In this document: piece by piece, positions 1 to 64,000 of the stretch | How the letters are laid out: each line of letters begins with the position of its first letter | How positions within the stretch are numbered: position 1 is the stretch's first letter | Origin: Ralstonia pickettii DTP0602 | Lineage (GTDB): Bacteria > Pseudomonadota > Gammaproteobacteria > Burkholderiales > Burkholderiaceae | NCBI GenBank assembly: GCA_000471925.1 | Contig: CP006667.1 | Location: forward strand, 2,728,001-2,792,000 | Length of the DNA: 64,000 bases | Direction of reading: 5' to 3' | The notes under the pieces: generated by a model | Told to the model about the DNA's origin: nothing | The model's database searches: none | Seen by the model: the letters and a program-made list of their open reading frames with translations, nothing else | Made by a program: the position numbers and the translations under genes

Positions 1-1419
1 GCCCGACACATGTTCGATGAGGAGTTTGAGAAAGGTCTCCGTCTCACTGTCCAGCCATTGCAAGTCGTCGAACAGCACCATCAGCGGCTGATTCTGGCTC
101 TCGCGCACCAGCAGCCTGGCAATGGCTTCGAACGTGCGCTGGCGCCGAAGGAAGGCGTCCATCGCGGGCAATGCCGAGCCCGGTTCGCTGATACCCAGCA
201 GATAGAGCAGATAAGGAAGTTGGTCCTCCAGCGTACGATCCAGAGTGAGCAGCCTGCCGGTGACCTTCTCGCGATTCAGCCGTTCGTCATCCTGCGCGGT
301 GATCTGAAAGTAGTTTCTCAACAGATCGATCAACGGCAGATAGGGAAACGCCTTGCCATGCGAAACCGAGAAGGTTTCGAGCACCTTGTATCCCTGCTGC
401 GAGCGTGCCTTGAACTCGTGAAACAAGCGCGACTTGCCAACGCCCGCCTCGCCGACCACGCCGATGATCCGCCCATGCCCAGCCTTGGCCGACTCCAGCG
501 CCTCGTGCAGGCACCCCAGTTCGGGCTGCCGGCCGACAAACCGCGCCAGCCCGCGATGCGCCGCCACTTGCAGGCGTGTGCGCAACACGCCGGGGCCAAG
601 CACCTCATACACCGAAAGCGGATCCCGGAGGCCCTTTACGCGCGTAATCCCCAGGGCTCTGAATTCGAAGTACCCCTCGGTGAGCTTGTGGGTCGATTCG
701 CTGACGAGGATCGACGACGGTGTCGCGACGCCTTCCATCCGGGAGGCGATATGGATTGTGTGCCCCACCGGATCGTAGTCCGTGCGCAGGTCATCCTTGC
801 GAATCGAGCGCACCACGACTTCGCCGGTATGCACGCCAACCCGGACCTGCAGCGGGATACCCATCTCCAGGCGGACCCGGTCACCATGGCGGCGCATCGC
901 TTCCTGCATGCGCAGCGCTGCGTACAACGCCCTCAGAGCGTGATCCTCGTGCGCAATCGGCGCACCGAACAGCGCCAGGATGCCATCACCCAGGCATTTG
1001 GCGACGTAGCCCTCATAGTGGTGAACGGCCTCCATCATCAGCGCCACCACGGGGTCGATCAGCCCGCGCGCCTCTTCCGGGTCGAGGTCCTGGATCAGGG
1101 CCGTCGAGCCGGCCATGTCCGCAAACAGCGCGGTTATGGTCTTGCGTTCGCCGGCAGCCTGTCCCCTGGCTTCCATCGCCGCATGCTCGGCAAGAATGCG
1201 CTCGGCGAGACGGGAGGGCGTGTAGTGAACCGGTGCAGGAACGACGGGCGTTGCGGCTGCGGCCGGCCTCGTAAGCAGTACGCCGCACGCGCCACAGAAT
1301 TTTGCGGTCGGACCTGACTCGTAGCCGCATTGCGCGCAGATCTGCACAAGGCGTTCCCCACACTCCTCGCAGAATTTTCCTCCCGCAGGGTTGTCGAACC
1401 CGCACTTGCTGCAGCGCAT
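1..1419 (-). CDS. Zinc-ribbon / class III cyclase / AAA ATPase protein (N-terminal part, runs off window)
   Basis: The reading frame is open from an ATG at 1419 to the window edge (473 codons), so the C-terminal part lies outside. Residues 1-50 hold two zinc-ribbon CxxC pairs (MRCSKCG..., CEECG, CAQCG, CGACG). A class III nucleotide cyclase domain follows, with the metal-binding stretch TALFADMAGSTAL and the LGDGILALFGAP strand. Then comes an ATPase module with a P-loop of the GEAGVGKS type; the visible end is QWLDSETETF, just after the Walker B strand. The protein is closely similar along its length to the complete 1155-residue protein at 49195-52662, whose C-terminus is TPR-like, so this gene should extend roughly 2 kb to the left of the window. 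Likely role: a cytosolic signalling protein that makes a cyclic nucleotide or uses that fold as a sensor. The target is unknown. Confidence 0.85.
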   Translation of the reverse strand, partial: MRCSKCGFDNPAGGKFCEECGERLVQICAQCGYESGPTAKFCGACGVLLTRPAAAATPVVPAPVHYTPSRLAERILAEHAAMEARGQAAGERKTITALFADMAGSTALIQDLDPEEARGLIDPVVALMMEAVHHYEGYVAKCLGDGILALFGAPIAHEDHALRALYAALRMQEAMRRHGDRVRLEMGIPLQVRVGVHTGEVVVRSIRKDDLRTDYDPVGHTIHIASRMEGVATPSSILVSESTHKLTEGYFEFRALGITRVKGLRDPLSVYEVLGPGVLRTRLQVAAHRGLARFVGRQPELGCLHEALESAKAGHGRIIGVVGEAGVGKSRLFHEFKARSQQGYKVLETFSVSHGKAFPYLPLIDLLRNYFQITAQDDERLNREKVTGRLLTLDRTLEDQLPYLLYLLGISEPGSALPAMDAFLRRQRTFEAIARLLVRESQNQPLMVLFDDLQWLDSETETFLKLLIEHVSG

Positions 1420-2105
1420 ATCACCCTCTGACAGTTACTGCCTGTCAATAGCCCATTAGAGGCGCAAGGATCGCGACGCGCAAGAGATAGGCGGCGCGCT
1501 TGCCACCTTGCCACGGGGGCAGGGTCTGGTGAGAGGGCCTGGAGCCGGGAGTGAACAGAGTCATCATGTATCATCCCGCTTCCGCTGACTATTCGGTCCT
1601 ACGGGCCAGAACGAAGGAAGTCAGGTTCGCGTCACTCGTGGCGTCGGACTGAGAGGCTGTTCCGTTCCGTGGTGGTAGGCGATGTAATCAACAGTTCTCC
1701 TACATCACTACCCCAGGTGGTCTTGGCTGCCCCGGGGCTCTTCGGCAGCTCGTAACAGCTAGCAAGAACAGACCCCATCGGAACGCTGTGCCGACATTGC
1801 CGAGCGCGGCCTGATGCTGACCGGCGATGGCGCGCAGCCGCGTGACCTGGATCGCCTCCTGGCCGGGGAAACCAGCCTACCCAATGCTGGTGGCCGAAGA
1901 TCCGTTGACCTGCGCAGTGCGGGGCGCCGCCATGGCGCCCAAACGCATTGACAAGCTCGGCAGCTTCTTTCTCGTACGAGTAATGACTACGCCGCAATGC
2001 GCCGAGCACGTACTGCTTGATCGCGAAGTGCTGTCGAATCGGTCCGACGCACGGACATGAATAGCCTTCGATCTGAAATTCGGATTTAAATCAATAGAAA
2101 TCAAT
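1420..2105. other. Gene-poor gap upstream of the cyclase gene
   Basis: 686 bases with no convincing gene. A minus-strand frame at 1632-2009 (125 codons) contains a plausible protein-like stretch (QYVLGALRRSHYSYEKEAAEL, in part) but changes character midway, as if frameshifted near 1890. I do not recognise it and regard it as a possible gene relic. The last 60 bases before 2106 are AT-rich (TTTAAATCAATAGAAATCAAT) and probably contain the promoter of the lipoprotein gene, which has no clear Shine-Dalgarno sequence. Confidence 0.4.
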
Positions 2106-3260
2106 ATGGATGTGAAATTTATTTACCCTTTGCATGGCCGTCCCTCCAGGGGATTGGTGCTCTTGACCGCTCTTTCGATGGCGCTGGCCGGTTGCGGCGG
2201 CGGCGACTCTTCAGAATCCACCGCGGCGCCTGCCGGTTCAACCGCAACGCATCAGCTTGCCAACGCAAATCAATCCGGATTCGATGTCCTCGCGAATTTG
2301 GACGCATTGAAGATTACCACCGGACCCTTTGCCGGGGCCTATCAGGTTGGCGCCGGAAGCCATTGGCTGAATTGGTACTTCGCAAATATTGGCTTGTTCG
2401 CATTCATCAAGGACCGCCCGAACGAGGTGCGGACTTACATGGATTTGTACATCAAGAACGTCAATCCCGCGAACCACACCATCAACGACATTAAATTTGC
2501 CGGTGATTTTAATTCGCCAATCCAGTGCCCCGCCGACTCTAACGATTCGTATGCGTCGACCTTCCTGTCGCTGGCGGCAGAGTATATGCGAGTGACGGGC
2601 GACGTCGCATGGTTTCGGAATAACCTGCCGCAGCTGAAAGCCATCGCCTACGCCAATCTGGCCGTTCCACAAAAGCCGGATGGCCTGATTTCGGTTTTCC
2701 GGCAAGACTACACGCCACCGACCCATCCGACTTATTGTGCGAGCTTTACGTCATCCAGCATTGCTTACACAGAGGACAATACGGAAAATTACCGGGGACT
2801 GGTGGACTTTGCCAATGCGCTCAATGCACTCGGCGATGCGGACTCGGGCTATTACAACCAGATTGCCGCATCGGTAGCCGTCGGCATTCAGGGGCGATCC
2901 AATGGCGCGGCCCTTACTGTCGCGGATTCCGAGAACACGATCAATCCGAATTTCTATCCCGGCACGGTCACGCAAGTTTTCCCGCAGCTTTATGAAGTCC
3001 CGCTATCGCCGGATACCCAGCGCCACTATGACAATGGCTATGCCTATTTGAACGCGCATGCGCCGGCCTGGTCCACGCAGATCGACCCAGGCGCAGGCTA
3101 CCCATGGATGCTTTTGGGCTACGTGGCGGCGAAACGAGGCGATACGGCGCGCGCGCAGCAGCAGATGGCATTGCTGCGAGCCAATAGTGGCAAGGCGATC
3201 ATCAACGAACTCGGCTTTTACAAACGCATTCTTAATGCAGGCGTTAGCGAAACGAGCTAG
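2106..3260 (+). CDS. Lipoprotein, possible alpha/alpha-toroid (glycosidase-like) protein
   Basis: 384 residues. The N-terminus is a lipoprotein signal: basic and hydrophobic segment followed by LAGC with the lipidated Cys at 30, then a Gly/Ser/Ala linker. The mature part is rich in aromatic residues and helical pairs (SHWLNWYFANIGLFAF, EYMRVTGDVAWFRNNLPQLK, PWMLLGYVAAKRGD), a pattern seen in six-hairpin glycosidase-like folds. I cannot point to catalytic acids, so enzyme activity is not claimed. It stands alone between a gene-poor gap and a convergent SnoaL-like gene. Base composition is a little more AT-rich than its neighbours, compatible with acquisition. Envelope location is well supported; function is unknown. 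Confidence 0.7.
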   Translation: MDVKFIYPLHGRPSRGLVLLTALSMALAGCGGGDSSESTAAPAGSTATHQLANANQSGFDVLANLDALKITTGPFAGAYQVGAGSHWLNWYFANIGLFAFIKDRPNEVRTYMDLYIKNVNPANHTINDIKFAGDFNSPIQCPADSNDSYASTFLSLAAEYMRVTGDVAWFRNNLPQLKAIAYANLAVPQKPDGLISVFRQDYTPPTHPTYCASFTSSSIAYTEDNTENYRGLVDFANALNALGDADSGYYNQIAASVAVGIQGRSNGAALTVADSENTINPNFYPGTVTQVFPQLYEVPLSPDTQRHYDNGYAYLNAHAPAWSTQIDPGAGYPWMLLGYVAAKRGDTARAQQQMALLRANSGKAIINELGFYKRILNAGVSETS

Positions 3261-3349
3261 CGAACCGAGTTCGGCGCGCTGGAATGCACACGCCTACCCG
3301 CCGCAGACGCCGGACGCGGCATCGACCCTCGCTGTCGTCCGGCTTTCCA

Positions 3350-3748
3350 CTACGCGTATTTATCGCCGACCGTACTACGGATCGGATGCGTATCGTAGAC
3401 GATGACCATCCGCTCGATCAGTCCGTTCACGTCGAACTCGAACACGTCGACACATTCGAAGCGCACAGTCGATCCGTCTTTCAACATCCAGTCGTAGATA
3501 AAGTAACCGGTCGCACGTCGAGCTCCGGTCGTGCTCACACAGACGTCGATAGGCGTAATCGTGCTGCGGCCCGATGCTTCACTGACTTTGGCAAAGAATG
3601 GCGCAGGCGCCATCCAGCCGAGAAACGGCGAGTAGATCTGCGCATCCGGTGTAAACAACGCACAGATGGCAGCGACATCGCCGCGCTCCAACAACCCGAG
3701 GTAGGTGCGAACTTGCTGCGTGTATAGCGCTTCCGGTGGTGTGACCAC
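3350..3748 (-). CDS. SnoaL / NTF2-like domain protein
   Basis: 132 residues. I place the start at the GTG at 3748 because GGAGGA lies six bases upstream; a longer frame to 3871 adds 41 Cys/Arg-rich residues that look non-coding. The protein matches the compact NTF2-like cone fold: N-terminal helix with YLGLLERGDVAAICALF, the DAQIYSPFLGW segment, and beta strands ending in FEFDVNGLIERMVIVYD. Family members include small isomerases, hydrolases and binding proteins, so substrate cannot be told. It is separated from the PhnD-like gene by about 140 bases. Confidence 0.7.
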   Translation of the reverse strand: MVTPPEALYTQQVRTYLGLLERGDVAAICALFTPDAQIYSPFLGWMAPAPFFAKVSEASGRSTITPIDVCVSTTGARRATGYFIYDWMLKDGSTVRFECVDVFEFDVNGLIERMVIVYDTHPIRSTVGDKYA

Positions 3749-3892
3749 AATAGTCCTCCGATCATTCGTTGAAAACGCAGACCGTCGGCAGCGTGGGCGA
3801 AAAGCTGCTGGTGTTCGCTGGCGACACGTCGCAAGAACGCCCTGGCACCTGCTGCACGATGGCGGCTTCACATATTAAGTGTTTCCATGAGG

Positions 3893-4720
3893 TCAGCCCA
3901 GCGCGCAATACCCTCGCATTCGCGCCTCCTGCGCCATCGCTGCAATTGGCAGATAGTGGGCCACGGTGCTTGGCACGATGTCTTCCAGGCGCAGCCGGGA
4001 GCGCAGGCCCGCGTCATCGCGCAATACCTCCCGCATTGCCACCCTCAGCTGCGTCACCAGCGAAGCACCAACCCGGCGTGAGGCGATAAACGGCAGCCCG
4101 GCGACCGCCTGCGTCGATCCGATCTGCCGGAGCCCAGCCACCAGCGCCGGGAAGTGTTCGGCGGCAAACGCCAGCGTCACGCAATCGATGGCTGCCACAT
4201 CCGCCTCGCCATTGGCGACGGCGGCCAGCGACCCGAGATGCGAACCCGTGTGCAGGATTGCCCCGAAAAACCGGCCCGCCTGCGCGAGCGGCGCTACGGC
4301 ATGGCGCAGCGCATTCATGCCGCTATGCGAGTCGGAGCTGTTGCAGGCAGCGCGTGCTCCTCTGCATGCGGCCAGCGTAGCGGGACCATCATTCGCGCGA
4401 ACGACGATCGCGCTGCTATATGTCCCCCGGTCGCAACCCGGCACCGCAAACCGGGGCGTGCCGATCAGCCGCACATGCGGTGCGAGCCCGTGCACCAGCG
4501 GATAGCCACACGTATGCGACAGCAGTACATCCTCGCGCCGCCAGAACGCGTGCAGCGCGTCTGGCTCCTCCCCCGGGTCCACCGCCGTCAGGATCAACTG
4601 TGCATTGGTACGCTGCAGCGTCTCGGCGACGCGATCGATCAGCGTGAGCCAGTCCGCTCGCAACGACGGCGAGACGTTATACATCGGTAGCGCCGCTACC
4701 CAGCGCTCAGGCTTCGCCAT
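3893..4720 (-). CDS. PhnD-like phosphate/phosphonate-type substrate-binding protein
   Basis: 275 residues from the ATG at 4720, which overlaps the end of the desaturase gene by 14 bases, so the two are probably translationally coupled. The protein shows the PhnD-family hallmark NSSDSHSGMNALRH near the middle and the GSHLGSLAAVANGEADVAAIDCVT segment that lines the ligand cleft of type 2 periplasmic binding proteins. Two things are odd. No signal peptide is visible (it starts MAKPERWVAALPMYNV), and no ABC permease or ATPase gene is nearby. It may be a cytosolic or sensor-type relative rather than a transporter component. An upstream in-frame extension to 4966 exists but lies wholly inside the desaturase gene. 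Confidence 0.75.
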   Translation of the reverse strand: MAKPERWVAALPMYNVSPSLRADWLTLIDRVAETLQRTNAQLILTAVDPGEEPDALHAFWRREDVLLSHTCGYPLVHGLAPHVRLIGTPRFAVPGCDRGTYSSAIVVRANDGPATLAACRGARAACNSSDSHSGMNALRHAVAPLAQAGRFFGAILHTGSHLGSLAAVANGEADVAAIDCVTLAFAAEHFPALVAGLRQIGSTQAVAGLPFIASRRVGASLVTQLRVAMREVLRDDAGLRSRLRLEDIVPSTVAHYLPIAAMAQEARMRGYCALG

Positions 4721-5681
4721 AAGGATGCCGACCCGAGGGCCCATGGAACAACGGATGCGCAACCGGCGCCGCCGCACGCAATCCATACCGGACCAGCCAT
4801 TCGCCATAGCCCCGGACGATAAAGCCGTCATTGCGCGCGAGGTAGTCATCGGCGCGGCGGCGATAGACCCAGGCCAGCGCGAACCACGGCACCGACGGAA
4901 GATCGTGGTGAACCAGGTGGTAATTGTTGTTGAGGAACAGCAGGCGCCACGCCAGCCCAGCGTCATTGATCACGCTGCGTGCCGCATGCGAGTCGGTGGC
5001 GCGATGCTCGTGGAAGGAACGGATCGCCGACAGCGACAGCGCCGGATAGGCTACGCCCGCAAGCATCAGCCACGCCGGCATGCCGCAGGACGTTTGCAGC
5101 CATGCAAGCAGCCAGGCCAGCGCCAGCAGGTGGGCCAGCCACATCGGCAGGTCGCGCCAGTCCCCGGCCCGCAGCCTGGTCCAGGCATCGGCAGCAATGG
5201 CGAAGATCGAGAAAGCCGGTTGCAGCAGCACCCGCCCCGCCAACGTATTGCGGGCCGCATATAGCCTGCGCATCGCGGGTCCCGTGGCATGCCAGTCCAC
5301 CGCGTACAGGAAATAGCTTTCGGGATCGCTGGCCGGATGCGTCAGCTCGGCGTCGTGGTGCTGCAGGTGCGAGCGACGGTACAGGCCATATGGCAGCCAG
5401 ACCCCGAGCGGCGCAGCGCCAAGCAGCGCATTGAGCCACGGCAGGCGCGTCGGATGGCCATGCAGCAGTTCGTGTTGCAATGACAGGTACCACGTGGTGC
5501 ACAGTGTCAGCAGCACGCATGCCAGCGGCAATCCAAGGCGGCTCGCATTCGCGGCCACGCCAAACCAGGCGGCATACACCGCAGCGATAAGCAGGCACGT
5601 CGGCAGTTCGCTGCGCCACAACCAGTGACGGGCAGCGTGCGCGAGCTCCGCGCGCTGTCGTTCGTCGAGATAGTTGGCCAT
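4707..5681 (-). CDS. Membrane fatty-acid desaturase
   Basis: 324 residues from the ATG at 5681 (MANYLDERQR); a longer frame to 5789 adds low-complexity residues. The three histidine boxes of the di-iron membrane desaturase/hydroxylase superfamily are intact: HELLH at residues 70-74, HLQHH at 105-109, and HLVHH near residue 250 preceded by NNNY. Hydrophobic stretches around residues 27-65, 80-100 and 170-220 give the expected four or so membrane segments. The reaction would be O2-dependent desaturation or hydroxylation of an acyl chain or lipid-like substrate in the inner membrane. It forms a two-gene unit with the PhnD-like gene downstream. Confidence 0.85.
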   Translation of the reverse strand: MANYLDERQRAELAHAARHWLWRSELPTCLLIAAVYAAWFGVAANASRLGLPLACVLLTLCTTWYLSLQHELLHGHPTRLPWLNALLGAAPLGVWLPYGLYRRSHLQHHDAELTHPASDPESYFLYAVDWHATGPAMRRLYAARNTLAGRVLLQPAFSIFAIAADAWTRLRAGDWRDLPMWLAHLLALAWLLAWLQTSCGMPAWLMLAGVAYPALSLSAIRSFHEHRATDSHAARSVINDAGLAWRLLFLNNNYHLVHHDLPSVPWFALAWVYRRRADDYLARNDGFIVRGYGEWLVRYGLRAAAPVAHPLFHGPSGRHPYGEA

Positions 5682-5870
5682 CGGTCCGGGATTGCGCTGT
5701 GAAACGAAGGCACAGCATACGGGCGCCGTGCGCGCAGCCGGAACGAAGGATTGCCGATAACGATATGACCCGCCGGGCGGGCAGCGCACATCGCGTGCGC
5801 GAACGCATCAGGTCAGATGGAATCTTTCTTTGGCGTGATGAGAGGGGGGCTTCCCTCCCCTCGCCACAAC

Positions 5871-7262
5871 TCAGACCACCAGATCCGGCCCCGGCGTTGG
5901 CCTGCGCTCCAGCAACGCCGCCAGTTTGCGCAATGCCTGTGACAGCTGCGCACGGTCTTCGACGCCGCCGAGCGAGATACGGATCGCGTTCGGCGGACCA
6001 GGCCCGTCCCAGAATGCGTCAGAAGGCGTGACCCGCAAATCCTCCGCCAGCGCTGCCTTGGTGAGCTGATGCGTTGACCAGTGGTCCGGCAGGCGGTGCC
6101 ATGCGTGGATCGCGCTCGGGGGCAGTTGCCCGATCCCGCTCAGCCATCGCCTGGCCAGTTCACATCGCGCGAAGGCCTCGGTGCGGATGCCGTCGAGCAA
6201 TTGCATCGCCGAGCCGTCGTGCATCCATTGCGTCGCCAGGGCCGCCGTCATGGGTGCGGCCATCAGGGCAAAAGCGCGCAGTGCCGCGAGCAGGTCGTCG
6301 CCACCGCGGCCTTCCGGCAGCAGGACATAGGCGGTCCGCAATCCGGGGCTGAGCGTCTTGGACAGTGTCGATACGTAGTAGGTCCGTGCGGGCGCAAACT
6401 GCGCCAGCGGCGCAGGCGCGGCGGGCGTCAGCAGCCAGTAGGGATCGTCCTCCAGCAGGGTGATGTCGCATCGCGCGGCAGCGCGGGCGATTTCCTCCCT
6501 GCGCGAGGCCGGCATGGTATGCGTGGTCGGGTTCTGCGTCGTGGGGTTCAGGTAGGCCAGCGTCGCACCGTCGGCGCTGGCCGCTTCGAGCGCGCCAGGC
6601 AGCATCCCGTCTGCATCGCATTTCGCCGTGATGACGCGCCGCCCGAGCCGGGCCGCAGCCGCGCGAATGCCTGGATAAGCCAGTGGCTCGGTCACGATCG
6701 CATCACCAGGCCGGGTCCGGGTCAGGATCAGGGCGGCCAGGGCGGCCTGCGCACCGGGGCAGACTACCAGCCGCGACGTATCGGTGTGCCCGAAGATCTG
6801 ACCGAGCCAGAGCGCACCCGCCGCCCGGTCGGAAGCGCTGCCGCCGCCAAGCTGGTAGGTCATCAGCAGATGCGGGTCACTGCGCAACAAGACCTGCGAC
6901 AGGCCGCGCCGCAACAGGTCCTGGAAGTCCAGCCCGGCTGGTGGCGGCGGCACGTTCATGCTCATGTCCACCACCCTGGCCAGTTCGGCGCGCGGGGCGG
7001 CAATGAAGGTGCCAAGCGCCCCCCTGGCATCGATCAGGTGCCGCCGCTTGGCCTCGGTATAGGCGCGCGTCACGGTGGTGAGATCGACACCTAGCGCCTT
7101 GGCGAGACTGCGTTGCGGCGGCACGCGGTCTCCGGCGACGAGCCGCCCCTCCCCGATGGCCCGCTCGATGAACTCGACGATCTGCACGTACCGGGCACCG
7201 GCCCCACGCGTGATCCTTAAATCCCATTTTGTGTCGGAATCCGCCTCTTGCATGGCTTCCAT
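5871..7262 (-). CDS. MocR-type (GntR-aminotransferase) transcriptional regulator
   Basis: About 463 residues. Residues 1-85 form a GntR winged helix-turn-helix (RVPPQRSLAKALGVDLTTVTRAYTEA); the rest is a fold type I PLP aminotransferase domain with the Schiff-base lysine in STLSKTLSPGLR and the NPTTQNPT aspartate-aminotransferase motif. Family members bind PLP or a PLP adduct and activate a neighbouring operon. Start at ATG 7262, or ATG 7253 three codons later; neither has a strong ribosome site. The frame stays open far into cyoA on the opposite strand, but that extension is not credible. The gene diverges from cyoABCD-cysI across 200 bases, so those genes are the likely target. Confidence 0.88.
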   Translation of the reverse strand: MEAMQEADSDTKWDLRITRGAGARYVQIVEFIERAIGEGRLVAGDRVPPQRSLAKALGVDLTTVTRAYTEAKRRHLIDARGALGTFIAAPRAELARVVDMSMNVPPPPAGLDFQDLLRRGLSQVLLRSDPHLLMTYQLGGGSASDRAAGALWLGQIFGHTDTSRLVVCPGAQAALAALILTRTRPGDAIVTEPLAYPGIRAAAARLGRRVITAKCDADGMLPGALEAASADGATLAYLNPTTQNPTTHTMPASRREEIARAAARCDITLLEDDPYWLLTPAAPAPLAQFAPARTYYVSTLSKTLSPGLRTAYVLLPEGRGGDDLLAALRAFALMAAPMTAALATQWMHDGSAMQLLDGIRTEAFARCELARRWLSGIGQLPPSAIHAWHRLPDHWSTHQLTKAALAEDLRVTPSDAFWDGPGPPNAIRISLGGVEDRAQLSQALRKLAALLERRPTPGPDLVV

Positions 7263-7280
7263 GGAGAAAAATGTCCTCGA

Positions 7281-7335
7281 TGTATGGGTTTTGTCTTCCG
7301 CTAGCATGCCAGACATCATCACGGTAATCCATACA
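7281..7335. promoter_or_regulatory. Inverted repeat in the mocR-cyoA intergenic region
   Basis: TGTATGG at 7281-7287 and its perfect inverted copy CCATACA at 7329-7335 lie in the divergent promoter region, 48 bases apart (about 4.5 helical turns). Short arms make chance possible. MocR regulators often use two spaced sites between divergent genes, so this is a candidate operator. Confidence 0.3.
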
Positions 7336-7460
7336 ACCTTCCCTTCACGCCGGCGTGACCGTCGCGCAGCGGGTACGGGCTGATGCCGACACGGCAGGCG
7401 CTTGCGCCGGACGACAAGGTTCGACGGATACCGCAGTGATGCGTAACCAAGGTGTCCGAA

Positions 7461-8453
7461 ATGCTCAAACCTCCCGCCGGGCCGGCAGACAAGAACCGAC
7501 ATGGCCCGTTCCCCCTTACGTCCCCGCAATCGCCCCCTCGCTTCGCCACGCTTGCCCTGGCCGCTGCCGGCAGCGCGCTGCTGGCTGGCTGCGACCTGGA
7601 ATTGCTCTCGCCCAAAGGCAGCGTCGGCGAACAGGAGAAGTCGCTGATCCTGATCGCCCTGTTCGTGATGCTGATGGTCGTGATCCCGGTGATCGTCCTG
7701 ACGCTGTGGTTCGCCTGGCGCTACCGCGAGACCAACACGCGCGCCACCTACGCCCCGAAATGGGCGCACTCCACCAGGATCGAGATCGTGGTCTGGGGCA
7801 TCCCCTGCGTGATCGTGGCCTGCCTGGCCGTGCTGATCTGGGACTCGACGCACAAGCTCGATCCTTTCCGGCCGCTGCAGTCGGAGGTCAAGCCGATCCA
7901 GGTCGATGTGATCGCGCTTAACTGGAAGTGGCTGTTCATTTATCCCGAGTACGGCGTCGCCTCGCTGAACCAGCTTGCGATCCCGGTCGGCACGCCGGTC
8001 AATTTCCGGCTGACCTCGGAATCGATGATGAACTCGTTCTTCATTCCGCAACTGGGCAGCATGGTCTACGCCATGGCGGGGATGCAGACACGCCTGCACC
8101 TGATTGCCGACACGCCAGGCGTCTATCTCGGGCAGTCTGCCGCCTACAGCGGCCCAGGCTTCTCGGACATGCATTTCAAGACCCTGGCCACCTCGCGCGA
8201 GGAATTCGACGCCTGGATCCGCGCCGCCAGGGCTTCGTCCCAGGCGCTCGACCTCAAGACCTACCGCTCGCTGGAACTGCCCAGCAGCAAGGACCCGGTC
8301 ACGCTGTACGCCTCCGTCGCGCCGAAGCTGTTCGACCAGGTCGCCGACAAATACATGATGGCAAACGGCCAGGTCTGCCGCGCGGACGCCCCCGAATCTC
8401 TGCAGGCCTTCCAGCGCGTCCCGTCGGCGCCCGTGGGCCGCATGGAGCAATAA
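7461..8453 (+). CDS. cyoA: Cytochrome bo3 ubiquinol oxidase subunit II
   Basis: 330 residues from ATG 7461, preceded by AAGG at suitable distance; a GTG at 7452 would add three residues. A lipoprotein signal with LLAGC is followed by two membrane segments (about residues 60-80 and 105-125) and a periplasmic cupredoxin-like domain with [15 protein letters not shown] and the [20 protein letters not shown] stretch typical of CyoA. The CuA ligands of cytochrome c oxidases are absent, as expected of a quinol oxidase. First gene of a tightly packed operon (1 base to cyoB). Confidence 0.95.
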
Positions 8454-8454
8454 C

Positions 8455-10431
8455 ATGCTTGGAAAACTCAACCTCGACGCCATCCCGCTGCATGAGCCAA
8501 TCATCATGGGGACCCTGGCCGTCGTGATCGTGCTGGGCGCCGCACTGATGGGCGCCATCACGTACTACGGCAAGTGGAAGACCCTGTGGAGCGACTGGAT
8601 CTGCTCCGTCGACCACAAGAAGGTCGGCGTGATGTACATCATCCTGGCGCTGGTGATGCTATTGCGCGGCTTTGCCGACGCCATCATGATGCGCGCCCAG
8701 CAGGCGATCGCCTATGGCGATGCCGCGGGCTACCTGCCGCCGCACCACTACGACCAGATCTTCACGGCGCACGGCGTGATCATGATCTTCTTTGTCGCGA
8801 CGCCGCTGGTGCTCGGGCTGATGAACGTGATCGTGCCGCTGCAGATCGGCGCGCGCGACGTCGCCTTCCCGTTCGTCAATTCCCTGAGCTTCTGGATGTC
8901 GGCAATGGGCGCGGTGCTGGTGATGATGTCGATGTTCGTCGGCGACTTCGCGGCCACCGGGTGGGTCGCCTACCCGCCGTTGTCCGAGCTCGGCTACAGC
9001 CCCACGCCAGGCGTTGACTACTACATCTGGTCACTGCAGATATCCGGGCTTGGCACCACGCTGACGGGCATCAACTTCATCGTCACGATCCTGCGCATGC
9101 GCGCACCGGGCCTGAACCTGATGAAGATGCCGGTCTTCACCTGGACCGCCCTGATCACCAACATCCTGATCGTGGCGATCTTCCCGGTACTGACCGCCAC
9201 GCTCGCCCTGCTCACCGCCGACCGCTACCTCGGCATGCATTTCTTCACCAACGAGCTCGGCGGCAACGCCATGATGTACGTGAACCTGATCTGGATCTGG
9301 GGCCACCCGGAGGTCTACGTGCTGATCCTGCCGGCGTTCGGCGCCTTCTCCGAGATCATCGCCACGTTCTCGCGCAAGCCCCTGTTCGGCTACAAGTCGA
9401 TGGTGTACGCGACCTCCTCGATCGGCGTGCTGTCGTTCTTCGTCTGGCTGCACCACTTCTTCACCATGGGGTCGGGGGCGAACGTCAATGCCTTCTTCGG
9501 CATCATGACCTCGATCATCTCGATCCCCACCGGCGTGAAGCTCTTCAACTGGCTGTTCACCATGTACCGGGGACGGATCCGCTTCCATACCTCGACCATG
9601 TGGACCATCGGCTTTATGGTGACGTTCGCGGTCGGTGGCATGACCGGCGTGCTGCTCGCCATTCCGGGCGCCGACTTTGTCCTGCACAACAGCCTGTTCC
9701 TGGTCGCGCACTTCCATAACGTGATCATCGGCGGCGTGCTCTTCGGCTGCCTGGCCGCGATCAGCTTCTGGTTCCCGAAGGTGTTCGGTTTCAAGCTCAA
9801 TGAGTTCTGGGGCAAGGTGTCGTTCTGGTGCTGGCTGACCGGCTTCTTCCTGGCCTTCATGCCGCTCTACGTGCTCGGCTTCAAGGGCATGACCCGCCGG
9901 ATGAACCACTATGCCAACGTCGACTGGCATCCCTACCTGGTGGTGGCGCTGGTGGGCGCCTTCGTCATCGGCGCAGGCATCCTGGCGATGATGGTGCAGT
10001 TCGCGGTCAGTATCCGCGACCGCAAGCAGAACCAGGACCTGACCGGCGACCCGTGGGATGGCCGCAGCCTGGAATGGTCGACGGCATCGCCCGCGCCGTT
10101 CTACAACTTCGCCCATGTGCCGCAGATCACGTCGCTGGAACAGCACTGGGATGACAAGGAAGCCGGGCGCGCGTGGCGCCAGCCCGCCCGCTACGAAGAC
10201 ATCCACATGCCTCGCAACACCTCGGCAGGCTTCATCGTGTCGGCGTTCGGGCTGCTGTGCTGCTTCGCGCTGGTCTGGCACATGTGGCTGGTTGCCGTTG
10301 TCGGCCTGGTCGGCGCCATCGCGACCTTCGTCGTGCGCAGCTATGACCGCGACGTGGACTATTACGTGCCGGCCGCCGAAGTCGAGCGCATCGAGCGCGC
10401 GCGCTATGCACAACTGCAGGAAGCTGCCTGA
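8455..10431 (+). CDS. cyoB: Cytochrome bo3 ubiquinol oxidase subunit I
   Basis: 658 residues, the usual length for CyoB. It contains the haem-copper motifs [15 protein letters not shown] (CuB histidine and cross-linked tyrosine region), the HH pair in WLHHFFTMG, and the low-spin/high-spin haem histidines in [12 protein letters not shown]. Around 14-15 hydrophobic helices. It catalyses ubiquinol oxidation with O2 reduction and proton pumping in the inner membrane. No cyoE (haem O synthase) follows cyoD here, so haem O must be supplied by a gene elsewhere. Confidence 0.97.
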
Positions 10432-10433
10432 CC

Positions 10434-11066
10434 ATGAACCCGACTCTCTCCCCTACCCTGCACCATCCCGGGCACGAGGCGGCCCACGACGCGGCGCACC
10501 ACCATCACGAAGCCGGCTCGCACACCCCGCTGGGGTTCTGGCTCTACCTGATGAGCGACTGCCTGATCTTCGCGGTGTTGTTCGCCACCTTCGGCGTGCT
10601 GTCCGGAAACACCGCCGGCGGCCCCGGCGGGCGGCAACTGTTCGAGCTGCCGTTCGTGTTCGCCGAAACCATGGTGCTGCTGCTGAGCAGCTATACCTTC
10701 GGCCTGGCCATGCTCAGGCAGGGCGCCGACGACGCGCCGCGGATGATCCGCTGGCTGGCGGTGACGTTCGCGCTCGGCGCACTGTTCATCGCCATGGAGG
10801 TCTATGAGTTCGCGCACCTGCTGCACCAGGGCGCGGGTCCCGGTGTCAGCGCCTACCTGTCGGCCTTCTTCACGCTGGTCGGCACGCACGGGCTGCATGT
10901 CACGTCTGGCCTGCTGTGGCTTGCGGTGATGATCCACCAGGTCAGGCATTTCGGGCTGGACGATATCGTGCGCCGCCGCCTGGCCTGCCTGAGCCTGTTC
11001 TGGCACTTCCTGGACCTGGTCTGGATCTGCGTCTTCACCTTTGTCTACCTGCGGGAGTTCGCATGA
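10434..11066 (+). CDS. cyoC: Cytochrome bo3 ubiquinol oxidase subunit III
   Basis: 210 residues, two bases after cyoB. After a His-rich N-terminus (HHPGHEAAHDAAHHHHEAG) come five hydrophobic helices with the family motif GFWLYLMSDCLIFAVLFATF and TLVGTHGLHVTSGLLW. It stabilises subunit I and binds lipid. The 3' end overlaps cyoD by four bases (ATGA), indicating coupled translation. Confidence 0.95.
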   Translation: MNPTLSPTLHHPGHEAAHDAAHHHHEAGSHTPLGFWLYLMSDCLIFAVLFATFGVLSGNTAGGPGGRQLFELPFVFAETMVLLLSSYTFGLAMLRQGADDAPRMIRWLAVTFALGALFIAMEVYEFAHLLHQGAGPGVSAYLSAFFTLVGTHGLHVTSGLLWLAVMIHQVRHFGLDDIVRRRLACLSLFWHFLDLVWICVFTFVYLREFA

Positions 11067-11440
11067 AGCCGTCCCATCTGCATTCCGTCCATGCGGACGA
11101 GCCAGCCGTGCATGGCAGCGTGCGCGGCTACACCGTCGGCCTGCTGCTGTCGGTCGCGCTCACCATTGCGTCCTTTGCGGCGGTGATGACCGGATCGCTG
11201 CAGACGCATGCCGCGATCGCGCTGGTGGTCGGCCTTTGCGTCGCGCAACTGCTGGTGCAGCTCGTCTACTTCCTGCACCTCGGCACCGGTCCTGGCCAGC
11301 GTGGCAACACCGCCATCTTTGCCTGTACCGGTTTCCTGATCGTCATCGTCGTGGCCGGCTCGCTGTGGGTGATGCACAACGCCGATATCAACATGATGCC
11401 GACCGACATGTCCATCGAACGGGCCCGTGCCAAAGACTAG
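11063..11440 (+). CDS. cyoD: Cytochrome bo3 ubiquinol oxidase subunit IV
   Basis: 125 residues from the ATG that overlaps the cyoC stop. Three hydrophobic helices with the CyoD signature GYTVGLLLSVALTIASFA, and VQLVYFLHLG in the second/third helix. Assists assembly of the oxidase. It is followed after 26 bases by the sirohaem reductase gene on the same strand, with no terminator seen between them. Confidence 0.92.
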   Translation: MKPSHLHSVHADEPAVHGSVRGYTVGLLLSVALTIASFAAVMTGSLQTHAAIALVVGLCVAQLLVQLVYFLHLGTGPGQRGNTAIFACTGFLIVIVVAGSLWVMHNADINMMPTDMSIERARAKD

Positions 11441-11466
11441 CGCGCTTGCGCAAGGAGCTTTCCACC

Positions 11467-13198
<1,732 letters not shown>

Positions 13199-13206
<8 letters not shown>

Positions 13207-13720
13207 GCATGACCAACCCATCGGCAAGGTCCGGCCCAACGTGATCCGGGACGGACGCCTGACCACGGATGACTGGCGCGCGCACCTTGGCGATGCCTGC
13301 CCCCCTGACGAGCCCGGCTACCTTGTGACGCTGGAGAACTGGATCGCTTGCCGCCACCTGTACCGGGTGCGCCGGCATCCGGTCGCGGTATACCTGTCGC
13401 CGGATGCCGAGCCCGAGCACTTGCTGGAACCCGGCGCCACCATCATCGACCCGACCGGCATCGCGATGATCGCGATCGACTTCCCGGTCTACACGGACGG
13501 CCGTGGCTATTCGATTGCGCAGCTGCTGCGACGCCAGCTCGGCTGGACCGGCGAGCTGCGCGCCGTGGGCGACGTGATGATCGATACCGTGCACTACCTC
13601 GCGCGCTGCGGCTTCAACAGCTTCGCGGTCAAACCGGGGCACGATCCGGAAGCGGCGTTGCGCGCCCTGACGACGTTCTCTGCGTCGTACCAGCGCGCGT
13701 ACGACGCGGTGCGTCCATAG
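13199..13720 (+). CDS. DUF934 family protein (sulfite reductase partner)
   Basis: 173 residues. The ATG at 13199 overlaps the reductase stop by eight bases, showing translational coupling. The C-terminal half carries the DUF934 pattern DFPVYTDGRGYSIAQLLR and GELRAVGDVMIDTVHYLARCGFNSF. Family members are almost always encoded beside sirohaem sulfite reductases and are thought to help electron delivery or assembly, but no biochemical role is established to my knowledge. Confidence 0.88.
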
Positions 13721-13786
13721 TTCACGATACGGACGCGTCCGGGCCGGATGTCCATGCGGCCCGTCGCCCGTCGTCGCGAAGCGCCC

Positions 13787-14695
13787 TCAACTCACCACAA
13801 GCCGCGGATCCAGCTGCGCCACAGCAAATTCGCGCGTATGGGTAACAAAGGACTTCAGCAGGATCGAAGGGACCCGCTGCGCCGAGAACAGGACTGAAAA
13901 GTCCGTCGTCAGCAGCGGTTCAAACATGCGGAAGCAGACGCCCTTGCCCTGATAGTCCAGCGCCGTAATCGGATCGATCAGCGCCACCCCTAGCCCCGCC
14001 TCCACAAACGCGCAGATGCTCCACGACACCTGCGTCTCCACCTGCAGCTTGCGCTCGATCCCGTAGGACGCAAACAGCGCGTCGATCTGCAGGCGCGAAT
14101 CCAGCACCCGCGGGTGCGACACAAAGCTCTCGCCCGCCAGGTCGTGCGGCGTGATCACCTCCTGGCTGGATAACCGATGCCCCACCGGCAATGCGCAGAC
14201 CATCCGCGTGGTGATCAGCCGCTCCCCGTGGGTACTGGGGTGGTTCATCGACAGGATGGCGAAGCCCACGTCGCAACGCTGCTCCGACACCATGTTCACC
14301 ACCGTGCGCGACGAATGCGCGAGCAAGGTGATCTGCGTCTGCGTGTGTTGCTGCATGAATGCCGCGATGGCCCGCGGCAGGAACGACAGGGCCAGCGCCG
14401 GCGCTGCCGCGATCTGCAATGACCCGCGCCGCATGTCGCGGATCTCCAGCGCGGTCTGGGCGATGCGGTCGATGCCGACCAGCGAGCGCTGCACTTCCTC
14501 GAATAGCGCCTGCGCCTCGGCCGTCGGGTGGAGCCGGCCGCGCATCCGCTCGAACAGGGTAAACCCCACACCCTCTTCCAGATCGGCGATCAGCCGTGTC
14601 GTGGCCGGCTGCGAGATATGCAGCATCTCGGCGGCGCGCGTGACCGTCTGGCAAAGCATCACGGCCCGGAAGGCTTCGAGCTGGCGGATCTTCAT
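13787..14695 (-). CDS. LysR-type regulator, OccR/NocR-like
   Basis: 302 residues. The N-terminal winged helix-turn-helix is at residues 3-60 (TVTRAAEMLHISQPATTRLIADLE), followed by the two-lobed effector domain. The start of the protein (MKIRQLEAFRAVMLCQTVTRAAE) is typical of the group that includes the opine regulators OccR and NocR and the arginine regulators. It diverges from the importer/oxidoreductase operon that begins at 14885, with 189 bases between, and is very probably its activator, responding to the imported substrate. Confidence 0.88.
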   Translation of the reverse strand: MKIRQLEAFRAVMLCQTVTRAAEMLHISQPATTRLIADLEEGVGFTLFERMRGRLHPTAEAQALFEEVQRSLVGIDRIAQTALEIRDMRRGSLQIAAAPALALSFLPRAIAAFMQQHTQTQITLLAHSSRTVVNMVSEQRCDVGFAILSMNHPSTHGERLITTRMVCALPVGHRLSSQEVITPHDLAGESFVSHPRVLDSRLQIDALFASYGIERKLQVETQVSWSICAFVEAGLGVALIDPITALDYQGKGVCFRMFEPLLTTDFSVLFSAQRVPSILLKSFVTHTREFAVAQLDPRLVVS

Positions 14696-14803
14696 GCGGC
14701 AATTCTATAGCACGATGTTATGGACGTCGAAAAAAAAAGAATTTTCCACTGCCAATGCATCGCCCTACTCTATGCCGAGGCCGCATTTCTTCAGTCATTT
14801 TTC

Positions 14804-14816
14804 GTTGCGGTGCAAC
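14804..14816. promoter_or_regulatory. Candidate LysR-family operator
   Basis: Perfect inverted repeat GTTGC-GGT-GCAAC in the LysR / binding-protein intergenic region, 69 bases before the start at 14885. It contains the T-N11-A spacing usual for LysR recognition sites. The flanks are AT-rich (CATTTTTC and CATAA). Confidence 0.4.
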
Positions 14817-14884
14817 CATAACCCGTATGCATGGATTTTGTGATCGTTTGCATTTAGATGGTGCACAGGAGGAGGAGGAAAAAC

Positions 14885-15916
14885 ATGAAGCAACAAATTC
14901 TGGCAGCAGCCCTTGTCACGTTGTGCGGCACGTCCGCCGCACTGGCCCAGCAGCCCACGCTGTATGTCGGCTCTTACGGCGGCTCGACCGAGAAGGTGTT
15001 CAAGGAGAAAATCCTTCCGCCCTTCGAGGCGAAGCACAAGGTCAAGGTGGTATATGTGCCCGGCAATTCCACCGACACGCTGGCGAAGCTGCAGGCGCAG
15101 AAGGCCAGGCAGGAACTCGACGTGGTGCTGCTTGACGATGGCCCGATGTACCAGGCCATGCAGTTCGGCTTCTGCGACACCATCAAGGACGCGGCGGTCT
15201 ACAAGGACCTGTACCCGCTGGCGAAGATGGGCGACAAGGCCACGGGCATCGGCGTGGTGGCAACCGGCCTCGCCTACAACGCCGAAGCCTTCAGGAAGGC
15301 CGGGCTGCCGAAGCCGGATTCCTGGGAAGTGCTGACCGACAAGAAGTACCGCCAGAAGATCGCGATCCCGCCCATCAGCAATACCTACGGCCTGCAGACG
15401 CTGATGCTGTTCGCCAAGATGCGCAAGGGCAGCGACCAGAACATCGATCCCGGCTTCACGGCGCTGACCAGGGAGGTCGGACCCAATGTGCTGGCATGGG
15501 AGCCGTCGCCGGGCAAGATGACGGAGCTGTTCCAGAACGGCGATATCACCCTGGCGGTCTGGGGTAGCGGCCGCGTGCAGAGCCTGAAGGACACGGGGTT
15601 CCCGGTCGAGTTCGTCTATCCGAAAGAAGGCGCCCCGGCACTGCTGACCGCCGCCTGCCCGGTGGTACAGAGCGACGTGCCCGAGCAATCGCAGGCACTG
15701 CTGCAGTACCTGCTGTCGCCCGAGGTGCAGGCCATCCTGGCCGACAGCCAGGGCTGGGGCCCGATCAACGGCAAGGTCAGGCTCGAACCGAAGGTGGCGG
15801 CGAAGGTCCCGTATGGCAAGGAGCAGATCGACAAGCTGCTCCCCACCAACTGGACCCTCGTCAACGAGAAGCGCGCCGAGTGGACCAATCGCTGGAACCG
15901 CACGGTGGAACGCTAG
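14885..15916 (+). CDS. ABC importer periplasmic binding protein, PotD-like
   Basis: 343 residues; GGAGGAGGAGG lies just before the ATG. Signal peptide MKQQILAAALVTLCGTSAALAQQ with cleavage after AQ-type residues around 22. The mature protein is a type 2 periplasmic binding fold: LYVGSYGGSTEKVFKE at the start, VVLLDDGPMYQAMQ, and WGSGRVQSLKDTG in the hinge region, as in polyamine/opine/iron binding proteins. It delivers substrate to the permeases encoded downstream. The next gene follows after 44 bases. Confidence 0.9.
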   Translation: MKQQILAAALVTLCGTSAALAQQPTLYVGSYGGSTEKVFKEKILPPFEAKHKVKVVYVPGNSTDTLAKLQAQKARQELDVVLLDDGPMYQAMQFGFCDTIKDAAVYKDLYPLAKMGDKATGIGVVATGLAYNAEAFRKAGLPKPDSWEVLTDKKYRQKIAIPPISNTYGLQTLMLFAKMRKGSDQNIDPGFTALTREVGPNVLAWEPSPGKMTELFQNGDITLAVWGSGRVQSLKDTGFPVEFVYPKEGAPALLTAACPVVQSDVPEQSQALLQYLLSPEVQAILADSQGWGPINGKVRLEPKVAAKVPYGKEQIDKLLPTNWTLVNEKRAEWTNRWNRTVER

Positions 15917-15960
15917 TACGGCATCCCATCAAGACCGCCCCCCCACACGACAGCCTCCGG

Positions 15961-17034
15961 ATGACCATGAGCTTCCTCACACTGACCGGCCTCGCCAAGG
16001 CCTACGGCAGCGCCTTTGCCGTCGAGAACCTCAGTCTCGAAGTCCAGCGCGGAGAATTCCTTTCGCTGCTCGGGCCTTCGGGCTGCGGCAAGACCACCAC
16101 GCTGCAGATGATCGCGGGATTCATCGAACCGACGCGCGGCCGCGTCGTGCTGGACGGGCGCGACATCACCGCGCTGCGCCCGGAGAAGCGCGGCATGGGC
16201 GTGGTGTTCCAGAGCTATGCGCTGTTTCCCCATATGACGGTGGCAGCGAACATCGGCTTCGGGCTGGAAATGCGCGGCGTGGCAGCGGCCGAGCGCTCGC
16301 GTCGCATCGACGAGGCGCTGGAGCTCGTGCGCCTTGGTGGTCTGGGCAAGCGTTATCCGAAGGAACTGTCCGGCGGCCAGCGCCAGCGCGTGGCGATCGC
16401 CCGCGCGCTGGCCATCCGGCCGGAAGTGCTGCTGCTCGATGAACCGATGTCCAACCTCGATGCCAAGCTGCGAGAGGACATGCATATCGAGCTGCGCGCA
16501 ATCCAGCGGCATCTCGGCATCACCACGATCCTGGTAACGCACGACCAGGTCGAGGCCATGACCATGAGCGACCGCATTGCAGTGATGCATGGCGGCCGCA
16601 TCGTGCAACTGGCCACGCCCTTCGAAGCGTACGAGCGACCGCAATCGGCGTTTGCTTCCGGCTTCCTCGGCAAGACCAACAGCATCCGGGGCGTGGTCGA
16701 GAACACCAATCCACGTTGTTGCGAGATACGCCTGGGCGAGACCCTGGCGCACGTACCGCACGAGGGCCGCGAGGTCGGGCGCGACGTCCATGTCTACGTC
16801 CGTCCAGAGAAGATCCGCCTGGGCCAGGCCGGCGACGGCGGCATTCCCGCCACGGTACAGACGCGCCTGTTCCTCGGCAATCACTGGATGCTGGAAGTGG
16901 ACAGCGCGCTGGGCCCCCTGCGCGTGAGCCAGCCCAACCTCGGCGTGGCGCCGCCGGCGGAAGGCGCGGCGGTAAGCGTGCTGTGGTCCGATCACGACCT
17001 GCGCGTGCTGGCAACGGAGTCGCACCATGGCTGA
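15961..17034 (+). CDS. ABC importer ATPase, PotA-like
   Basis: 357 residues from ATG 15961 (a second ATG lies two codons later). Walker A GPSGCGKTT, Q-loop FQSYALFPH, signature LSGGQRQR, Walker B LLLDEPMSNLD and H-switch VTHDQ are all present in the first 240 residues; a TOBE/OB-fold regulatory domain (VYVRPEKIRLG) follows. Energises the importer at the cytoplasmic face. Its last eight bases overlap the first permease gene. Confidence 0.93.
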   Translation: MTMSFLTLTGLAKAYGSAFAVENLSLEVQRGEFLSLLGPSGCGKTTTLQMIAGFIEPTRGRVVLDGRDITALRPEKRGMGVVFQSYALFPHMTVAANIGFGLEMRGVAAAERSRRIDEALELVRLGGLGKRYPKELSGGQRQRVAIARALAIRPEVLLLDEPMSNLDAKLREDMHIELRAIQRHLGITTILVTHDQVEAMTMSDRIAVMHGGRIVQLATPFEAYERPQSAFASGFLGKTNSIRGVVENTNPRCCEIRLGETLAHVPHEGREVGRDVHVYVRPEKIRLGQAGDGGIPATVQTRLFLGNHWMLEVDSALGPLRVSQPNLGVAPPAEGAAVSVLWSDHDLRVLATESHHG

Positions 17035-17962
17035 TACCGCCACGCCGAACCTGCCCGGCGGCAATATCGCCGCCCCTTCCTCCACATCGACCAACAACCG
17101 CAGGCCGCTCGCCAATGCCGCGCCGTGGCTGCTGTCGGCCCCGGCCCTGCTGCTGTTCTGTGGCTTGCTGCTGATCCCGCTGGCGCTGACGGCGTTGCTG
17201 TCCTTGCACGCCTTCGACGGCACGCGCGGCGTGCTGCCGGAGATGACGGCGGCCAACTACCTGGAGATCCTGGGCGACAGCTATTACCACGAGATCTTCC
17301 TGCGCACGGCGGGCATGGCGCTGGCGGTCACGTTGCTGTCGATCCTGTTCGGCGTGCCGGAGACGATCATCCTGTCGCGCATGGGCAGCCCCTGGCGCGG
17401 CCTGTTCCTGATCGTGATTCTCGGGCCGCTGCTGATCTCGGTGGTGGTGCGCACGCTGGGCTGGGCCATCCTGATGGGCAACAACGGGCTGATCAACGAG
17501 GCGCTGCAATGGCTGGGCATCGTGGACGGACCCGTGAAGCTGGTCTTCACGCAGACCGGCGTGATCGTCGCGCTGACGCACGTGATGATGCCCTTCATGG
17601 TGATCTCGGTCTGGGCCTCGCTGCAGAAGCTCGATCCCCAGGTCGAGCAGGCCGGCCAGGCCTTTGGCGCCTCGCCCTTCACCGTGTTCCGCCGCGTGGT
17701 GCTGCCGCAGATCATGCCGGGCATCCTGTCGGGCAGCATCATCGTCTTCGCGCTCTCGGCATCGGCCTTCGCCACGCCGGCGATCCTGGGCGGGCGCCGC
17801 CTCAAGGTGGTGGCCACGGCCGCCTACGACGAGTTCCTGAATACGTTGAACTGGCCGCTGGGCGCCTCGATCGCCGTGCTGCTGCTGATGGCCAACGTGG
17901 TCGTGATCGTCGGCTGCAACCGGCTGGTGGAGCGTCGCTTCCGCCAGGTATTCGAAGGGTAA
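17027..17962 (+). CDS. ABC importer permease, PotB-like
   Basis: 311 residues, six predicted membrane helices after a Thr/Ser/Asn-rich cytoplasmic N-terminus. The ATPase-coupling EAA loop is present (EQAGQAFGASPFTVFRRVVL, the last third of the protein). It pairs with the permease encoded 12 bases downstream to form the channel. Confidence 0.92.
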   Translation: MADTATPNLPGGNIAAPSSTSTNNRRPLANAAPWLLSAPALLLFCGLLLIPLALTALLSLHAFDGTRGVLPEMTAANYLEILGDSYYHEIFLRTAGMALAVTLLSILFGVPETIILSRMGSPWRGLFLIVILGPLLISVVVRTLGWAILMGNNGLINEALQWLGIVDGPVKLVFTQTGVIVALTHVMMPFMVISVWASLQKLDPQVEQAGQAFGASPFTVFRRVVLPQIMPGILSGSIIVFALSASAFATPAILGGRRLKVVATAAYDEFLNTLNWPLGASIAVLLLMANVVVIVGCNRLVERRFRQVFEG

Positions 17963-17974
17963 GGAGTCGCAAGC

Positions 17975-18769
17975 ATGCGCAAGAATGGACTGGTCTCGCT
18001 GCTGTACCACAGCCTCTTCATCGCTTTCATGGTCGCGCCGCTGCTGGTGGTGGTCGCGGTGTCCTTCACCGGCAAGGGCTATATCTCGATGCCGACCGAC
18101 GGCCTATCGCTGCGCTGGTTCCGCGCCATCGGGGATGCGCGCGAGATCGTCGATGCGTTCCGGCTGTCGCTGATGCTCGGCCTGGTCAGCGCCACCATCG
18201 CCGTGGCGCTGGCCGTGCCGGCGGCGCTGGCACTGGTGCGCCACCGCTTTCCCGGCCGGGGTGCGCTGATGGGGTTCTTCCTGTCGCCGCTGATGATTCC
18301 GCACGTCGTGCTCGGGGTGGCGTTCCTGCGGTTCTTCACCACGCTGGGCGTGACCGGATCGTTCTTCTGGCTTGCGCTGACGCATGTGGTGGTGGTGATG
18401 CCCTACGCCTTGCGGCTGGTCCTGGCGGCTGCCACCGGGCTGGATCGCGATGCCGAACGGGCCGCGCTGTCGCTGGGCGCGACCCGCTTCACCGCGTTCC
18501 GCCGCGTGGTGCTGCCGCTGATCCTGCCCGGCGTTGCCGGTGGCTGGATGCTCGCCTTTATCCAGAGCTTCGACGAACTGACCATGACGGTGTTCGTGGC
18601 CACGCCCGGCACCACTACGTTGCCCGTGGCGATGTACAACCAGATCGCCCAGACCATCGACCCGCTGGTGGTCTCGGTTTCCACCGTGCTGATCGTGGGC
18701 ACGCTGGTGCTGATGGTGCTGCTTGACCGCATCGTGGGCCTTGACCGCGTGCTGATCGGCCGCCATTGA
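17975..18769 (+). CDS. ABC importer permease, PotC-like
   Basis: 264 residues, six hydrophobic segments. EAA loop ERAALSLGATRFTAFRRVVL. AAGGAG lies upstream of the ATG. Second half of the transmembrane channel for the importer encoded from 14885. The stop codon overlaps a possible TTG start of the following oxidoreductase. Confidence 0.92.
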   Translation: MRKNGLVSLLYHSLFIAFMVAPLLVVVAVSFTGKGYISMPTDGLSLRWFRAIGDAREIVDAFRLSLMLGLVSATIAVALAVPAALALVRHRFPGRGALMGFFLSPLMIPHVVLGVAFLRFFTTLGVTGSFFWLALTHVVVVMPYALRLVLAAATGLDRDAERAALSLGATRFTAFRRVVLPLILPGVAGGWMLAFIQSFDELTMTVFVATPGTTTLPVAMYNQIAQTIDPLVVSVSTVLIVGTLVLMVLLDRIVGLDRVLIGRH

Positions 18770-18795
18770 GCGCCGTTCCCGAAACTTCCATTGAC

Positions 18796-19923
18796 ATGAC
18801 GACAAGCGATCTGATCGTGATCGGCGGCGGCCTGGTAGGCACCGCCATCGCCTATGGCGCGGCACGCCAGGGCGCGCGCGTAACCATGCTCGACGAGGGC
18901 GACGATGCCTTCCGTGCCTCGCGCGGGAACTTCGGCCTGGTCTGGGTGCAGGGCAAAGGCTTCGGCATGGCGCCCTATGCACGCTGGACCATGGGCTCGG
19001 CCCGGCTCTGGCCGCAACTGCGCGATGCCTTGCGCGATGAAACCGATATCGATGTGCAGCTCAGGCAGCCAGGCGGATTTCATCTGTGTTTCTCCGGGCA
19101 GGAGATGGCGGCACGCCAGCAGCGCCTGCAGAGCATTCAGGACGATCTGGGCGGCGACTATCCGTTCGAGATGCTCGACCATCATGCGGTCGCACAACGA
19201 CTGCCCGGTGTGGGCCCCGCTGTCATCGGTGCCAGCTACACGCCGATGGACGGGCACACTAATCCGCTGAAGCTTCTGCGCGCCCTGCACAGCGCCTGCC
19301 AGCGCCGCGGTGTGCACATCCTTGGCCGGCACGGCGCGCAGCGAATCACGCCCGAAGCGGGCGGCTTTACGGTCCATTCCGGCAATACCCGTTTTGCGGC
19401 ACCGCGCATCGTGCTCGCCGCCGGCCTTGGCAATCGCCTTCTGGCGGAACAAGTCGGCCTGCATGCACCGGTGGCACCGAACCGCGGGCAGGTCCTCATC
19501 GGCGAACGCGTCGCGCATTGGCTCGACTTCCCGACGACCTACGTCCGCCAGACCGACGAAGGCACGATCCAGCTCGGCGACTCGATGGAGGACGTCGGCC
19601 TTGACGACGGCACCACCGTCGACGTGCTCGCCAGCATCGCGCAACGCGGCGTGCGCAGCTTCCCGGCCCTGGCCGGGCTCAAGCTGGTACGCGCGTGGGG
19701 CGCGTTGCGCGTGATGAGCCCGGACGGCTTTCCGATCTACCAGGAAAGCGCCAGCCATCCGGGCGCTTTCGTCACGACCTGCCACAGCGGCGTCACGCTG
19801 GCGGCCGCGCACGCCTTCCTGGTCGCCCCGTGGGTGGCCGGCGGCTCGCAGCCACCGGGCATCGACGTCTTTGCGGGCGACCGCTTCCTGAATGCCAACC
19901 AGCCTTTCCATCATGCCCACTGA
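18796..19923 (+). CDS. DadA-like FAD-dependent amine/amino-acid oxidoreductase
   Basis: 375 residues from ATG 18796; a TTG at 18766 overlapping the permease stop would add ten residues. Rossmann FAD motif at the N-terminus (DLIVIGGGLVGTAIAYGAA) with the acid of strand 2 in MLDEGDDAF. The C-terminal half has the DAO-family strand LKLVRAWGALRVMSPDGFPIY and the FVTTCHSGVTLAAAHA segment that closes over the flavin. The family oxidises D-amino acids, glycine, sarcosine or proline derivatives. It is one of two such subunits in this operon, the other at 21640-22797. It overlaps the small [2Fe-2S] gene by 11 bases. Confidence 0.88.
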   Translation: MTTSDLIVIGGGLVGTAIAYGAARQGARVTMLDEGDDAFRASRGNFGLVWVQGKGFGMAPYARWTMGSARLWPQLRDALRDETDIDVQLRQPGGFHLCFSGQEMAARQQRLQSIQDDLGGDYPFEMLDHHAVAQRLPGVGPAVIGASYTPMDGHTNPLKLLRALHSACQRRGVHILGRHGAQRITPEAGGFTVHSGNTRFAAPRIVLAAGLGNRLLAEQVGLHAPVAPNRGQVLIGERVAHWLDFPTTYVRQTDEGTIQLGDSMEDVGLDDGTTVDVLASIAQRGVRSFPALAGLKLVRAWGALRVMSPDGFPIYQESASHPGAFVTTCHSGVTLAAAHAFLVAPWVAGGSQPPGIDVFAGDRFLNANQPFHHAH

Positions 19924-20278
19924 GCGCTTGTTCCAACGGATCGCCCCGCCTGCAGGCAGTGCCGGCGCGGCCACCGTCACCATCGAATTCAACGGCGACC
20001 CGCGCCAGGTGCCGGCACAGTGCAGCGTCGCCGCGGCACTGCTGGCCAGCGGCGTGACGCGCTTCCGCAATTCCCCCGTCAGCGGCGCACCGCGCGCGCC
20101 GTACTGCATGATGGGCGTGTGCTTCGAATGCCTGATGGAGATCGACGGCGAGCCCAGCCGGCAGAGCTGCCTGGTCACGGTCCGCGAGGGGATGCGCGTG
20201 CGCACCCAGGATGGCGCCCGCACGCTGCCCTTGCCGCCCGTGCAAATCGATCACGCCGAGGAGGTCGAGCATGGCTGA
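19913..20278 (+). CDS. Small [2Fe-2S] subunit of FAD dehydrogenase, HcnA/OoxA-N-like
   Basis: 121 residues from ATG 19913, overlapping the end of the preceding gene. A ferredoxin-like protein with cysteines C65, C70, C73 and C86 (C-x4-C-x2-C-x12-C, in CMMGVCFECLMEIDG and RQSCLVTV). This is the small electron-transfer subunit of heterotrimeric dehydrogenases related to hydrogen cyanide synthase, D-hydroxyproline dehydrogenase and opine oxidase. It overlaps the next subunit gene by eight bases. Confidence 0.88.
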   Translation: MPTERLFQRIAPPAGSAGAATVTIEFNGDPRQVPAQCSVAAALLASGVTRFRNSPVSGAPRAPYCMMGVCFECLMEIDGEPSRQSCLVTVREGMRVRTQDGARTLPLPPVQIDHAEEVEHG

Positions 20279-21650
20279 CATGGACGTCGATATCGCCATC
20301 ATCGGCGCGGGCCCGGCCGGCATGGCTGCCGCGGTGGCCGCCGCCGCAAACGGCGCACGCGTGGCGCTGCTCGACGAGCAGGACGCCTGCGGCGGACAGA
20401 TCTATCGCGCGATCCAGAGCGCCACGCCGGAACGCCTGCGCATTCTCGGCCCCGATTATGCCGCGGGGCGCGCGCTGGCCGACCGGTTCGCCGCCAGTGG
20501 CGCGCTGCATATCACCGGTGCGGCGGTCTGGCAGGTCACACGCGAGCACACCGTCCACTACCTGCGCGGGGGCAGCGTCGCCAGCCTGCAGGCAAGGCAG
20601 GTCATCCTGTGCACTGGCGCCATGGAACGCCCCTTCCCGATTCCGGGCTGGACCTTGCCCGGCGTACTGACCGCGGGCGCCGCGCAGATCCTGCTCAAGA
20701 GCGCTGACGTGGTACCGGCCGAACCCGTGGTGCTGGCCGGCTGCGGGCCGCTGCTCTACCTGCTGGGATGGCAGTACGTCCGCGCCGGGGTGCCGATTCG
20801 CGCCATCGTCGATACGACGGATGGCGCGGATCACCAGCGCGCACTCGCGCACCTGGGCGGTGCGCTCGCCGGCTGGCGCTACCTGAAGAAGGGACTGGCG
20901 CTGATGCGAACGCTCAAGCGCAGCGGTGTGCCGTTCCACAAGGGCGCCGCCGCGCTGCACGTGGAAGGCGAGACGGCCGTGCAAGCACTGCGCTTCACCA
21001 GCGGCGGCAAGGCCCAACGCATCAAGACGTCAGCCGTACTGCTGCACCAGGGCGTCGTGCCGAATACCCAGTTCACCTGGGCCCTGCGCGCGGCGCATCG
21101 CTGGGACGACGCCCAGCTTTGCTGGCAACCCGTAGTCGATGAATGGGGCGCGCTGGACATCCCCGGCATCCTGGTGGCTGGCGACGGCGGCGGCATTGGC
21201 GGCGCCGTGGCTGCCGCCCTGCAGGGCGAGCTGGCCGGCCTTGCCGCAGCCCACAATGTCGGCAAACTCGACGCGGCGCAACGTGACCGGCTGGCGGCGC
21301 CGCTGCGCCCGGCGCTTCGGTCCAACCTCAGGATCCGGCCTTTCCTCGATGCGTTGTACCGCCCCAAGGCGGCAAACCGCGTGCCGGCGGACGATGTGGT
21401 CGTCTGCCGCTGCGAGGAAGTGACCGCGGGCGATATCCGCGGCTTTGTGCAGCTCGGCTGCAGCGGCCCCAACCAGACCAAGTCCTTTGGACGATGCGGC
21501 ATGGGCCCGTGCCAGGGCCGCCAGTGCGGGCTGACCGTGACCGAGATCATCGCCGACGCGCGCAAGGTCTCGCCGCAGGAAGTGGGCTACTACCGCATCC
21601 GCCCCCCCATCAAGCCAATCACGCTTGGAGAGCTGGCCCGTGAACCCTGA
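20271..21650 (+). CDS. FAD/NAD-type dehydrogenase subunit with C-terminal [2Fe-2S] domain, HcnB/OoxA-like
   Basis: 459 residues. N-terminal FAD motif DIAIIGAGPAGMAAAVAAA, a second dinucleotide-binding motif after residue 150 (VVLAGCGPLLYLLGW), and the FAD-closing segment GILVAGDGGGIGGAVAAALQG. The last 90 residues form a BFD-like [2Fe-2S] domain with cysteines in CRCEEVT, GRCGMG and CQGRQC. It would pass electrons between the DadA-like subunit and the small ferredoxin subunit. Gene overlaps on both sides support one heteromeric complex. Confidence 0.9.
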   Translation: MADMDVDIAIIGAGPAGMAAAVAAAANGARVALLDEQDACGGQIYRAIQSATPERLRILGPDYAAGRALADRFAASGALHITGAAVWQVTREHTVHYLRGGSVASLQARQVILCTGAMERPFPIPGWTLPGVLTAGAAQILLKSADVVPAEPVVLAGCGPLLYLLGWQYVRAGVPIRAIVDTTDGADHQRALAHLGGALAGWRYLKKGLALMRTLKRSGVPFHKGAAALHVEGETAVQALRFTSGGKAQRIKTSAVLLHQGVVPNTQFTWALRAAHRWDDAQLCWQPVVDEWGALDIPGILVAGDGGGIGGAVAAALQGELAGLAAAHNVGKLDAAQRDRLAAPLRPALRSNLRIRPFLDALYRPKAANRVPADDVVVCRCEEVTAGDIRGFVQLGCSGPNQTKSFGRCGMGPCQGRQCGLTVTEIIADARKVSPQEVGYYRIRPPIKPITLGELAREP

Positions 21651-22797
21651 TACCGCAACGGGTGCCGATGTCATTGTCATCGGCGGCGGGCTGCAGGGAA
21701 CCTCCAGCGCGCTGCATCTGGCACGCCGGGGTCTGCGCGTCACGCTGCTGGAAGCCGAGTATTGCGGCCGGCATGCCTCCGGCGTCAATGCCGGGGGGGT
21801 GCGCACGCTGGGCCGGCACGTCGCCGAGATCCCGCTCGCGTTGGCCGCGCGCGAGTTGTGGCACCGGCTCGCCGAACTGACCGGAGACGACGCGGACTTC
21901 GTGCCGAGCGGACAGCTGAAAGTGGCGGAAACCGACGCGGAACTCGATGTCCTGCGCCAACGCGTGGCGGAACTCGAGGCCCTCGGCTTCACCCACGAGA
22001 CCATCGTTGACGGGCACACCGTGCGCGAACTCGTACCCGCCATCGCGCCGCATGTGACGGGCGCTATCTGGGTGCGGGACGATGGCCACGCGTTGCCCTA
22101 TCGTGCCGTCACCGCCTTCCGCAGGGCCGCCGAGCGCGCGGGCGTGAGCGTGCATGAAGCCACGCCGGCACAGCGCGTGGCGTACATGGGCAACCAATGG
22201 CAGGTGAACACGCCGCGCGGCGTATTCCGCGCAGGCCAGCTGGTCAACACAGCCGGCGCCTGGGCAGGCGAGTTCGCGGCGCAGATCGGCGAACCGGTGC
22301 CCGTCGAGGCGGGCGGACTGATGCTGATGATCACCCATCGTGTCGCGCCGTTCGTCAAACCCGTGCTTGGCGCGACCGGACGTGCCCTTTCATTCAAGCA
22401 GTTTGCCAACGGCACGGTACTGATCGGCGGCGGCCTGCGCTGCCCGGCGGACATCGAGGCGCGTCACGGCGAAGTCGACATGCTCAAACTCGGCACCAGC
22501 GCGCAGACCGTGACCGCCCTCTTCCCGCATCTCGGCCCGCTCGGCATCAATCGCGCGTGGGCCGGCGTGGAGGCCTTCATGCCCGACCAGATCCCGGTCA
22601 TCGGTCCCAGCCGCACGGCGCCGGGCGTGGTGCATGCGTTCGGGTTTTCCGCACATGGCTTCGAGCTGGGGCCAATCGTCGGGCAGATCGTCGCCGAGCT
22701 GGTCACCAAAGGACGTAGTACATTGCCGATCGACGCCTTTGCCGTCGACCGCTTCAGCAAACCCCGCGCCGCCGTTGCAGGCGCGTTGCGGGACTAG
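21640..22797 (+). CDS. DadA-like FAD-dependent oxidoreductase, HcnC/OoxB-like
   Basis: 385 residues from GTG 21640 (GGAG nine bases upstream; a TTG at 21625 is an alternative). FAD motif VIVIGGGLQGTSSALHLARRG, catalytic-domain strand INRAWAGVEAFMPDQIPVIG and the GFSAHGFELGP closing loop. This is the substrate-oxidising subunit expected to work with the HcnA- and HcnB-like partners. The start overlaps the previous stop. Substrate is unknown; opine, D-hydroxyproline and other N-substituted or D-amino acids are used by relatives. Confidence 0.9.
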   Translation: MNPDTATGADVIVIGGGLQGTSSALHLARRGLRVTLLEAEYCGRHASGVNAGGVRTLGRHVAEIPLALAARELWHRLAELTGDDADFVPSGQLKVAETDAELDVLRQRVAELEALGFTHETIVDGHTVRELVPAIAPHVTGAIWVRDDGHALPYRAVTAFRRAAERAGVSVHEATPAQRVAYMGNQWQVNTPRGVFRAGQLVNTAGAWAGEFAAQIGEPVPVEAGGLMLMITHRVAPFVKPVLGATGRALSFKQFANGTVLIGGGLRCPADIEARHGEVDMLKLGTSAQTVTALFPHLGPLGINRAWAGVEAFMPDQIPVIGPSRTAPGVVHAFGFSAHGFELGPIVGQIVAELVTKGRSTLPIDAFAVDRFSKPRAAVAGALRD

Positions 22798-22838
22798 CCA
22801 TCTTTCTTGTTCAACCCTGAGCCTTGAGGAAATACACA

Positions 22839-23192
22839 ATGAGCGAAATCCAGCGCTTCGATTCCAGCAAACGCCTGTCCCGCATCGTCGTGCACAACGG
22901 CGTGGTCTACGTAGCCGGCGTCACCGCAAGCGACACCTCCGGCGATATCGGCGCGCAAACCCGCGACGTGCTTGCCAAGATCGAGGGCTATCTCTCCAGC
23001 GTCGGCAGCGACAAGACCAGGCTGCTGTCCGCGCAGATCTGGCTCAAGGACATCGACAGCGATTTCGCCGGCATGAACGCAGCCTGGGAAGCGTGGATCC
23101 CGGAAGATGCCGTGCCGACCCGCGCCACCTGCGAAGCGAAGCTGGCCCGGCCGGAATTGCTGGTCGAGATTATCGTGACTGCGGCGGTCTGA
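22839..23192 (+). CDS. RidA (YjgF/YER057c) family enamine/imine deaminase
   Basis: 117 residues; GAGGA precedes the ATG. The family core is clear: VVHNGVVYVAGVTAS, the trimer-interface strand LLSAQIWLKDIDSDFAGMNAAWEAWI, the substrate arginine in VPTRATCEAKLA, and VEIIVTAA at the C-terminus. RidA proteins hydrolyse reactive imines released by FAD- and PLP-dependent enzymes. As last gene of this operon it would clear the imine made by the dehydrogenase subunits. Confidence 0.92.
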   Translation: MSEIQRFDSSKRLSRIVVHNGVVYVAGVTASDTSGDIGAQTRDVLAKIEGYLSSVGSDKTRLLSAQIWLKDIDSDFAGMNAAWEAWIPEDAVPTRATCEAKLARPELLVEIIVTAAV

Positions 23193-23261
23193 TGACCATC
23201 CGAAATCGATAGCCAGTGAAGCGGCCTGTCCCGTGCGTTGAGAGAACGGACAGCGCCGCCT

Positions 23262-24179
23262 TCAGTTCGTCGCCTCGGCGGCTTTTGCGCGCTCCTCCGC
23301 CGCTTCTTGCCGGCGCGAGCCGAAACGCCGTGCGTACTGCCAGGTAAATTCCGCGCCCAGCAGGAATATCTGCGCGGAGTAGTACACCCACAGCAGCACC
23401 ACCACCAGTGATCCAGCTGCCCCATACCCGTTGGCCACGCCGCTCTTGCCGATATAGAGGCCGATCAGGAACTTCCCGAGCGTGAACAGCAACGCCGTCA
23501 CCGCTGCCCCCAGCCACACGTCGGGCCATCGCACTTTCACCCGGGGCATGATCTTGTAGATCATCGCGAACACCACCGTGATCAGGACCAGGCTGACGAT
23601 CATATCGAGCAGGTGCCCGATCAACTCTTCCGCGCCAAACAGCGGCCCCCAAAGCCGGTTAAGCGCCGAGATGGCCGCGCTCAGCACCAGCGACACCACC
23701 AGCAGGAAGCCGATGCCGAGAATCATGCCGAAGGACAGCAACCTCGCGCGCAGCAGCGCCAGGATGCCGGAGATCTTGCGGCGCTCCGGCACGCGCCAGA
23801 TCCGGTCCAGCGCTGATTGCAGCTCGGCGAATACCGTGGTCGCGCCCACCAGCAGGACAAAGACCCCGAGCACCGCGGTCAGCGTGCTGGCAGCCGGCTC
23901 GCTGACCGCCAGCAACATGGTCTCGATGGTCTTGGCCCCATCCGGCCCCAGCAGGCCCTGCAGCTGCGCCACCACCTCGCCGCGCGCGGCTTCGGCCCCG
24001 AACACCACGCCGGCCACCGAGATCACGATCAGCAGCAGCGGCGCGATGGAAAAGACTGTGTAATAAGCCAGGGCCGCGCCCATGCTGGGCGCGTAGTCGT
24101 CGATCCACGCACTGACCGTATCACGGAGCAGTTCGAAGAGTAGGCGAGGTGAGGACACAATAACGGACAGGGACGGCAT
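23262..24179 (-). CDS. YihY/BrkB family inner-membrane protein
   Basis: 305 residues from ATG 24179 (MPSLSVIVSS); longer in-frame starts up to 24440 exist but their residues look non-coding. Six hydrophobic segments and the family motifs MGAALAYYTVFSIAPLLLIV and GAAGSLVVVLLWVYYSAQIFLLGAEFT. The family was once named ribonuclease BN in error; its members are inner-membrane proteins of unsettled function. The C-terminus is a charged Ala/Glu/Arg tail. Convergent with ridA. Confidence 0.88.
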   Translation of the reverse strand: MPSLSVIVSSPRLLFELLRDTVSAWIDDYAPSMGAALAYYTVFSIAPLLLIVISVAGVVFGAEAARGEVVAQLQGLLGPDGAKTIETMLLAVSEPAASTLTAVLGVFVLLVGATTVFAELQSALDRIWRVPERRKISGILALLRARLLSFGMILGIGFLLVVSLVLSAAISALNRLWGPLFGAEELIGHLLDMIVSLVLITVVFAMIYKIMPRVKVRWPDVWLGAAVTALLFTLGKFLIGLYIGKSGVANGYGAAGSLVVVLLWVYYSAQIFLLGAEFTWQYARRFGSRRQEAAEERAKAAEATN

Positions 24180-24538
24180 CGCTCGGAGGGAATGAGGGAC
24201 ACTGACCCACTGCTGCAATTCTCGTTCCCGCCGGCCTGGCAACGCTGTCATGGCGGGAGTGGCGGCGGCCAGATGTGGCGCCGTGCCGTTTTTCACCGCA
24301 TTCCGTGCCGGGTTGTTTGCATCCTTTACAACTGGCGCCTTGCACCAGATGGCCAATCTGCAATGGCTACCCAGCCAAACACTGCGGGCGCTAATCAACA
24401 ACACGCGCGCGTACCTAACCCGCCCCGGTGTCGATGGCAAGTCTCGTAAATCACCGTTGCAAAATCAAACAGAATGTCAGGGGCCTCGGCGCTAAAGTGG
24501 CTATTCCCATGCCTGTAGGCACTCTAGGAGGTACACGA
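24180..24538. other. Intergenic region between yihY and a small secreted-protein gene
   Basis: 359 bases, divergent promoters expected. No gene is supported. Only the AGGAGGT ribosome site at the right end is clear. Confidence 0.4.
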
Positions 24539-24928
24539 ATGAAGCAACATCTGGCGAAATCCCTGTTGATGGCTGGCGCGATGATCGCGTCCTACCCGCT
24601 GTTCGCACAGCAGGCACAGCCCCTTCAGCCGGCCCAGCCGATGCCCATGACTCAGCCGATGCAATCCACCCAGCCGGCGCCATCCGCCCAGCCCACGCAA
24701 GCCATGCCGGCGGCAGCACCGATGGCGCAGGGAACGGTACCCGCCGCGCGCGACCCCTATGCGCAACCTGCCGGCCAGGCGGCGCAGCCCGGCATGGCGC
24801 CCGCACCGGGTGCCCCGGCGCTGGCCGGCAGCCCTGATCCGTCGCTTGACCCCGCCAACCGGACCCTGCCTCCCGATGCGCTCGGGACCCGCGTGGGCCA
24901 GCGCAGCCCGTTCCTCGACGGCGCCTGA
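24539..24928 (+). CDS. Pro/Ala/Gln-rich secreted protein of unknown function
   Basis: 129 residues; a strong AGGAGGT precedes the ATG. Signal peptide MKQHLAKSLLMAGAMIASYPLFAQQ with cleavage after FAQ. The mature protein is low complexity, with PMPMTQPMQSTQP-like repeats of Gln-Pro and Ala-Pro, and no globular domain I can see. It ends in RSPFLDGA, which recalls the PF-TDGA motif of the two small secreted proteins at 32551 and 45250; the link is weak. Probably periplasmic, disordered. Confidence 0.7.
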   Translation: MKQHLAKSLLMAGAMIASYPLFAQQAQPLQPAQPMPMTQPMQSTQPAPSAQPTQAMPAAAPMAQGTVPAARDPYAQPAGQAAQPGMAPAPGAPALAGSPDPSLDPANRTLPPDALGTRVGQRSPFLDGA

Positions 24929-25000
24929 GCGTTACAGCTTGTATCGCCCGTTGATTCGGTGTTAGCTGTCATGCGCAGCAGTTCGTCGTGCGCCCGGAAC

Positions 25001-25027
25001 AAAAAGGCCGCGGCATAGGCCACGGCC
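25001..25027 (-). terminator. Rho-independent terminator reading leftwards
   Basis: On the minus strand GCCGTGGC-CTAT-GCCGCGGC forms an eight-pair stem (one G-T) followed by TTTTT. No minus-strand gene ends just to its right; the nearest is the GntR gene at 25706, beyond the IS110 remnant. It may have been separated from its gene by that insertion. Confidence 0.55.
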
Positions 25028-25099
25028 ACTGATTCTTGACAAGCTTTACGCGCGGCATACCGACGCGCGCTCCTTCGTTGAGGCTCCGGCCCTCTCCCC

Positions 25100-25129
25100 C
25101 ACCCATCTCCCGCGCGCGGGAGATGGGTG
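25100..25129. repeat. 30-base perfect palindrome beside the IS110 remnant
   Basis: CACCCATCTCCCGCG followed at once by its reverse complement (25100-25129), preceded by a C-rich stretch (CCCTCTCCCC). It resembles the REP-like extragenic palindromes based on CTCCCGC/GCGGGAG that are frequent in GC-rich proteobacteria. Confidence 0.6.
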
Positions 25130-25147
25130 CGTATGCCTGGGCACGGG

Positions 25148-25584
25148 GCTTTGCTCAGATGTGCGAGCGTGCGGATGCGCGGCTTTTAACTCGATGGCCT
25201 ACCGAGAAACACTTCACCGCATGGATGGGCCTGGCACCGGGAAGCCGCCAAAGCGGCAAGCGCCGCGGCAGCGTCAAACGCCACCGCAATCGCGCCGGTC
25301 GACTGTTCTGCCTGATGGCCCGGAGTCTGGCGCGTAGCAAGGACATCGCCTTGGGTGGCTTCTACCGACGCATGGCAGCACGACGCGGCGCACTGATTGC
25401 CAACATTGCGTTGGCACGCAAGCTGGCCATCCTCTTCTGGCGCGTCATGGTTAAGGGAATGCAGTACGTCGAAAGTGGCTTGGCACACTACGAGGCCCGC
25501 GTCCTCGAAACCAAACGGCGGGCACTCAGGCACCTGGCCAAACAACTCGGCCAGGAGCTAGTTCCCCTCCCTACTGCCGCATAG
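25148..25584 (+). pseudogene. IS110-family transposase, C-terminal remnant
   Basis: About 145 residues match the C-terminal Transposase_20 domain of IS110/IS1111-type transposases: RWPTEKHFTAWMGLAPG, SGKRRGSVKRHRNRAG, FYRRMAARRGALIANIALARKLA and HYEARVLETKRRALRHLAKQ. The N-terminal DEDD catalytic domain is missing, so the element cannot move itself. In-frame codons continue upstream to 25036 but do not look transposase-like. No element ends or target duplications could be fixed by eye. Confidence 0.8.
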
Positions 25585-25705
25585 AAACCAATGGTTCATG
25601 GAAAGGGGCGGGCGAGAGGGCAGGCGCTTCCGGATGCGTCGCGCCTTGCCAAACCAAACCACCTCTCCCACTGAGACGACGCCCATTGCGCAGCGGCGCT
25701 TAACC

Positions 25706-26434
25706 TTAAGCCGCGCTGACAAACAACCGCATCGCCGGCATCACCTGCGATGCCTGTTCAGGCCGATCCAGCGCACTCTCCAGATTCATGCGTGCCACGT
25801 TGACGTGTTCCGTCGCAAGCGCCTGCGCGCGCGCGCCTTCGCCGCGCCGCATGGCGTCGAACAAGCTGTGATGCTGCCGGTGTGCATAGACCAGCCATTG
25901 CCCGCCCTCTTCCACCGCCGACTGCATCGGCAACATGGCGCTCGCCGCGGCGAATGGCAACCGGTTGTTGAGTTCGATGGCCCGTGCCAGCGCGCTGTTG
26001 CCGCTGCCCTCGACGATCAGCGCGTGAAAGCGATCGTTCATATTGCTGTACGCGACATAGTCGTCGTAGTCGAGCTGTGCCTTGGTCAGGACCCGGTCGC
26101 CTTCGCGCAGGCAGTCCTGGAGGTCCAGCGATAGTTGCCGTGACAGCCCATGCTCGGCAACCAGCCGCGCGGCCATGCCCTCCAGGTGTCCGCGTACCGC
26201 GATCGCATCCTGGATCTCCCGCGGCGTGAAGCGGCGCATCATGTAGCCGCTGCTCGGCGAAGGCTCGATCAGCCCCTCCTGCTCCAGCGCGGCGAGCGCA
26301 AGCCGGACCGGCGTGCGCGAGACGCCGAGCTTCTCAGCCAGCGGGATCTCGGCCAGGCGGGCGCCCGGTTCGAATTCGCCCTTAAGAATCAGGTCGCGCA
26401 GTTGCACCAAGACCCGTGTCTGGTGGGATTCCAT
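25706..26434 (-). CDS. GntR/FCD-family regulator of the amine/Rieske cluster
   Basis: 242 residues; GAGGG precedes the ATG at 26434. Winged helix-turn-helix at residues 8-70 (RLAEIPLAEKLGVSRTPVRLALAALEQEGL), then an all-helical FCD effector domain with the metal-ligand pattern (D/N-R-FHALIVEGSGN, HRQHHSLFDAMRRGEG). FCD regulators are commonly repressors of neighbouring catabolic genes and respond to small carboxylates or related ligands. The gene is the last of the minus-strand cluster, 95 bases after the reductase gene, and has its own upstream copy of the CTGCATAC motif, consistent with autoregulation. Confidence 0.9.
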   Translation of the reverse strand: MESHQTRVLVQLRDLILKGEFEPGARLAEIPLAEKLGVSRTPVRLALAALEQEGLIEPSPSSGYMMRRFTPREIQDAIAVRGHLEGMAARLVAEHGLSRQLSLDLQDCLREGDRVLTKAQLDYDDYVAYSNMNDRFHALIVEGSGNSALARAIELNNRLPFAAASAMLPMQSAVEEGGQWLVYAHRQHHSLFDAMRRGEGARAQALATEHVNVARMNLESALDRPEQASQVMPAMRLFVSAA

Positions 26435-26465
26435 TACACACCCTCGTCAAATCGTAGCCGCGGCC

Positions 26466-26502
26466 GCTGCATGCGAGGTTGGCCGGGCTGCATACAATAT
26501 GC
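26466..26502. promoter_or_regulatory. CTGCATAC-type operator upstream of the GntR gene
   Basis: GCTGCATGC at 26466-26474, then CTGCATAC at 26488-26495; the latter overlaps a perfect inverted repeat GCATA-CAA-TATGC (26490-26502). The same eight-mer occurs three times in front of the Rieske gene, so this is probably the GntR autoregulatory site. Confidence 0.55.
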
Positions 26503-26529
26503 GTCATGGTACACCAGACAACGGCCTGA

Positions 26530-27771
26530 TCAGCTCGGAAACAGGCTCTTCAGCGCGACAGAGTCATCAGCGAGCACATCGGGATCGGGGCGAACGCGCG
26601 CGGCGATCAGGCGCCGTGCCGCCATGTGATCCTGCGGGCGGTTGATCGAATCCGCGGCGACGATCACTTCCTGCTTCAGGTACACGGCCGTGAATCGCCC
26701 CGCCAGCACGTCGCCGCGCACCACCGCCTGGTCATGCCCCGCCGAGAAGCCAGCCATCTGCAGCTTGTAGCCATGCTGGTCCGACCAGAACCACGGCACC
26801 GCCTCGTACGGCGCGGGACGATCGGCAACCGTCGCACCGGCCACCCTGGCGAGGTCGTTCGCGCTTTGTATAGATTCGACGCGCACGCACCGGCCTTGCG
26901 CTTCGCTCGCATCCGTAGGCATCCATGGATTTGGATACGCAGCACAATCGCCGGCCGCGACAATGGCGGGATCGCTGGTGCGCGCAAAGCGGTCGACCAC
27001 GATGCCGTTGTCCACCGTCAGGCCGCAGTCCTCGGCAAGCTCCACGTTCGGTACCACGCCGAGGCCTGCGATGACCAATTCCGCCGGAAGGACCTCGCCG
27101 GAATCGAGCTCGACCCCGCTGACCGCATCATTGCCGAGCAGCCGCAGAATCCGGGTCGCAAGCCGAATGCGGACCCCTTGCCGCTGATGCACCGTCTGCA
27201 GGAACGTCGAGATCAGTGGCGGCACCGCGCGCTGCAGCAACCGCTCCTGCAACTCGACCACGGTCACATCGAGGCCGAGCGTGCGCAACGACGCCGCCAC
27301 CTCCAGCCCGATAAAGCCGCCGCCCACTACCACGGCCTTGCTGGCCTCCCGCGCACGCGCCTTGATGTCGCACGCATCCGCGAGGTCGCGCAGGTAGTAG
27401 ACGTGGCGCAGTTCCGCTCCCTCGCATGGCAGGCGCCGACAGCGCGCCCCAGTGGTCAGGGCCAGGTGGTCGTAGCGCAGCAGTGCCCCGTCGGACAATG
27501 CAACCGTGCGCGCCTGCCGGTCGATGCGGCGCGCCGAGACTCCGGTCCGCAGCGTGATCCGCTCTTCCCTGAACCGCTCGGGCGACTGCAGCGGCAGGCT
27601 CGATGCATCCACCGCGTCGCTCAGGAAGCCCTTGGACAGCGGCGGCCGCTGGTACGGTGCGTGGGGCTCGTCGCCGATCATGGTGATGCTGCCCTGGAAG
27701 CCGTTGGCGCGCGCGGCCAGCGCCAGCTGGGTGCCCGCGTAGGAGGCCCCGATGATGACGAGATCGGCCAT
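26530..27771 (-). CDS. FAD-dependent ferredoxin reductase of a Rieske oxygenase system
   Basis: 413 residues. FAD-binding start DLVIIGASYAGTQLALAARANG, the QRPPLSKGFL motif of putidaredoxin/rubredoxin reductases, the NAD-binding VVVGGGFIGLEVAASLRTLG, and the IVAAGDCAAYPNPW segment that contacts FAD. It moves electrons from NADH to the [2Fe-2S] ferredoxin, whose gene ends only three bases upstream. Normal length for the family. Confidence 0.93.
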   Translation of the reverse strand: MADLVIIGASYAGTQLALAARANGFQGSITMIGDEPHAPYQRPPLSKGFLSDAVDASSLPLQSPERFREERITLRTGVSARRIDRQARTVALSDGALLRYDHLALTTGARCRRLPCEGAELRHVYYLRDLADACDIKARAREASKAVVVGGGFIGLEVAASLRTLGLDVTVVELQERLLQRAVPPLISTFLQTVHQRQGVRIRLATRILRLLGNDAVSGVELDSGEVLPAELVIAGLGVVPNVELAEDCGLTVDNGIVVDRFARTSDPAIVAAGDCAAYPNPWMPTDASEAQGRCVRVESIQSANDLARVAGATVADRPAPYEAVPWFWSDQHGYKLQMAGFSAGHDQAVVRGDVLAGRFTAVYLKQEVIVAADSINRPQDHMAARRLIAARVRPDPDVLADDSVALKSLFPS

Positions 27772-27774
27772 GGT

Positions 27775-28098
27775 CTACCCCTGCTTTTCCGGGACGCGCA
27801 CGACCAGGCCGTCGAGCGCGTCGGTCACGACGATCTGGCAGCTGAGCCGGCTGGCCGGCTGCCGTACGGCCGCCACGCCCTCGAGCAGTTCGTCTTCCAT
27901 TTCGTCGGGCGCGGGCATATGGTCGGCCCAGGGCGAATCGATATACACATGGCAGGTCGCGCAGGAACAGCAACCGCCGCACTCCGCATCGATCCCGCGG
28001 ACATTGTTGGCGATCGCGACTTCCATCAGCGTCTTGCCGCTGGCCGAAGCCACTTCCTTGCGGCTGCCGTCTTTCAGGACATAGGTAATCGTCGGCAT
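27775..28098 (-). CDS. Putidaredoxin-type [2Fe-2S] ferredoxin
   Basis: 107 residues. Cluster cysteines C40, C46, C49 and C87 (CGGCCSCATC ... RLSCQIVV), exactly the spacing of putidaredoxin/adrenodoxin-type ferredoxins, with two extra cysteines at 43 and 44. Carries electrons from the reductase (3 bases downstream) to the Rieske oxygenase. Twenty-one bases after the glutamine-synthetase-like gene. Confidence 0.94.
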   Translation of the reverse strand: MPTITYVLKDGSRKEVASASGKTLMEVAIANNVRGIDAECGGCCSCATCHVYIDSPWADHMPAPDEMEDELLEGVAAVRQPASRLSCQIVVTDALDGLVVRVPEKQG

Positions 28099-28119
28099 GA
28101 CATCCTCACTGCGGTTCGG

Positions 28120-29556
28120 TTAAAACGTGTCGAAGTACTCGCGCTGCTCCCAGTCGCTCACCTCAAGATTGAAGCGCGCGATCTCGGCCTGCTTGATATG
28201 GCAGAAGTAGTCGACAAAGCCACTGCCCATGCCTTCACGCAGGGCAGCGTCTTCTTTCAGGCAGGCCAGCGCCTCGTCGAGCGTCCTGGGCAGATGGGGT
28301 GCGGGGGTCTCGTATGGCGAATCGGCGGACGGGCCCGGATCCAGGCGCCACTGGATACCGTCCAGCCCCGAGATGGCCTGCGACGCGAGATAGAGATAGG
28401 GATTTGCCGCGGGTTCGCCCACGCGGTTTTCGATGCGCGTGGCCGCATCGCCCGCGCCGCCCAGCACCCGCAGCATTGCGCCGCGGTTGTCGCGCGCCCA
28501 GATCGCGCGGTCGGGCGCCAGCGAATAGGCACGGAACCGCTTGTAGCCATTGATGGTCGGCGTGGAGAACGCGGTCGCCGCGCAGGCGTGCTGCAGCAGG
28601 CCGGCCAGGTAATGACGCCCGGTCGCGGACAGGTCTTGCCCGGCCTCGTCCGGCATCATCGCATTCGCGCCGTTGTCCAGCCGCTTCAGCGACTGGTGCA
28701 GGTGCCATCCGCTCGACACTACGTTGCGGATCTTCGGGCGGCACATAAAGGTCGCGTGGTAGCCATGCCGCTTGCACACCTGCTTGACGGCGCTGCGGAA
28801 CAACACCATCGCGTCCGCGGTGGCAACCGGCGTCGCCGGCGCGAAGGTGAATTCGAACTGGCTGGGACCGAACTCGATTTCCAGCGACCGCACCGGCAGG
28901 CCGAGCTGCTGCACGTTCTTGCGGATCAGCTCGATCACTTCCTCGGTCGCGTCATAGCGCAGCTCTGTCAGGAACTGGTAGCCGTGCGACAACAGCTCGA
29001 CCTCGGGCGGCTCGCCCGGCTGGCCGGCATCGTCCGGCGTCATGTGTTCGCGCAGCAGGCGGAACACATGGAACTCGACTTCCAGTCCGGTGACGAGCTG
29101 GTATCCCGCTGCCGCGAGGCGCTCCTCCGCGTTGCGCAGGATGCGGCGGGTGGCAAAGGGCACCGCCCTGCCATCCTGGAAATACGGATCGCAAAGCAGC
29201 CAGCCGGTGCGCGGCGACCAGGGCAGCACGCGGAAGGTGGTGGGATCGGGAACCAGCGTGACGTCCGCCCCGCCCAGCATGCCAGGCATGTCGAAGCCGC
29301 CGCCAGAACTGAACACGGGGAACACCGTCCGGTGCGAAGTGTCCTTGGCGAACAGCGTGGTGGTCACGTTCACGTCGCCGCGCAACGCCTTGATCGCCTC
29401 CGACGCGACCAGCGTCTTGCCGCGCAGCACGCCATGCTGGTCCGGGAAGGAAAAGCGCACCACGTCGATGTCTCCCCCGGCGAGCTGACGCGCAACGTCG
29501 TCAGCAGCACGGGCATGGGTATCGGTCCAGAGGCCGAATTGTTCTACAAGCGCCAT
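28120..29556 (-). CDS. Glutamine-synthetase-like gamma-glutamyl-amine ligase
   Basis: 478 residues from ATG 29556; a longer frame to 29679 enters the oxygenase gene and is unlikely. The GS fold is clear: beta-grasp N-domain (FSFPDQHGVLRGKTL), metal-site glutamates in TGLEVEFHVF and SLEIEFGPSQFEFTF, the SSGWHLHQSL histidine motif, and the RIENRVGEPAANPYLYLASQ active-site arginine motif. It lacks the adenylylation Tyr region of GlnA and belongs with the PuuA/IpuC/TdnQ/AtdA1 group, which attach glutamate to an amine using ATP. Neighbouring oxygenase and PuuD-like hydrolase support an amine substrate rather than ammonium. Confidence 0.88.
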   Translation of the reverse strand: MALVEQFGLWTDTHARAADDVARQLAGGDIDVVRFSFPDQHGVLRGKTLVASEAIKALRGDVNVTTTLFAKDTSHRTVFPVFSSGGGFDMPGMLGGADVTLVPDPTTFRVLPWSPRTGWLLCDPYFQDGRAVPFATRRILRNAEERLAAAGYQLVTGLEVEFHVFRLLREHMTPDDAGQPGEPPEVELLSHGYQFLTELRYDATEEVIELIRKNVQQLGLPVRSLEIEFGPSQFEFTFAPATPVATADAMVLFRSAVKQVCKRHGYHATFMCRPKIRNVVSSGWHLHQSLKRLDNGANAMMPDEAGQDLSATGRHYLAGLLQHACAATAFSTPTINGYKRFRAYSLAPDRAIWARDNRGAMLRVLGGAGDAATRIENRVGEPAANPYLYLASQAISGLDGIQWRLDPGPSADSPYETPAPHLPRTLDEALACLKEDAALREGMGSGFVDYFCHIKQAEIARFNLEVSDWEQREYFDTF

Positions 29557-29635
29557 ATGGGTCCGGCTCGCCGCATCGTGCAACGCGGTGGAGCCGCCTC
29601 GGTTAGTTAGTCGTGATCCTGTGGCTGCGTACCGG

Positions 29636-30949
29636 TCAGGCGCGCGACGCCCATTCCGATTCGGCCCGGCGCTTGGCATCGGCCCCGACCCAGTAGTCGT
29701 CGGGCGACTGCTCCACGCTGACCCCGTCGATCGATGCCGGCCCGGTAAGCGTACTGGCCTGCTGCGCGTCCACCATCATCAGCGCCCTCTCGCCGCGCTG
29801 GTTTGCCTCGATCGCCGCGACCAGCTGCTTGCGGTAGGCGATGATGCCCTTGTCGGTGGTGCCCAGGTGCTCGCGGGTGCGGTCCTGGATCGCGCCCTGC
29901 GATTCCACGGCCCACTGGTCGTGGACGTTGATGTCGTGGCCCATGCCCGTGTAGGTCTGCGTGCGCTGCTCGTAGGGGTTGAAGCCGTAGTGGTTGCGCT
30001 TGTTCAGCCGCGGGCGGTAGTCGGGCAGTTCGTACAGCGCCAGGCGCTGGTCGCGCATCTGCTGCTTGTCGACCGGCGCGGTGAAGCTGGTGAAGATGGC
30101 GTACCAGTAGCAACTGGTGTCGTCGACCGGCACATGCCATTGCGCAATCGTCATCTCGGCGCTCATCGGGATAATGAACGCCTGCGGAAACACGACGTTG
30201 GTCACGCGCACATGCTGCTGGCCGTCGCCGAGTTCGCGCAAGGCGGTCAGCCGCATGCCGTAGTCGGTCGGCGCGATGCTGATTTCCGGGCAGTCGAATT
30301 CACGGAGCACCTTCGTGATCGGCATGCCGGAATCGGCCGACGCGCCGCGAAACTGCTTGCCGTAGCTTTCCGCGACGTCTTCATCCTCGAAGAACCGGTG
30401 CAGGAAGGAAGCGTGCGCCGGATCGATGCCGACCTCGAGCGCCTGCAGCCAGTTGCACTCGAGCAATCCCTTGAAGGCGAAGGTGTACTGGTCAGGGGCG
30501 ACAAAGCAGTCAAAGGCCGGGAATGCCGGCGGCTCGCCTTCGCCGATAAAGGCAAACAGCACGCCGCCGCGCTCGACGATCGGATAGGCGTTCTGGCGGA
30601 TGCGCTGGCACAGCTTGCTGCCGGCGGGTTCCGCGGGCGTTTCCAGGCACGTGCCGGTACGGTCGAACAGCCAGCCGTGAAACGGGCAGCGCAGGCCGCC
30701 GTCCTCCAGCCTCCCGAAGCTCAGGTCCGCACCGCGGTGCGGGCAATCACGATCCAGCATCGCGTAGTGGCCTTGCTCGTCGCGGAACACGACGAAGTCC
30801 TGGCCCATCAGGCGCACGGCGCGCACCGGGCGCTCACCTTCGAACTCGTCCACCAGCGCAACCGGTTGCCAGTATTGCCGCAACAGCTTGCCGGCTGGGG
30901 TATCCGCGCCGACGCGGGTGATGAGTTCGTTCTGTTCCTTGGACATCAT
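29636..30949 (-). CDS. Single-subunit Rieske non-haem iron oxygenase
   Basis: 437 residues. Rieske centre C69-x-H71 and C88-x2-H91 (CPHRG, CPFHGW). Mononuclear iron motif D176-x2-H179-x4-H184 (GIDPAHASFLH). The N-terminus (LITRVGADTPAGKLLRQYWQPVAL) is typical of phthalate/phenoxybenzoate-type oxygenases with alpha subunits only; no beta-subunit gene is present. It needs the ferredoxin and reductase encoded downstream. The start at 30949 follows AGGAG; a second ATG is the next codon. First gene of the minus-strand operon, 79 bases before the ligase gene. Reaction probably hydroxylation, dealkylation or deamination of the gamma-glutamylated amine or its parent. Confidence 0.92.
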   Translation of the reverse strand: MMSKEQNELITRVGADTPAGKLLRQYWQPVALVDEFEGERPVRAVRLMGQDFVVFRDEQGHYAMLDRDCPHRGADLSFGRLEDGGLRCPFHGWLFDRTGTCLETPAEPAGSKLCQRIRQNAYPIVERGGVLFAFIGEGEPPAFPAFDCFVAPDQYTFAFKGLLECNWLQALEVGIDPAHASFLHRFFEDEDVAESYGKQFRGASADSGMPITKVLREFDCPEISIAPTDYGMRLTALRELGDGQQHVRVTNVVFPQAFIIPMSAEMTIAQWHVPVDDTSCYWYAIFTSFTAPVDKQQMRDQRLALYELPDYRPRLNKRNHYGFNPYEQRTQTYTGMGHDINVHDQWAVESQGAIQDRTREHLGTTDKGIIAYRKQLVAAIEANQRGERALMMVDAQQASTLTGPASIDGVSVEQSPDDYWVGADAKRRAESEWASRA

Positions 30950-30994
30950 GATGGGGACATCTCCTGCTGGGTGGGTGGTTCCTGGGTGGGTTTT

Positions 30995-31040
30995 GCTGTA
31001 TGCAGCGTCGTTGTATGCAGCATATTATTTGCTGCATACA
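30995..31040. promoter_or_regulatory. Operator cluster upstream of the Rieske gene
   Basis: Three copies of GTATGCAG/CTGCATAC: 30998-31005, 31013-31020 and, inverted, 31032-31039. The last two form a perfect 11-base inverted repeat, TGTATGCAGCA (31012-31022) and TGCTGCATACA (31030-31040) with spacer TATTATT. It sits 46-91 bases from the Rieske start, where a repressor would block transcription. Confidence 0.75.
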
Positions 31041-31188
31041 GTCAAGACAAGGTCGATTTTGGGCGCATGCTCGGAAGCCATGCCGAACTTACTCCGCACT
31101 CGCGCCATTAAGTCACAATAGGCTATTGTTTTTATTATATATTTTCAGATATTTAGGGCCCATGAACTGAGGATTTAAGTGTTTACCC

Positions 31189-31238
31189 GCACCAACGAGG
31201 CGAGCTTCATATGACTGCTAAATAGCGCCTGTTGGTGC
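31189..31238. other. Large interrupted hairpin between divergent promoters
   Basis: GCACCAACGAGGCG (31189-31202) can pair with CGCCTGTTGGTGC (31226-31238): an 8-pair and a 5-pair helix with one bulged G around a 23-base AT-rich loop. Surrounding sequence is unusually AT-rich for this window (TTTTTATTATATATTTT at about 31129). It could be an additional regulator site, an RNA structure in the leader of the hydrolase gene, or a relic of a mobile element end. Confidence 0.4.
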
Positions 31239-31263
31239 ACATATTTTCATCTTTCTGGAATAT

Positions 31264-31294
31264 CTGCATGCAGCGATATATTATCTGCATGCAG
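31264..31294. promoter_or_regulatory. Paired palindromic operator upstream of the PuuD-like gene
   Basis: Two copies of the 10-base perfect palindrome CTGCATGCAG, at 31264-31273 and 31285-31294, 21 bases apart centre to centre (two helical turns), ending 30 bases before the hydrolase start. They share CTGCAT with the operators at 30995-31040 and 26466-26502. Confidence 0.7.
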
Positions 31295-31324
31295 TGATGA
31301 CCAGATGACCCAGGAGACCCACCT

Positions 31325-32107
31325 TTGCCCGCCCCCAACCCAATATCCGCCCAGCCCACACGTACCCATTGCCCGCTGGTCGGCATCGTCTGCGACCGGT
31401 TCTTCGTCGGGGATCACGACGTGCATGGCGTCAAGGAGAGCTACCGGCGCGCCCTTACCGAGGTCGCGCGCGTCGCACCGGTCTTTATCCCGGCCAGCGA
31501 GGACATCGATGACTTCAGCCCCTATCTGGCGTCGCTGTCCGGGCTGCTCTTTCCTGGCGGCGCGTCCAATGTCTCGCCCGGCCGTTACGGTGGACGCGAG
31601 TCTGCCGAATTCCTGGTCGACCGAGCGCGCGATCATGTCGCGCTGCACCTGATCCGGCGTGCCGCCGACCTCGGCATCCCGATGCTGGCGATCTGCCGCG
31701 GCTTCCAGGAAATGAACGTGGCCTTCGGCGGCACGCTGCGTGCCGATATCCATGCGGCCGGCCATTCGCCGGAGCACCGGGAAGACGCGTCGGAAGACCT
31801 GGTCGCACGCTATCGCTACAAGCACACGGTCGCGCTCGCGCGGGACGGCATGTTCAGCGCATGGATCGGTGACGCAAGCGCGCGCGTCAATTCCCTGCAT
31901 ACGCAAGGCATCGACACATTGGGGAACAACCTCGCGGTCGAGGCCAGCACCGATGACGGCCTGGTCGAGGCGATCCGCGTCGAGGGCGTCAAGTTTGCGG
32001 TGGGTGTGCAATGGCACCCGGAAGTCACGGCCGATTCCGATCCGCTATCCCGGTCGTTGTTCACCCACTTCGGCGACGCGTGCCGGCGTTACGCACGGCA
32101 CGCCTGA
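31325..32107 (+). CDS. PuuD-like gamma-glutamyl hydrolase (class I glutamine amidotransferase fold)
   Basis: 260 residues. Nucleophile Cys124 in LAICRGFQEMNVAFGG and the catalytic His231/Glu233 in VQWHPEVT; the oxyanion segment LLFPGGASNVSPGRY is also present. The family removes the glutamyl group from gamma-glutamyl amines (PuuD, putrescine; relatives in isopropylamine and aniline pathways). The start is the TTG at 31325, preceded by GGAGA; no in-frame ATG occurs until residue 120. Divergent from the Rieske operon over a 375-base region with matching operators, so the two are probably co-regulated. Confidence 0.88.
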   Translation: MPAPNPISAQPTRTHCPLVGIVCDRFFVGDHDVHGVKESYRRALTEVARVAPVFIPASEDIDDFSPYLASLSGLLFPGGASNVSPGRYGGRESAEFLVDRARDHVALHLIRRAADLGIPMLAICRGFQEMNVAFGGTLRADIHAAGHSPEHREDASEDLVARYRYKHTVALARDGMFSAWIGDASARVNSLHTQGIDTLGNNLAVEASTDDGLVEAIRVEGVKFAVGVQWHPEVTADSDPLSRSLFTHFGDACRRYARHA

Positions 32108-32218
32108 GCGCCGCCTTGCCGGAACCTGGACGGGTTCCGGATCGAACCCCTCGAATGAGGCGAACTCATTCACCGCAACATGGTGGTGGCGCTCAACGAC
32201 GGCGCAGCGCTCGGTGAC

Positions 32219-32314
32219 CCGAGAGGATGGTGCTACGGCGGCTGGGCGGTTCCTGTCCTCGAAGATCGCGTCAAACACGCGCAACAGGTTGAGATCGACT
32301 CTGCCGAGGTTCAT
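32219..32314 (-). pseudogene. LysR-family regulator, N-terminal fragment
   Basis: The ATG at 32314 begins MNLGRVDLNLLRVFDAIFED, a typical LysR N-terminus, but similarity stops after about 25 residues and the frame then continues in unrelated sequence. A decayed or truncated regulator gene. The region 32108-32550 holds nothing else I can support. Confidence 0.4.
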
Positions 32315-32550
32315 GGCGCCGCTCCAGCTCGCTACCGATTCACGAGTGTATTGAGCTGGAAGCGGCGTCCCGTTGTGCGCGGGGCGCGTGGATTCTCTCT
32401 GGCGATCGCCCTCCTGCGTGTGGGTCAAAGCCATGAGCCGGCACGCGGCGTGTGCCGGCCAGACTGCAAGGCGATAGTGATACCGACAGCGACGGACGCG
32501 GCCGCCAGCGGTCGGGGGTGCGGTTGGGGTGTTTACGGCCCTTCGCGGGC

Positions 32551-32898
32551 TCAGCCGTTCGCGTCCGCCGGCCGCGACTCACTACGCGCGCCATCCGTGA
32601 ATGTGTCGCGCGGACCATTCACGCTGGCCCCGTCGGTGTACACATCGAAGCGCTTCTCGGCCGCCGCCGCGCTGGCCGCGCCATCGGTGTACGGATCCGC
32701 CGGCCGCGGCGCCGCCTTGGCCGATAGCGCAAAGGTGGCGCTGACCATCATCAGCAATGTCGGGAGCAAGGCATGCAGCATGGCGCGGCGGTAAGTTCCG
32801 GCATGCAGCCAACGCAGGTGCGGCCAGCGCGTTCTGGTCGCCCGCGCGGCGCGGCGGCCTGCGGTGTCAGGGAGGCGGGAGAGCTTGGATAAGGTCAT
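32551..32898 (-). CDS. Small secreted protein with three TDGA repeats
   Basis: 115 residues from ATG 32898 (GGAG eight bases upstream); a start at 32781 (MLHALLPTLLMM) would give a more usual signal peptide. Basic N-region, hydrophobic core LLPTLLMMVSATFALSAKAA, then a short mature part with DPYTDGA, DVYTDGA and DTFTDGA separated by Ala/Glu- or Asn/Gly-rich spacers. The same heptad-like motif occurs seven times in the protein at 45250-45654. No known domain. It is divergent from the response-regulator gene at 33208 and may be controlled by that system. Confidence 0.7.
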   Translation of the reverse strand: MTLSKLSRLPDTAGRRAARATRTRWPHLRWLHAGTYRRAMLHALLPTLLMMVSATFALSAKAAPRPADPYTDGAASAAAAEKRFDVYTDGASVNGPRDTFTDGARSESRPADANG

Positions 32899-33207
32899 GG
32901 AAGGACTCCGGTGCGTGAAGGAAAGCCGGCCTGGCCAGGCACCGGTGGAGTCTAGCGATCGCAGCCGACGCCGCCCTGACCCTACCCTGACAATTCCGTC
33001 AGGCAGGCGCGTTATCGGGGTGTGCCTTGCGCCAACAGTCTTTCCAGCCACGCAGAATCATGCCGGCGCGCAGCTGTGCCATGCTTGCGCAGCAGGCGCG
33101 CTCGGCACGCCCGCACCTGTTCAGTGCAGCCCCCGCAAAACTGACAAGACTGACAGGTTGGATTCGCACGCATCTTCTATATTTCTAGGATTCCGAGGAA
33201 TGGACCC
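32899..33207. other. Divergent promoter region, TDGA gene / two-component system
   Basis: 309 bases. Two stretches look like partial repeats around CCCTGACAATTCCGTCAGGCAGG (roughly 32981-33004) and AAAACTGACAAGACTGACAGG (33137-33157). CTGACA-type direct repeats are plausible OmpR-family sites. No gene seen. Confidence 0.35.
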
Positions 33208-33891
33208 ATGAAACTCCTGCTGGTCGAAGATGAGATCAAGACGGTCGACTACCTGCGCCGCGGCCTGTCCGAGAACGGCTACGTGGTCGACACGGCGCAC
33301 AACGGGCTGGACGGCCTGCACCTGGCCTGTACCGAGCCGTATGACGCGATCGTGCTCGACGTCATGTTGCCCGCGCTGGACGGTGTCTCGCTGCTGAAGT
33401 CGCTGCGCCGCGAGCAGCAGACACCGGTGCTGATGCTGACCGCGCGCGACGACCTCGACGATCGCCTCAACGCCTTTGATGCCGGTGCCGACGACTACCT
33501 GTCCAAGCCCTTCTCCTTCCTGGAACTGCTGGCGCGCCTCAACGTGCTGACGCGCCGCGGCCGGCAGACCGAGCCATCGCAACTCACCGTCGGCGACCTG
33601 CGCATTGACCTGCTGTCGCGGCGGGCGACACGCGGCACGCGCCGGCTGGACCTGAGCGCGCGCGAATTCACGCTGCTGTCCGTGCTGGCGCGGCGGCAGG
33701 GGCAGATCGTTTCCAAGACCGCGATCACCGAACTGGTCTGGGACATCTCCTTCGACTGCAACACCAACGTGGTCGAGGTCGCCGTCAAGCGCCTGCGCGC
33801 CAAGCTGGACTGGCCCGGCGAGCCCAAGCTGCTGCACACCATCCGCGGCATGGGCTACGTGCTGGAACCCCGCGACGGGCTGACGGCATGA
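33208..33891 (+). CDS. OmpR/PhoB-family response regulator, CopR/CusR-like
   Basis: 227 residues. Receiver domain with acidic pair E7/D8, phosphorylation site D51 (IVLDVMLPALDG), conserved Thr in LMLTARD and Lys in LSKPFSF; C-terminal winged helix (TKTAITELVWDISFDCNTNVVEVAVKRLR). This subgroup includes heavy-metal responsive regulators. The ATG follows GAGGAA. Its 3' end overlaps the kinase gene by four bases. Confidence 0.93.
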   Translation: MKLLLVEDEIKTVDYLRRGLSENGYVVDTAHNGLDGLHLACTEPYDAIVLDVMLPALDGVSLLKSLRREQQTPVLMLTARDDLDDRLNAFDAGADDYLSKPFSFLELLARLNVLTRRGRQTEPSQLTVGDLRIDLLSRRATRGTRRLDLSAREFTLLSVLARRQGQIVSKTAITELVWDISFDCNTNVVEVAVKRLRAKLDWPGEPKLLHTIRGMGYVLEPRDGLTA

Positions 33892-35306
33892 ACCGGCATC
33901 GCTCCATCGCAGCGCGCCTGGCCGCGATGTTCGGCCTCGCGGCGGCCTTTGTCTTCGCCATCACGGGCGTGGTGCTCTACCAGGTGCAGTGCGTGGAACT
34001 GGAGAAGCGCCAGCTCGAAGAGATCCACGCGCGCTTCGACCTCGCCGGCCCCAAGGCGGCAGGCCTGGGCACCACGGCGCAATGGGAGCGCTTTGCCACC
34101 ATGCTGCGCAGCATGACGCCGGCAGACCGCAGCGTGCGCTACTTTGTCGAGAGCACCGATCCGCGCTTCCGCTACGGCGAGCCGTTCCCGCGCGAGGCCG
34201 AAGCCACGCCGCGCGCCCCGCACGTGTGGGCGGTGGAGTTCGGCGACAACCGTTTCCTGATGCTCAAGCACCCCATCCCCGCACTGCAGGACCGGCCGGA
34301 GGTGGCGCTGGCGGTCGCGGTCGACCAGGCGCCCTTCTTCGAGACCAGCCGCACGCTGGGCATTGCGCTGGTGGTGTCCTCGGTGCTGGGCGTGATCGCG
34401 GTGAGCCTGCTCGGTTGGCGTATCGCCAAGTCGGGCCTCGCGCCGATCGAGCGCTTGTCGCGCCATGCCAGCGCGCTCGATCCCAAGCAGCTCGAGCGCC
34501 TGCCCGACGCCAACCTGCCGGGCGAACTGTGTGGCCTGGTCCATGCCTTCAACGGCGCGCTCGACAAGCTCGAGCGTGCCTACCGGCAGCTTTCCGCCTT
34601 CAATGCCGACGTGGCGCATGAATTGCGCACGCCGCTGGGCAATGTCATCGGCCAGACCCAGGTGGCGCTGTCGCGGCCACGCAGCACTGCCGAGCTGGAA
34701 GAGATCCTGCAGTCCAACCTGGAAGACCTGGAGCGGCTCAGCCGCATCGTGATCGACATGCTGTTCCTGGCCCAGTCCGACCGCGGCGCGCTGGCGCGCG
34801 ACCTGGTCGAGGTCTCGGTCGCGCACGAGGTGCGGCGCAGCGCGGACTTCCTCGACCTGCTGTTCGAAGACGCCGGCTCCACGCTGCACGTGACGGGCGA
34901 TGCGCGGGTGCGCGTCAATGTCTCGCTGCTGCAGCGCGCGCTGACCAACCTGATGAGCAACGCCCTGCAGCATGGAAGGCCCGGGCGGCCGGTGACGGTG
35001 GCGATCGCGCAGGCGGCAGGCACGCTGACCATCACCGTGCGCAACGAGTCGGACCGCCTGTCCGCGATCCAGCCGAACCGCCTGTTCGACCGCTTCTACC
35101 GTGCCGACGCGGCGCGCAGCGACAGCCGGCAGAACCACGGGCTGGGGCTGGCCATCGTCAAGGCGATCGCCACCATGCACGGCGGCAGCGTGTTCGCGCA
35201 GGTGGAGCCGCACGCGATCCGGATCGGCATGACGCTGCCGGTCAGCCAGCCGGTGCCCGACGCGCCCGCGCCGGCGCGCCCGCTGGCGCGTCCCGCCGCA
35301 GCCTGA
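33888..35306 (+). CDS. Sensor histidine kinase, CusS/QseC-like
   Basis: 472 residues. Membrane helices at about 10-32 and 156-178 flank a periplasmic sensor of some 120 residues; HAMP linker; phospho-acceptor H244 in FNADVAHELRTPLGN; N-box NLMSNALQHG and G-box HGLGLAIVKAIATMHGG. Coupled to the response regulator upstream. The C-terminus is a Pro/Ala tail. The signal is unknown; the subgroup often senses metals or envelope stress. Confidence 0.93.
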   Translation: MNRHRSIAARLAAMFGLAAAFVFAITGVVLYQVQCVELEKRQLEEIHARFDLAGPKAAGLGTTAQWERFATMLRSMTPADRSVRYFVESTDPRFRYGEPFPREAEATPRAPHVWAVEFGDNRFLMLKHPIPALQDRPEVALAVAVDQAPFFETSRTLGIALVVSSVLGVIAVSLLGWRIAKSGLAPIERLSRHASALDPKQLERLPDANLPGELCGLVHAFNGALDKLERAYRQLSAFNADVAHELRTPLGNVIGQTQVALSRPRSTAELEEILQSNLEDLERLSRIVIDMLFLAQSDRGALARDLVEVSVAHEVRRSADFLDLLFEDAGSTLHVTGDARVRVNVSLLQRALTNLMSNALQHGRPGRPVTVAIAQAAGTLTITVRNESDRLSAIQPNRLFDRFYRADAARSDSRQNHGLGLAIVKAIATMHGGSVFAQVEPHAIRIGMTLPVSQPVPDAPAPARPLARPAAA

Positions 35307-35596
35307 GGGCGGGCCGATTGCAGGTTTGGCAGATTTGGCAGGCCTGGCATCCACCACTGGCGCGCCGCTTCGATTCTTGAATTCGTGCGGCGCATCGTAT
35401 ATTTTCGAGGGGCATTCCCGTGGTTGCGCCGTGCCAGCCAGTGCCTGTCACGATGATCGGATTCGCGGCAAGCCACACCCGACAACGCATGTCCGGAACC
35501 GAAGGGCCTGGCAACCCCGTCCGCGCGGTGTGCGCGTGATCCTGCGCGGTTGCCTGTCGCTGCGCCCTTGCTCCTGTCCATCGAAGAGGAGCTGCC
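35307..35596. other. Leader/promoter region of the AspT-like transporter gene
   Basis: 290 bases without a supported gene. A possible sigma-70-type promoter, TTGAAT at about 35378 with TATATT/TATTTT 15-17 bases further on, would leave a 190-base GC-rich leader before the ATG at 35597. The leader is long and could be structured; I do not recognise a known riboswitch. Confidence 0.35.
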
Positions 35597-37189
35597 ATGG
35601 ATGCAGTCAGGACATTGCTCGAAACCCAGCCGCTGCTCACGCTGTTCCTCACGGTTGCGCTGGGCTATGTCATCGGCGAGATCAATATCAAGGGTGTGTC
35701 GCTCGGGTCGGGCGCGGTGCTGTTCGTCGGGCTGGCGATCGGCGGGTTCGCGCCCAAGTCCGCACCGCCCGCCCTGCTCGGCACGCTTGGGCTGCTGCTC
35801 TTTCTCTATGGCATCGGGATCCAGTACGGCGAGCAGTTCTTCAAAGGCCTGACCAGCCCGGACGGCCTCAAGGCCAACGCCGCCGCCGTGCTCGGCGTGG
35901 TCGGCTCAGGGCTGGTCGCGGTCGCGCTGGTGCCGCTGGTCGGCGTGAAACTCGACGAGTCGCTGGGCATGTTCGCCGGCGCGGGCACCAGCACGGCAAG
36001 CCTGCAGGCCGCAATGGCGGCGATGAAGAGCGACGGCGCCGCGGTGGGCTACAGCGTCGCGTACCCGGTCGGCGTGGCCGGGCCGATCCTGTTCCTGTAT
36101 GCCCTCACCGCGCTGCTCAAGCCGAATATCGTGCGGCCGCCGCCAAAGCTGATCGAGACCGCCGAGATCGCACTGACAAACCCTGCGTTCATCGGCGCGC
36201 GGCTGTCGGAGCTGGTCGCACGCCTGCCGGACGGGGTGGTGATTGCTGCAGTGCGTCGCGCACACCACAACCAGCCGCCCGCCGACGACCTGGTCCTGCA
36301 GGCGGACGACGTGCTGCTCGCGACCGCCACCGACCCGGCCGTGCTGCGTGAAGCCACCTCGCTGTGCGGAGAGCTGCAGCCAGGCCGCATGACGAGCCAT
36401 CGCGAAGACCTGGACTATATGCGCGTGTTCGCCTCGAGCCGGCTCGTGGTCGGGCACACGCTGCGCGACATCCGCTTTCCCGAAGGCATGGCCTGCTCGA
36501 TCGCCCATGTGCGGCGCGGCGATGCCGACCTGATGCCCAGCCAGGATCTCATCCTCGAATTCGGCGACCGCGTCGGCCTGCTGGTCAATCGCGCCCACAT
36601 GAAGCCGATTCGCGCGCTGTTCGGCGACTCCATCAAGGGCACCGCCGAGCTTAGCTTTATCTCGATCGGCATCGGCGCGGCCCTCGGGCTGCTGGTCGGG
36701 CTGGTCCCGGTGCCGATTCCCGGCGTCGGCACGCTGGCGCTGGGGCTCGCCGCGCTGCTGCTGGTCGCCCTCGTGCTCGGCCGGGTGCGCCGTCTCGGGC
36801 CGTTCGTCTGGACCATGCCGCTATCGGCCAACCTGGTGCTGCGCAACTTCGGGCTGACCATCTTCCTGGCACAGGTGGGCATTGCGTCGGGGCCGAAGTT
36901 CTTCGCCACCATCGGCGTAACCGGGGTGTCCTTCCTGATCTATGGCGTGGTGATCCTGCTCGCCCTGCTGCTGATCACTGCGATCTTCTGCCTCTGGGTC
37001 TTCAGGCTGCCGTTCGACCTGGCGGTGGGCGTGATCTGCGGCGCGACCGGCAATCCCGCCATCCTGGCCTTTGCCAACCGCGTCGCGCCCACCGACCGTC
37101 CCGACCTCGGCTACTCGATGATCTTCCCGTCGATGACCATCGTGAAAATCCTGTTCGTACAGGTCGCCGCCACGCTGGCTGGCGGATAG
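35597..37189 (+). CDS. AspT/YidE/YbjL-type transporter with two TrkA-C domains
   Basis: 530 residues. Two membrane halves (residues 10-175 and 350-530, about five to six helices each) flank two cytosolic RCK/TrkA-C domains (about 185-265 and 275-340), the architecture of the aspartate:alanine antiporter family. Motifs: GAGTSTASLQAAMAAM in half one and ICGATGNPAILAFANRV in half two. GAGGAG precedes the ATG. Likely exchanges a small carboxylate or amino acid; the D-2-hydroxyacid dehydrogenase gene 52 bases downstream suggests a hydroxy- or keto-acid. Confidence 0.88.
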   Translation: MDAVRTLLETQPLLTLFLTVALGYVIGEINIKGVSLGSGAVLFVGLAIGGFAPKSAPPALLGTLGLLLFLYGIGIQYGEQFFKGLTSPDGLKANAAAVLGVVGSGLVAVALVPLVGVKLDESLGMFAGAGTSTASLQAAMAAMKSDGAAVGYSVAYPVGVAGPILFLYALTALLKPNIVRPPPKLIETAEIALTNPAFIGARLSELVARLPDGVVIAAVRRAHHNQPPADDLVLQADDVLLATATDPAVLREATSLCGELQPGRMTSHREDLDYMRVFASSRLVVGHTLRDIRFPEGMACSIAHVRRGDADLMPSQDLILEFGDRVGLLVNRAHMKPIRALFGDSIKGTAELSFISIGIGAALGLLVGLVPVPIPGVGTLALGLAALLLVALVLGRVRRLGPFVWTMPLSANLVLRNFGLTIFLAQVGIASGPKFFATIGVTGVSFLIYGVVILLALLLITAIFCLWVFRLPFDLAVGVICGATGNPAILAFANRVAPTDRPDLGYSMIFPSMTIVKILFVQVAATLAGG

Positions 37190-37241
37190 TGCGGCGCAAC
37201 TTGGGCGCATCGCTGCACGCGATTCGCCGCGGAGACACATC

Positions 37242-38237
37242 ATGGAAATCGCCGTCTTCAGCGCAAAGTCCTACGATCGCCAACATCTGGATGCCGCGAA
37301 TGCGGCGGAAGGTCATCAGCTCAAGTACTTCGAAGTCCCCCTGGACAGTGAAACGGTGGGCCTCGCCGCGGGCCACGGCGCGGTGTGCATCTTCGTCAAT
37401 GACCGGGCCGATGCGACTGTGCTGGAAGCGCTCGTGCGCGGCGGCACCAAGCTGGTCGCGCTGCGCTGCACCGGGTTCAACAACGTCGACCTGAAAGCCG
37501 CCCAAGCGCTCGGGATCAAGGTAGTCCGCGTGGTCGACTACTCGCCCAATTCGGTCGCCGAGCATGCGGTGGCCCTGCTGATGGCGATCAACCGCAAGAT
37601 CCACCGGGCCTACAACCGCACGCGGGATTTCAATTTCTCGCTCGAAGGCCTGATGGGCTTCGACCTGTGCGGCAAGACCGTGGCCGTGATCGGCACCGGC
37701 AAGATCGGGCGCGTGTTCGCAAAGATCATGGTCGGGTTCGGCTGCAACGTAATCGGGTACGACAAGTACCCGTCTCCGGAATTCGAGGCCCTTGGCGGCC
37801 GCTACGCGGACGAGGGAGAAATCGGCGCAAGCGCGGACTGCATCTCGCTGCACTGCCCGCTCACGCCCGAGACCCATCACATCATCAACGCCGAAACGCT
37901 GTCGCGCGCCAAGACAGGCGCCTTGCTGATCAACACCAGCCGCGGCGGGCTGATCGACACGGAAGCGGTCATCGACGCGCTTAGGAGCGGACAACTCGGC
38001 GGGCTGGCGATCGACGTGTACGAGCAGGAGGCGGAGCTGTTCTTCCGCGACCTGTCCAGCACCATCGTCGACGACGCCGTGCTGCAGCAGCTCATCACGT
38101 TCCCGAACGTGATCGTGACCGGGCACCAGGCCTTCCTCACGCGCGAAGCCGTGACGACCATCTGCGAGACCACGCTGCGCAGCGCGACGGAATTCGAGGC
38201 CGGCAAGCCGCTGACGAACGAGGTCAGCGCCAGTTGA
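37242..38237 (+). CDS. D-2-hydroxyacid dehydrogenase, fermentative D-lactate dehydrogenase type
   Basis: 331 residues, the length of LdhA. NAD-binding motif VAVIGTGKIGRVFAKIM, then the catalytic residues: Arg in NTSRGGLIDTEAV, Glu in DVYEQEAELFFRD and His in VTGHQAFLT. RCTGFNNVDLKAAQ is characteristic of the LdhA branch. It interconverts pyruvate (or another 2-keto acid) and the D-hydroxyacid with NADH. Likely co-transcribed with the transporter upstream. Confidence 0.9.
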   Translation: MEIAVFSAKSYDRQHLDAANAAEGHQLKYFEVPLDSETVGLAAGHGAVCIFVNDRADATVLEALVRGGTKLVALRCTGFNNVDLKAAQALGIKVVRVVDYSPNSVAEHAVALLMAINRKIHRAYNRTRDFNFSLEGLMGFDLCGKTVAVIGTGKIGRVFAKIMVGFGCNVIGYDKYPSPEFEALGGRYADEGEIGASADCISLHCPLTPETHHIINAETLSRAKTGALLINTSRGGLIDTEAVIDALRSGQLGGLAIDVYEQEAELFFRDLSSTIVDDAVLQQLITFPNVIVTGHQAFLTREAVTTICETTLRSATEFEAGKPLTNEVSAS

Positions 38238-38255
38238 ACGCGGCCGCTGCCGGCC

Positions 38256-39173
38256 TCATGCCGCGCCGCGCAGCGGCCCGAATCGCTCGACGTACAGCCC
38301 CGCCACCCAGTCCACGAACACGCGCACGCGCGGCGCCAGTTGCCGGTGGAACGGGTACAGCGCCGACACCGGCAGGTCCGGGCACGGCCACTGGGCCAAC
38401 ACCTGCACCAGCCGGCCAGCGCGCAGGTGCTCCTCGACGCGGAAGCGCGGCACCTGGACCAGGCCGCAGCCGGCCAGCGCCGCGCTGGTATAGCACTCGG
38501 CATCGCTGACCGAGATCCAGCCGCGCGCCTTGAACTCCTGCACCTCGCCATCGACGGTCAGCGTGAACGGATACCGGTTGTCACTGTTGCGCGAGAAGAA
38601 ACCCACGCCCACATGCTCAGCCAGCTCGGACGGCTCCTGCGGCGTGCCGTGCGCGGCCAGGTAGCCGGGGCTGGCGCACAGCACCTCCGGCATATCCGCC
38701 AGCCGCCTGGCCACCAGCGACGAATCGCGCGGACGCCCCGCGCGCACCACGCAGTCGATGCCCTCGCCGACCAGGTCGACCAGCCGGTCGCCGCTGCTGA
38801 CGACCAGGTCGATATGGGGATAGCGGTCGCGGAACTCACCGATGCGCGGCAGGATGATCATGGTCGCGTGGGTGCCGTGCAGGTCAAGCCGCAGCGTGCC
38901 GCGCGGGCTGGCCACCTGTGTGCTGAGCGAGGTCTCGGCGTCTTCCAGGTCCTGCAGCACGCGCTTGCTGCGCTCGTAGAACGCCTGGCCGTCCAGCGTC
39001 GGGCGCACCTGGCGCGTGGTGCGTTCCAGCAGCCGTGCGCCCACGCGGGCCTCCAGTTCCTTGATGGCGTGCGTGGCGGTGGCGCGCGGGATATCCAATG
39101 CGCTGGCGGCGCCGGTGAAGGAGCCCAGTTCCACGATCCGGGTGAAGAGTTGCAGCGCGTCGAAGCGGTCCAT
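38256..39173 (-). CDS. LysR-type transcriptional regulator
   Basis: 305 residues. Winged helix-turn-helix FTGAASALDIPRATATHAIKELEARVG in the first 60 residues, then the effector domain starting at RLDLHGTHATMIILPRIGEF. The CrgA/AaeR-like subgroup often controls oxidoreductase or efflux genes. It is convergent with the dehydrogenase gene and lies directly downstream of the RND efflux operon on the same strand, 198 bases past its last stop, so it may or may not control that operon. Confidence 0.9.
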   Translation of the reverse strand: MDRFDALQLFTRIVELGSFTGAASALDIPRATATHAIKELEARVGARLLERTTRQVRPTLDGQAFYERSKRVLQDLEDAETSLSTQVASPRGTLRLDLHGTHATMIILPRIGEFRDRYPHIDLVVSSGDRLVDLVGEGIDCVVRAGRPRDSSLVARRLADMPEVLCASPGYLAAHGTPQEPSELAEHVGVGFFSRNSDNRYPFTLTVDGEVQEFKARGWISVSDAECYTSAALAGCGLVQVPRFRVEEHLRAGRLVQVLAQWPCPDLPVSALYPFHRQLAPRVRVFVDWVAGLYVERFGPLRGAA

Positions 39174-39326
39174 AGCGGGCAGTCATAACGGAACGGTCAC
39201 CCCCGGATTGGAAGCAGGTTCGAGGCTGGCGTCAAGCCCGGCCGCAGCCGGCGCGCAGGGGCGGGTCGCGTTCGGGCCTGCCGCACAAGGGGCAGGTATG
39301 GGTCATGAACGGTCTCTTCAGGGAAT

Positions 39327-39345
39327 GCCCCGCCGGAGGCGGGGC
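39327..39345 (-). terminator. GC-rich hairpin after the efflux operon
   Basis: GCCCCGCC-GGA-GGCGGGGC is a perfect eight-pair stem 27 bases past the outer-membrane-factor stop codon. There is no T-run, so it may be a weak terminator or a transcript-stabilising hairpin. Confidence 0.4.
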
Positions 39346-39371
39346 TGTTCAGGAAGGCCGGCGCCGGGGCC

Positions 39372-40814
39372 CTACTGGCCCAGCGCCGTCACCACGCCCA
39401 CCTGGCTGCGCAGCGCGGCGGCCTGGGCGATGGAGAGCTCTTCCTCTGCCTCCAGCAGCGTGCGCTGGACCTGCAGCGTGTCGATAAACGCGGATTCGCC
39501 GGCGCGCCAGGAGCGGTTGATCTGGTCATACGCGGCCCGCGCACTTGACGCCGCCTGCTCCAGCCGCGCCACTCGGTCGCGGTTGCGCGCCGATGCCGCC
39601 ACCGCGCCCTCGACCTCGGTGACCGCGCGCAGCACCGTGGTGCGATAGCGCTGCAGGGCCTGCTCTGCCTCGGCCTCGCGCAGTCGCACCGTGCTGCGCC
39701 GGCGCCCGCCGTCGAACAGGGGCAGCGCCGCGTCGGCGCCGAACATCCACGCCAGCGAGCGCGCCAGCGTGGCGCCGGAAACCGCATCCGCGGCCACGCC
39801 GATCGCGCCGGCCAGCCGCAGGTGCGGCAGCAGCTCGGCTCGTGCGACGCCGACACGTGCATACGCCGCCACCACGACGCTTTCGGCCGCCTTCACATCG
39901 GGACGCAAGCGCAGCAGGTCGGCCGGCGTGCCGATCCCCGCCGGCGGCGTCCACTGCGGCCGGGCCGCGAGCGGCTCCATGCGCGCATAGATGTCCTGCG
40001 GCGTGGTGGCGACCAGGATCGAGAGCCGGTGCAGCGCGTTCTGCCGCTCCAGCTCCAGCAGCGGCAGCTGCGCGTGCGTGGCTTCGGACTGGGCGCGGGC
40101 GCGGTCGACATCGGCAATGGGCACCGCGCCGGCATCGAACAGGCGCCGCGTCAGCGTCTCGGTTTCCGCCTGGCTGCGCGCGTTGGCGCTGACCAGTTGC
40201 AACCGGTGCTCCAGGTTGCGCGCGCCCAGGTAGGTCTGCACCACCTCGCCGGTCACGGCCACGCGCACGGCCTGCGCGGCGTCGGAGGCGGAGCGCAGCT
40301 CGGCATCGGCCGCGGCCACGTCCTGCCGGATGCGGCCGAACAGATCGACTTCCCATGACGCGCCCAGCCCTGCGCCGAAGACGTTGCCGGTGTCCGGGTT
40401 GCCCGAGGCCGATTGCGATGCTGACAGCCGCTGCCGGCCCGCCGAGGCGCCCAGCCCCAGCTGCGGCAGCCCCTGCGAGGCCGTGCCGGCCCGCAGCGCA
40501 CGCGCGGCATCGATGCGAGCGATCGCGGACTTCAGGTCGGTGTTGCCGTCCAGCGCGGACGCGACCAGCTCGTCAAGCACCGGGTCGCCGAAGCGCTGCC
40601 ACCAGTTGGACAGGTCCGGCACCTCGCCGGCCGCGGCCAGCGATGCGTTAGCGTAGCCGGTCGCCAGCGGCAGCGGTGTGGGTGCGACCGGTTGCGGTGT
40701 GGCGCAGGCAGCCAGCAGCATGGCGCCGGTGGTCAGCGCCGCTACGAGCGGGAGGCGCTTTGCGATTGCGATTGCGATTTCGATTGCGATTTCGATTGCA
40801 ACTGGGGCCTTCAT
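39372..40814 (-). CDS. RND efflux outer-membrane factor, OprM/NodT family lipoprotein
   Basis: 480 residues from ATG 40814, which overlaps the pump gene by four bases. Lipobox LLAAC with Cys37. The N-terminal region before the hydrophobic core is the unusual repeat AIEIAIEIAIAIA, encoded by tandem hexamers. Two OEP repeats follow (FGDPVLDELVASALDGNTDLKSA; SWEVDLFGRIRQD; AELLPHLRLAGAIG). It forms the trimeric channel through the outer membrane. Confidence 0.92.
   Translation of the reverse strand: MKAPVAIEIAIEIAIAIAKRLPLVAALTTGAMLLAACATPQPVAPTPLPLATGYANASLAAAGEVPDLSNWWQRFGDPVLDELVASALDGNTDLKSAIARIDAARALRAGTASQGLPQLGLGASAGRQRLSASQSASGNPDTGNVFGAGLGASWEVDLFGRIRQDVAAADAELRSASDAAQAVRVAVTGEVVQTYLGARNLEHRLQLVSANARSQAETETLTRRLFDAGAVPIADVDRARAQSEATHAQLPLLELERQNALHRLSILVATTPQDIYARMEPLAARPQWTPPAGIGTPADLLRLRPDVKAAESVVVAAYARVGVARAELLPHLRLAGAIGVAADAVSGATLARSLAWMFGADAALPLFDGGRRRSTVRLREAEAEQALQRYRTTVLRAVTEVEGAVAASARNRDRVARLEQAASSARAAYDQINRSWRAGESAFIDTLQVQRTLLEAEEELSIAQAAALRSQVGVVTALGQ
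40762..40797. repeat. Six tandem GCGATT/TCGATT hexamers in the signal peptide of the outer-membrane factor
   Basis: Units GCGATT x3, TCGATT, GCGATT, TCGATT, reading on the minus strand as alternating Ala-Ile and Glu-Ile dipeptides. Six is a multiple of three, so copy-number changes would lengthen or shorten the signal region without a frameshift. Confidence 0.9.
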
Positions 40815-43800
40815 TGCGCCACCTCCACCGCCACAGCCGGCACAGTCTTCGCGCCACCTGCAAGCCGCCGCACCACCACATAGAACACCGGCGTGAAGAT
40901 CAGCCCGAACACGGTCACGCCGATCATGCCGAGGAACACCGCCGAGCCCACCGCCTGGCGCATCTCGGCGCCGGCGCCTTCTGAGATCACCAGCGGCAGC
41001 ACGCCGAGGATGAACGCCAGCGAGGTCATGATGATCGGCCGCAGCCGCTGCCGGCTCGCCTCCACCACCGCCTCGACCAGCGCACTGCCCTGCTGCTCGA
41101 GTTGCCTGGCCACCTCCACGATCAGGATCGCGTTCTTGGCCGCCAGCCCGACCAGCACGATAAAGCCGATCTGCGTCAGGATATTGATGTCCTGCCCCAT
41201 GGCGCGCACGCCCAGCGACGCGGCCAGCAGGCACATCGGCACGATCAGCAGGATCGACAGCGGCAGACTCCAGCTGCCGTACTGCGCGGCCAGCACCAGG
41301 TAGACCAGCAGCACGCACAGCGGGAACACCAGCAGCCCGGTATTGCCGGCCGTGGTCTGCTGGTACGAGAGATCCGTCCACTCGTAGGTGATGCCCGGCG
41401 GCAGCACTTCTGCCGCGAGCCGCTCCATGGTCTGGATCGCGTAGGCCGAGCCCAGGCCGGGCAGCGTGTCGCCATTGATCTCGGTGGCCGGGTAGAGGTT
41501 GTAGCGCGGCGCGCGGTCCACGCCGAGCGCTTCGCTGACGCGCGTCACACTGCCGATCGGCACCATCTCGCCATCCTTGTTGCGCACCTTCAGCCGCGCC
41601 AGGTCGTCGGGGGTCACCCGGAACGGCAGGTCGGCCTGCGCGGTCACGCGGTAGGTGCGCCCGAGGATATTGAAGTCGTTGATATAGGTCGAGCCGAAAT
41701 AGGTTTCCACGGCGTCATTGATCTCCTGGCTGGGCACGCCCAGCATCTCCGCCTTCTCGCGGTCCAGCTCGACGAACACCTGCGGCGTGGTGGCCGAATA
41801 CGGCGAATACACGCCGACCATGCCCGGCGCCTGGTTGGCCGCCGCGATCAGGTCCTCGGTGGCCTTGGCCAGCGCGGCGGTACCCAGCCCGTTGCGGTCC
41901 TCCAGGCGCATCGAGAAGCCGCCCGTGCTGCCCAGCCCCTGCACCGGCGGCGGCATTGCCACCACGATCGAGGCTTCGGTCACGCCGGCCAGCCGCGCGC
42001 GCAGGTCGGCCGCGATCTTGTCGATGGTCAGGCCCTGAGGCTTGCGCTCCTCCCACGGCTTGAACACCGGGAACAGGCCGGCATTGCTGGCGGAGTTGGT
42101 GCCGGTGGCCGCGGAGACGCCCGAGAACACCGGCACGCGCTCCACGCCCGGCACCTGCAGCGCGATGTCTTCCACCTTGCGCGCCACCGCACTGGTGCGT
42201 TCCAGCGTAGCGCCGTCCGGCATGCGGATCAGCACCACCAGGTAGCCGCGGTCCTGCGCCGGGATAAAGCCCTTGGGCGTCGACACCAGCAGGTAGACCG
42301 TGCCGGCGATCAGCAGCACGTACAGCGCGAGCATCGCCGGCGTGATCGCCACCACGCGCCGCACCACGCGGCCGTAGCCATCGGCAAAGCGGTCGAAGCC
42401 CGCGTTGAAGCGGCCGGCGAGCCACCGCACGGGCCGCAGGATGCCGCCAAACCGGGACGCAGCCTGGCCGTGGCCGGCTTCGCCCTGCGCATGCCGCTTC
42501 AGGATCGCGGCCGACAGTGCCGGCGCCAGCGTCAGCGAACTGAACAGCGAGATCGCCGTCGATACCGCGATGGTGATGCCGAACTGCCGGAAGAACTGGC
42601 CGGAGATGCCGGTGATAAAGGCCGTCGGCACGAACACCGCGCACAGCACCAGCGTGATCGCGAACAGTGCGCCGCCCACTTCCTTCATCGTGACCAGCGT
42701 CGCTTCGCGCGGGGTGGCGCCAAGCGCCAGGTGGCGCTCCACGTTCTCGACCACCACGATGGCGTTGTCCACCACGATCCCCACCGCGAGCACCAGCCCG
42801 AACAGCGTCAGGTTGTTGATCGAATAGCCCAGCATCGCCATCACGGCAAAGGTGCCCACCAGCGACACCGGGATCGCCAGGATCGGGATGATCGACGGGC
42901 GCCAGCCCTGCAGGAACACCAGCACCACCAGCACGACCAGCACCACCGCCTCGTAGATGGTCTTGACCAGTTCGTCGATGCTGTCGCCGATAAAGGCGGT
43001 GGGGTTGTAGCCGATGTTGTAGACGATGCCCTTGGGGAAGGCCTGGCTCAGCTCGGCCATCTTGTCCTGCACCGCGGCCATGGTGGCGACGGCGTTGGCG
43101 CCGGGGCGCTGCAGCACCTGCAGCGCGATGGTGGGGTTGCGCAGCATGTAGCTGTCGGTGGCGTATGCAAGCGCGCCTACCTCCACGCGCGCCACGTCCT
43201 TCAGGCGCACCACGCGCCCGCCATCACCCTGCTTGACGACGATGTCGTTGAACGCCACCGGCTCGCGCAGCCTGCCTTCGAAGATCAGGTTGGGCTGGAA
43301 GGCCTGGTCCGTCACCGGCGGCTGCGCCACCACGCCGCCGGCCACCTGCGTGTTCTGCGCGCGCACCGCGGCAATCACGTCGCCGGGGCTGAGGTTGAAC
43401 GAGGCCACGCGCTCGGGATCCAGCCAGATGCGCATCGAATATTCGCGCGCGCCCAGCGGGTTGATATCGCCCACGCCGTCGATGCGCTTGAGCGCGTCGG
43501 CGACGTTGCGGATGGCGTAGTTGGAGACATAGAGCTGGTCATAGCTCTTGTCTGGCGAGTACAGGAAGATCGTGCCCAGCTGCGTCGGCGAAGACTTGCG
43601 CACCGACACGCCGCTGCGCTGCACGGGTTGCGGCAGCCGCGGCGTCGCCAGCGCGACGCGGTTCTGCACCAGCACCTGGGCCTTGTCGACGTCGGTACCG
43701 GGCTTGAAGGTCACGGTGATATTGAGGCCGCCGTCGGAGGTGGCCTGGCTGTACAGGTACAGCATGTCTTCCACGCCGTTGACTTCCAGCTCGATCGGCG

Positions 43801-43993
43801 TGGAGACGGTTTGCGACACGGTCTCGGCCGAGGCGCCGGGATAGCTGGCCTGGATCACGACCGTGGGCGGCGCGATCTCGGGATATTCGGACACTGCCAG
43901 CGTGAAATACGCCAGCGCGCCCGCCAGTGTCAGCACGATCGACAGCACGATAGCGAGCACCGGCTGTTCGACGGAAAGGCGACCGAGGTTCAT
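40811..43993 (-). CDS. RND multidrug efflux pump, HAE1 family
   Basis: 1060 residues, 12 membrane helices with the internal duplication of AcrB/MexB/MexF pumps. Start MNLGRLSVEQPVLAIVLSIV; conserved proton-relay aspartates in helix 4 (GIVVDNAIVVVENVER) and the GxxxD-like helix 10-11 region (LVGLAAKNAILIVEVARQLE). Large periplasmic loops with the porter domain motif QNRVALATPRLPQPVQ. Exports amphiphilic compounds using the proton gradient. Middle gene of the operon: four-base overlaps with both the adaptor and outer-membrane-factor genes. Confidence 0.95.
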   Translation of the reverse strand: MNLGRLSVEQPVLAIVLSIVLTLAGALAYFTLAVSEYPEIAPPTVVIQASYPGASAETVSQTVSTPIELEVNGVEDMLYLYSQATSDGGLNITVTFKPGTDVDKAQVLVQNRVALATPRLPQPVQRSGVSVRKSSPTQLGTIFLYSPDKSYDQLYVSNYAIRNVADALKRIDGVGDINPLGAREYSMRIWLDPERVASFNLSPGDVIAAVRAQNTQVAGGVVAQPPVTDQAFQPNLIFEGRLREPVAFNDIVVKQGDGGRVVRLKDVARVEVGALAYATDSYMLRNPTIALQVLQRPGANAVATMAAVQDKMAELSQAFPKGIVYNIGYNPTAFIGDSIDELVKTIYEAVVLVVLVVLVFLQGWRPSIIPILAIPVSLVGTFAVMAMLGYSINNLTLFGLVLAVGIVVDNAIVVVENVERHLALGATPREATLVTMKEVGGALFAITLVLCAVFVPTAFITGISGQFFRQFGITIAVSTAISLFSSLTLAPALSAAILKRHAQGEAGHGQAASRFGGILRPVRWLAGRFNAGFDRFADGYGRVVRRVVAITPAMLALYVLLIAGTVYLLVSTPKGFIPAQDRGYLVVLIRMPDGATLERTSAVARKVEDIALQVPGVERVPVFSGVSAATGTNSASNAGLFPVFKPWEERKPQGLTIDKIAADLRARLAGVTEASIVVAMPPPVQGLGSTGGFSMRLEDRNGLGTAALAKATEDLIAAANQAPGMVGVYSPYSATTPQVFVELDREKAEMLGVPSQEINDAVETYFGSTYINDFNILGRTYRVTAQADLPFRVTPDDLARLKVRNKDGEMVPIGSVTRVSEALGVDRAPRYNLYPATEINGDTLPGLGSAYAIQTMERLAAEVLPPGITYEWTDLSYQQTTAGNTGLLVFPLCVLLVYLVLAAQYGSWSLPLSILLIVPMCLLAASLGVRAMGQDINILTQIGFIVLVGLAAKNAILIVEVARQLEQQGSALVEAVVEASRQRLRPIIMTSLAFILGVLPLVISEGAGAEMRQAVGSAVFLGMIGVTVFGLIFTPVFYVVVRRLAGGAKTVPAVAVEVAQ

Positions 43994-45177
43994 GGCTGCG
44001 CTCCCTGCGAAGCCGGCAGGCTCGCCGTGGCCACCGCGCGCACGGTGGGCTTGACGGTCTCGCCGGGGCGCACGCGCTGGAAGCCCTCGACGATGACGCG
44101 ATCGCCCGCGTTCAGCCCCGACGCGACTTCGCGCAGGTTGCCGAACAGCTTGCCGAGCACCACCGGACGCACCTCGACGCTCTGGTCCGCCTTGACGACA
44201 TAGACCACGCGCCGGGTGGCGTCGGTGGCTACCGCGGCATCGGGCACCAGCAGCGCATCGTGCGCGGCCTGCGCGGCCACATGGGCGCGGCCGAACTGGC
44301 CCGGGGTCAGCTTGTGGCCCGGATTCGGCAGCCGCACGCGCTGGCGCAGCGTGCCGGTGGAGTTGTCCAGCCGGTTCTCCACGAAGTTCATGCTGCCGGC
44401 GAGCGTCGGTTCGCCGTCGCCCGGCAGCGCGATGCGGACCGTGCGCGTGCCCGCCGCGGCACTGGCTTCCTGGCGGGTGTAGCGCAGGTAGCTCTGCTCG
44501 TCGACATCGAAATAGAAATCGATCGGGTCCTGCGACACGATCGTGGTCAGCAGCGTGGCGTTGCTGTCGCCGCCGTTGACCAGGTTGCCTTCGCTGACGC
44601 GCTTGCGGCTGATGCGTCCGGACATCGGCGCGGTGATGCGCGTGAAGGACAGGTCGAGCCGGGCACGAGCAAGCGCCCCTTCGGCGCTGGCCACTTCGGC
44701 GCGTGCGCTCTGCAGCGCCTGCTCGCGCTGCTCGAACAGGCTGCGCGCGATGGTGTTGGTTTCGATCAGCACGCGCGCCCGCTCGTATTCCTGCTGGCTC
44801 AGGCTCAGTTGCGAACGCGCCTTGGCCAGCGCGCCTTCGGCCTCGTTCACCGCCGCCTGGAACGGCCGCGGGTCGATCACGAACAGCAGGTCGCCCTTTC
44901 TCACCAAGGCGCCGTCCGTGAACGCGACCTTCTCCAGGTAGCCGCTGACACGCGCCCGCACGTCCACGTTGTCGATCGCTTCGAAGCGTCCCGTGAAGGT
45001 GTCGACGTCAGTGACCTGCCGCACCAGCGGCTGGCTGACCACCACGGCCGGCGCCGCCGGTGCCTGCACAGCCTCCGACTTGCAACCCGCCAGCATCGCT
45101 GCCGCGGCAGCGGCAGCGGCAAGGGCCGCGAGCGACGCTGCGCGTGCCGCCATGCCCGTCCTTCGTACCTGTTTCAT
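43990..45177 (-). CDS. RND periplasmic adaptor (membrane fusion protein), lipoprotein
   Basis: 395 residues from ATG 45177 (AAGGGA eight bases upstream); an upstream in-frame ATG at 45201 is less likely. Alanine-rich signal with LAGC, Cys32. Lipoyl-like halves (VRARVSGYLEKVAFTDGALVRKGDLLFVIDPRPF and ITAPMSGRISRKRVSEGNLV, seen in part), coiled-coil hairpin at about 100-165, beta-barrel and C-terminal membrane-proximal domain. Connects pump and outer-membrane channel. Confidence 0.93.
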   Translation of the reverse strand: MKQVRRTGMAARAASLAALAAAAAAAAMLAGCKSEAVQAPAAPAVVVSQPLVRQVTDVDTFTGRFEAIDNVDVRARVSGYLEKVAFTDGALVRKGDLLFVIDPRPFQAAVNEAEGALAKARSQLSLSQQEYERARVLIETNTIARSLFEQREQALQSARAEVASAEGALARARLDLSFTRITAPMSGRISRKRVSEGNLVNGGDSNATLLTTIVSQDPIDFYFDVDEQSYLRYTRQEASAAAGTRTVRIALPGDGEPTLAGSMNFVENRLDNSTGTLRQRVRLPNPGHKLTPGQFGRAHVAAQAAHDALLVPDAAVATDATRRVVYVVKADQSVEVRPVVLGKLFGNLREVASGLNAGDRVIVEGFQRVRPGETVKPTVRAVATASLPASQGAQP

Positions 45178-45249
45178 TCTGAGTTCCCTTCTGCGTGGCA
45201 AGAGCAGGCTGGCAACGGCATCGGCCGCGGCGCCTGGCGTCGGCCGGTG

Positions 45250-45654
45250 TCAGGCGCGGGCGCCGTCGGTGAAGACGTCGCGCGTACGCTGCGGGGGCGC
45301 CGACACGCCGCTACGGTCCATGCCGGCGAGACGGGCGCCATCGGTGAAGGGATCGACCTGGCGGGCGCCGTCCGTGAAGGGGTCCGGCTTGCGCGCGGGG
45401 TCGGCCGAGGGACCGGTGCGATCCATGCCGGCGACGCGTGCGCCGTCGGTGAACGGGTCTGCCTGGCGGGCACCGTCGATGAACGCATCAAAGGCCTTGC
45501 GGGCGCCGTCGGTGAAGGGATCGACGCGCTGGTGCGCGCCGTCGACAAACGGATTGCGTTCGCGCGTGACGCGGTTGGGGCCGTCGGCATGGGCGAGGCC
45601 GGCAAGGAGAGCAGTGAGCATGCCGCTGGCGGCGATCAGGGTACGGGTCTTCAT
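45250..45654 (-). CDS. Small secreted protein with seven (D/N)xF(T/V/I)DGA repeats
   Basis: 134 residues. Signal peptide MKTRTLIAASGMLTALLAGLAHA; the mature part is almost entirely repeats: NPFVDGA, DPFTDGA, DAFIDGA, DPFTDGA, DPFTDGA, DPFTDGA, DVFTDGA, with two RxAGMDR spacers. No known domain; Asp-rich loops could bind cations. It is the first gene of the RND operon, 72 bases before the adaptor gene. A shorter relative is at 32551-32898 beside the two-component system. Confidence 0.82.
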   Translation of the reverse strand: MKTRTLIAASGMLTALLAGLAHADGPNRVTRERNPFVDGAHQRVDPFTDGARKAFDAFIDGARQADPFTDGARVAGMDRTGPSADPARKPDPFTDGARQVDPFTDGARLAGMDRSGVSAPPQRTRDVFTDGARA

Positions 45655-46083
45655 GATGTGGATTCCAGTCAATGCGCAGCAAGCGCGAATGGCGTCGGTG
45701 GCGTTGGCCGGCACGGAACGGCCCGGCGGCCTGTCGGCATGCATCGGTTGCAAACGCCCTGACACGGAGCGCCGACGGGGCGAAGTATGGTCAGCACCTG
45801 CCCCGAAAAAAACCCGCCGCGCAACAGAAGACCTTTGCATCCGCGGAAACAATGGCGCCATGCGCGCCTGCAGCCGCCCCGTCCTCGCGGCCCGGCCGCG
45901 CCTGCCCGGCGCACGCATGGAAGGACCGGGCGCCGCGGCGCGACCCTTGACTGCCGCGCAAGAATCATTTGCCCCTGACCGGGTTTTTCCGCGCGAAGCT
46001 TGTGCCGACAATGCCCTCATCGCAGCCGTGCCTGCCGCCTGCGCAGGGCCGCTGCCCACGTCACTCACTTGCCGGAGCCGACC
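45655..46083. other. Divergent intergenic region, efflux operon / old yellow enzyme
   Basis: 429 bases without a supported gene. It must contain the promoters of both units. I see no clear palindrome. Confidence 0.35.
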
Positions 46084-47226
46084 ATGCTCTTCACCCCTTA
46101 CCGCCTTGGCGAGCTCGACTTGCCCAACCGCATCGTCATGCCCCCGATGACCCGCTCTCGCGCCGGCGCCGGCGATGTCGCCACGCCGCTGATGGCCGAG
46201 TACTACCGCCAGCGCGCGTCGGCGGGCCTGATCATTTCCGAAGGCACGCAGATCAGCCGGCAAGGCCAGGGCTATGCCTGGACCCCGGGCATCTACAACG
46301 CCGCGCAGGTGCAGGGGTGGCGCCAGGTCACCGACGCCGTGCACGCCGCCGGCGGGCGCATGTTCGCCCAGTTGTGGCACGTGGGGCGCGTCTCGCATAC
46401 CTCGCTCCAACCGGGCCAGGGCGCGCCGGTGTCGTCGTCGGCGCTGGTGGCCGAAGGTGTAAAGGTGTTTATCGACCCCGAGGGCCGCGGGCCCGCGCAA
46501 GGCGCGGGCGAGATGATCCAGCACTCGGCGCCGCGCGCACTGAAGCTCGAAGAGATTCCGGGCATCGTCGCGGACTACGCCAATGCGGCGCGCCATGCGC
46601 TCGAAGCCGGCTTCGACGGGGTGGAGCTGCACGGCGCCAATGGCTACCTGATCAACCAGTTCATCGATTCGCAGGCCAACCTGCGCGGCGACGCCTATGG
46701 CGGCTCGCTGCACAACCGGCTGCGCTTCCTGCGCGAGGTGGCGCAGGCGGTGACCGACGTGGTCGGCCCCGGCCGGATCGGCGTGCGGCTTGCGCCGCTG
46801 ACCACGCTGCAGGGCGCGGTCGACGACACGCCGCAGGCCACCTACCTGGCCGCGGCGCATGCGCTGGCGCAGATCGGCGTGGGGTATATCCATATCGCCG
46901 AGGCCGACTGGGAAGACGCACCCGCGATGCCGGCCGCGTTCAAGGAAGCGCTGCGCGCGATCTACCCCGGCACGCTGATCTACTCGGGCAACTACAACAA
47001 GGCCCGCGCGGAAGACGCGCTGGCCCGCGGCTGGGCGGACCTGATCGGCTTCGGGCGCAGCTTTATCGGCAACCCCGACCTGCCCTACCGCCTGCGCCAC
47101 GACCTGCCGCTCAACCCGGGCATCCGCGCGAAATACTTCGGCGGCGGCGCGGCCGGGTACACCGACTACCCCGCACACCAGCCAGCGCACCACGCAACGC
47201 CCGCCGCGCAGCCGGCAAGCGCCTGA
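46084..47226 (+). CDS. Old yellow enzyme family NADH:flavin oxidoreductase, NemA-like
   Basis: 380 residues from ATG 46084. TIM-barrel OYE features: LPNRIVMPPMTRSRA at the start, active-site HGANGYLINQFIDSQANLRGDAYGG (seen in part, substrate-binding region), QLWHVGRVSH, and the FMN-phosphate strand DLIGFGRSFIGNPDLP. Reduces activated alkenes, nitro compounds or quinones with NAD(P)H. Followed after 57 bases by a luciferase-like monooxygenase; the C-terminus has an Ala/His/Pro tail. Confidence 0.92.
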   Translation: MLFTPYRLGELDLPNRIVMPPMTRSRAGAGDVATPLMAEYYRQRASAGLIISEGTQISRQGQGYAWTPGIYNAAQVQGWRQVTDAVHAAGGRMFAQLWHVGRVSHTSLQPGQGAPVSSSALVAEGVKVFIDPEGRGPAQGAGEMIQHSAPRALKLEEIPGIVADYANAARHALEAGFDGVELHGANGYLINQFIDSQANLRGDAYGGSLHNRLRFLREVAQAVTDVVGPGRIGVRLAPLTTLQGAVDDTPQATYLAAAHALAQIGVGYIHIAEADWEDAPAMPAAFKEALRAIYPGTLIYSGNYNKARAEDALARGWADLIGFGRSFIGNPDLPYRLRHDLPLNPGIRAKYFGGGAAGYTDYPAHQPAHHATPAAQPASA

Positions 47227-47283
47227 AACCCCGCCTTGTACCCACTGGCTGGCGCTAGCACGCCTGCCCGGAGAGAAGCTGTC

Positions 47284-48222
47284 ATGTCATCCGCATTGCA
47301 AACCCTCGGCGCCGGCGGCTTCAGCATCGGCGTGGAGCTGCCGCTGGACAACGACTGGTCGCCCACGGGCGACAGCGCGCGCCGCCAGGCCGGCCGCCTG
47401 CCGGGCGAGCCCGACATGGCCCGCCATGGCGAACTGGCGCGCCTGGCCGACCGGCTGGGGTACCGCGCCCTGTGGGTGCGCGACGTGCCGCTGTACGACC
47501 CGCAGTTCGGTGACGCCGCGCAGGTGTTCGAGGCCTTCACCTACCTGGGCTACCTGGCCGGCATCACCGAACGCATCCTGCTCGGCACCGCGGCAGTGGT
47601 GCTGCCGCTGCGCGAGCCGCTGCTGACCCTCAAGTCCGCCAACACGGTCAACCAGTTAAGCGGCGGGCGCCTGCTGCTCGGCGTGGCCAGCGGCGACCGC
47701 CCGGTCGAGTATCCGGTGTTCGGCCGTGATTTTGCCCAGCGTGACGATAATTTCCGCGGACAGGTGGCGATCTTGCGCAATACCGGCGCCGCCGGCCTGC
47801 CGCCCGGCGTGCAGCTGCTGCCACGCACCGAACCGCCGCTGACGCTGCTTGTTGCCGGGCTGGCGCAGCAGACGCCGCAATGGGCCGGCGTCAACATGGA
47901 CGGCTGGCTGGCCTACCCCGGTTCGCCCGCCGACCACGAACGCCGCAGCGCGCTATGGCGCAATGTCGCCGGCAACAAGCCCTACATCAGCTTTATCCAC
48001 CTGGACCTGCTGGACGATCCTGACGCGCCGATGCAGCGCCACCGTTTCGGCGGCACGGTCGGCCGGCACGGGCTGATCGCCGAGCTGGAGGCGATGCGCG
48101 CAGCCGGCGTGCACCATATCGGCCTGCATTTCCGCCGCAGCCGGCGGCCCGTGGCCGAGGTGATGGAAGAGATCGCAGCCCATGTGCTGCCGCACTTCCA
48201 CGAGCAGGCACTGGCTGCATGA
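47284..48222 (+). CDS. Luciferase-like (LLM class) flavin-dependent oxidoreductase
   Basis: 312 residues. Bacterial-luciferase TIM barrel: ARLADRLGYRALWVRDVPLYDPQFGDA, the ITERILLGTAAVVLPLREPLL strand and QLSGGRLLLGVASGDRPVEY. AGAGAAG precedes the ATG. It would use FMNH2 or F420-like flavin supplied by a partner, possibly the OYE product upstream. The next LysR gene starts inside its last four bases. Confidence 0.9.
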   Translation: MSSALQTLGAGGFSIGVELPLDNDWSPTGDSARRQAGRLPGEPDMARHGELARLADRLGYRALWVRDVPLYDPQFGDAAQVFEAFTYLGYLAGITERILLGTAAVVLPLREPLLTLKSANTVNQLSGGRLLLGVASGDRPVEYPVFGRDFAQRDDNFRGQVAILRNTGAAGLPPGVQLLPRTEPPLTLLVAGLAQQTPQWAGVNMDGWLAYPGSPADHERRSALWRNVAGNKPYISFIHLDLLDDPDAPMQRHRFGGTVGRHGLIAELEAMRAAGVHHIGLHFRRSRRPVAEVMEEIAAHVLPHFHEQALAA

Positions 48223-49121
48223 AAACGACGCTGGACGAGTTGCTCACCTTCACCACGGTGGTCGACAGCGGCTCCATCACGGCCGCGGCCGAGCAGCTGC
48301 AGCAGACCGTCTCCGCGGTCAGCCGCGGCCTGACCCGGCTCGAGGAGAAGCTGGAAACCACGCTGCTGCGGCGGACCACGCGCCGCCTGGTGCTGACCGA
48401 GGAAGGCGAGGCCTTCCTGGCCCATGCGCGGCGCGTGCTCGACGCCATCGACACCGCCGAGGAGCAGATGGCGATCCGGCGACGCAAGCCCACCGGCAAG
48501 CTGCGCGTCAACGCTGCCACGCCGTTCATGCACCACGTGATCGTGCCGCTGGTGGAGGGCTTCCGCGAACGCTATCCGGAGATCGAGCTGGAGCTGCATA
48601 CCAGCGACCAGATCATCGACCTGCTGGAGCAGCGCACCGACGTGGCAATCCGCATCGGCGCGCTGCGCGACTCCACGCTGCACGCGCGGCCGCTGTGCAG
48701 CAGCCGGCTGCGGCTTCTGGCCAGCCCGGCCTACCTGAAACGCCGCGGCGTACCGAAGACCATCGAAGAGCTCTCGTCCCACAGCCTGCTGGGCTTCGCG
48801 CAGCCCGATTCGCTGAACCACTGGCCGCTGCGGCATGCGCAGGGCGACAGCCTGCGCATCGCGCCTGATGTGCGCGCCTCCAGCGGGGAAACACTGCTGC
48901 GGCTGGCGCTGGCCGGCCAGGGCATCGTCTGCCTGGCCGACTACATGACGCACGCCGGGCGCGCCAGCGGCGACCTGGTGCAGGTGCTGATGGCCCATAC
49001 CGTCGATGTCCGGCAACCGATCCACGCGGTCTACTACCGCAATACGCAAGTGTCGTCGCGCATCACATGCTTCCTGGACTATGTCGGCGCGCAACTGGCC
49101 GCGGACACCGACCAGGCTTGA
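48219..49121 (+). CDS. LysR-type transcriptional regulator
   Basis: 300 residues. Helix-turn-helix SITAAAEQLQQTVSAVSRGLTRLEEKL in the first 55 residues; effector domain from KLRVNAATPFMHHVIVPLVEGF. ATG overlaps the stop of the monooxygenase gene, so it is co-expressed with the two flavoenzymes, an unusual same-strand arrangement for a LysR protein and consistent with feedback. Confidence 0.9.
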   Translation: MKTTLDELLTFTTVVDSGSITAAAEQLQQTVSAVSRGLTRLEEKLETTLLRRTTRRLVLTEEGEAFLAHARRVLDAIDTAEEQMAIRRRKPTGKLRVNAATPFMHHVIVPLVEGFRERYPEIELELHTSDQIIDLLEQRTDVAIRIGALRDSTLHARPLCSSRLRLLASPAYLKRRGVPKTIEELSSHSLLGFAQPDSLNHWPLRHAQGDSLRIAPDVRASSGETLLRLALAGQGIVCLADYMTHAGRASGDLVQVLMAHTVDVRQPIHAVYYRNTQVSSRITCFLDYVGAQLAADTDQA

Positions 49122-49194
49122 CCCCGCCGGACCAGGCATTTGACGCAGCTTCCGGGCCCGCGTCAAGCCATTCCTGACGGCGGTAACCAGTGGT

Positions 49195-52100
49195 TCAAGG
49201 CTTGTCCGAGCCAACTGTTCCCGGCGCACGATGCTGCCAGGCCGAAGCCTCAAGCAGCGCTTTGGCCTGCTGCAAGTCAGCGGTATCGAATCCTTCGGTG
49301 AATGCGCCATGAATCTCGGCCAGCCTGCGCATCCCCGCTTCTGTCTTGCCTGTTCGTTGCCACAGCCGAGCCAGGCTGAGGGTCGCCCGCAGCTCCAGCC
49401 ACCTGGAACTTTGATGGCGAGCCACCGCGATCGCCTTGTGAAAACACGCTTCGACGTCTTCCCCACTCACGGACGCCTGGTCCCGGACGCTCGCACAGTG
49501 AAGCATCAGCTCCCCCTTGAGCCGATGCAATTCGGCTTCGTAGTAGCGTTCTCCGGATCTGTCCGCCATGTCCATCGCCTCGTTCAGCACGCTGAGCCCG
49601 GTTTCGGCCTGCCCCACCTTTCCATAGGCCTGGGCCAACAGCGCCAGAAAGTGTGACCGGCCCCGCTCGGCCCCGGTGGCGTGATAGGCGGTCAGGCCGC
49701 CACGTATCCGCGCGATGCCATCCTCTGCGCTTTCCCGCTCGGCCAGCGCCCAACCCTGAACGATGGTTGCCCACCCCAGCCAGAACGGAAAGCCCTGCTC
49801 TGTCGAGAGCGTGATGGCGGCCTCGGCGCATTCCTGCGCAAGTTGCGGGTCACGCCGGAACTGGTGAAGCTCGGCCATGAAGACCAGGGCATGCGCCAGG
49901 CTAAAGGGGTGAGACACCTTCCGGGCGAGCGTCAGCGACTCCTGCCCTCGCCTGAAAGCCTGGTCGGGGTAGCCCAGGTACCACAGGGCATGGGCCGAAA
50001 TCGCAAGCGCACGGACTTCGGGATGGACCCCGTGGAGAAGCGGATGCGCGTGCTGCGCCGCAGGGCTGTAGAGGGCGAGTGCCTGCCCCAGATGGGCATG
50101 GGCCGCGTTGAATTCGCCCATGAAAAACAACGTGGCACCGAGCGAGATATGCGCTTCCCCGACCAGTTCCTGGTCTTGTCCGTCCTCGGCCAGGCTGAGC
50201 AGCCGCTTACCCAGCTCATGGGCTTTCCCGTATTCCGCGCGCAAGGAAAAGTAGGTACGCAGTCCCAGCTGCGCCGGAAACAGTTGCGGTGTTTTGCCGA
50301 CCTGCCCACACAGCGCCAGCGCACGGCTATACGCAGCCTCAACCTCCGACGAGGCATAACCCCTGGCAGCAATCAAGGCCCGACCGATGGCGAGCTGCAA
50401 AGTAAGTTCCTCGCGTGCGCGTTCGGGTGTGTCGGGCATTCGCTTGAGCAACTCCAGGGCCGCGCCGAGGTGGCGGATCGCTTCGCGATAGGCGGAATGA
50501 TCGAGCGCCTGCTGCCCCGTCCAGCGAAGGTACTCCACAGCTTTCGGATTGTTGCCGCTAAGGCTGTAGTGGCGCGCCAGCTCACCGCAATAGTCCTTCA
50601 GCCGATTGTGGAAGAGTGCCTCGATGGCCTGGCCTATGCGTTCATGCAGCACGCTGCGCTGCTCCGTGAGTTGAGAGTTGCCGGCAACTTCCTGGGTGAG
50701 GGCATGCTTGAACGTGTATTCCATATCGGGGAATGCGGGCCGCTCGTAAATAAACTCGCCAGCCTCCAGGCGGGCCAGCAGGTGGCGCAACTGGTCATCA
50801 GACTGGGCGACGACCCGCTGGATCAGGCTCAGGGGAAACTCCTTGCCAATCACGGCAAGTGTCTGCAACAAGTCCTTCTCGGCCCGGGGCAGCCGATCTA
50901 TGCGGGCAGCGAGTACGCCTTGCACCGTGGTCGGGATATGCAGCACGGTGGGGGTTTTGTCGATGCGGTAATGTCCGGGGTCGCCGAGCAGTGCCTTCTC
51001 CTCGGACAGGGTCTGCACCACCTCTTCCATGAAAAATGGGTTGCCCTCGGTCTTCTCCAGGATGAGGGTCTTGAGGGGCATCAGCGTGGGATCCTCCCCA
51101 AGCAAGGCAGCGAGCAATCCCTGGGACTCGGACTGGCCCAACGGATCCAGCCGAAGCTGGGTGTAGTAGCTCTTGTGGCCCCAGCCATGCTGGTATTCGG
51201 GCCGGTAATTCAGGAGGAGCAGAATCCTGGCGCTTGGCAGGCGGTCGATGAGGACATCAAGGAACGCCTCGGTTTCGCTGTCCAGCCATTGCAGGTCCTC
51301 GAACAAGAGTTCAAGCGGTTGATTCAGGCTTTCGCGCACAAGCAGCCGCGCGATCGCCTCGAACGTGCGTTGGCGACGGATCTGAGGGTCCATGTTCGGT
51401 AATGCTGAACCGGACTCGCTGATGCCTAACAAATGAAGCAGGTAAGGCAAGAGATCTTCCAGACTGCGCTCGAGCATCAGGACCCTACCGGCGACCTTTT
51501 CGCGGCTGCTTCGCTCATCATCCTGGGCGTTGATCAGGAAATAGCTCTTCACGAGTTCAATCAGCGGCAGATAGGCAAAGGACTTGCCGTGCGAGACCGA
51601 GAAGGTCTCCAGCACCAGGCAGCCTCGCTGCGAGACGCCCTTGAACTCGTGGAAAAGCCGGGACTTTCCCACTCCCGCCTCGCCGACTACCCCGACGATT
51701 TGCCCGTGCCCCCCCTTGGCCCGATCCAATGCCCTGTGCAATTGCTCCAGCTCGGCCTGGCGCCCGACAAACCGTGCCAAACCGCGATGCTGCGCCACTT
51801 GCAAGCGCGTGCGCAACGCGCCGAGGCGCAGCACCTCGTACACGGCGAGCGGCTCGGGGATGCCTTTCACCTGAGTGGCCCCCAGGGCCTTGAAGTCAAA
51901 GTAACCCTCGGTCAGCTTGCGTGTCGACTCACTCACGAGAATGGACGAAGGCGTGGCGATGCTTTCCATCCGCGCGGCGATATGGATCGTGTGCCCCACC
52001 GGATCGTAGTCCGTGCGCAGGTCGTCCTTGCGAATCGAGCGCACCACCACCTCTCCAGTGTGGATCCCCACCCGAATCTGGAGCGGTATGCCTTGCTCGA

Positions 52101-52662
52101 GACGGATCCGGTCGCTGTGGCGGCGCATGGCTTCCTGCATGCGCAGCGCCGCGTACAAGGCTCGCTGAGGATGATCTTCGTGGGCAATGGGAGCACCGAA
52201 CATAGCGAGGATGCCATCACCCAGCGACTTGGCCACGTAGCCCTCGTAGTAATGCACGGCCTCCATCATCAGGGCCACGACGGGGTCGATCAGGCGGCGT
52301 GCTTCTTCCGGGTCCAGGTCGTGGATCAATGCCGTGGAGCCGGCCATGTCGGCGAACAGGGCCGTAATGGTCTTGCGTTCGCCTGCCGTCTCTTCCCTGG
52401 CCTCCATTGCCGCCTGCTCCGCCAGGATGCGCTCGGCCAGGTGGCGCGGGGTGTAGTGGATCGGGGCGGGCGGAGCGTTTTGAGTGCGCCCCTTCGACGC
52501 TTCAAGCGAGTCGCTCAGGAATGCGCCGCATTCGCTGCAAAACCTGGCTGCAGCGCTCGACTGGTGGCCACAGTTCGGGCAGAGCTGGACAAGCCTGGTC
52601 CCGCAGTCCTCACAGAACTTGGCGCCAGCGGGGTTCTCCGCTCCGCAGTTTGTGCAGCGCAT
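49195..52662 (-). CDS. Zinc-ribbon / class III cyclase / AAA ATPase / TPR signalling protein
   Basis: 1155 residues. Domains in order: two zinc ribbons (residues 1-50, CxxC pairs), class III nucleotide cyclase (about 95-275; TALFADMAGSTAL, SLGDGILAMFGAP), AAA/STAND ATPase (about 295-620; Walker A GEAGVGKSR, Walker B LLFEDLQWLD), and a long helical TPR-like tail (about 690-1130). The two metal-binding aspartates and the LGDG turn are kept, so catalysis is possible. The layout fits a soluble signalling hub in which ligand or partner binding to the TPR/ATPase part controls the cyclase. Closely related to the truncated gene at 1-1419. Monocistronic. Confidence 0.9.
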   Translation of the reverse strand: MRCTNCGAENPAGAKFCEDCGTRLVQLCPNCGHQSSAAARFCSECGAFLSDSLEASKGRTQNAPPAPIHYTPRHLAERILAEQAAMEAREETAGERKTITALFADMAGSTALIHDLDPEEARRLIDPVVALMMEAVHYYEGYVAKSLGDGILAMFGAPIAHEDHPQRALYAALRMQEAMRRHSDRIRLEQGIPLQIRVGIHTGEVVVRSIRKDDLRTDYDPVGHTIHIAARMESIATPSSILVSESTRKLTEGYFDFKALGATQVKGIPEPLAVYEVLRLGALRTRLQVAQHRGLARFVGRQAELEQLHRALDRAKGGHGQIVGVVGEAGVGKSRLFHEFKGVSQRGCLVLETFSVSHGKSFAYLPLIELVKSYFLINAQDDERSSREKVAGRVLMLERSLEDLLPYLLHLLGISESGSALPNMDPQIRRQRTFEAIARLLVRESLNQPLELLFEDLQWLDSETEAFLDVLIDRLPSARILLLLNYRPEYQHGWGHKSYYTQLRLDPLGQSESQGLLAALLGEDPTLMPLKTLILEKTEGNPFFMEEVVQTLSEEKALLGDPGHYRIDKTPTVLHIPTTVQGVLAARIDRLPRAEKDLLQTLAVIGKEFPLSLIQRVVAQSDDQLRHLLARLEAGEFIYERPAFPDMEYTFKHALTQEVAGNSQLTEQRSVLHERIGQAIEALFHNRLKDYCGELARHYSLSGNNPKAVEYLRWTGQQALDHSAYREAIRHLGAALELLKRMPDTPERAREELTLQLAIGRALIAARGYASSEVEAAYSRALALCGQVGKTPQLFPAQLGLRTYFSLRAEYGKAHELGKRLLSLAEDGQDQELVGEAHISLGATLFFMGEFNAAHAHLGQALALYSPAAQHAHPLLHGVHPEVRALAISAHALWYLGYPDQAFRRGQESLTLARKVSHPFSLAHALVFMAELHQFRRDPQLAQECAEAAITLSTEQGFPFWLGWATIVQGWALAERESAEDGIARIRGGLTAYHATGAERGRSHFLALLAQAYGKVGQAETGLSVLNEAMDMADRSGERYYEAELHRLKGELMLHCASVRDQASVSGEDVEACFHKAIAVARHQSSRWLELRATLSLARLWQRTGKTEAGMRRLAEIHGAFTEGFDTADLQQAKALLEASAWQHRAPGTVGSDKP

Positions 52663-52863
52663 AGCGCACCTATTGTTTCCTCAGCCCTCTCCTGAACGAT
52701 TAGACGCCTTCCCTACTCCCGTATCAAGTTGGGTCCGCGGCTCGGGGCACTGGACTTCGCCATCGCCCATGGTACATCCAAGATTTCGATTTTTGGTTCT
52801 TTCGCATGAACCAGGGCGAGCGCATGATGCTTTCACCAAAAGAGATCCCCAAGGAGATCAAAT

Positions 52864-53280
52864 ATGAAACTCAAGCGCACCCTCTTGCTGTTGCTGGCCG
52901 CCACCGGGATGGCCGCTGCGGGCGTCGCCGCCGCACACGGGTCTGGAGAAACGGTCAAACCGAACTTCACACACGCGATCCCGAACATCCCGGGCAAATC
53001 GCTCGTTGCCCTGGAAGTGCTTTATGCCCCTGGCGGCGCCTCGTTGCCACACCGCCATGCCAAGTCGGCGTTCATTTACGCCTATGTCGTTTCGGGCAGC
53101 ATCGCCAGCAAGGTCAATGACGGGCCGGAACGCATCTACAAGGCGGGCCAAAGCTTCTACGAGGAGCCAGGGTCAAGTCACCCGGTCAGTCGCAACGCGA
53201 GCAAAACGCAACCGGCCAAGCTGCTGGCCGTTTTCGTCGTCGATTCTGACGATAAAGAACTTACCACCAACGAAAAGTAG
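52864..53280 (+). CDS. Secreted cupin-domain protein
   Basis: 138 residues; AAGGAG seven bases before the ATG. Signal peptide MKLKRTLLLLLAATGMAAAGVAAAH. Single cupin barrel with metal-site histidines in LPHRHAKSAFIYAYVVSGSIAS and the second motif YEEPGSSHPVSRNAS. Likely periplasmic. Ten bases before the AhpD-like gene, so the two are co-transcribed. Confidence 0.85.
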   Translation: MKLKRTLLLLLAATGMAAAGVAAAHGSGETVKPNFTHAIPNIPGKSLVALEVLYAPGGASLPHRHAKSAFIYAYVVSGSIASKVNDGPERIYKAGQSFYEEPGSSHPVSRNASKTQPAKLLAVFVVDSDDKELTTNEK

Positions 53281-53289
53281 GAGTCTGAA

Positions 53290-53745
53290 ATGAGACTGGA
53301 TTACACGAAAGCGTCCCCCGGCGGCGTAAAGGCCTTTGGCAGTGTCTACGGCTACATCATGCAGTCGGGCCTCGACGATGTACTGGTCGAGCTGGTCTAT
53401 CTGCGCGTGAGCCAGATCAACGGATGCGCATATTGCCTCGATATGCACACGCGTGACCTGGTCAAGAAGGGCGTCAAGATCGAAAAGCTCGCACTGGTGC
53501 AGGCCTGGCATGAAGCCGGCAGCCTGTTCAGCGACCGTGAAAAGGCTGCCCTTGCATGGGCCGAGTCAGTGACTCGCGTTGCTGATACGCATGTTCCTGA
53601 CGACGTGTTCCTGGCAGCCGAGGCAGTCTTCAGCGAAAAGGAACTGGCCGACCTGACCATGGCCATCAGCCTGATGAATGCGTTCAATCGCCTGGCGATC
53701 AGCTTCCGCCGCGCGCCGGAAGCGGCGCTCGCGCTCAAGGACTGA
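53290..53745 (+). CDS. AhpD-like carboxymuconolactone decarboxylase family protein
   Basis: 151 residues, AGGAG upstream. Redox motif C46-x2-C49-x3-H53 (NGCAYCLDMHTRDL) of the AhpD/YciW/YnjF branch, then LVQAWHEAGSLFSDREKAALAWAESVT. Such proteins act as alkylhydroperoxidases or disulfide reductases. The stop is followed by a 269-base gap before the DUF417 gene that holds no further gene. Confidence 0.9.
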   Translation: MRLDYTKASPGGVKAFGSVYGYIMQSGLDDVLVELVYLRVSQINGCAYCLDMHTRDLVKKGVKIEKLALVQAWHEAGSLFSDREKAALAWAESVTRVADTHVPDDVFLAAEAVFSEKELADLTMAISLMNAFNRLAISFRRAPEAALALKD

Positions 53746-54014
53746 TTGGCCACGCACGCACTGCGGGTAGCTTCCTGACCGGGGGCGTGCGGTTTTCTGC
53801 GGCGGCTTACGCGAAGGCGTGCTTTCCGCCTGGCAAAAACAAATCATCGTCGTAGTGGCACTTGCAACCCGGTGCGCCACTACGTCGAACTCCATACCAG
53901 GCGGCGCCGCGACGCAGATGCGACCGATGCGCAGCCCACCGCCGCCGGCTTTGCCGCGGCGATCCGCGCATGCGGTCCTATGACCCACACCACCCATCTG
54001 TTCAGGAGTTGAAT

Positions 54015-54554
54015 ATGAAACCGATCTTTTCCCTCGCCCCGACACACCCCGCAGCGGCTATCCCAGACTATACGGCCTTGTTGCGCTGGTCCCTGGTCGT
54101 GGTCTTCCTATGGTTCGGCGCGATGAAGTTCACCCTCTACGAAGCGCAGGGCATTGCACCGTTTATCGAACATAGCCCCTTCATGAGTTGGCTTCTCAGC
54201 GCATTCGGCGTGCGTGGCGCCAGCGGCGTCATTGGTGCGCTGGAACTCGCCACTGCCGTCACGCTGGCCACCGGTGCCTTCCACCGCGGGGCTTCCGTGC
54301 TCGGTGCGGCAATGTCGTGCGCGACCTACGCCATCACGCTCACGTTCTTTTTCACCACCCCTGGCGTCGCGGAGCCGACAGCTGGCGGATTTCCGGCAAT
54401 TTCCGCACCAATCGGTCAATTCTTGCTGAAGGACCTGGTGCTGCTGGCGGCGTCCGCCGTGCTACTGCGCACGTCCCTGGCGCACTGGCAAGTCGCGCGT
54501 GGCGCATCTCGCCGACTGCTGACCGGCAGTGCGCACCAGCCGGCCAGTGCCTGA
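54015..54554 (+). CDS. DUF417 (YkgB-like) inner-membrane protein
   Basis: 179 residues from ATG 54015 (CAGGAG upstream). Four hydrophobic segments with the family motifs LVVVFLWFGAMKFTLYEAQGI and the SPFMSWLLSAFG loop. Members are small DoxX-like membrane proteins, some linked to hypochlorous-acid and reactive-chlorine response in E. coli (RcrB). The 3' end is part of a duplicated junction (see 54536-54611). Confidence 0.85.
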   Translation: MKPIFSLAPTHPAAAIPDYTALLRWSLVVVFLWFGAMKFTLYEAQGIAPFIEHSPFMSWLLSAFGVRGASGVIGALELATAVTLATGAFHRGASVLGAAMSCATYAITLTFFFTTPGVAEPTAGGFPAISAPIGQFLLKDLVLLAASAVLLRTSLAHWQVARGASRRLLTGSAHQPASA

Positions 54555-54611
54555 CAGCGGCGGCGCGGGCTATGCCCCGACATAGCGCCGCACGCAGACC
54601 GTCCACCGACC
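54536..54611. repeat. Duplicated gene junction, copy A
   Basis: About 76 bases matching 57016-57096 at roughly 85% identity. This copy carries the true end of the DUF417 gene (QPASA, stop at 54554) followed by a decayed copy of the end of the DoxX gene on the minus strand (SVDGLRAA-type residues). Confidence 0.75.
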
Positions 54612-54710
54612 CCGTTCGGGCGTTCCGTGACCGGAACATCCGATCGGGGTTCAGCAGTTGGGGCGATGCCTGCCAGCTCCCGGCGGGAAGGCAATACGGG
54701 GATTGCGTCC

Positions 54711-56738
54711 TCAATCGGGCTCAGGATCGTCCTTGAACTTCAGTTGCACATGTCGCCCTTCGCTGACGGTTCCATTCTTGGCGACGGCGAAGAGCAAATA
54801 GTCCCCGGCAATCGCAAGCCCTGGCAACGGCGGGGCCGTGACTTCCAGCTTGCCGCTGTTTTCCTTCGCGACCGGCAGCTTCACGTACCGGTTGCCCCAA
54901 GTCCAGTTGTGGGTGATCGGACCAGTACGAATCAGCGCAACCGATTCGACCTCGGCGCCGGAGACGTCCAGCTTGAACTTCTTGCCGTAGCGGATGCTGT
55001 TCGGGGATTTGTCGATGACCGGCTTCACACCCTTGAAGAAATAAGGTGGCTTGTAGAACTCGAGTACCGGGACGGCGGCATCCCGTTGTGCCTGGGTCTG
55101 GGGTGATCCTGGTATCAGGTTGACCCTGTTGCCTCCCATCACCCATACGCCACCATTGGGCATCAGTAGCGCAGTGGAATGGTCATGCCGGGGCACCGGC
55201 GAAGTGACCACGTCGGTCCTGCTGCCGTCGGCCGGATTGAACAGCTGATAGGCAAGGCTGTTCACGTTTCCATCGGCACCACCGACGACCAGCAGTTTCC
55301 CATCTGGCAGCGCGACCACATTGTTCTGCGTGGCCGGCAGGATGAGATTGCTGAGGGGCTTCCATTTTGGTGTCGGACTGGAGAAATTGATCGTTTCCGC
55401 AACCGCTGAAGCGGGTGTATTGCCGCCATCCGATCCGCCGAACAGGAACAGATCCTGCGACCAGGTGCCATTCGCGTTGATCGTCACCATCATGACGCCA
55501 GCGCCACTGTCATGGGCATTCTGGGCCGTATCCACATAGGTCCAATGGTTCTCTGCGGGCGTGGCGATCAGGGGGTCGGCGAGCGCGCCCTGGACATCGA
55601 GCAGGTAGGTCCTTCCGCTGTAGAAGAAGGGATCGTAGCCTCGAATATTCAACCCTCCAGGTTGTCCAGGCAGCGGTGGTACGACTTCGGAGGAGACGGC
55701 GACCTTCCAGTCTTTCTCGCCTGGTCCGGTCTGGACCACAAAAGCGCGGGGATACATCGGCAGCAGCTTCTTTGCATTTTCCAGCGCAACCGTCGTATCG
55801 GTCTTCGGATCGTACACTTCCGGCACGGCCTGCCGTACCTTGGTGGCGCTCGCATTGGCCGGCCCTACGCTGGTGTCCTGATCAGAGCCAGACAGGACCA
55901 GAATTCGCCCATCGGGCAGCGTCACGGCGCTCGGATACCAGCGTTGATACTTCAGGTCCGAGGAATGCGCTGGATCGGTATTGTTCTCATTCAGCGGATC
56001 GCAATGTGACAAGACTCCGGTCGGGTCCATTTCAAAGCCGGATCTGACGCATGGTATCGGTCTGCTTACCCATTGCTCGGTCTTGGGGTCGAATATGTTG
56101 ACCTTCCTTCCGCCATTGTTGCCGCCCTTGTCATGTAGCCCGACTACGTAGATACGGCCATCAGTCCCGGACACGTGGCCATTACAGAACAGGTTATATC
56201 CCAGTCCCCTGGAGAAACCGGCATCCGAGAAGAACGGGTCGGTATAGCTAATGTCCGCGCTGGTCAGATCGGCGATAGCCGTCTTGGTGAATGTGCCGGT
56301 ATTGATCAGGGACTGCAGTCCACAGACATCGACGATCTGGGCGTTTTCCCGTTCGAGGTCAGGGCTGTAGCGTGACCAGCCGCTTTCGTCGAGTTGGCCA
56401 AGTGAGAATCCGCCCTGTACCAGATCAATATATTTCTGGTTGAACCCAGGGAATCCACCGCCCTGCACCGGCGGATTGAGATAGTGCGTTGGCTTGTACT
56501 CCGATGGCCGCATCCAGATCAGCATCTTCGGACATTCTGCATACTTCTTGTTCCATATCAGCGAGGCATGGATGAAGTCCTTGTGGATCGGAATCAAGCC
56601 GCTGTTTTGTCCGCACACCGCCGCACCGGCGGCTGGACATTCAACTGCCGCCAAAGCGGGACCGGCGGATGCCGCAATCAGCAGAAAAGAACAAATTCCT
56701 GTCAACGCCAGCGACAGGGCTCGGTGAAAATTATCCAT
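54711..56738 (-). CDS. Galactose/glyoxal-oxidase-like (copper radical oxidase family) secreted protein
   Basis: 675 residues from ATG 56738, preceded by a perfect AAAGGAGGT. Signal peptide ends ALAA near 31. Kelch-type seven-bladed propeller (residues about 90-560) and a C-terminal DUF1929 early-set domain. Radical-site residues by motif: Cys185 (LFCNG), Tyr268 (RWYPS), His520 (DHS) and His610 (GPITHN) are kept. The axial tyrosine before the first histidine (R-x-YHS in the family) is replaced by Asp519 (RHDHS). Oxidation of an aldehyde or alcohol to give H2O2 is the family reaction, but activity is uncertain here. Confidence 0.85.
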   Translation of the reverse strand: MDNFHRALSLALTGICSFLLIAASAGPALAAVECPAAGAAVCGQNSGLIPIHKDFIHASLIWNKKYAECPKMLIWMRPSEYKPTHYLNPPVQGGGFPGFNQKYIDLVQGGFSLGQLDESGWSRYSPDLERENAQIVDVCGLQSLINTGTFTKTAIADLTSADISYTDPFFSDAGFSRGLGYNLFCNGHVSGTDGRIYVVGLHDKGGNNGGRKVNIFDPKTEQWVSRPIPCVRSGFEMDPTGVLSHCDPLNENNTDPAHSSDLKYQRWYPSAVTLPDGRILVLSGSDQDTSVGPANASATKVRQAVPEVYDPKTDTTVALENAKKLLPMYPRAFVVQTGPGEKDWKVAVSSEVVPPLPGQPGGLNIRGYDPFFYSGRTYLLDVQGALADPLIATPAENHWTYVDTAQNAHDSGAGVMMVTINANGTWSQDLFLFGGSDGGNTPASAVAETINFSSPTPKWKPLSNLILPATQNNVVALPDGKLLVVGGADGNVNSLAYQLFNPADGSRTDVVTSPVPRHDHSTALLMPNGGVWVMGGNRVNLIPGSPQTQAQRDAAVPVLEFYKPPYFFKGVKPVIDKSPNSIRYGKKFKLDVSGAEVESVALIRTGPITHNWTWGNRYVKLPVAKENSGKLEVTAPPLPGLAIAGDYLLFAVAKNGTVSEGRHVQLKFKDDPEPD

Positions 56739-57015
56739 ACGACCTCCTTTGAGGCCATCAACGCGAGAACAGGGGTTGGTGGTTTGTCGCATATCGTTTG
56801 TCTCGTTTGTCCTCCTTTCCGTCCATTCAGGTGGCGTCTCGACTGACTGGCACTTGTAGCCAGAACGGTGCCATGACCGCTATCTCGTTGATTCTTTTCG
56901 GAGATGTCGCCGTGAGAGAACGGCCGGAAAGCGCAAAGCGGAAAATCGGTTTCAGAGTTGAGACGGGCTGGTTGGGGGGACCGGCCTGATGGGAAGTGTT
57001 CCGGTCGCCAACGCG

Positions 57016-57096
57016 CCAGCCGGCCTGCGCCTGACAGCCGCAGCGCGGCCTATGCCCCGGCGTAACGCCGCGCCGCGCGCAGACTGTCGACCGACC
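57016..57096. repeat. Duplicated gene junction, copy B
   Basis: About 81 bases matching 54536-54611. Here the DoxX end (minus strand, stop at 57050) is intact and the other side is a relic of the DUF417 end: read in the matching frame it gives QPACA and a stop. The rest of the 311-base gap 56739-57049 shows nothing else. Confidence 0.75.
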
Positions 57097-57547
57097 ACGC
57101 CCCAGCGCCGCGCGCGGCGAGCAGCAGCACCACGACAAGCAGCACCAGCGGATACTCCATTCCGCGATCGATCCACGCGAAATGCTGACGATGGATGTAG
57201 CAGATAACCGCCATCTGCACCGTCATCAACGCGGCCACGGGTCGCGTCAGCACCCCCGCTACCAGCATGGCGCCGCCAATCGTTTCCAACAGCGCCACCG
57301 CCAGCGCAATCTGCGGCGCCATCGGCAGGTGCAGCACGTTGGCGATCAGGTTGGTGGCGCCGGCCATCGGGTTGGCCATCGAGCCATGGCTGGTGCCGAG
57401 CAGCTTGGGCAGGCCGTGCGTCATCATGACGAGGCCGAACACGGCGCGCAGCAGCGCATAGGCCAGCGGTTCCAGGCGGGTCAGGCGCAGCGACAGCGAT
57501 GTCGGCAGCGTCGCGGCAGTCCGCGGTTCAGGCGAGAGCTGGGTCAT
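57050..57547 (-). CDS. DoxX family inner-membrane protein
   Basis: 165 residues from ATG 57547. Four hydrophobic segments; family motifs LLRAVFGLVMMTHGLPKLLG and VALLETIGGAMLVAGVLTRPVA. DoxX proteins have roles in redox or thiol stress in other bacteria. Encoded 38 bases after the molybdenum-dehydrogenase large-subunit gene on the same strand. Confidence 0.9.
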   Translation of the reverse strand: MTQLSPEPRTAATLPTSLSLRLTRLEPLAYALLRAVFGLVMMTHGLPKLLGTSHGSMANPMAGATNLIANVLHLPMAPQIALAVALLETIGGAMLVAGVLTRPVAALMTVQMAVICYIHRQHFAWIDRGMEYPLVLLVVVLLLAARGAGAWSVDSLRAARRYAGA

Positions 57548-57585
57548 TTGGTTGCTCCAGGATTTCGAAAGATTGCAGCGACGCT

Positions 57586-59724
57586 TCAGGCCTGGCGCGG
57601 CTGTAGCGGCAGCGTGCGCAGCCGCTCGCCGGTGAGCGCGAACACGGCGTTGGCCACCGCCGCGGCAATGGGCGGCGTGCCGGGCTCGCCGACGCCGCCG
57701 GGCGCATCGGTGCCGGGCACGATATGCACGTCGATGCGCGGCATCTCCGGCATGCGCAGCACCGGGTAGTCGTGGAAATTGGAAGGCAGCGCAGCGCCGT
57801 CCTTCAGCGCAAGGTTGCCATATAGCGCCGCGCTCAGCCCGTAGACGATGGCGCCTTCCATCTGCGCGCGGATGTTGTCGGGATTGACGGCGATACCGCA
57901 GTCGATCGCGCACACCACGCGATGCACACGCAACGCGCCCTTGCTGACCGAAACTTCCACCGCCTGCGCGCAGAAGCTGCCGAACGATGCATGCACCGCC
58001 AGGCCATAGCCGCGGCCGCGCGCAGGCCTGCGTTGCCAGCCGAACTTGTCGGCCGCAAGCTCCAGCACGCGCAGGTGGCGCGGCTCGTCCTTCAGCAGCA
58101 GGCGGCGATAGGCCAGCGGATCCTTGCGCGCGGCGCGCGCCAGTTCGTCGACCATGCCCTCCATCACGAAACCGCTGTGGCTGTGGCCAACCGAGCGCCA
58201 GTACCAGACCGGGACGCTGGTGCGCGGCGAGTGCGCCTCGACGCGATGCGCGGGGCAGCGCGTCACATACGGAGAATCGGCTACACCCTCGACCGAGGTC
58301 TTGTGCACGCCCGGCGTATCCGGGTGGATCGATTGCCCGGCGATGCCATGGCGCCAAGCCACCGGCAGTCCGGCCCGGTCCAGCCCCACCCGCACCCGGT
58401 GCACGAAGGCGGAGCGATAGTAGCCGCCGCGCATGTCATCCTCGCGCGACCAAACCGTCTTGACCGGAGCGCCCGCTGCCTTGGCCACGTGCACGGCCTC
58501 GCCGATAAAGTCCTGCACCGCCCGGCGCCCGAAACCGCCGCCGAGGAAGGTGGTATAGATGCGCACCTGCTCCGGCCTGAGCCCGGACACCTGCGCCGCG
58601 GTGCGCTGCGCCAGCGTCTGCATCTGCGTGCCGACCCAGACGTCGCAGCCCTCGGCACCCAGGCGCACCGTGCAATTGAGCGGCTCCATCGCCGCGTGCG
58701 CCAGGTAGGGCACGCGGTACTCACGCTCCACCACCTGCGCCGCGCCCCGCATGGCCACGGCCACGTCGCCGGCCTCCGCTGCCACCGGACCGGGCGCGCC
58801 CGCCAGCCGCGCGAATTCCTGCAACAGCCGGTCGCTGTCGGGTGCTGCGCCCGCGGCCGGCTCCCATTCGATCTTCAGCGCATCGCGACCCTGCCTGGCC
58901 GCCCAGTAGTGATCGGCGACCACCGCGACACCGCTTGGCACCTGCACCACCTGGCGCACGCCTCGCACCGCGCGCGCCGCCCCGTCGTCGACGCTGCGCA
59001 CCCGCGCGCCAAACGTCGGCGCACGCGCCACCACGGCGGTCAGCAGCCCATCGAACTGCACGTCGATGCCGAATTGCGCGCGGCCAGTGAGCTTGGGCAG
59101 GTTGTCGAGGCGCCGTGCGCCCTTGCCGATCCACTTCCATTCGCCCGGCGCCTTCAGCGCGAGCGATGCGGCATCTGGCACCGCCAGCCGCCCGGCATCG
59201 TCGGCCAGCTCGCCATAGCGGATGCGCTGCGTGCCGTTGACGACCGCGCCAGTGTCGGTGCGCAGGCTCGCCGCCGGCACGTTGAGGCGCTGCGCCGCGG
59301 CCTGCAGCAGCATCGCCCGCGCCGCCGCGCCGGCTTGCCGGTAGCGCGTGAATTCAGTGCGAATGCTGGAGGAGCCGACCGTCGCCTGCATGCCGCCGAT
59401 AGCGCTGTTGCCATAGGTCGGCGCCGCCGGTGCATGTTCAACGTGGATCCGCGACCAGTCCGCATCGAGCTCCTCGGCGATCAGCAGGGGCAGCGTGGTC
59501 CACACGCCCTGCCCCATTTCCGAATGGGCCAGCAGTACCGTGATGCTGTCGTCGGCACCGATGCGCAGGAAGGCATTGGGCGCAAACGTGGTGGTTGACA
59601 CTGCAGCCTCGACGCCAGGCTGGCGACGCGCCACCGGCACGGTGAAGCCAATCACCAGGCCGCCGCCGAGCACGGCACCGGCCGCGAGGAACTTGCGCCG
59701 CGAGGGGTTGGAAAGTGCCTGCAC
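57586..59724 (-). CDS. Molybdopterin-binding subunit of aldehyde/isoquinoline dehydrogenase, IorB-like
   Basis: 712 residues from GTG 59724. Tat-type signal SRRKFLAAGAVLGGGLVIG at residues 8-26. Molybdopterin motifs LLAHSEMGQGVWTTLPLLIAEELD (in part), FLGGGFGRRAVQDF and the catalytic-glutamate motif PGGVGEPGTPPIAAAVANA near the C-terminus. The family (xanthine oxidase, single-chain Mo subunit) hydroxylates N-heterocycles or oxidises aldehydes. Paired with the [2Fe-2S] subunit encoded 12 bases upstream. No cytochrome subunit gene is next to it. Confidence 0.92.
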   Translation of the reverse strand: MQALSNPSRRKFLAAGAVLGGGLVIGFTVPVARRQPGVEAAVSTTTFAPNAFLRIGADDSITVLLAHSEMGQGVWTTLPLLIAEELDADWSRIHVEHAPAAPTYGNSAIGGMQATVGSSSIRTEFTRYRQAGAAARAMLLQAAAQRLNVPAASLRTDTGAVVNGTQRIRYGELADDAGRLAVPDAASLALKAPGEWKWIGKGARRLDNLPKLTGRAQFGIDVQFDGLLTAVVARAPTFGARVRSVDDGAARAVRGVRQVVQVPSGVAVVADHYWAARQGRDALKIEWEPAAGAAPDSDRLLQEFARLAGAPGPVAAEAGDVAVAMRGAAQVVEREYRVPYLAHAAMEPLNCTVRLGAEGCDVWVGTQMQTLAQRTAAQVSGLRPEQVRIYTTFLGGGFGRRAVQDFIGEAVHVAKAAGAPVKTVWSREDDMRGGYYRSAFVHRVRVGLDRAGLPVAWRHGIAGQSIHPDTPGVHKTSVEGVADSPYVTRCPAHRVEAHSPRTSVPVWYWRSVGHSHSGFVMEGMVDELARAARKDPLAYRRLLLKDEPRHLRVLELAADKFGWQRRPARGRGYGLAVHASFGSFCAQAVEVSVSKGALRVHRVVCAIDCGIAVNPDNIRAQMEGAIVYGLSAALYGNLALKDGAALPSNFHDYPVLRMPEMPRIDVHIVPGTDAPGGVGEPGTPPIAAAVANAVFALTGERLRTLPLQPRQA

Positions 59725-59736
59725 GATCGCTCTCCC

Positions 59737-60192
59737 TCAGTGCCCGGCCAGCTCGGCGGCGCGATGCACGGCCGCGCGGATGCGCTGGTAGGTGCCGCAG
59801 CGGCAGATATTGCCAGCCATGGCCTCGTCAATCTGCGCGTCGGTGGGCGTGCGGGTCTGCTTCAACAGTGCCGCCGCCGACATCATCTGGCCGGACTGGC
59901 AGTAACCGCACTGAATCACATCCAACTCGGCCCAGGCCCTCTGCACCGGGTGGCTGCCATCCGGCGACAAACCCTCGATGGTGGTGATCGACTTGCCGGC
60001 CGCCGCCGACACCGGTAACACGCAGCTACGCTGCGGCGCGCCGTCCACATGCACGGTGCAGGCGCCGCATTGCGCCATGCCGCACCCGAACTTTGTGCCG
60101 GTAAGGCCCGCCAGGTCGCGCAACATCCACAGCAGCGGCATATTGGGATCGGCGTCGACGTCGTGATCCGTTCCGTTGATATTCAGCCTCAT
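59737..60192 (-). CDS. [2Fe-2S] subunit of aldehyde/isoquinoline dehydrogenase, IorA-like
   Basis: 151 residues from ATG 60192. N-terminal plant-type ferredoxin domain with [18 protein letters not shown] and RSCVLP; C-terminal helical domain with the second cluster motif [12 protein letters not shown] and [12 protein letters not shown]. It transfers electrons from the Mo subunit. AAGGAGC lies upstream of the ATG. Confidence 0.95.
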
Positions 60193-60565
60193 CGTCGGCT
60201 CCTTGAAATGGTCCGGGGCCGGCGCGGGCAAAGGGCCGCACGCCTTGAACCTGTGGGCGATTCTGCCCACGGCGGCAGGTCTCTACAATCCGCCGCGGAT
60301 TGGCAGGACTATTCAGGGAAATCCAACAATGCGTCGCTGGGGCTGTTCGACTACCCAGTTCAAAGGGTCGCAGCCGGCGCTGCGGGTGCGCTCGTCTTCC
60401 CCTCTGTTCAAAGGGGGAGTTGGTGAACCCGGCCAGTCGCGCGAATTAGCCGGGCATCGATTTTGCTGGTCTATATTCCAATGGTGATTTTTTAATCGTC
60501 AGACAGTGTTCCCGCGTCGGGATCCGTGTGACGAGTATGTATCCGGTCACCGCTGGAGAGGCAAC
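60193..60565. other. Intergenic region, iorA / SbmA-type transporter
   Basis: 373 bases, divergent promoters. A short inverted repeat CCCCT-N8-AGGGG (within CCCCTCTGTTCAAAGGGGG, about 60398-60416) is of the kind that recurs as extragenic repeats in this group. No gene seen. Confidence 0.4.
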
Positions 60566-62341
60566 ATGAGCGTCGTTCCTGAGCCGAGGGTCGCGGGCAG
60601 CACTTCGGCCCGAAGGAAAGCCCAAAGGAAAAATACTGGCGCCTCCCACCGGCACGTGTGGACCCGATACTGGGCCATTGCAAAACCTTATTGGTTCTCA
60701 AAGGAAAAATGGAAGGCCTCGGGCTTGCTGCTCCTGTTGGTCCTGCTGCTGCTGGGCCAAACCCAAACCGAAGTCCTGTTCATCGAGCAAACCGGCGAAT
60801 TTACCTCGGCCCTGGCGGCACAAGACGCCGATCGCTTCTGGGCCTCGATCAGAAAATGTCTCTACATCCTGATCGTCGCCGTTCCCACCTACAGCTTTTA
60901 CCATTTCGTGAGAAATAAACTGGGCCTTTTCTGGAGGCGCTGGTTGACCGATCACTATCTGGACGGATATTTCAAGGCCAGGACTTATTACAAACTCAAT
61001 GCCAATGCCGCGATCGACAATCCGGATCAGCGGATCACCGAGGATATCAATACCTTCACGCGGCAATCCCTGTTTTTTCTTTCTATTGGCGTCGGCGCAC
61101 TGCTGCAAATCATTGCATTCAGCGCAGTCTTGTGGTCGATCTCCAGGGAGCTGGTCTACTTTCTTGTTATCTATGCCATCGCCGGCACATTCGTAACCGT
61201 CTTTTTTTTCGGCCGCGTCATGATTGGCCTGAATTTCTATCAGTTAAAGCGGGAGGCGGATTTCCGGTTCAGCCTGATCCGGGTTCGTGAGAACGCCGAG
61301 TCCATTGCGTTCTATCGGGGTGAAGCGCTGGAGTCGTCCCATGTGCGGGGCCGTTTCGAACATGCCTTCCAGAACTTCAACAGACTCATTAACTGGCAGC
61401 TCAATCTGAGCCTGTTCCAGTATGCCTATAACTTCCTCACCATCGTACTGCCCAGTGCCATCGTCGCTTCACGCGTGCTTTCCGGCGAGCTCGAAGTCGG
61501 TCGCGCTATCCAGGCTGCTGCTGCATTTGCCGCCGTACTGAACGCATTGACCGTGGTCGTTGACAATTTTGAGGACCTGAGTCGATTCGTGGCGGGACTG
61601 GATCGACTGGACACATTCTCCGGCGCCTTGAACGGGATGGCAGCAGCCTCCCCCAGGCCAGCGGACAGGATCGAATCCGTCCTGGACTCCCGCCTGGCGC
61701 TGGAACATGTCACCTTGCAGACACCGAACCAGGAGCGAACGCTGGTCAACGACCTGACATTGTCGATCAACCCGGGAGAGGGACTTCTCATTGTCGGTGC
61801 CAGCGGCGGAGGAAAGAGTTCTCTGATGCGCGCGATCGCCGGATTGTGGAACAACGGCACGGGATGCATCGTGCGGCCAAGTCCGCAGGAAATGCTGTTC
61901 CTGCCGCAGCACCCTTACATGGTGGTGGGCAGCCTGCGCAGCCAGTTGCTATACCCGAACCACATCGGCCAGAAGGTACCTGACGAGGAACTTCTGCAGC
62001 TGTTGGAGATGATCAATCTGAAGGATATCGTTGGCCGGTTTGGCGGGCTGGACACGGAAGTGGACTGGGGCAAAGTGTTATCCCTCGGCGAGCAACAGCG
62101 ACTCACGATCGGACGCGTATTACTCGCCAAACCGCGCTACGTGATGCTCGACGAGGCCACCAGCGCGCTGGACAGTGGCAATGAGGAAAGCATGTATATG
62201 CTGCTGGCCGACATGCAGGCGACGCTGGTCAGTGTCAGTCATCGGCCCACACTCCTGAGATTTCACCACCAGGTGCTGGAACTGCCCGGGAACGGGAATT
62301 GGTGGCTGCACCCGACCCGGGATTATCGCTTTGGGTGGTAG
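60566..62341 (+). CDS. SbmA/BacA-type (ABCD-like) ABC transporter, fused membrane and ATPase domains
   Basis: 591 residues from ATG 60566 (GAGAGG upstream). N-terminal ABC_membrane_2 domain of five to six helices (about 45-330) with YLDGYFKARTYYKLNANAAIDNPDQRI, in part, as in SbmA, BacA and peroxisomal ABCD proteins. ATPase domain from about 390: Walker A GASGGGKSS, signature LSLGEQQR, Walker B YVMLDEATSALD, H-loop SVSHRP. Relatives import peptides, vitamins or very-long-chain acyl compounds. Its last 40 bases precede the convergent LRAT-like gene. Confidence 0.9.
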   Translation: MSVVPEPRVAGSTSARRKAQRKNTGASHRHVWTRYWAIAKPYWFSKEKWKASGLLLLLVLLLLGQTQTEVLFIEQTGEFTSALAAQDADRFWASIRKCLYILIVAVPTYSFYHFVRNKLGLFWRRWLTDHYLDGYFKARTYYKLNANAAIDNPDQRITEDINTFTRQSLFFLSIGVGALLQIIAFSAVLWSISRELVYFLVIYAIAGTFVTVFFFGRVMIGLNFYQLKREADFRFSLIRVRENAESIAFYRGEALESSHVRGRFEHAFQNFNRLINWQLNLSLFQYAYNFLTIVLPSAIVASRVLSGELEVGRAIQAAAAFAAVLNALTVVVDNFEDLSRFVAGLDRLDTFSGALNGMAAASPRPADRIESVLDSRLALEHVTLQTPNQERTLVNDLTLSINPGEGLLIVGASGGGKSSLMRAIAGLWNNGTGCIVRPSPQEMLFLPQHPYMVVGSLRSQLLYPNHIGQKVPDEELLQLLEMINLKDIVGRFGGLDTEVDWGKVLSLGEQQRLTIGRVLLAKPRYVMLDEATSALDSGNEESMYMLLADMQATLVSVSHRPTLLRFHHQVLELPGNGNWWLHPTRDYRFGW

Positions 62342-62380
62342 AGGTTCGCCAGGCCCGGAATCTCACGCTGACGACCTGCC

Positions 62381-62911
62381 CTACTGGCACGCCGCTGTCT
62401 TGGCGGAATACCCGAAAGAACGATTCGGGCGATCGCGCCTTGCGCGATCACGGAAACCATGAAACTTCGCCCTGGCGAGCGCAAACAGTGTCTTGATGCC
62501 TACCCAAGGATTCCGCAAGCACTGGCGTACCTGCTCGCTCCGCCTGACGCCTGTCACACACCATGTGCAGAAGTGTTCGCAGTTATTGGTCAGGAACTGA
62601 TATTGGTCTTCGCCCAGGCGGGACTTCGCCCTTTGCACTACCTCGATTCCGGCATAAGCGGCATCCGGTTCAGCCTGGATTTTTATAGCCTTCCCTGCCG
62701 CAAAGGCGCGCAACGCTATGTATTCTATGGGGCGCCGTTTCGCCGAATGATCAAAGCCCCCGTAGTGAATGACCTGCCCACCGCCGACATAAATACCGTG
62801 GTGTGTGTAGCCATCCCGCTCGCTAATAAGATGGGCCCCAGCCTCGATAATGCGTTCTATGCTGGCCAACTCTGGCGAAGTCATGAGCCAATCAATATAC
62901 AGAGTTTCCAT
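62381..62911 (-). CDS. LRAT-like (NlpC/P60-superfamily) acyltransferase/hydrolase
   Basis: 176 residues from ATG 62911 (an alternative ATG is nine codons on). The permuted papain-like LRAT features are present: first histidine H38 in YTHHGIYVGGG, second H49 in VIHYGG, and the catalytic cysteine C111 in NNCEHFCTWC. LRAT proteins form acyl-enzyme intermediates from phospholipids. The C-terminus is basic (RDRARRDRPNR). Function in bacteria is not settled; the neighbour is an SbmA/ABCD-like transporter. Confidence 0.85.
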   Translation of the reverse strand: METLYIDWLMTSPELASIERIIEAGAHLISERDGYTHHGIYVGGGQVIHYGGFDHSAKRRPIEYIALRAFAAGKAIKIQAEPDAAYAGIEVVQRAKSRLGEDQYQFLTNNCEHFCTWCVTGVRRSEQVRQCLRNPWVGIKTLFALARAKFHGFRDRARRDRPNRSFGYSAKTAACQ

Positions 62912-63410
62912 GGCGAGCCGCTATTATCTTGAAAGCGATTTATTCAGTACCGCTGGTGAACCTCATGGACATACCCATCGAAGCGCTAATGACCCTTCCC
63001 CCGGAGTGAAGGCAAAGCGAGTGCCTCCGAGGAGGTTCCTCCTCGGGAAAAGTGTTCACCGCGCTCATTTCAGATTTGCATTGCGCCAGCTATTGCAGGC
63101 AATGCGGTGCAGCTCCGTCACCCCAGGGCTTTTGCGAGCGCACTGCGCGATCGCACCGGCCATGAGACAAGGGTAGGCGCGCAGGCGCAACAAACCCATT
63201 CTACGGACGGGTAGTGCTGCCCCTACATAGGCTTCGAACGCTCATACTCGGGTATAAGCCGCGGGACCGGGGCACGTACCGCAAGGTGTCGGTCGAGCGG
63301 TTTGAGGCCAGGACGTAACTTTGCTTCTCGCTTTTTTGTCGTGCGCTGGCACCCAAAAGAAAACCCGCGGCCAGGCCGCGGGTTTCATTCCTGCTTACTT
63401 ATTGAGGGAC
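62912..63410. other. Gene-poor gap before malate synthase
   Basis: 499 bases. It contains a perfect inverted repeat CCGAGGAGG-TT-CCTCCTCGG (63027-63046) with no T-run, and the terminator at 63361. Nothing coding is supported. Confidence 0.4.
63361..63385 (-). terminator. Rho-independent terminator of the malate synthase gene
   Basis: Perfect 12-base arms AAACCCGCGGCC and GGCCGCGGGTTT around a central A, followed on the minus strand by TTCTTTT. It lies 26 bases after the aceB stop. Confidence 0.9.
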
Positions 63411-64000
63411 TCAGACTTCCTCATACAACGGCAGCGTCAGGAACTCGGCAAAATCCTCCGACGTAGACATCTGCTCAAAAATCTCGGCAGCCCGGTCATA
63501 CGTCTTGGTATCGCCACCAACCAGTTCCTTCACCTTGGCCAGCTCTTCCGGAATCAGCTTGCGCACCAGCTCAGCCGTCACCTTGGTGCCGTCTTCCAGC
63601 TTGCCCTTCGGCGACCGAATCCACTGCCACACCTGCGAGCGCGAAATCTCGGCGGTGGCGGCGTCTTCCATCAGGTTGTGGATCGGCACGCAACCGTTGC
63701 CGTCCAGCCAGGCGCCCAGGTAGTGGATGCCGACGTTGATGTTCATGCGCAGGCCGTGCTCGGTAATCGGCGTTTCCGGCTTGAAGTCGAGCAGGTCCGC
63801 GCCCTTCACCTGCACGTCCGGGCGTTGCTTCTCGAACTGGTTGGGCTTGTCGCCCAGCACCGCGACGAATTCCTTCATCGCCGGCTCGACCAGGCCCGGG
63901 TGGGCCACCCAGCCGCCGTCGTAGCCGTCGGTGGCATCGCGGCGCTTGTCGCTGATGATGCCTTCCATGGCGATGGCGTTCTTCTCCGGATCGTTCTTGA
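63411..64000 (-). CDS. aceB: Malate synthase A, C-terminal part (runs off window)
   Basis: The last 196 residues of a malate synthase of the AceB type; the frame is open past the right edge. Visible landmarks: MEGIISDKRRDATDGYDGGWVAHPG (in part), the GLRMNINVGIHYLGAWLDGNGCVPIHNLMEDAATAEISRSQVWQW core (in part) with catalytic Asp upstream of the window edge, and the family C-terminus SEDFAEFLTLPLYEEV (in part). Condenses glyoxylate with acetyl-CoA in the glyoxylate cycle. Confidence 0.95.
   Translation of the reverse strand, partial: KNDPEKNAIAMEGIISDKRRDATDGYDGGWVAHPGLVEPAMKEFVAVLGDKPNQFEKQRPDVQVKGADLLDFKPETPITEHGLRMNINVGIHYLGAWLDGNGCVPIHNLMEDAATAEISRSQVWQWIRSPKGKLEDGTKVTAELVRKLIPEELAKVKELVGGDTKTYDRAAEIFEQMSTSEDFAEFLTLPLYEEV

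Follow-up and report, generated by a model that had tools for sequence, protein, structure and literature searches.

The tdn, atd, dca and npa clusters, like the locus described here, combine a GS-like gamma-glutamylamide synthetase with an amidotransferase-type hydrolase and a Rieske oxygenase. The original prediction for this DNA held that aniline clusters use an alpha/beta oxygenase with one reductase, which agrees with the clusters on pLME1 and pTB30, both of which we take to be of the aniline type. The window (the whole 64 000-nucleotide stretch of Ralstonia pickettii DTP0602 analysed here) differs from the aniline and 1-naphthylamine clusters in encoding an alpha-only oxygenase with a separate ferredoxin and reductase, and no alpha/beta Rieske enzyme with a single reductase was found in its cluster. 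The E. coli Puu system shares with the window the logic of a ligase plus a gamma-glutamyl hydrolase, and the two hydrolases are homologous (36.8% identity). However, the window ligase is distant from its Puu counterpart (23.7%), the six genes of the cluster include no PuuB- or PuuC-like gene and the context of the cluster in its relatives is aromatic.

A closer match is the sad operon of Hydrogenophaga PBC, which encodes a 4-aminobenzenesulfonate 3,4-dioxygenase and for which the 2017 sad paper leaves the natural compound open. Novosphingobium resinovorum SA1, which degrades sulfanilate, has homologues of all four enzymes of the present cluster on its plasmid pSA3 (64.5% identity for the Rieske enzyme, 59.2% for the ligase, 46% for the reductase and 42% for the ferredoxin), in a region that we infer to be responsible for sulfanilate degradation in this strain. 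Like the window, sad and pSA3 combine a single-subunit Rieske enzyme, a GS-like ligase and a ferredoxin, with a separate reductase on pSA3; one of SadC and SadD is the separate reductase of sad. The gene combination is already known, since it matches that of the sad operon, which the original prediction did not name. What is new here is evidence on the natural substrate, drawn from neighbouring genes and pocket residues.

Gene content and organization of the cluster

All six reading frames are open across positions 25706–32107 and each, on translation and profile search, matches its expected family. The Rieske oxygenase (29636..30949, minus strand; PF00355 75.3 bits, PF19301 93.0 bits) is a SadA-like single (alpha) subunit of the LigXa_C/phthalate type, with the motif C-x-H...C-x2-H from residue 69 and D-x2-H-x4-H from residue 176; none of the six genes encodes a beta subunit. 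Its closest PDB entries are 7fjl, 7fhr and 9ina, and it is 25.8% identical to the pLME1 alpha subunit over 178 aa. On the same strand follow a SadB-like GS-like amine gamma-glutamyl ligase (Gln-synt_C; 28120..29556; PF00120, 274.4 bits), a putidaredoxin/adrenodoxin-type [2Fe-2S] ferredoxin (Fer2; 27775..28098; PF00111) with its 2Fe-2S cysteines present, an FAD-dependent ferredoxin reductase (Pyr_redox_2 and Reductase_C; 26530..27771; PF07992 and PF14759) and a GntR/FCD regulator (25706..26434; PF00392 and PF07729). The ligase start was taken as the ATG at 29556; an alternative upstream ATG at 29679, which would create an overlap with the Rieske gene, is considered less likely. The sixth gene (31325..32107, plus strand) encodes a putative PuuD-like gamma-glutamyl hydrolase (Peptidase_C26; PF07722, 201.8 bits) with the Cys of an ICRG motif and a WHPE motif, which scores 159.8 bits on NF008471, below the cut-off of 266.

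We surveyed conservation of the six-gene set in the best 80 of 549 relatives, with at most 9 kb fetched per side and some contigs cut. The GS gene lies beside the Rieske gene in all 80 loci, accompanied by ferredoxin in 71, GntR in 70, reductase in 44 and the PuuD-like hydrolase in 22; the complete set falls within the fetched stretch in 22. The additional GntR and PuuD-like genes set window-type loci apart from sad and pSA3, as does the position of some relatives in or beside pnb-type loci. In Burkholderia-type loci, the PuuD-like gene comes directly after the reductase gene.

Open frames, family matches and co-occurrence in relatives indicate that the six genes are real, and the families originally assigned to the hydrolase, the alpha-only phthalate-type Rieske enzyme, the separate ferredoxin, the FAD reductase and the regulator agree with the profile matches. 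The description of the six genes as one unit holds for the five minus-strand genes, which form an operon with little space between them; the hydrolase gene is transcribed divergently and lies outside it, so the unit is an operon plus a divergent gene. With a single-subunit Rieske gene adjoining a GS-like gene, and with a separate ferredoxin and reductase (the latter seen on pSA3), the cluster is probably of the sad type, its likeness being measured against the pSA3 homologue as a stand-in for SadA and SadB of PBC.

Operator-like sites

All four exact copies of CTGYATRCAG in the 64 kb lie in the gap between the oxygenase and hydrolase genes (0.32 expected; none of 100 shuffles reached four). 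Three operator-like palindromes precede the oxygenase gene (30996..31041; at 30996, 31011, with one mismatch, and 31032), two precede the PuuD-like gene (31264..31294) and one, with one mismatch, precedes gntR (26488..26497). Among relatives, the core TGYATRCA is present within 400 bp before the oxygenase gene in 72 of 86 loci, at a density of 5.76 per kb compared with 0.035 per kb elsewhere, and it lies in the 400 bp preceding gntR in 72 of 73; a site before the PuuD-like gene was seen in only 3 of 24. As a predicted operator, the palindrome ties gntR to the oxygenase operon.

Ligase class and amine pocket

The nearest PDB relative of the ligase is 8wwu (E 1.5e-128), which is NpaA1 except for one residue. 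The ligase is 49.1% identical to the pLME1 enzyme, 41.8% to NpaA1, 29.3% to GlnA and 23.7% to PuuA. An ammonium-using GlnA, one of the outcomes that the original prediction had named as fatal to it, was rejected by score (TIGR00653, 228.5 bits against a cut-off of 429), as was a PuuA-type ligase (NF045547, 231.7 bits against 650). Another such outcome, a lack of co-occurrence of the six genes, is contradicted by the survey of relatives. Of the earlier label 'PuuA/TdnQ-like', only the second half survives: judged by sequence relationships, the ligase is of the TdnQ/AtdA1 amine-glutamylating kind. The counterparts of the acidic NpaA1 residues E232 and E234 are both kept.

At the position of the NpaA1 tunnel residue F75', which is Phe in the aniline and 1-naphthylamine clusters, the window ligase has Lys73 (codon 29344..29346, minus strand; numbered on the translation of 28120–29562). 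This position is Lys in all 79 aligned relatives (L017 of the 80 having been removed by a length/stop filter) and in the pSA3 ligase, and Phe, Val or His in other arylamine-type ligases. A second basic residue, Arg78 (29329..29331, minus strand), corresponds to NpaA1 position 80, where 41 of the 79 relatives have Lys and 38 Arg. The pSA3 ligase shares this K/R signature; that of JS666 has Gln at the second position. These residues sit between subunits, and exchange of F75' for Ala in NpaA1 is described, in the mutant data for aniline, as almost abolishing activity. The hydrophobic amine tunnel marked by F75' is absent from the window ligase and the 79 relatives. Lys at 75' together with Lys or Arg at 80 therefore suggests a substrate with an anionic ring substituent, and the amine probably differs from aniline, as originally proposed. 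In the tree, the Phe/Val/His-type ligases, aniline types included, form a separate supported clade (96/98); a single clade of basic-type ligases was not recovered there (two changes; a single origin was seen in 23% of the bootstrap trees).

Genomic neighbourhood

Within the best 80 of 549 loci, a gene of the 4-hydroxylaminobenzoate lyase family (PF16155) lies near the cluster in 22, a LysR gene in 25, including all 22 lyase loci, a nitroreductase gene in 14, 13 of them with the lyase, and a PcaK-like aromatic-acid transporter (545.6 bits against a cut-off of 770) in 22. In the alphaproteobacterium Methylobacterium nodulans this combination recurs. By its gene content, this neighbourhood of lyase, LysR and often nitroreductase is a p-nitrobenzoate-type (pnb) locus. 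Such loci take 4-nitrobenzoate via 4-hydroxylaminobenzoate to protocatechuate, the end product that we also propose for the cluster, but, unlike the cluster, they use neither glutamylation nor an oxygenase. P. terrae KU-15 grows on 4-nitrobenzoate and has pnbA, pnbR and pnbB at tags 35570, 35500 and 35480; by tag arithmetic, the spacing would leave room for exactly the genes of loci L098 and L108, in the same order.

PF16155 alone was rejected as proof of PnbB because the other copy in the genome adjoins an HTH/shikimate-kinase gene, presumably BoxR-like, and box-cluster copies have been described; the box-cluster-like paralogue scores 195.8 bits. We relied instead on neighbouring genes and a tight lyase subfamily, judged without a characterized PnbB sequence. 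Other cluster-linked lyases are 59–87% identical to the copy in locus L001. In a draw of 150 genomes from the family to which the window belongs, 10 encode a full-length member of the lyase subfamily (at least 63% identity) and seven the oxygenase (at least 72%); four encode both, each time on one contig with 5.8–7.3 kb between them (Fisher p 0.0003). The remaining lyase matches in this draw are 35–40% identical to the L001 copy, save one partial 65% match. In a draw of 300 genomes from the order, by contrast, the lyase was found in none at E 1e-20, though 19 of them hold the oxygenase. The family draw, where this query did detect the lyase, serves as a positive control, so the lyase is mostly missing outside the window's family, and this result counts against a general pnb link. 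A nearby lyase was absent from 58 of the best 80 of 549 loci, some with cut contigs.

The window lacks counterparts of the L001 lyase, nitroreductase and transporter, and adjacent pnbA, pnbB and pnbR were not found there, only lyase and LysR remnants. A remnant of a pnbB-like (PF16155) gene lies at 32176..32245 on the plus strand (93% over 70 bp to L001 5392–5323, inside its PF16155 gene), and the first codons of the LysR gene are left at 32248..32314 on the minus strand, matching L001 4314–4248.

Proposed route and alternative readings

We consider this to be a catabolic cluster of the sad type, with 4-aminobenzoate as its most likely natural substrate, a reading to which we assign a probability of about 0.6. 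In an ATP-dependent step, the ligase would couple the arylamine to the gamma-carboxyl group of glutamate, and the ring carboxylate (or sulfonate) would be bound by Lys73 and Lys/Arg78 from the tunnel loop of the adjacent subunit. The single-subunit Rieske enzyme, supplied with NAD(P)H electrons by way of reductase and ferredoxin, would dioxygenate ring carbons 3 and 4 of gamma-glutamyl-4-aminobenzoate, and the product would lose glutamine to give protocatechuate. This would enter the pcaGH route elsewhere in the same genome, where PcaH scores 359.7 bits; none of the best 80 of 549 loci has pca genes close to the cluster. In Palleronia, a K/R-type ligase is found near pcaBDGHC, in a stretch showing no Rieske gene. 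The PuuD-like hydrolase would return excess gamma-glutamyl-amine to amine and glutamate, as reported for the amidotransferase in a review's account of aniline degradation. Acting at the CTGYATRCAG sites, GntR would regulate the operon and its own gene, and in the window it may also regulate the divergent hydrolase.

Sad-type chemistry might instead act on 4-aminobenzenesulfonate or another anionic arylamine (3-aminobenzoate, aminosalicylate or another para-amino aromatic acid), yielding the matching catechol. The hosts of sad and pSA3 degrade sulfanilate, the basic pocket residues fit either a sulfonate or a carboxylate, and most other families lack the pnb link. On the other hand, the neighbouring genes seen in M. 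nodulans and in the family of the window point to 4-substituted benzoates, and the pSA3 maleylacetate reductase has a match in none of the best 80 of 549 loci; we regard this reading as unlikely, but a serious one. The sole tested relative, sad, acts on a sulfonate, an observation that speaks against 4-aminobenzoate, as does the Gln of JS666 at the second basic position.

A pathway of the aniline type (tdn/atd/npa) in which the oxygenase has been exchanged and the ligase acts on neutral anilines would fit the 49.1% identity to the pLME1 enzyme and the two conserved acidic amine-site residues, but is made highly improbable by the replacement of F75' by Lys in 79 of 79 relatives, by the separate clade of Phe/Val/His-type ligases (96/98) and by an oxygenase only about 26% identical over part of its length. 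We give just as little credence to a polyamine or alkylamine gamma-glutamylation of the Puu/IpuC kind, in which the Rieske enzyme would oxidize or demethylate an aliphatic amine. LigXa_C-type Rieske enzymes include demethylases, the hydrolase resembles PuuD and DAO-family oxidases, the superfamily of PuuB, lie 3–7 kb away at 18766 and 21625. These DAO genes, however, are part of another array, PuuB- and PuuC-like genes are lacking among the six, the ligase falls far short of the PuuA model and the neighbours in relatives are an aromatic-acid transporter and pnb genes.

Implications

A literature search at listing level, with most subscription journals outside its scope, found no gamma-glutamylating 4-aminobenzoate pathway, although one may exist in print. 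At roughly even odds, the sad-type system would be a general aerobic p-aminobenzoate route, via gamma-glutamyl-4-aminobenzoate to protocatechuate, across the Burkholderiales and also in Alphaproteobacteria. In one family it would often be nested with 4-nitrobenzoate genes, where over-reduced 4-aminobenzoate would also be used, and sulfanilate degradation would be a later side use. On the same reading, the Lys plus Lys/Arg pair on the ligase tunnel loop would divide anionic-arylamine from aniline ligases, and it could serve as a residue-level predictor of the arylamines used by gamma-glutamylating ligases. Taken together, the operator sites, the pnb neighbours and the basic residues of the pocket offer p-aminobenzoate as a concrete candidate answer to the question left by the 2017 sad paper. 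If correct, this would supply genes for the aerobic catabolism of p-aminobenzoate, a vitamin precursor and sunscreen agent.

Gene organization and known relatives

The window covers positions 2728001-2792000 of contig C1 in a genome of 8.1 Mb, and in it the genes for the SadA-like Rieske oxygenase (29636-30949), GS-like ligase (28120-29556), ferredoxin (27775-28098), FAD reductase (26530-27771) and GntR regulator (25706-26434) are consecutive on the minus strand, with the PuuD-like hydrolase gene (31325-32107, plus strand) divergent from these five. All six reading frames are still open, active-site motifs were found in the translated cluster proteins and none of the six genes encodes an oxygenase beta subunit. 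The original prediction had described aniline clusters as combining an alpha/beta oxygenase with a single reductase, and this was confirmed on pLME1 and pTB30; by residue comparison and tree, the ligases of such clusters form a group apart from that of our cluster. Homologues of its enzymes lie in one region of plasmid pSA3 (Rieske protein 64.5%, ligase 59.2%, ferredoxin 42%, reductase 46%), whose bearer, N. resinovorum SA1, degrades sulfanilate according to an excerpt of PMC6167471. Since the sad operon for 4-aminobenzenesulfonate 3,4-dioxygenase has been described and pSA3 has homologues of all four enzymes, the architecture was already known: the cluster is another system of the sad kind, and its layout is not new. 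In the 2012 sad work, sadB was reportedly essential, with the ferredoxin and reductase helpful on expression in E. coli. A mixed layout was observed on a Corynebacterium plasmid (L112:2884-10837), where a Phe-type ligase and an alpha/beta oxygenase accompany a separate ferredoxin, an FAD reductase, two amidotransferase-type genes and GntR.

Elsewhere in the window, a plus-strand array (14858-23192) encodes an ABC transporter (solute-binding protein, ATPase and two permeases), two DAO oxidases, a Fer2_4 protein, a Pyr_redox_2/SO_alpha_A3 protein and a RidA-like protein, and resembles a unit for taking up and oxidizing an opine or amino acid. An 1155-aa protein (49195-52662) comes close to the TOMM system kinase/cyclase fusion model, scoring 491 bits against a cut-off of 706, and a 693-aa protein (54711-56792) has a C-terminal match to the radical copper oxidase GlxA (144 bits against a cut-off of 800).

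Conservation and operator-like sites

A scan in which each species was represented by one genome returned 549 encoding stretches. Among the best 80, GS and Rieske genes occur together in every locus, ferredoxin in 71, GntR in 70, reductase in 44, the PuuD-like gene in 22 and another class-I amidotransferase in 12; 22 have the complete six-gene set, and the closest named relative found is Cupriavidus necator A5-1 (L001; oxygenase 98%). When 300 genomes were drawn evenly from the order, 30 of them had a match to the oxygenase at E 1e-60, 19 with at least 54% identity (own genome included) and the other 11 with 34-39%.

Exact CTGYATRCAG occurs four times in 64 kb against 0.32 expected, and 0/100 shuffles reach four; every copy is in the gap separating the hydrolase gene from the oxygenase gene. 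This count is partly chosen, the motif having been picked from the window itself. With one mismatch allowed there are 11 sites against 7.5 expected, not significant for the looser pattern alone, including those at 31011 (before the oxygenase gene) and 26488 (before gntR). The other loci, though related, are the better test: the core TGYATRCA lies within 400 bp before the oxygenase gene in 72 of 86 (5.76 per kb against 0.035 elsewhere) and before gntR in 72 of 73, the same sites counting for both genes where these are divergent. In 3 of 24 loci such sites also precede the PuuD-like gene, which in Burkholderia-type orders is encoded after the reductase and in the same direction.

Neighbouring genes of the pnb type

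A gene of the 4-hydroxylaminobenzoate lyase family (PF16155) is found near the cluster in 22 of the 80 loci (199.8 bits for the L001 copy), all of them among the 25 with a LysR gene; a nitroreductase occurs in 14, 13 of which also have the lyase, and a PcaK-like transporter of the AAHS type (545.6 bits against a cut-off of 770) in 22. These neighbours resemble genes of 4-nitrobenzoate degradation. The commonest order, GntR- Rieske GS Fdx FdR PuuD LysR MFS PnbB-, sometimes extended by a nitroreductase beyond GntR, accounts for 15 of 25 lyase loci (the 22 plus loci L098, L108 and L114). P. terrae KU-15 grows on 4-nitrobenzoate, and its pnbA, pnbR and pnbB bear tags 35570, 35500 and 35480 (PMC9302171). 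The tags step by ten, leaving space for six in the interval from pnbA to pnbR and for a single one from pnbR to pnbB; as arithmetic on tags rather than read sequence, this spacing matches the gene content of L098 and L108 exactly.

Compared with L001, the window has neither nitroreductase nor AraC; most of the lyase is also missing, as is almost the whole of LysR, and these two leave scars of 70 bp and 67 bp at 32176-32314. An IS110/IS116-type transposase remnant (25036-25584) lies beside gntR in place of the PcaK-like transporter of L001.

For the window's family, 150 genomes were covered: 43 have lyase matches at E 1e-15, 10 a full-length member of this lyase subfamily (at least 63%) and 7 the oxygenase (at least 72%); both occur in four, each pair on one contig and 5.8-7.3 kb apart (Fisher p 0.0003). 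None of the 300 genomes of the order draw has the lyase at E 1e-20, though 19 hold the oxygenase, and the association is therefore mostly absent outside the family. The alphaproteobacterium Methylobacterium nodulans also has lyase, nitroreductase and LysR genes near its cluster. Beside many of the clusters outside the window's family there is instead a branched-chain-type ABC transporter (binding protein in 36/80 loci), and pca genes adjoin the cluster in none of the 80. PF16155 proteins are also found in box clusters, as an excerpt of PMC6449761 states; the second copy in the window genome seems to be of that kind.

The ligase pocket and the substrate

F75' and F86', both contributed by the neighbouring subunit, line the amine tunnel of the arylamine-glutamylating ligase NpaA1 together with W235, and the F75A variant almost lost aniline activity (excerpt of PMC11335346); PDB 8wwu differs from NpaA1 by one residue. 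The F75' position is Lys in all 79 relatives aligned and also in pSA3, M. nodulans, Caballeronia, Palleronia, OM-1, Pseudooceanicola and JS666. It is Met in E. coli PuuA, a gap in GlnA, and Phe (nine), Val (YBL2) or His (Stutzerimonas) in the remaining ligases compared. Position 80 is Lys in 41 and Arg in 38 of the 79, Gln in JS666, Arg in the other six named with it and His in one of the remaining ligases, from Streptomyces. Both acidic amine-site residues are retained in the window ligase. We infer a substrate that would carry an anionic ring substituent; the pocket residues would fit carboxylate and sulfonate alike and do not tell which.

A pcaH gene (359.7 bits) is present in the window genome, next to another gene of the same family. 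On a Palleronia plasmid (L115:5950-12439), approximately 0.7 kb separates a K/R-type ligase gene from a pcaBDGHC array of opposite strand; a single small gene lies between the two, and no Rieske gene is annotated in that stretch. This proximity hints at protocatechuate. On a Pseudooceanicola plasmid (L096:5902-10510), a K/R-type ligase follows TRAP transporter genes; close to it are a gene whose annotation reads oxygenase alpha subunit and, separately, a small Rieske protein. What would be new here is the claim on the cluster's natural substrate, proposed to be 4-aminobenzoate, together with a candidate residue mark for that substrate.
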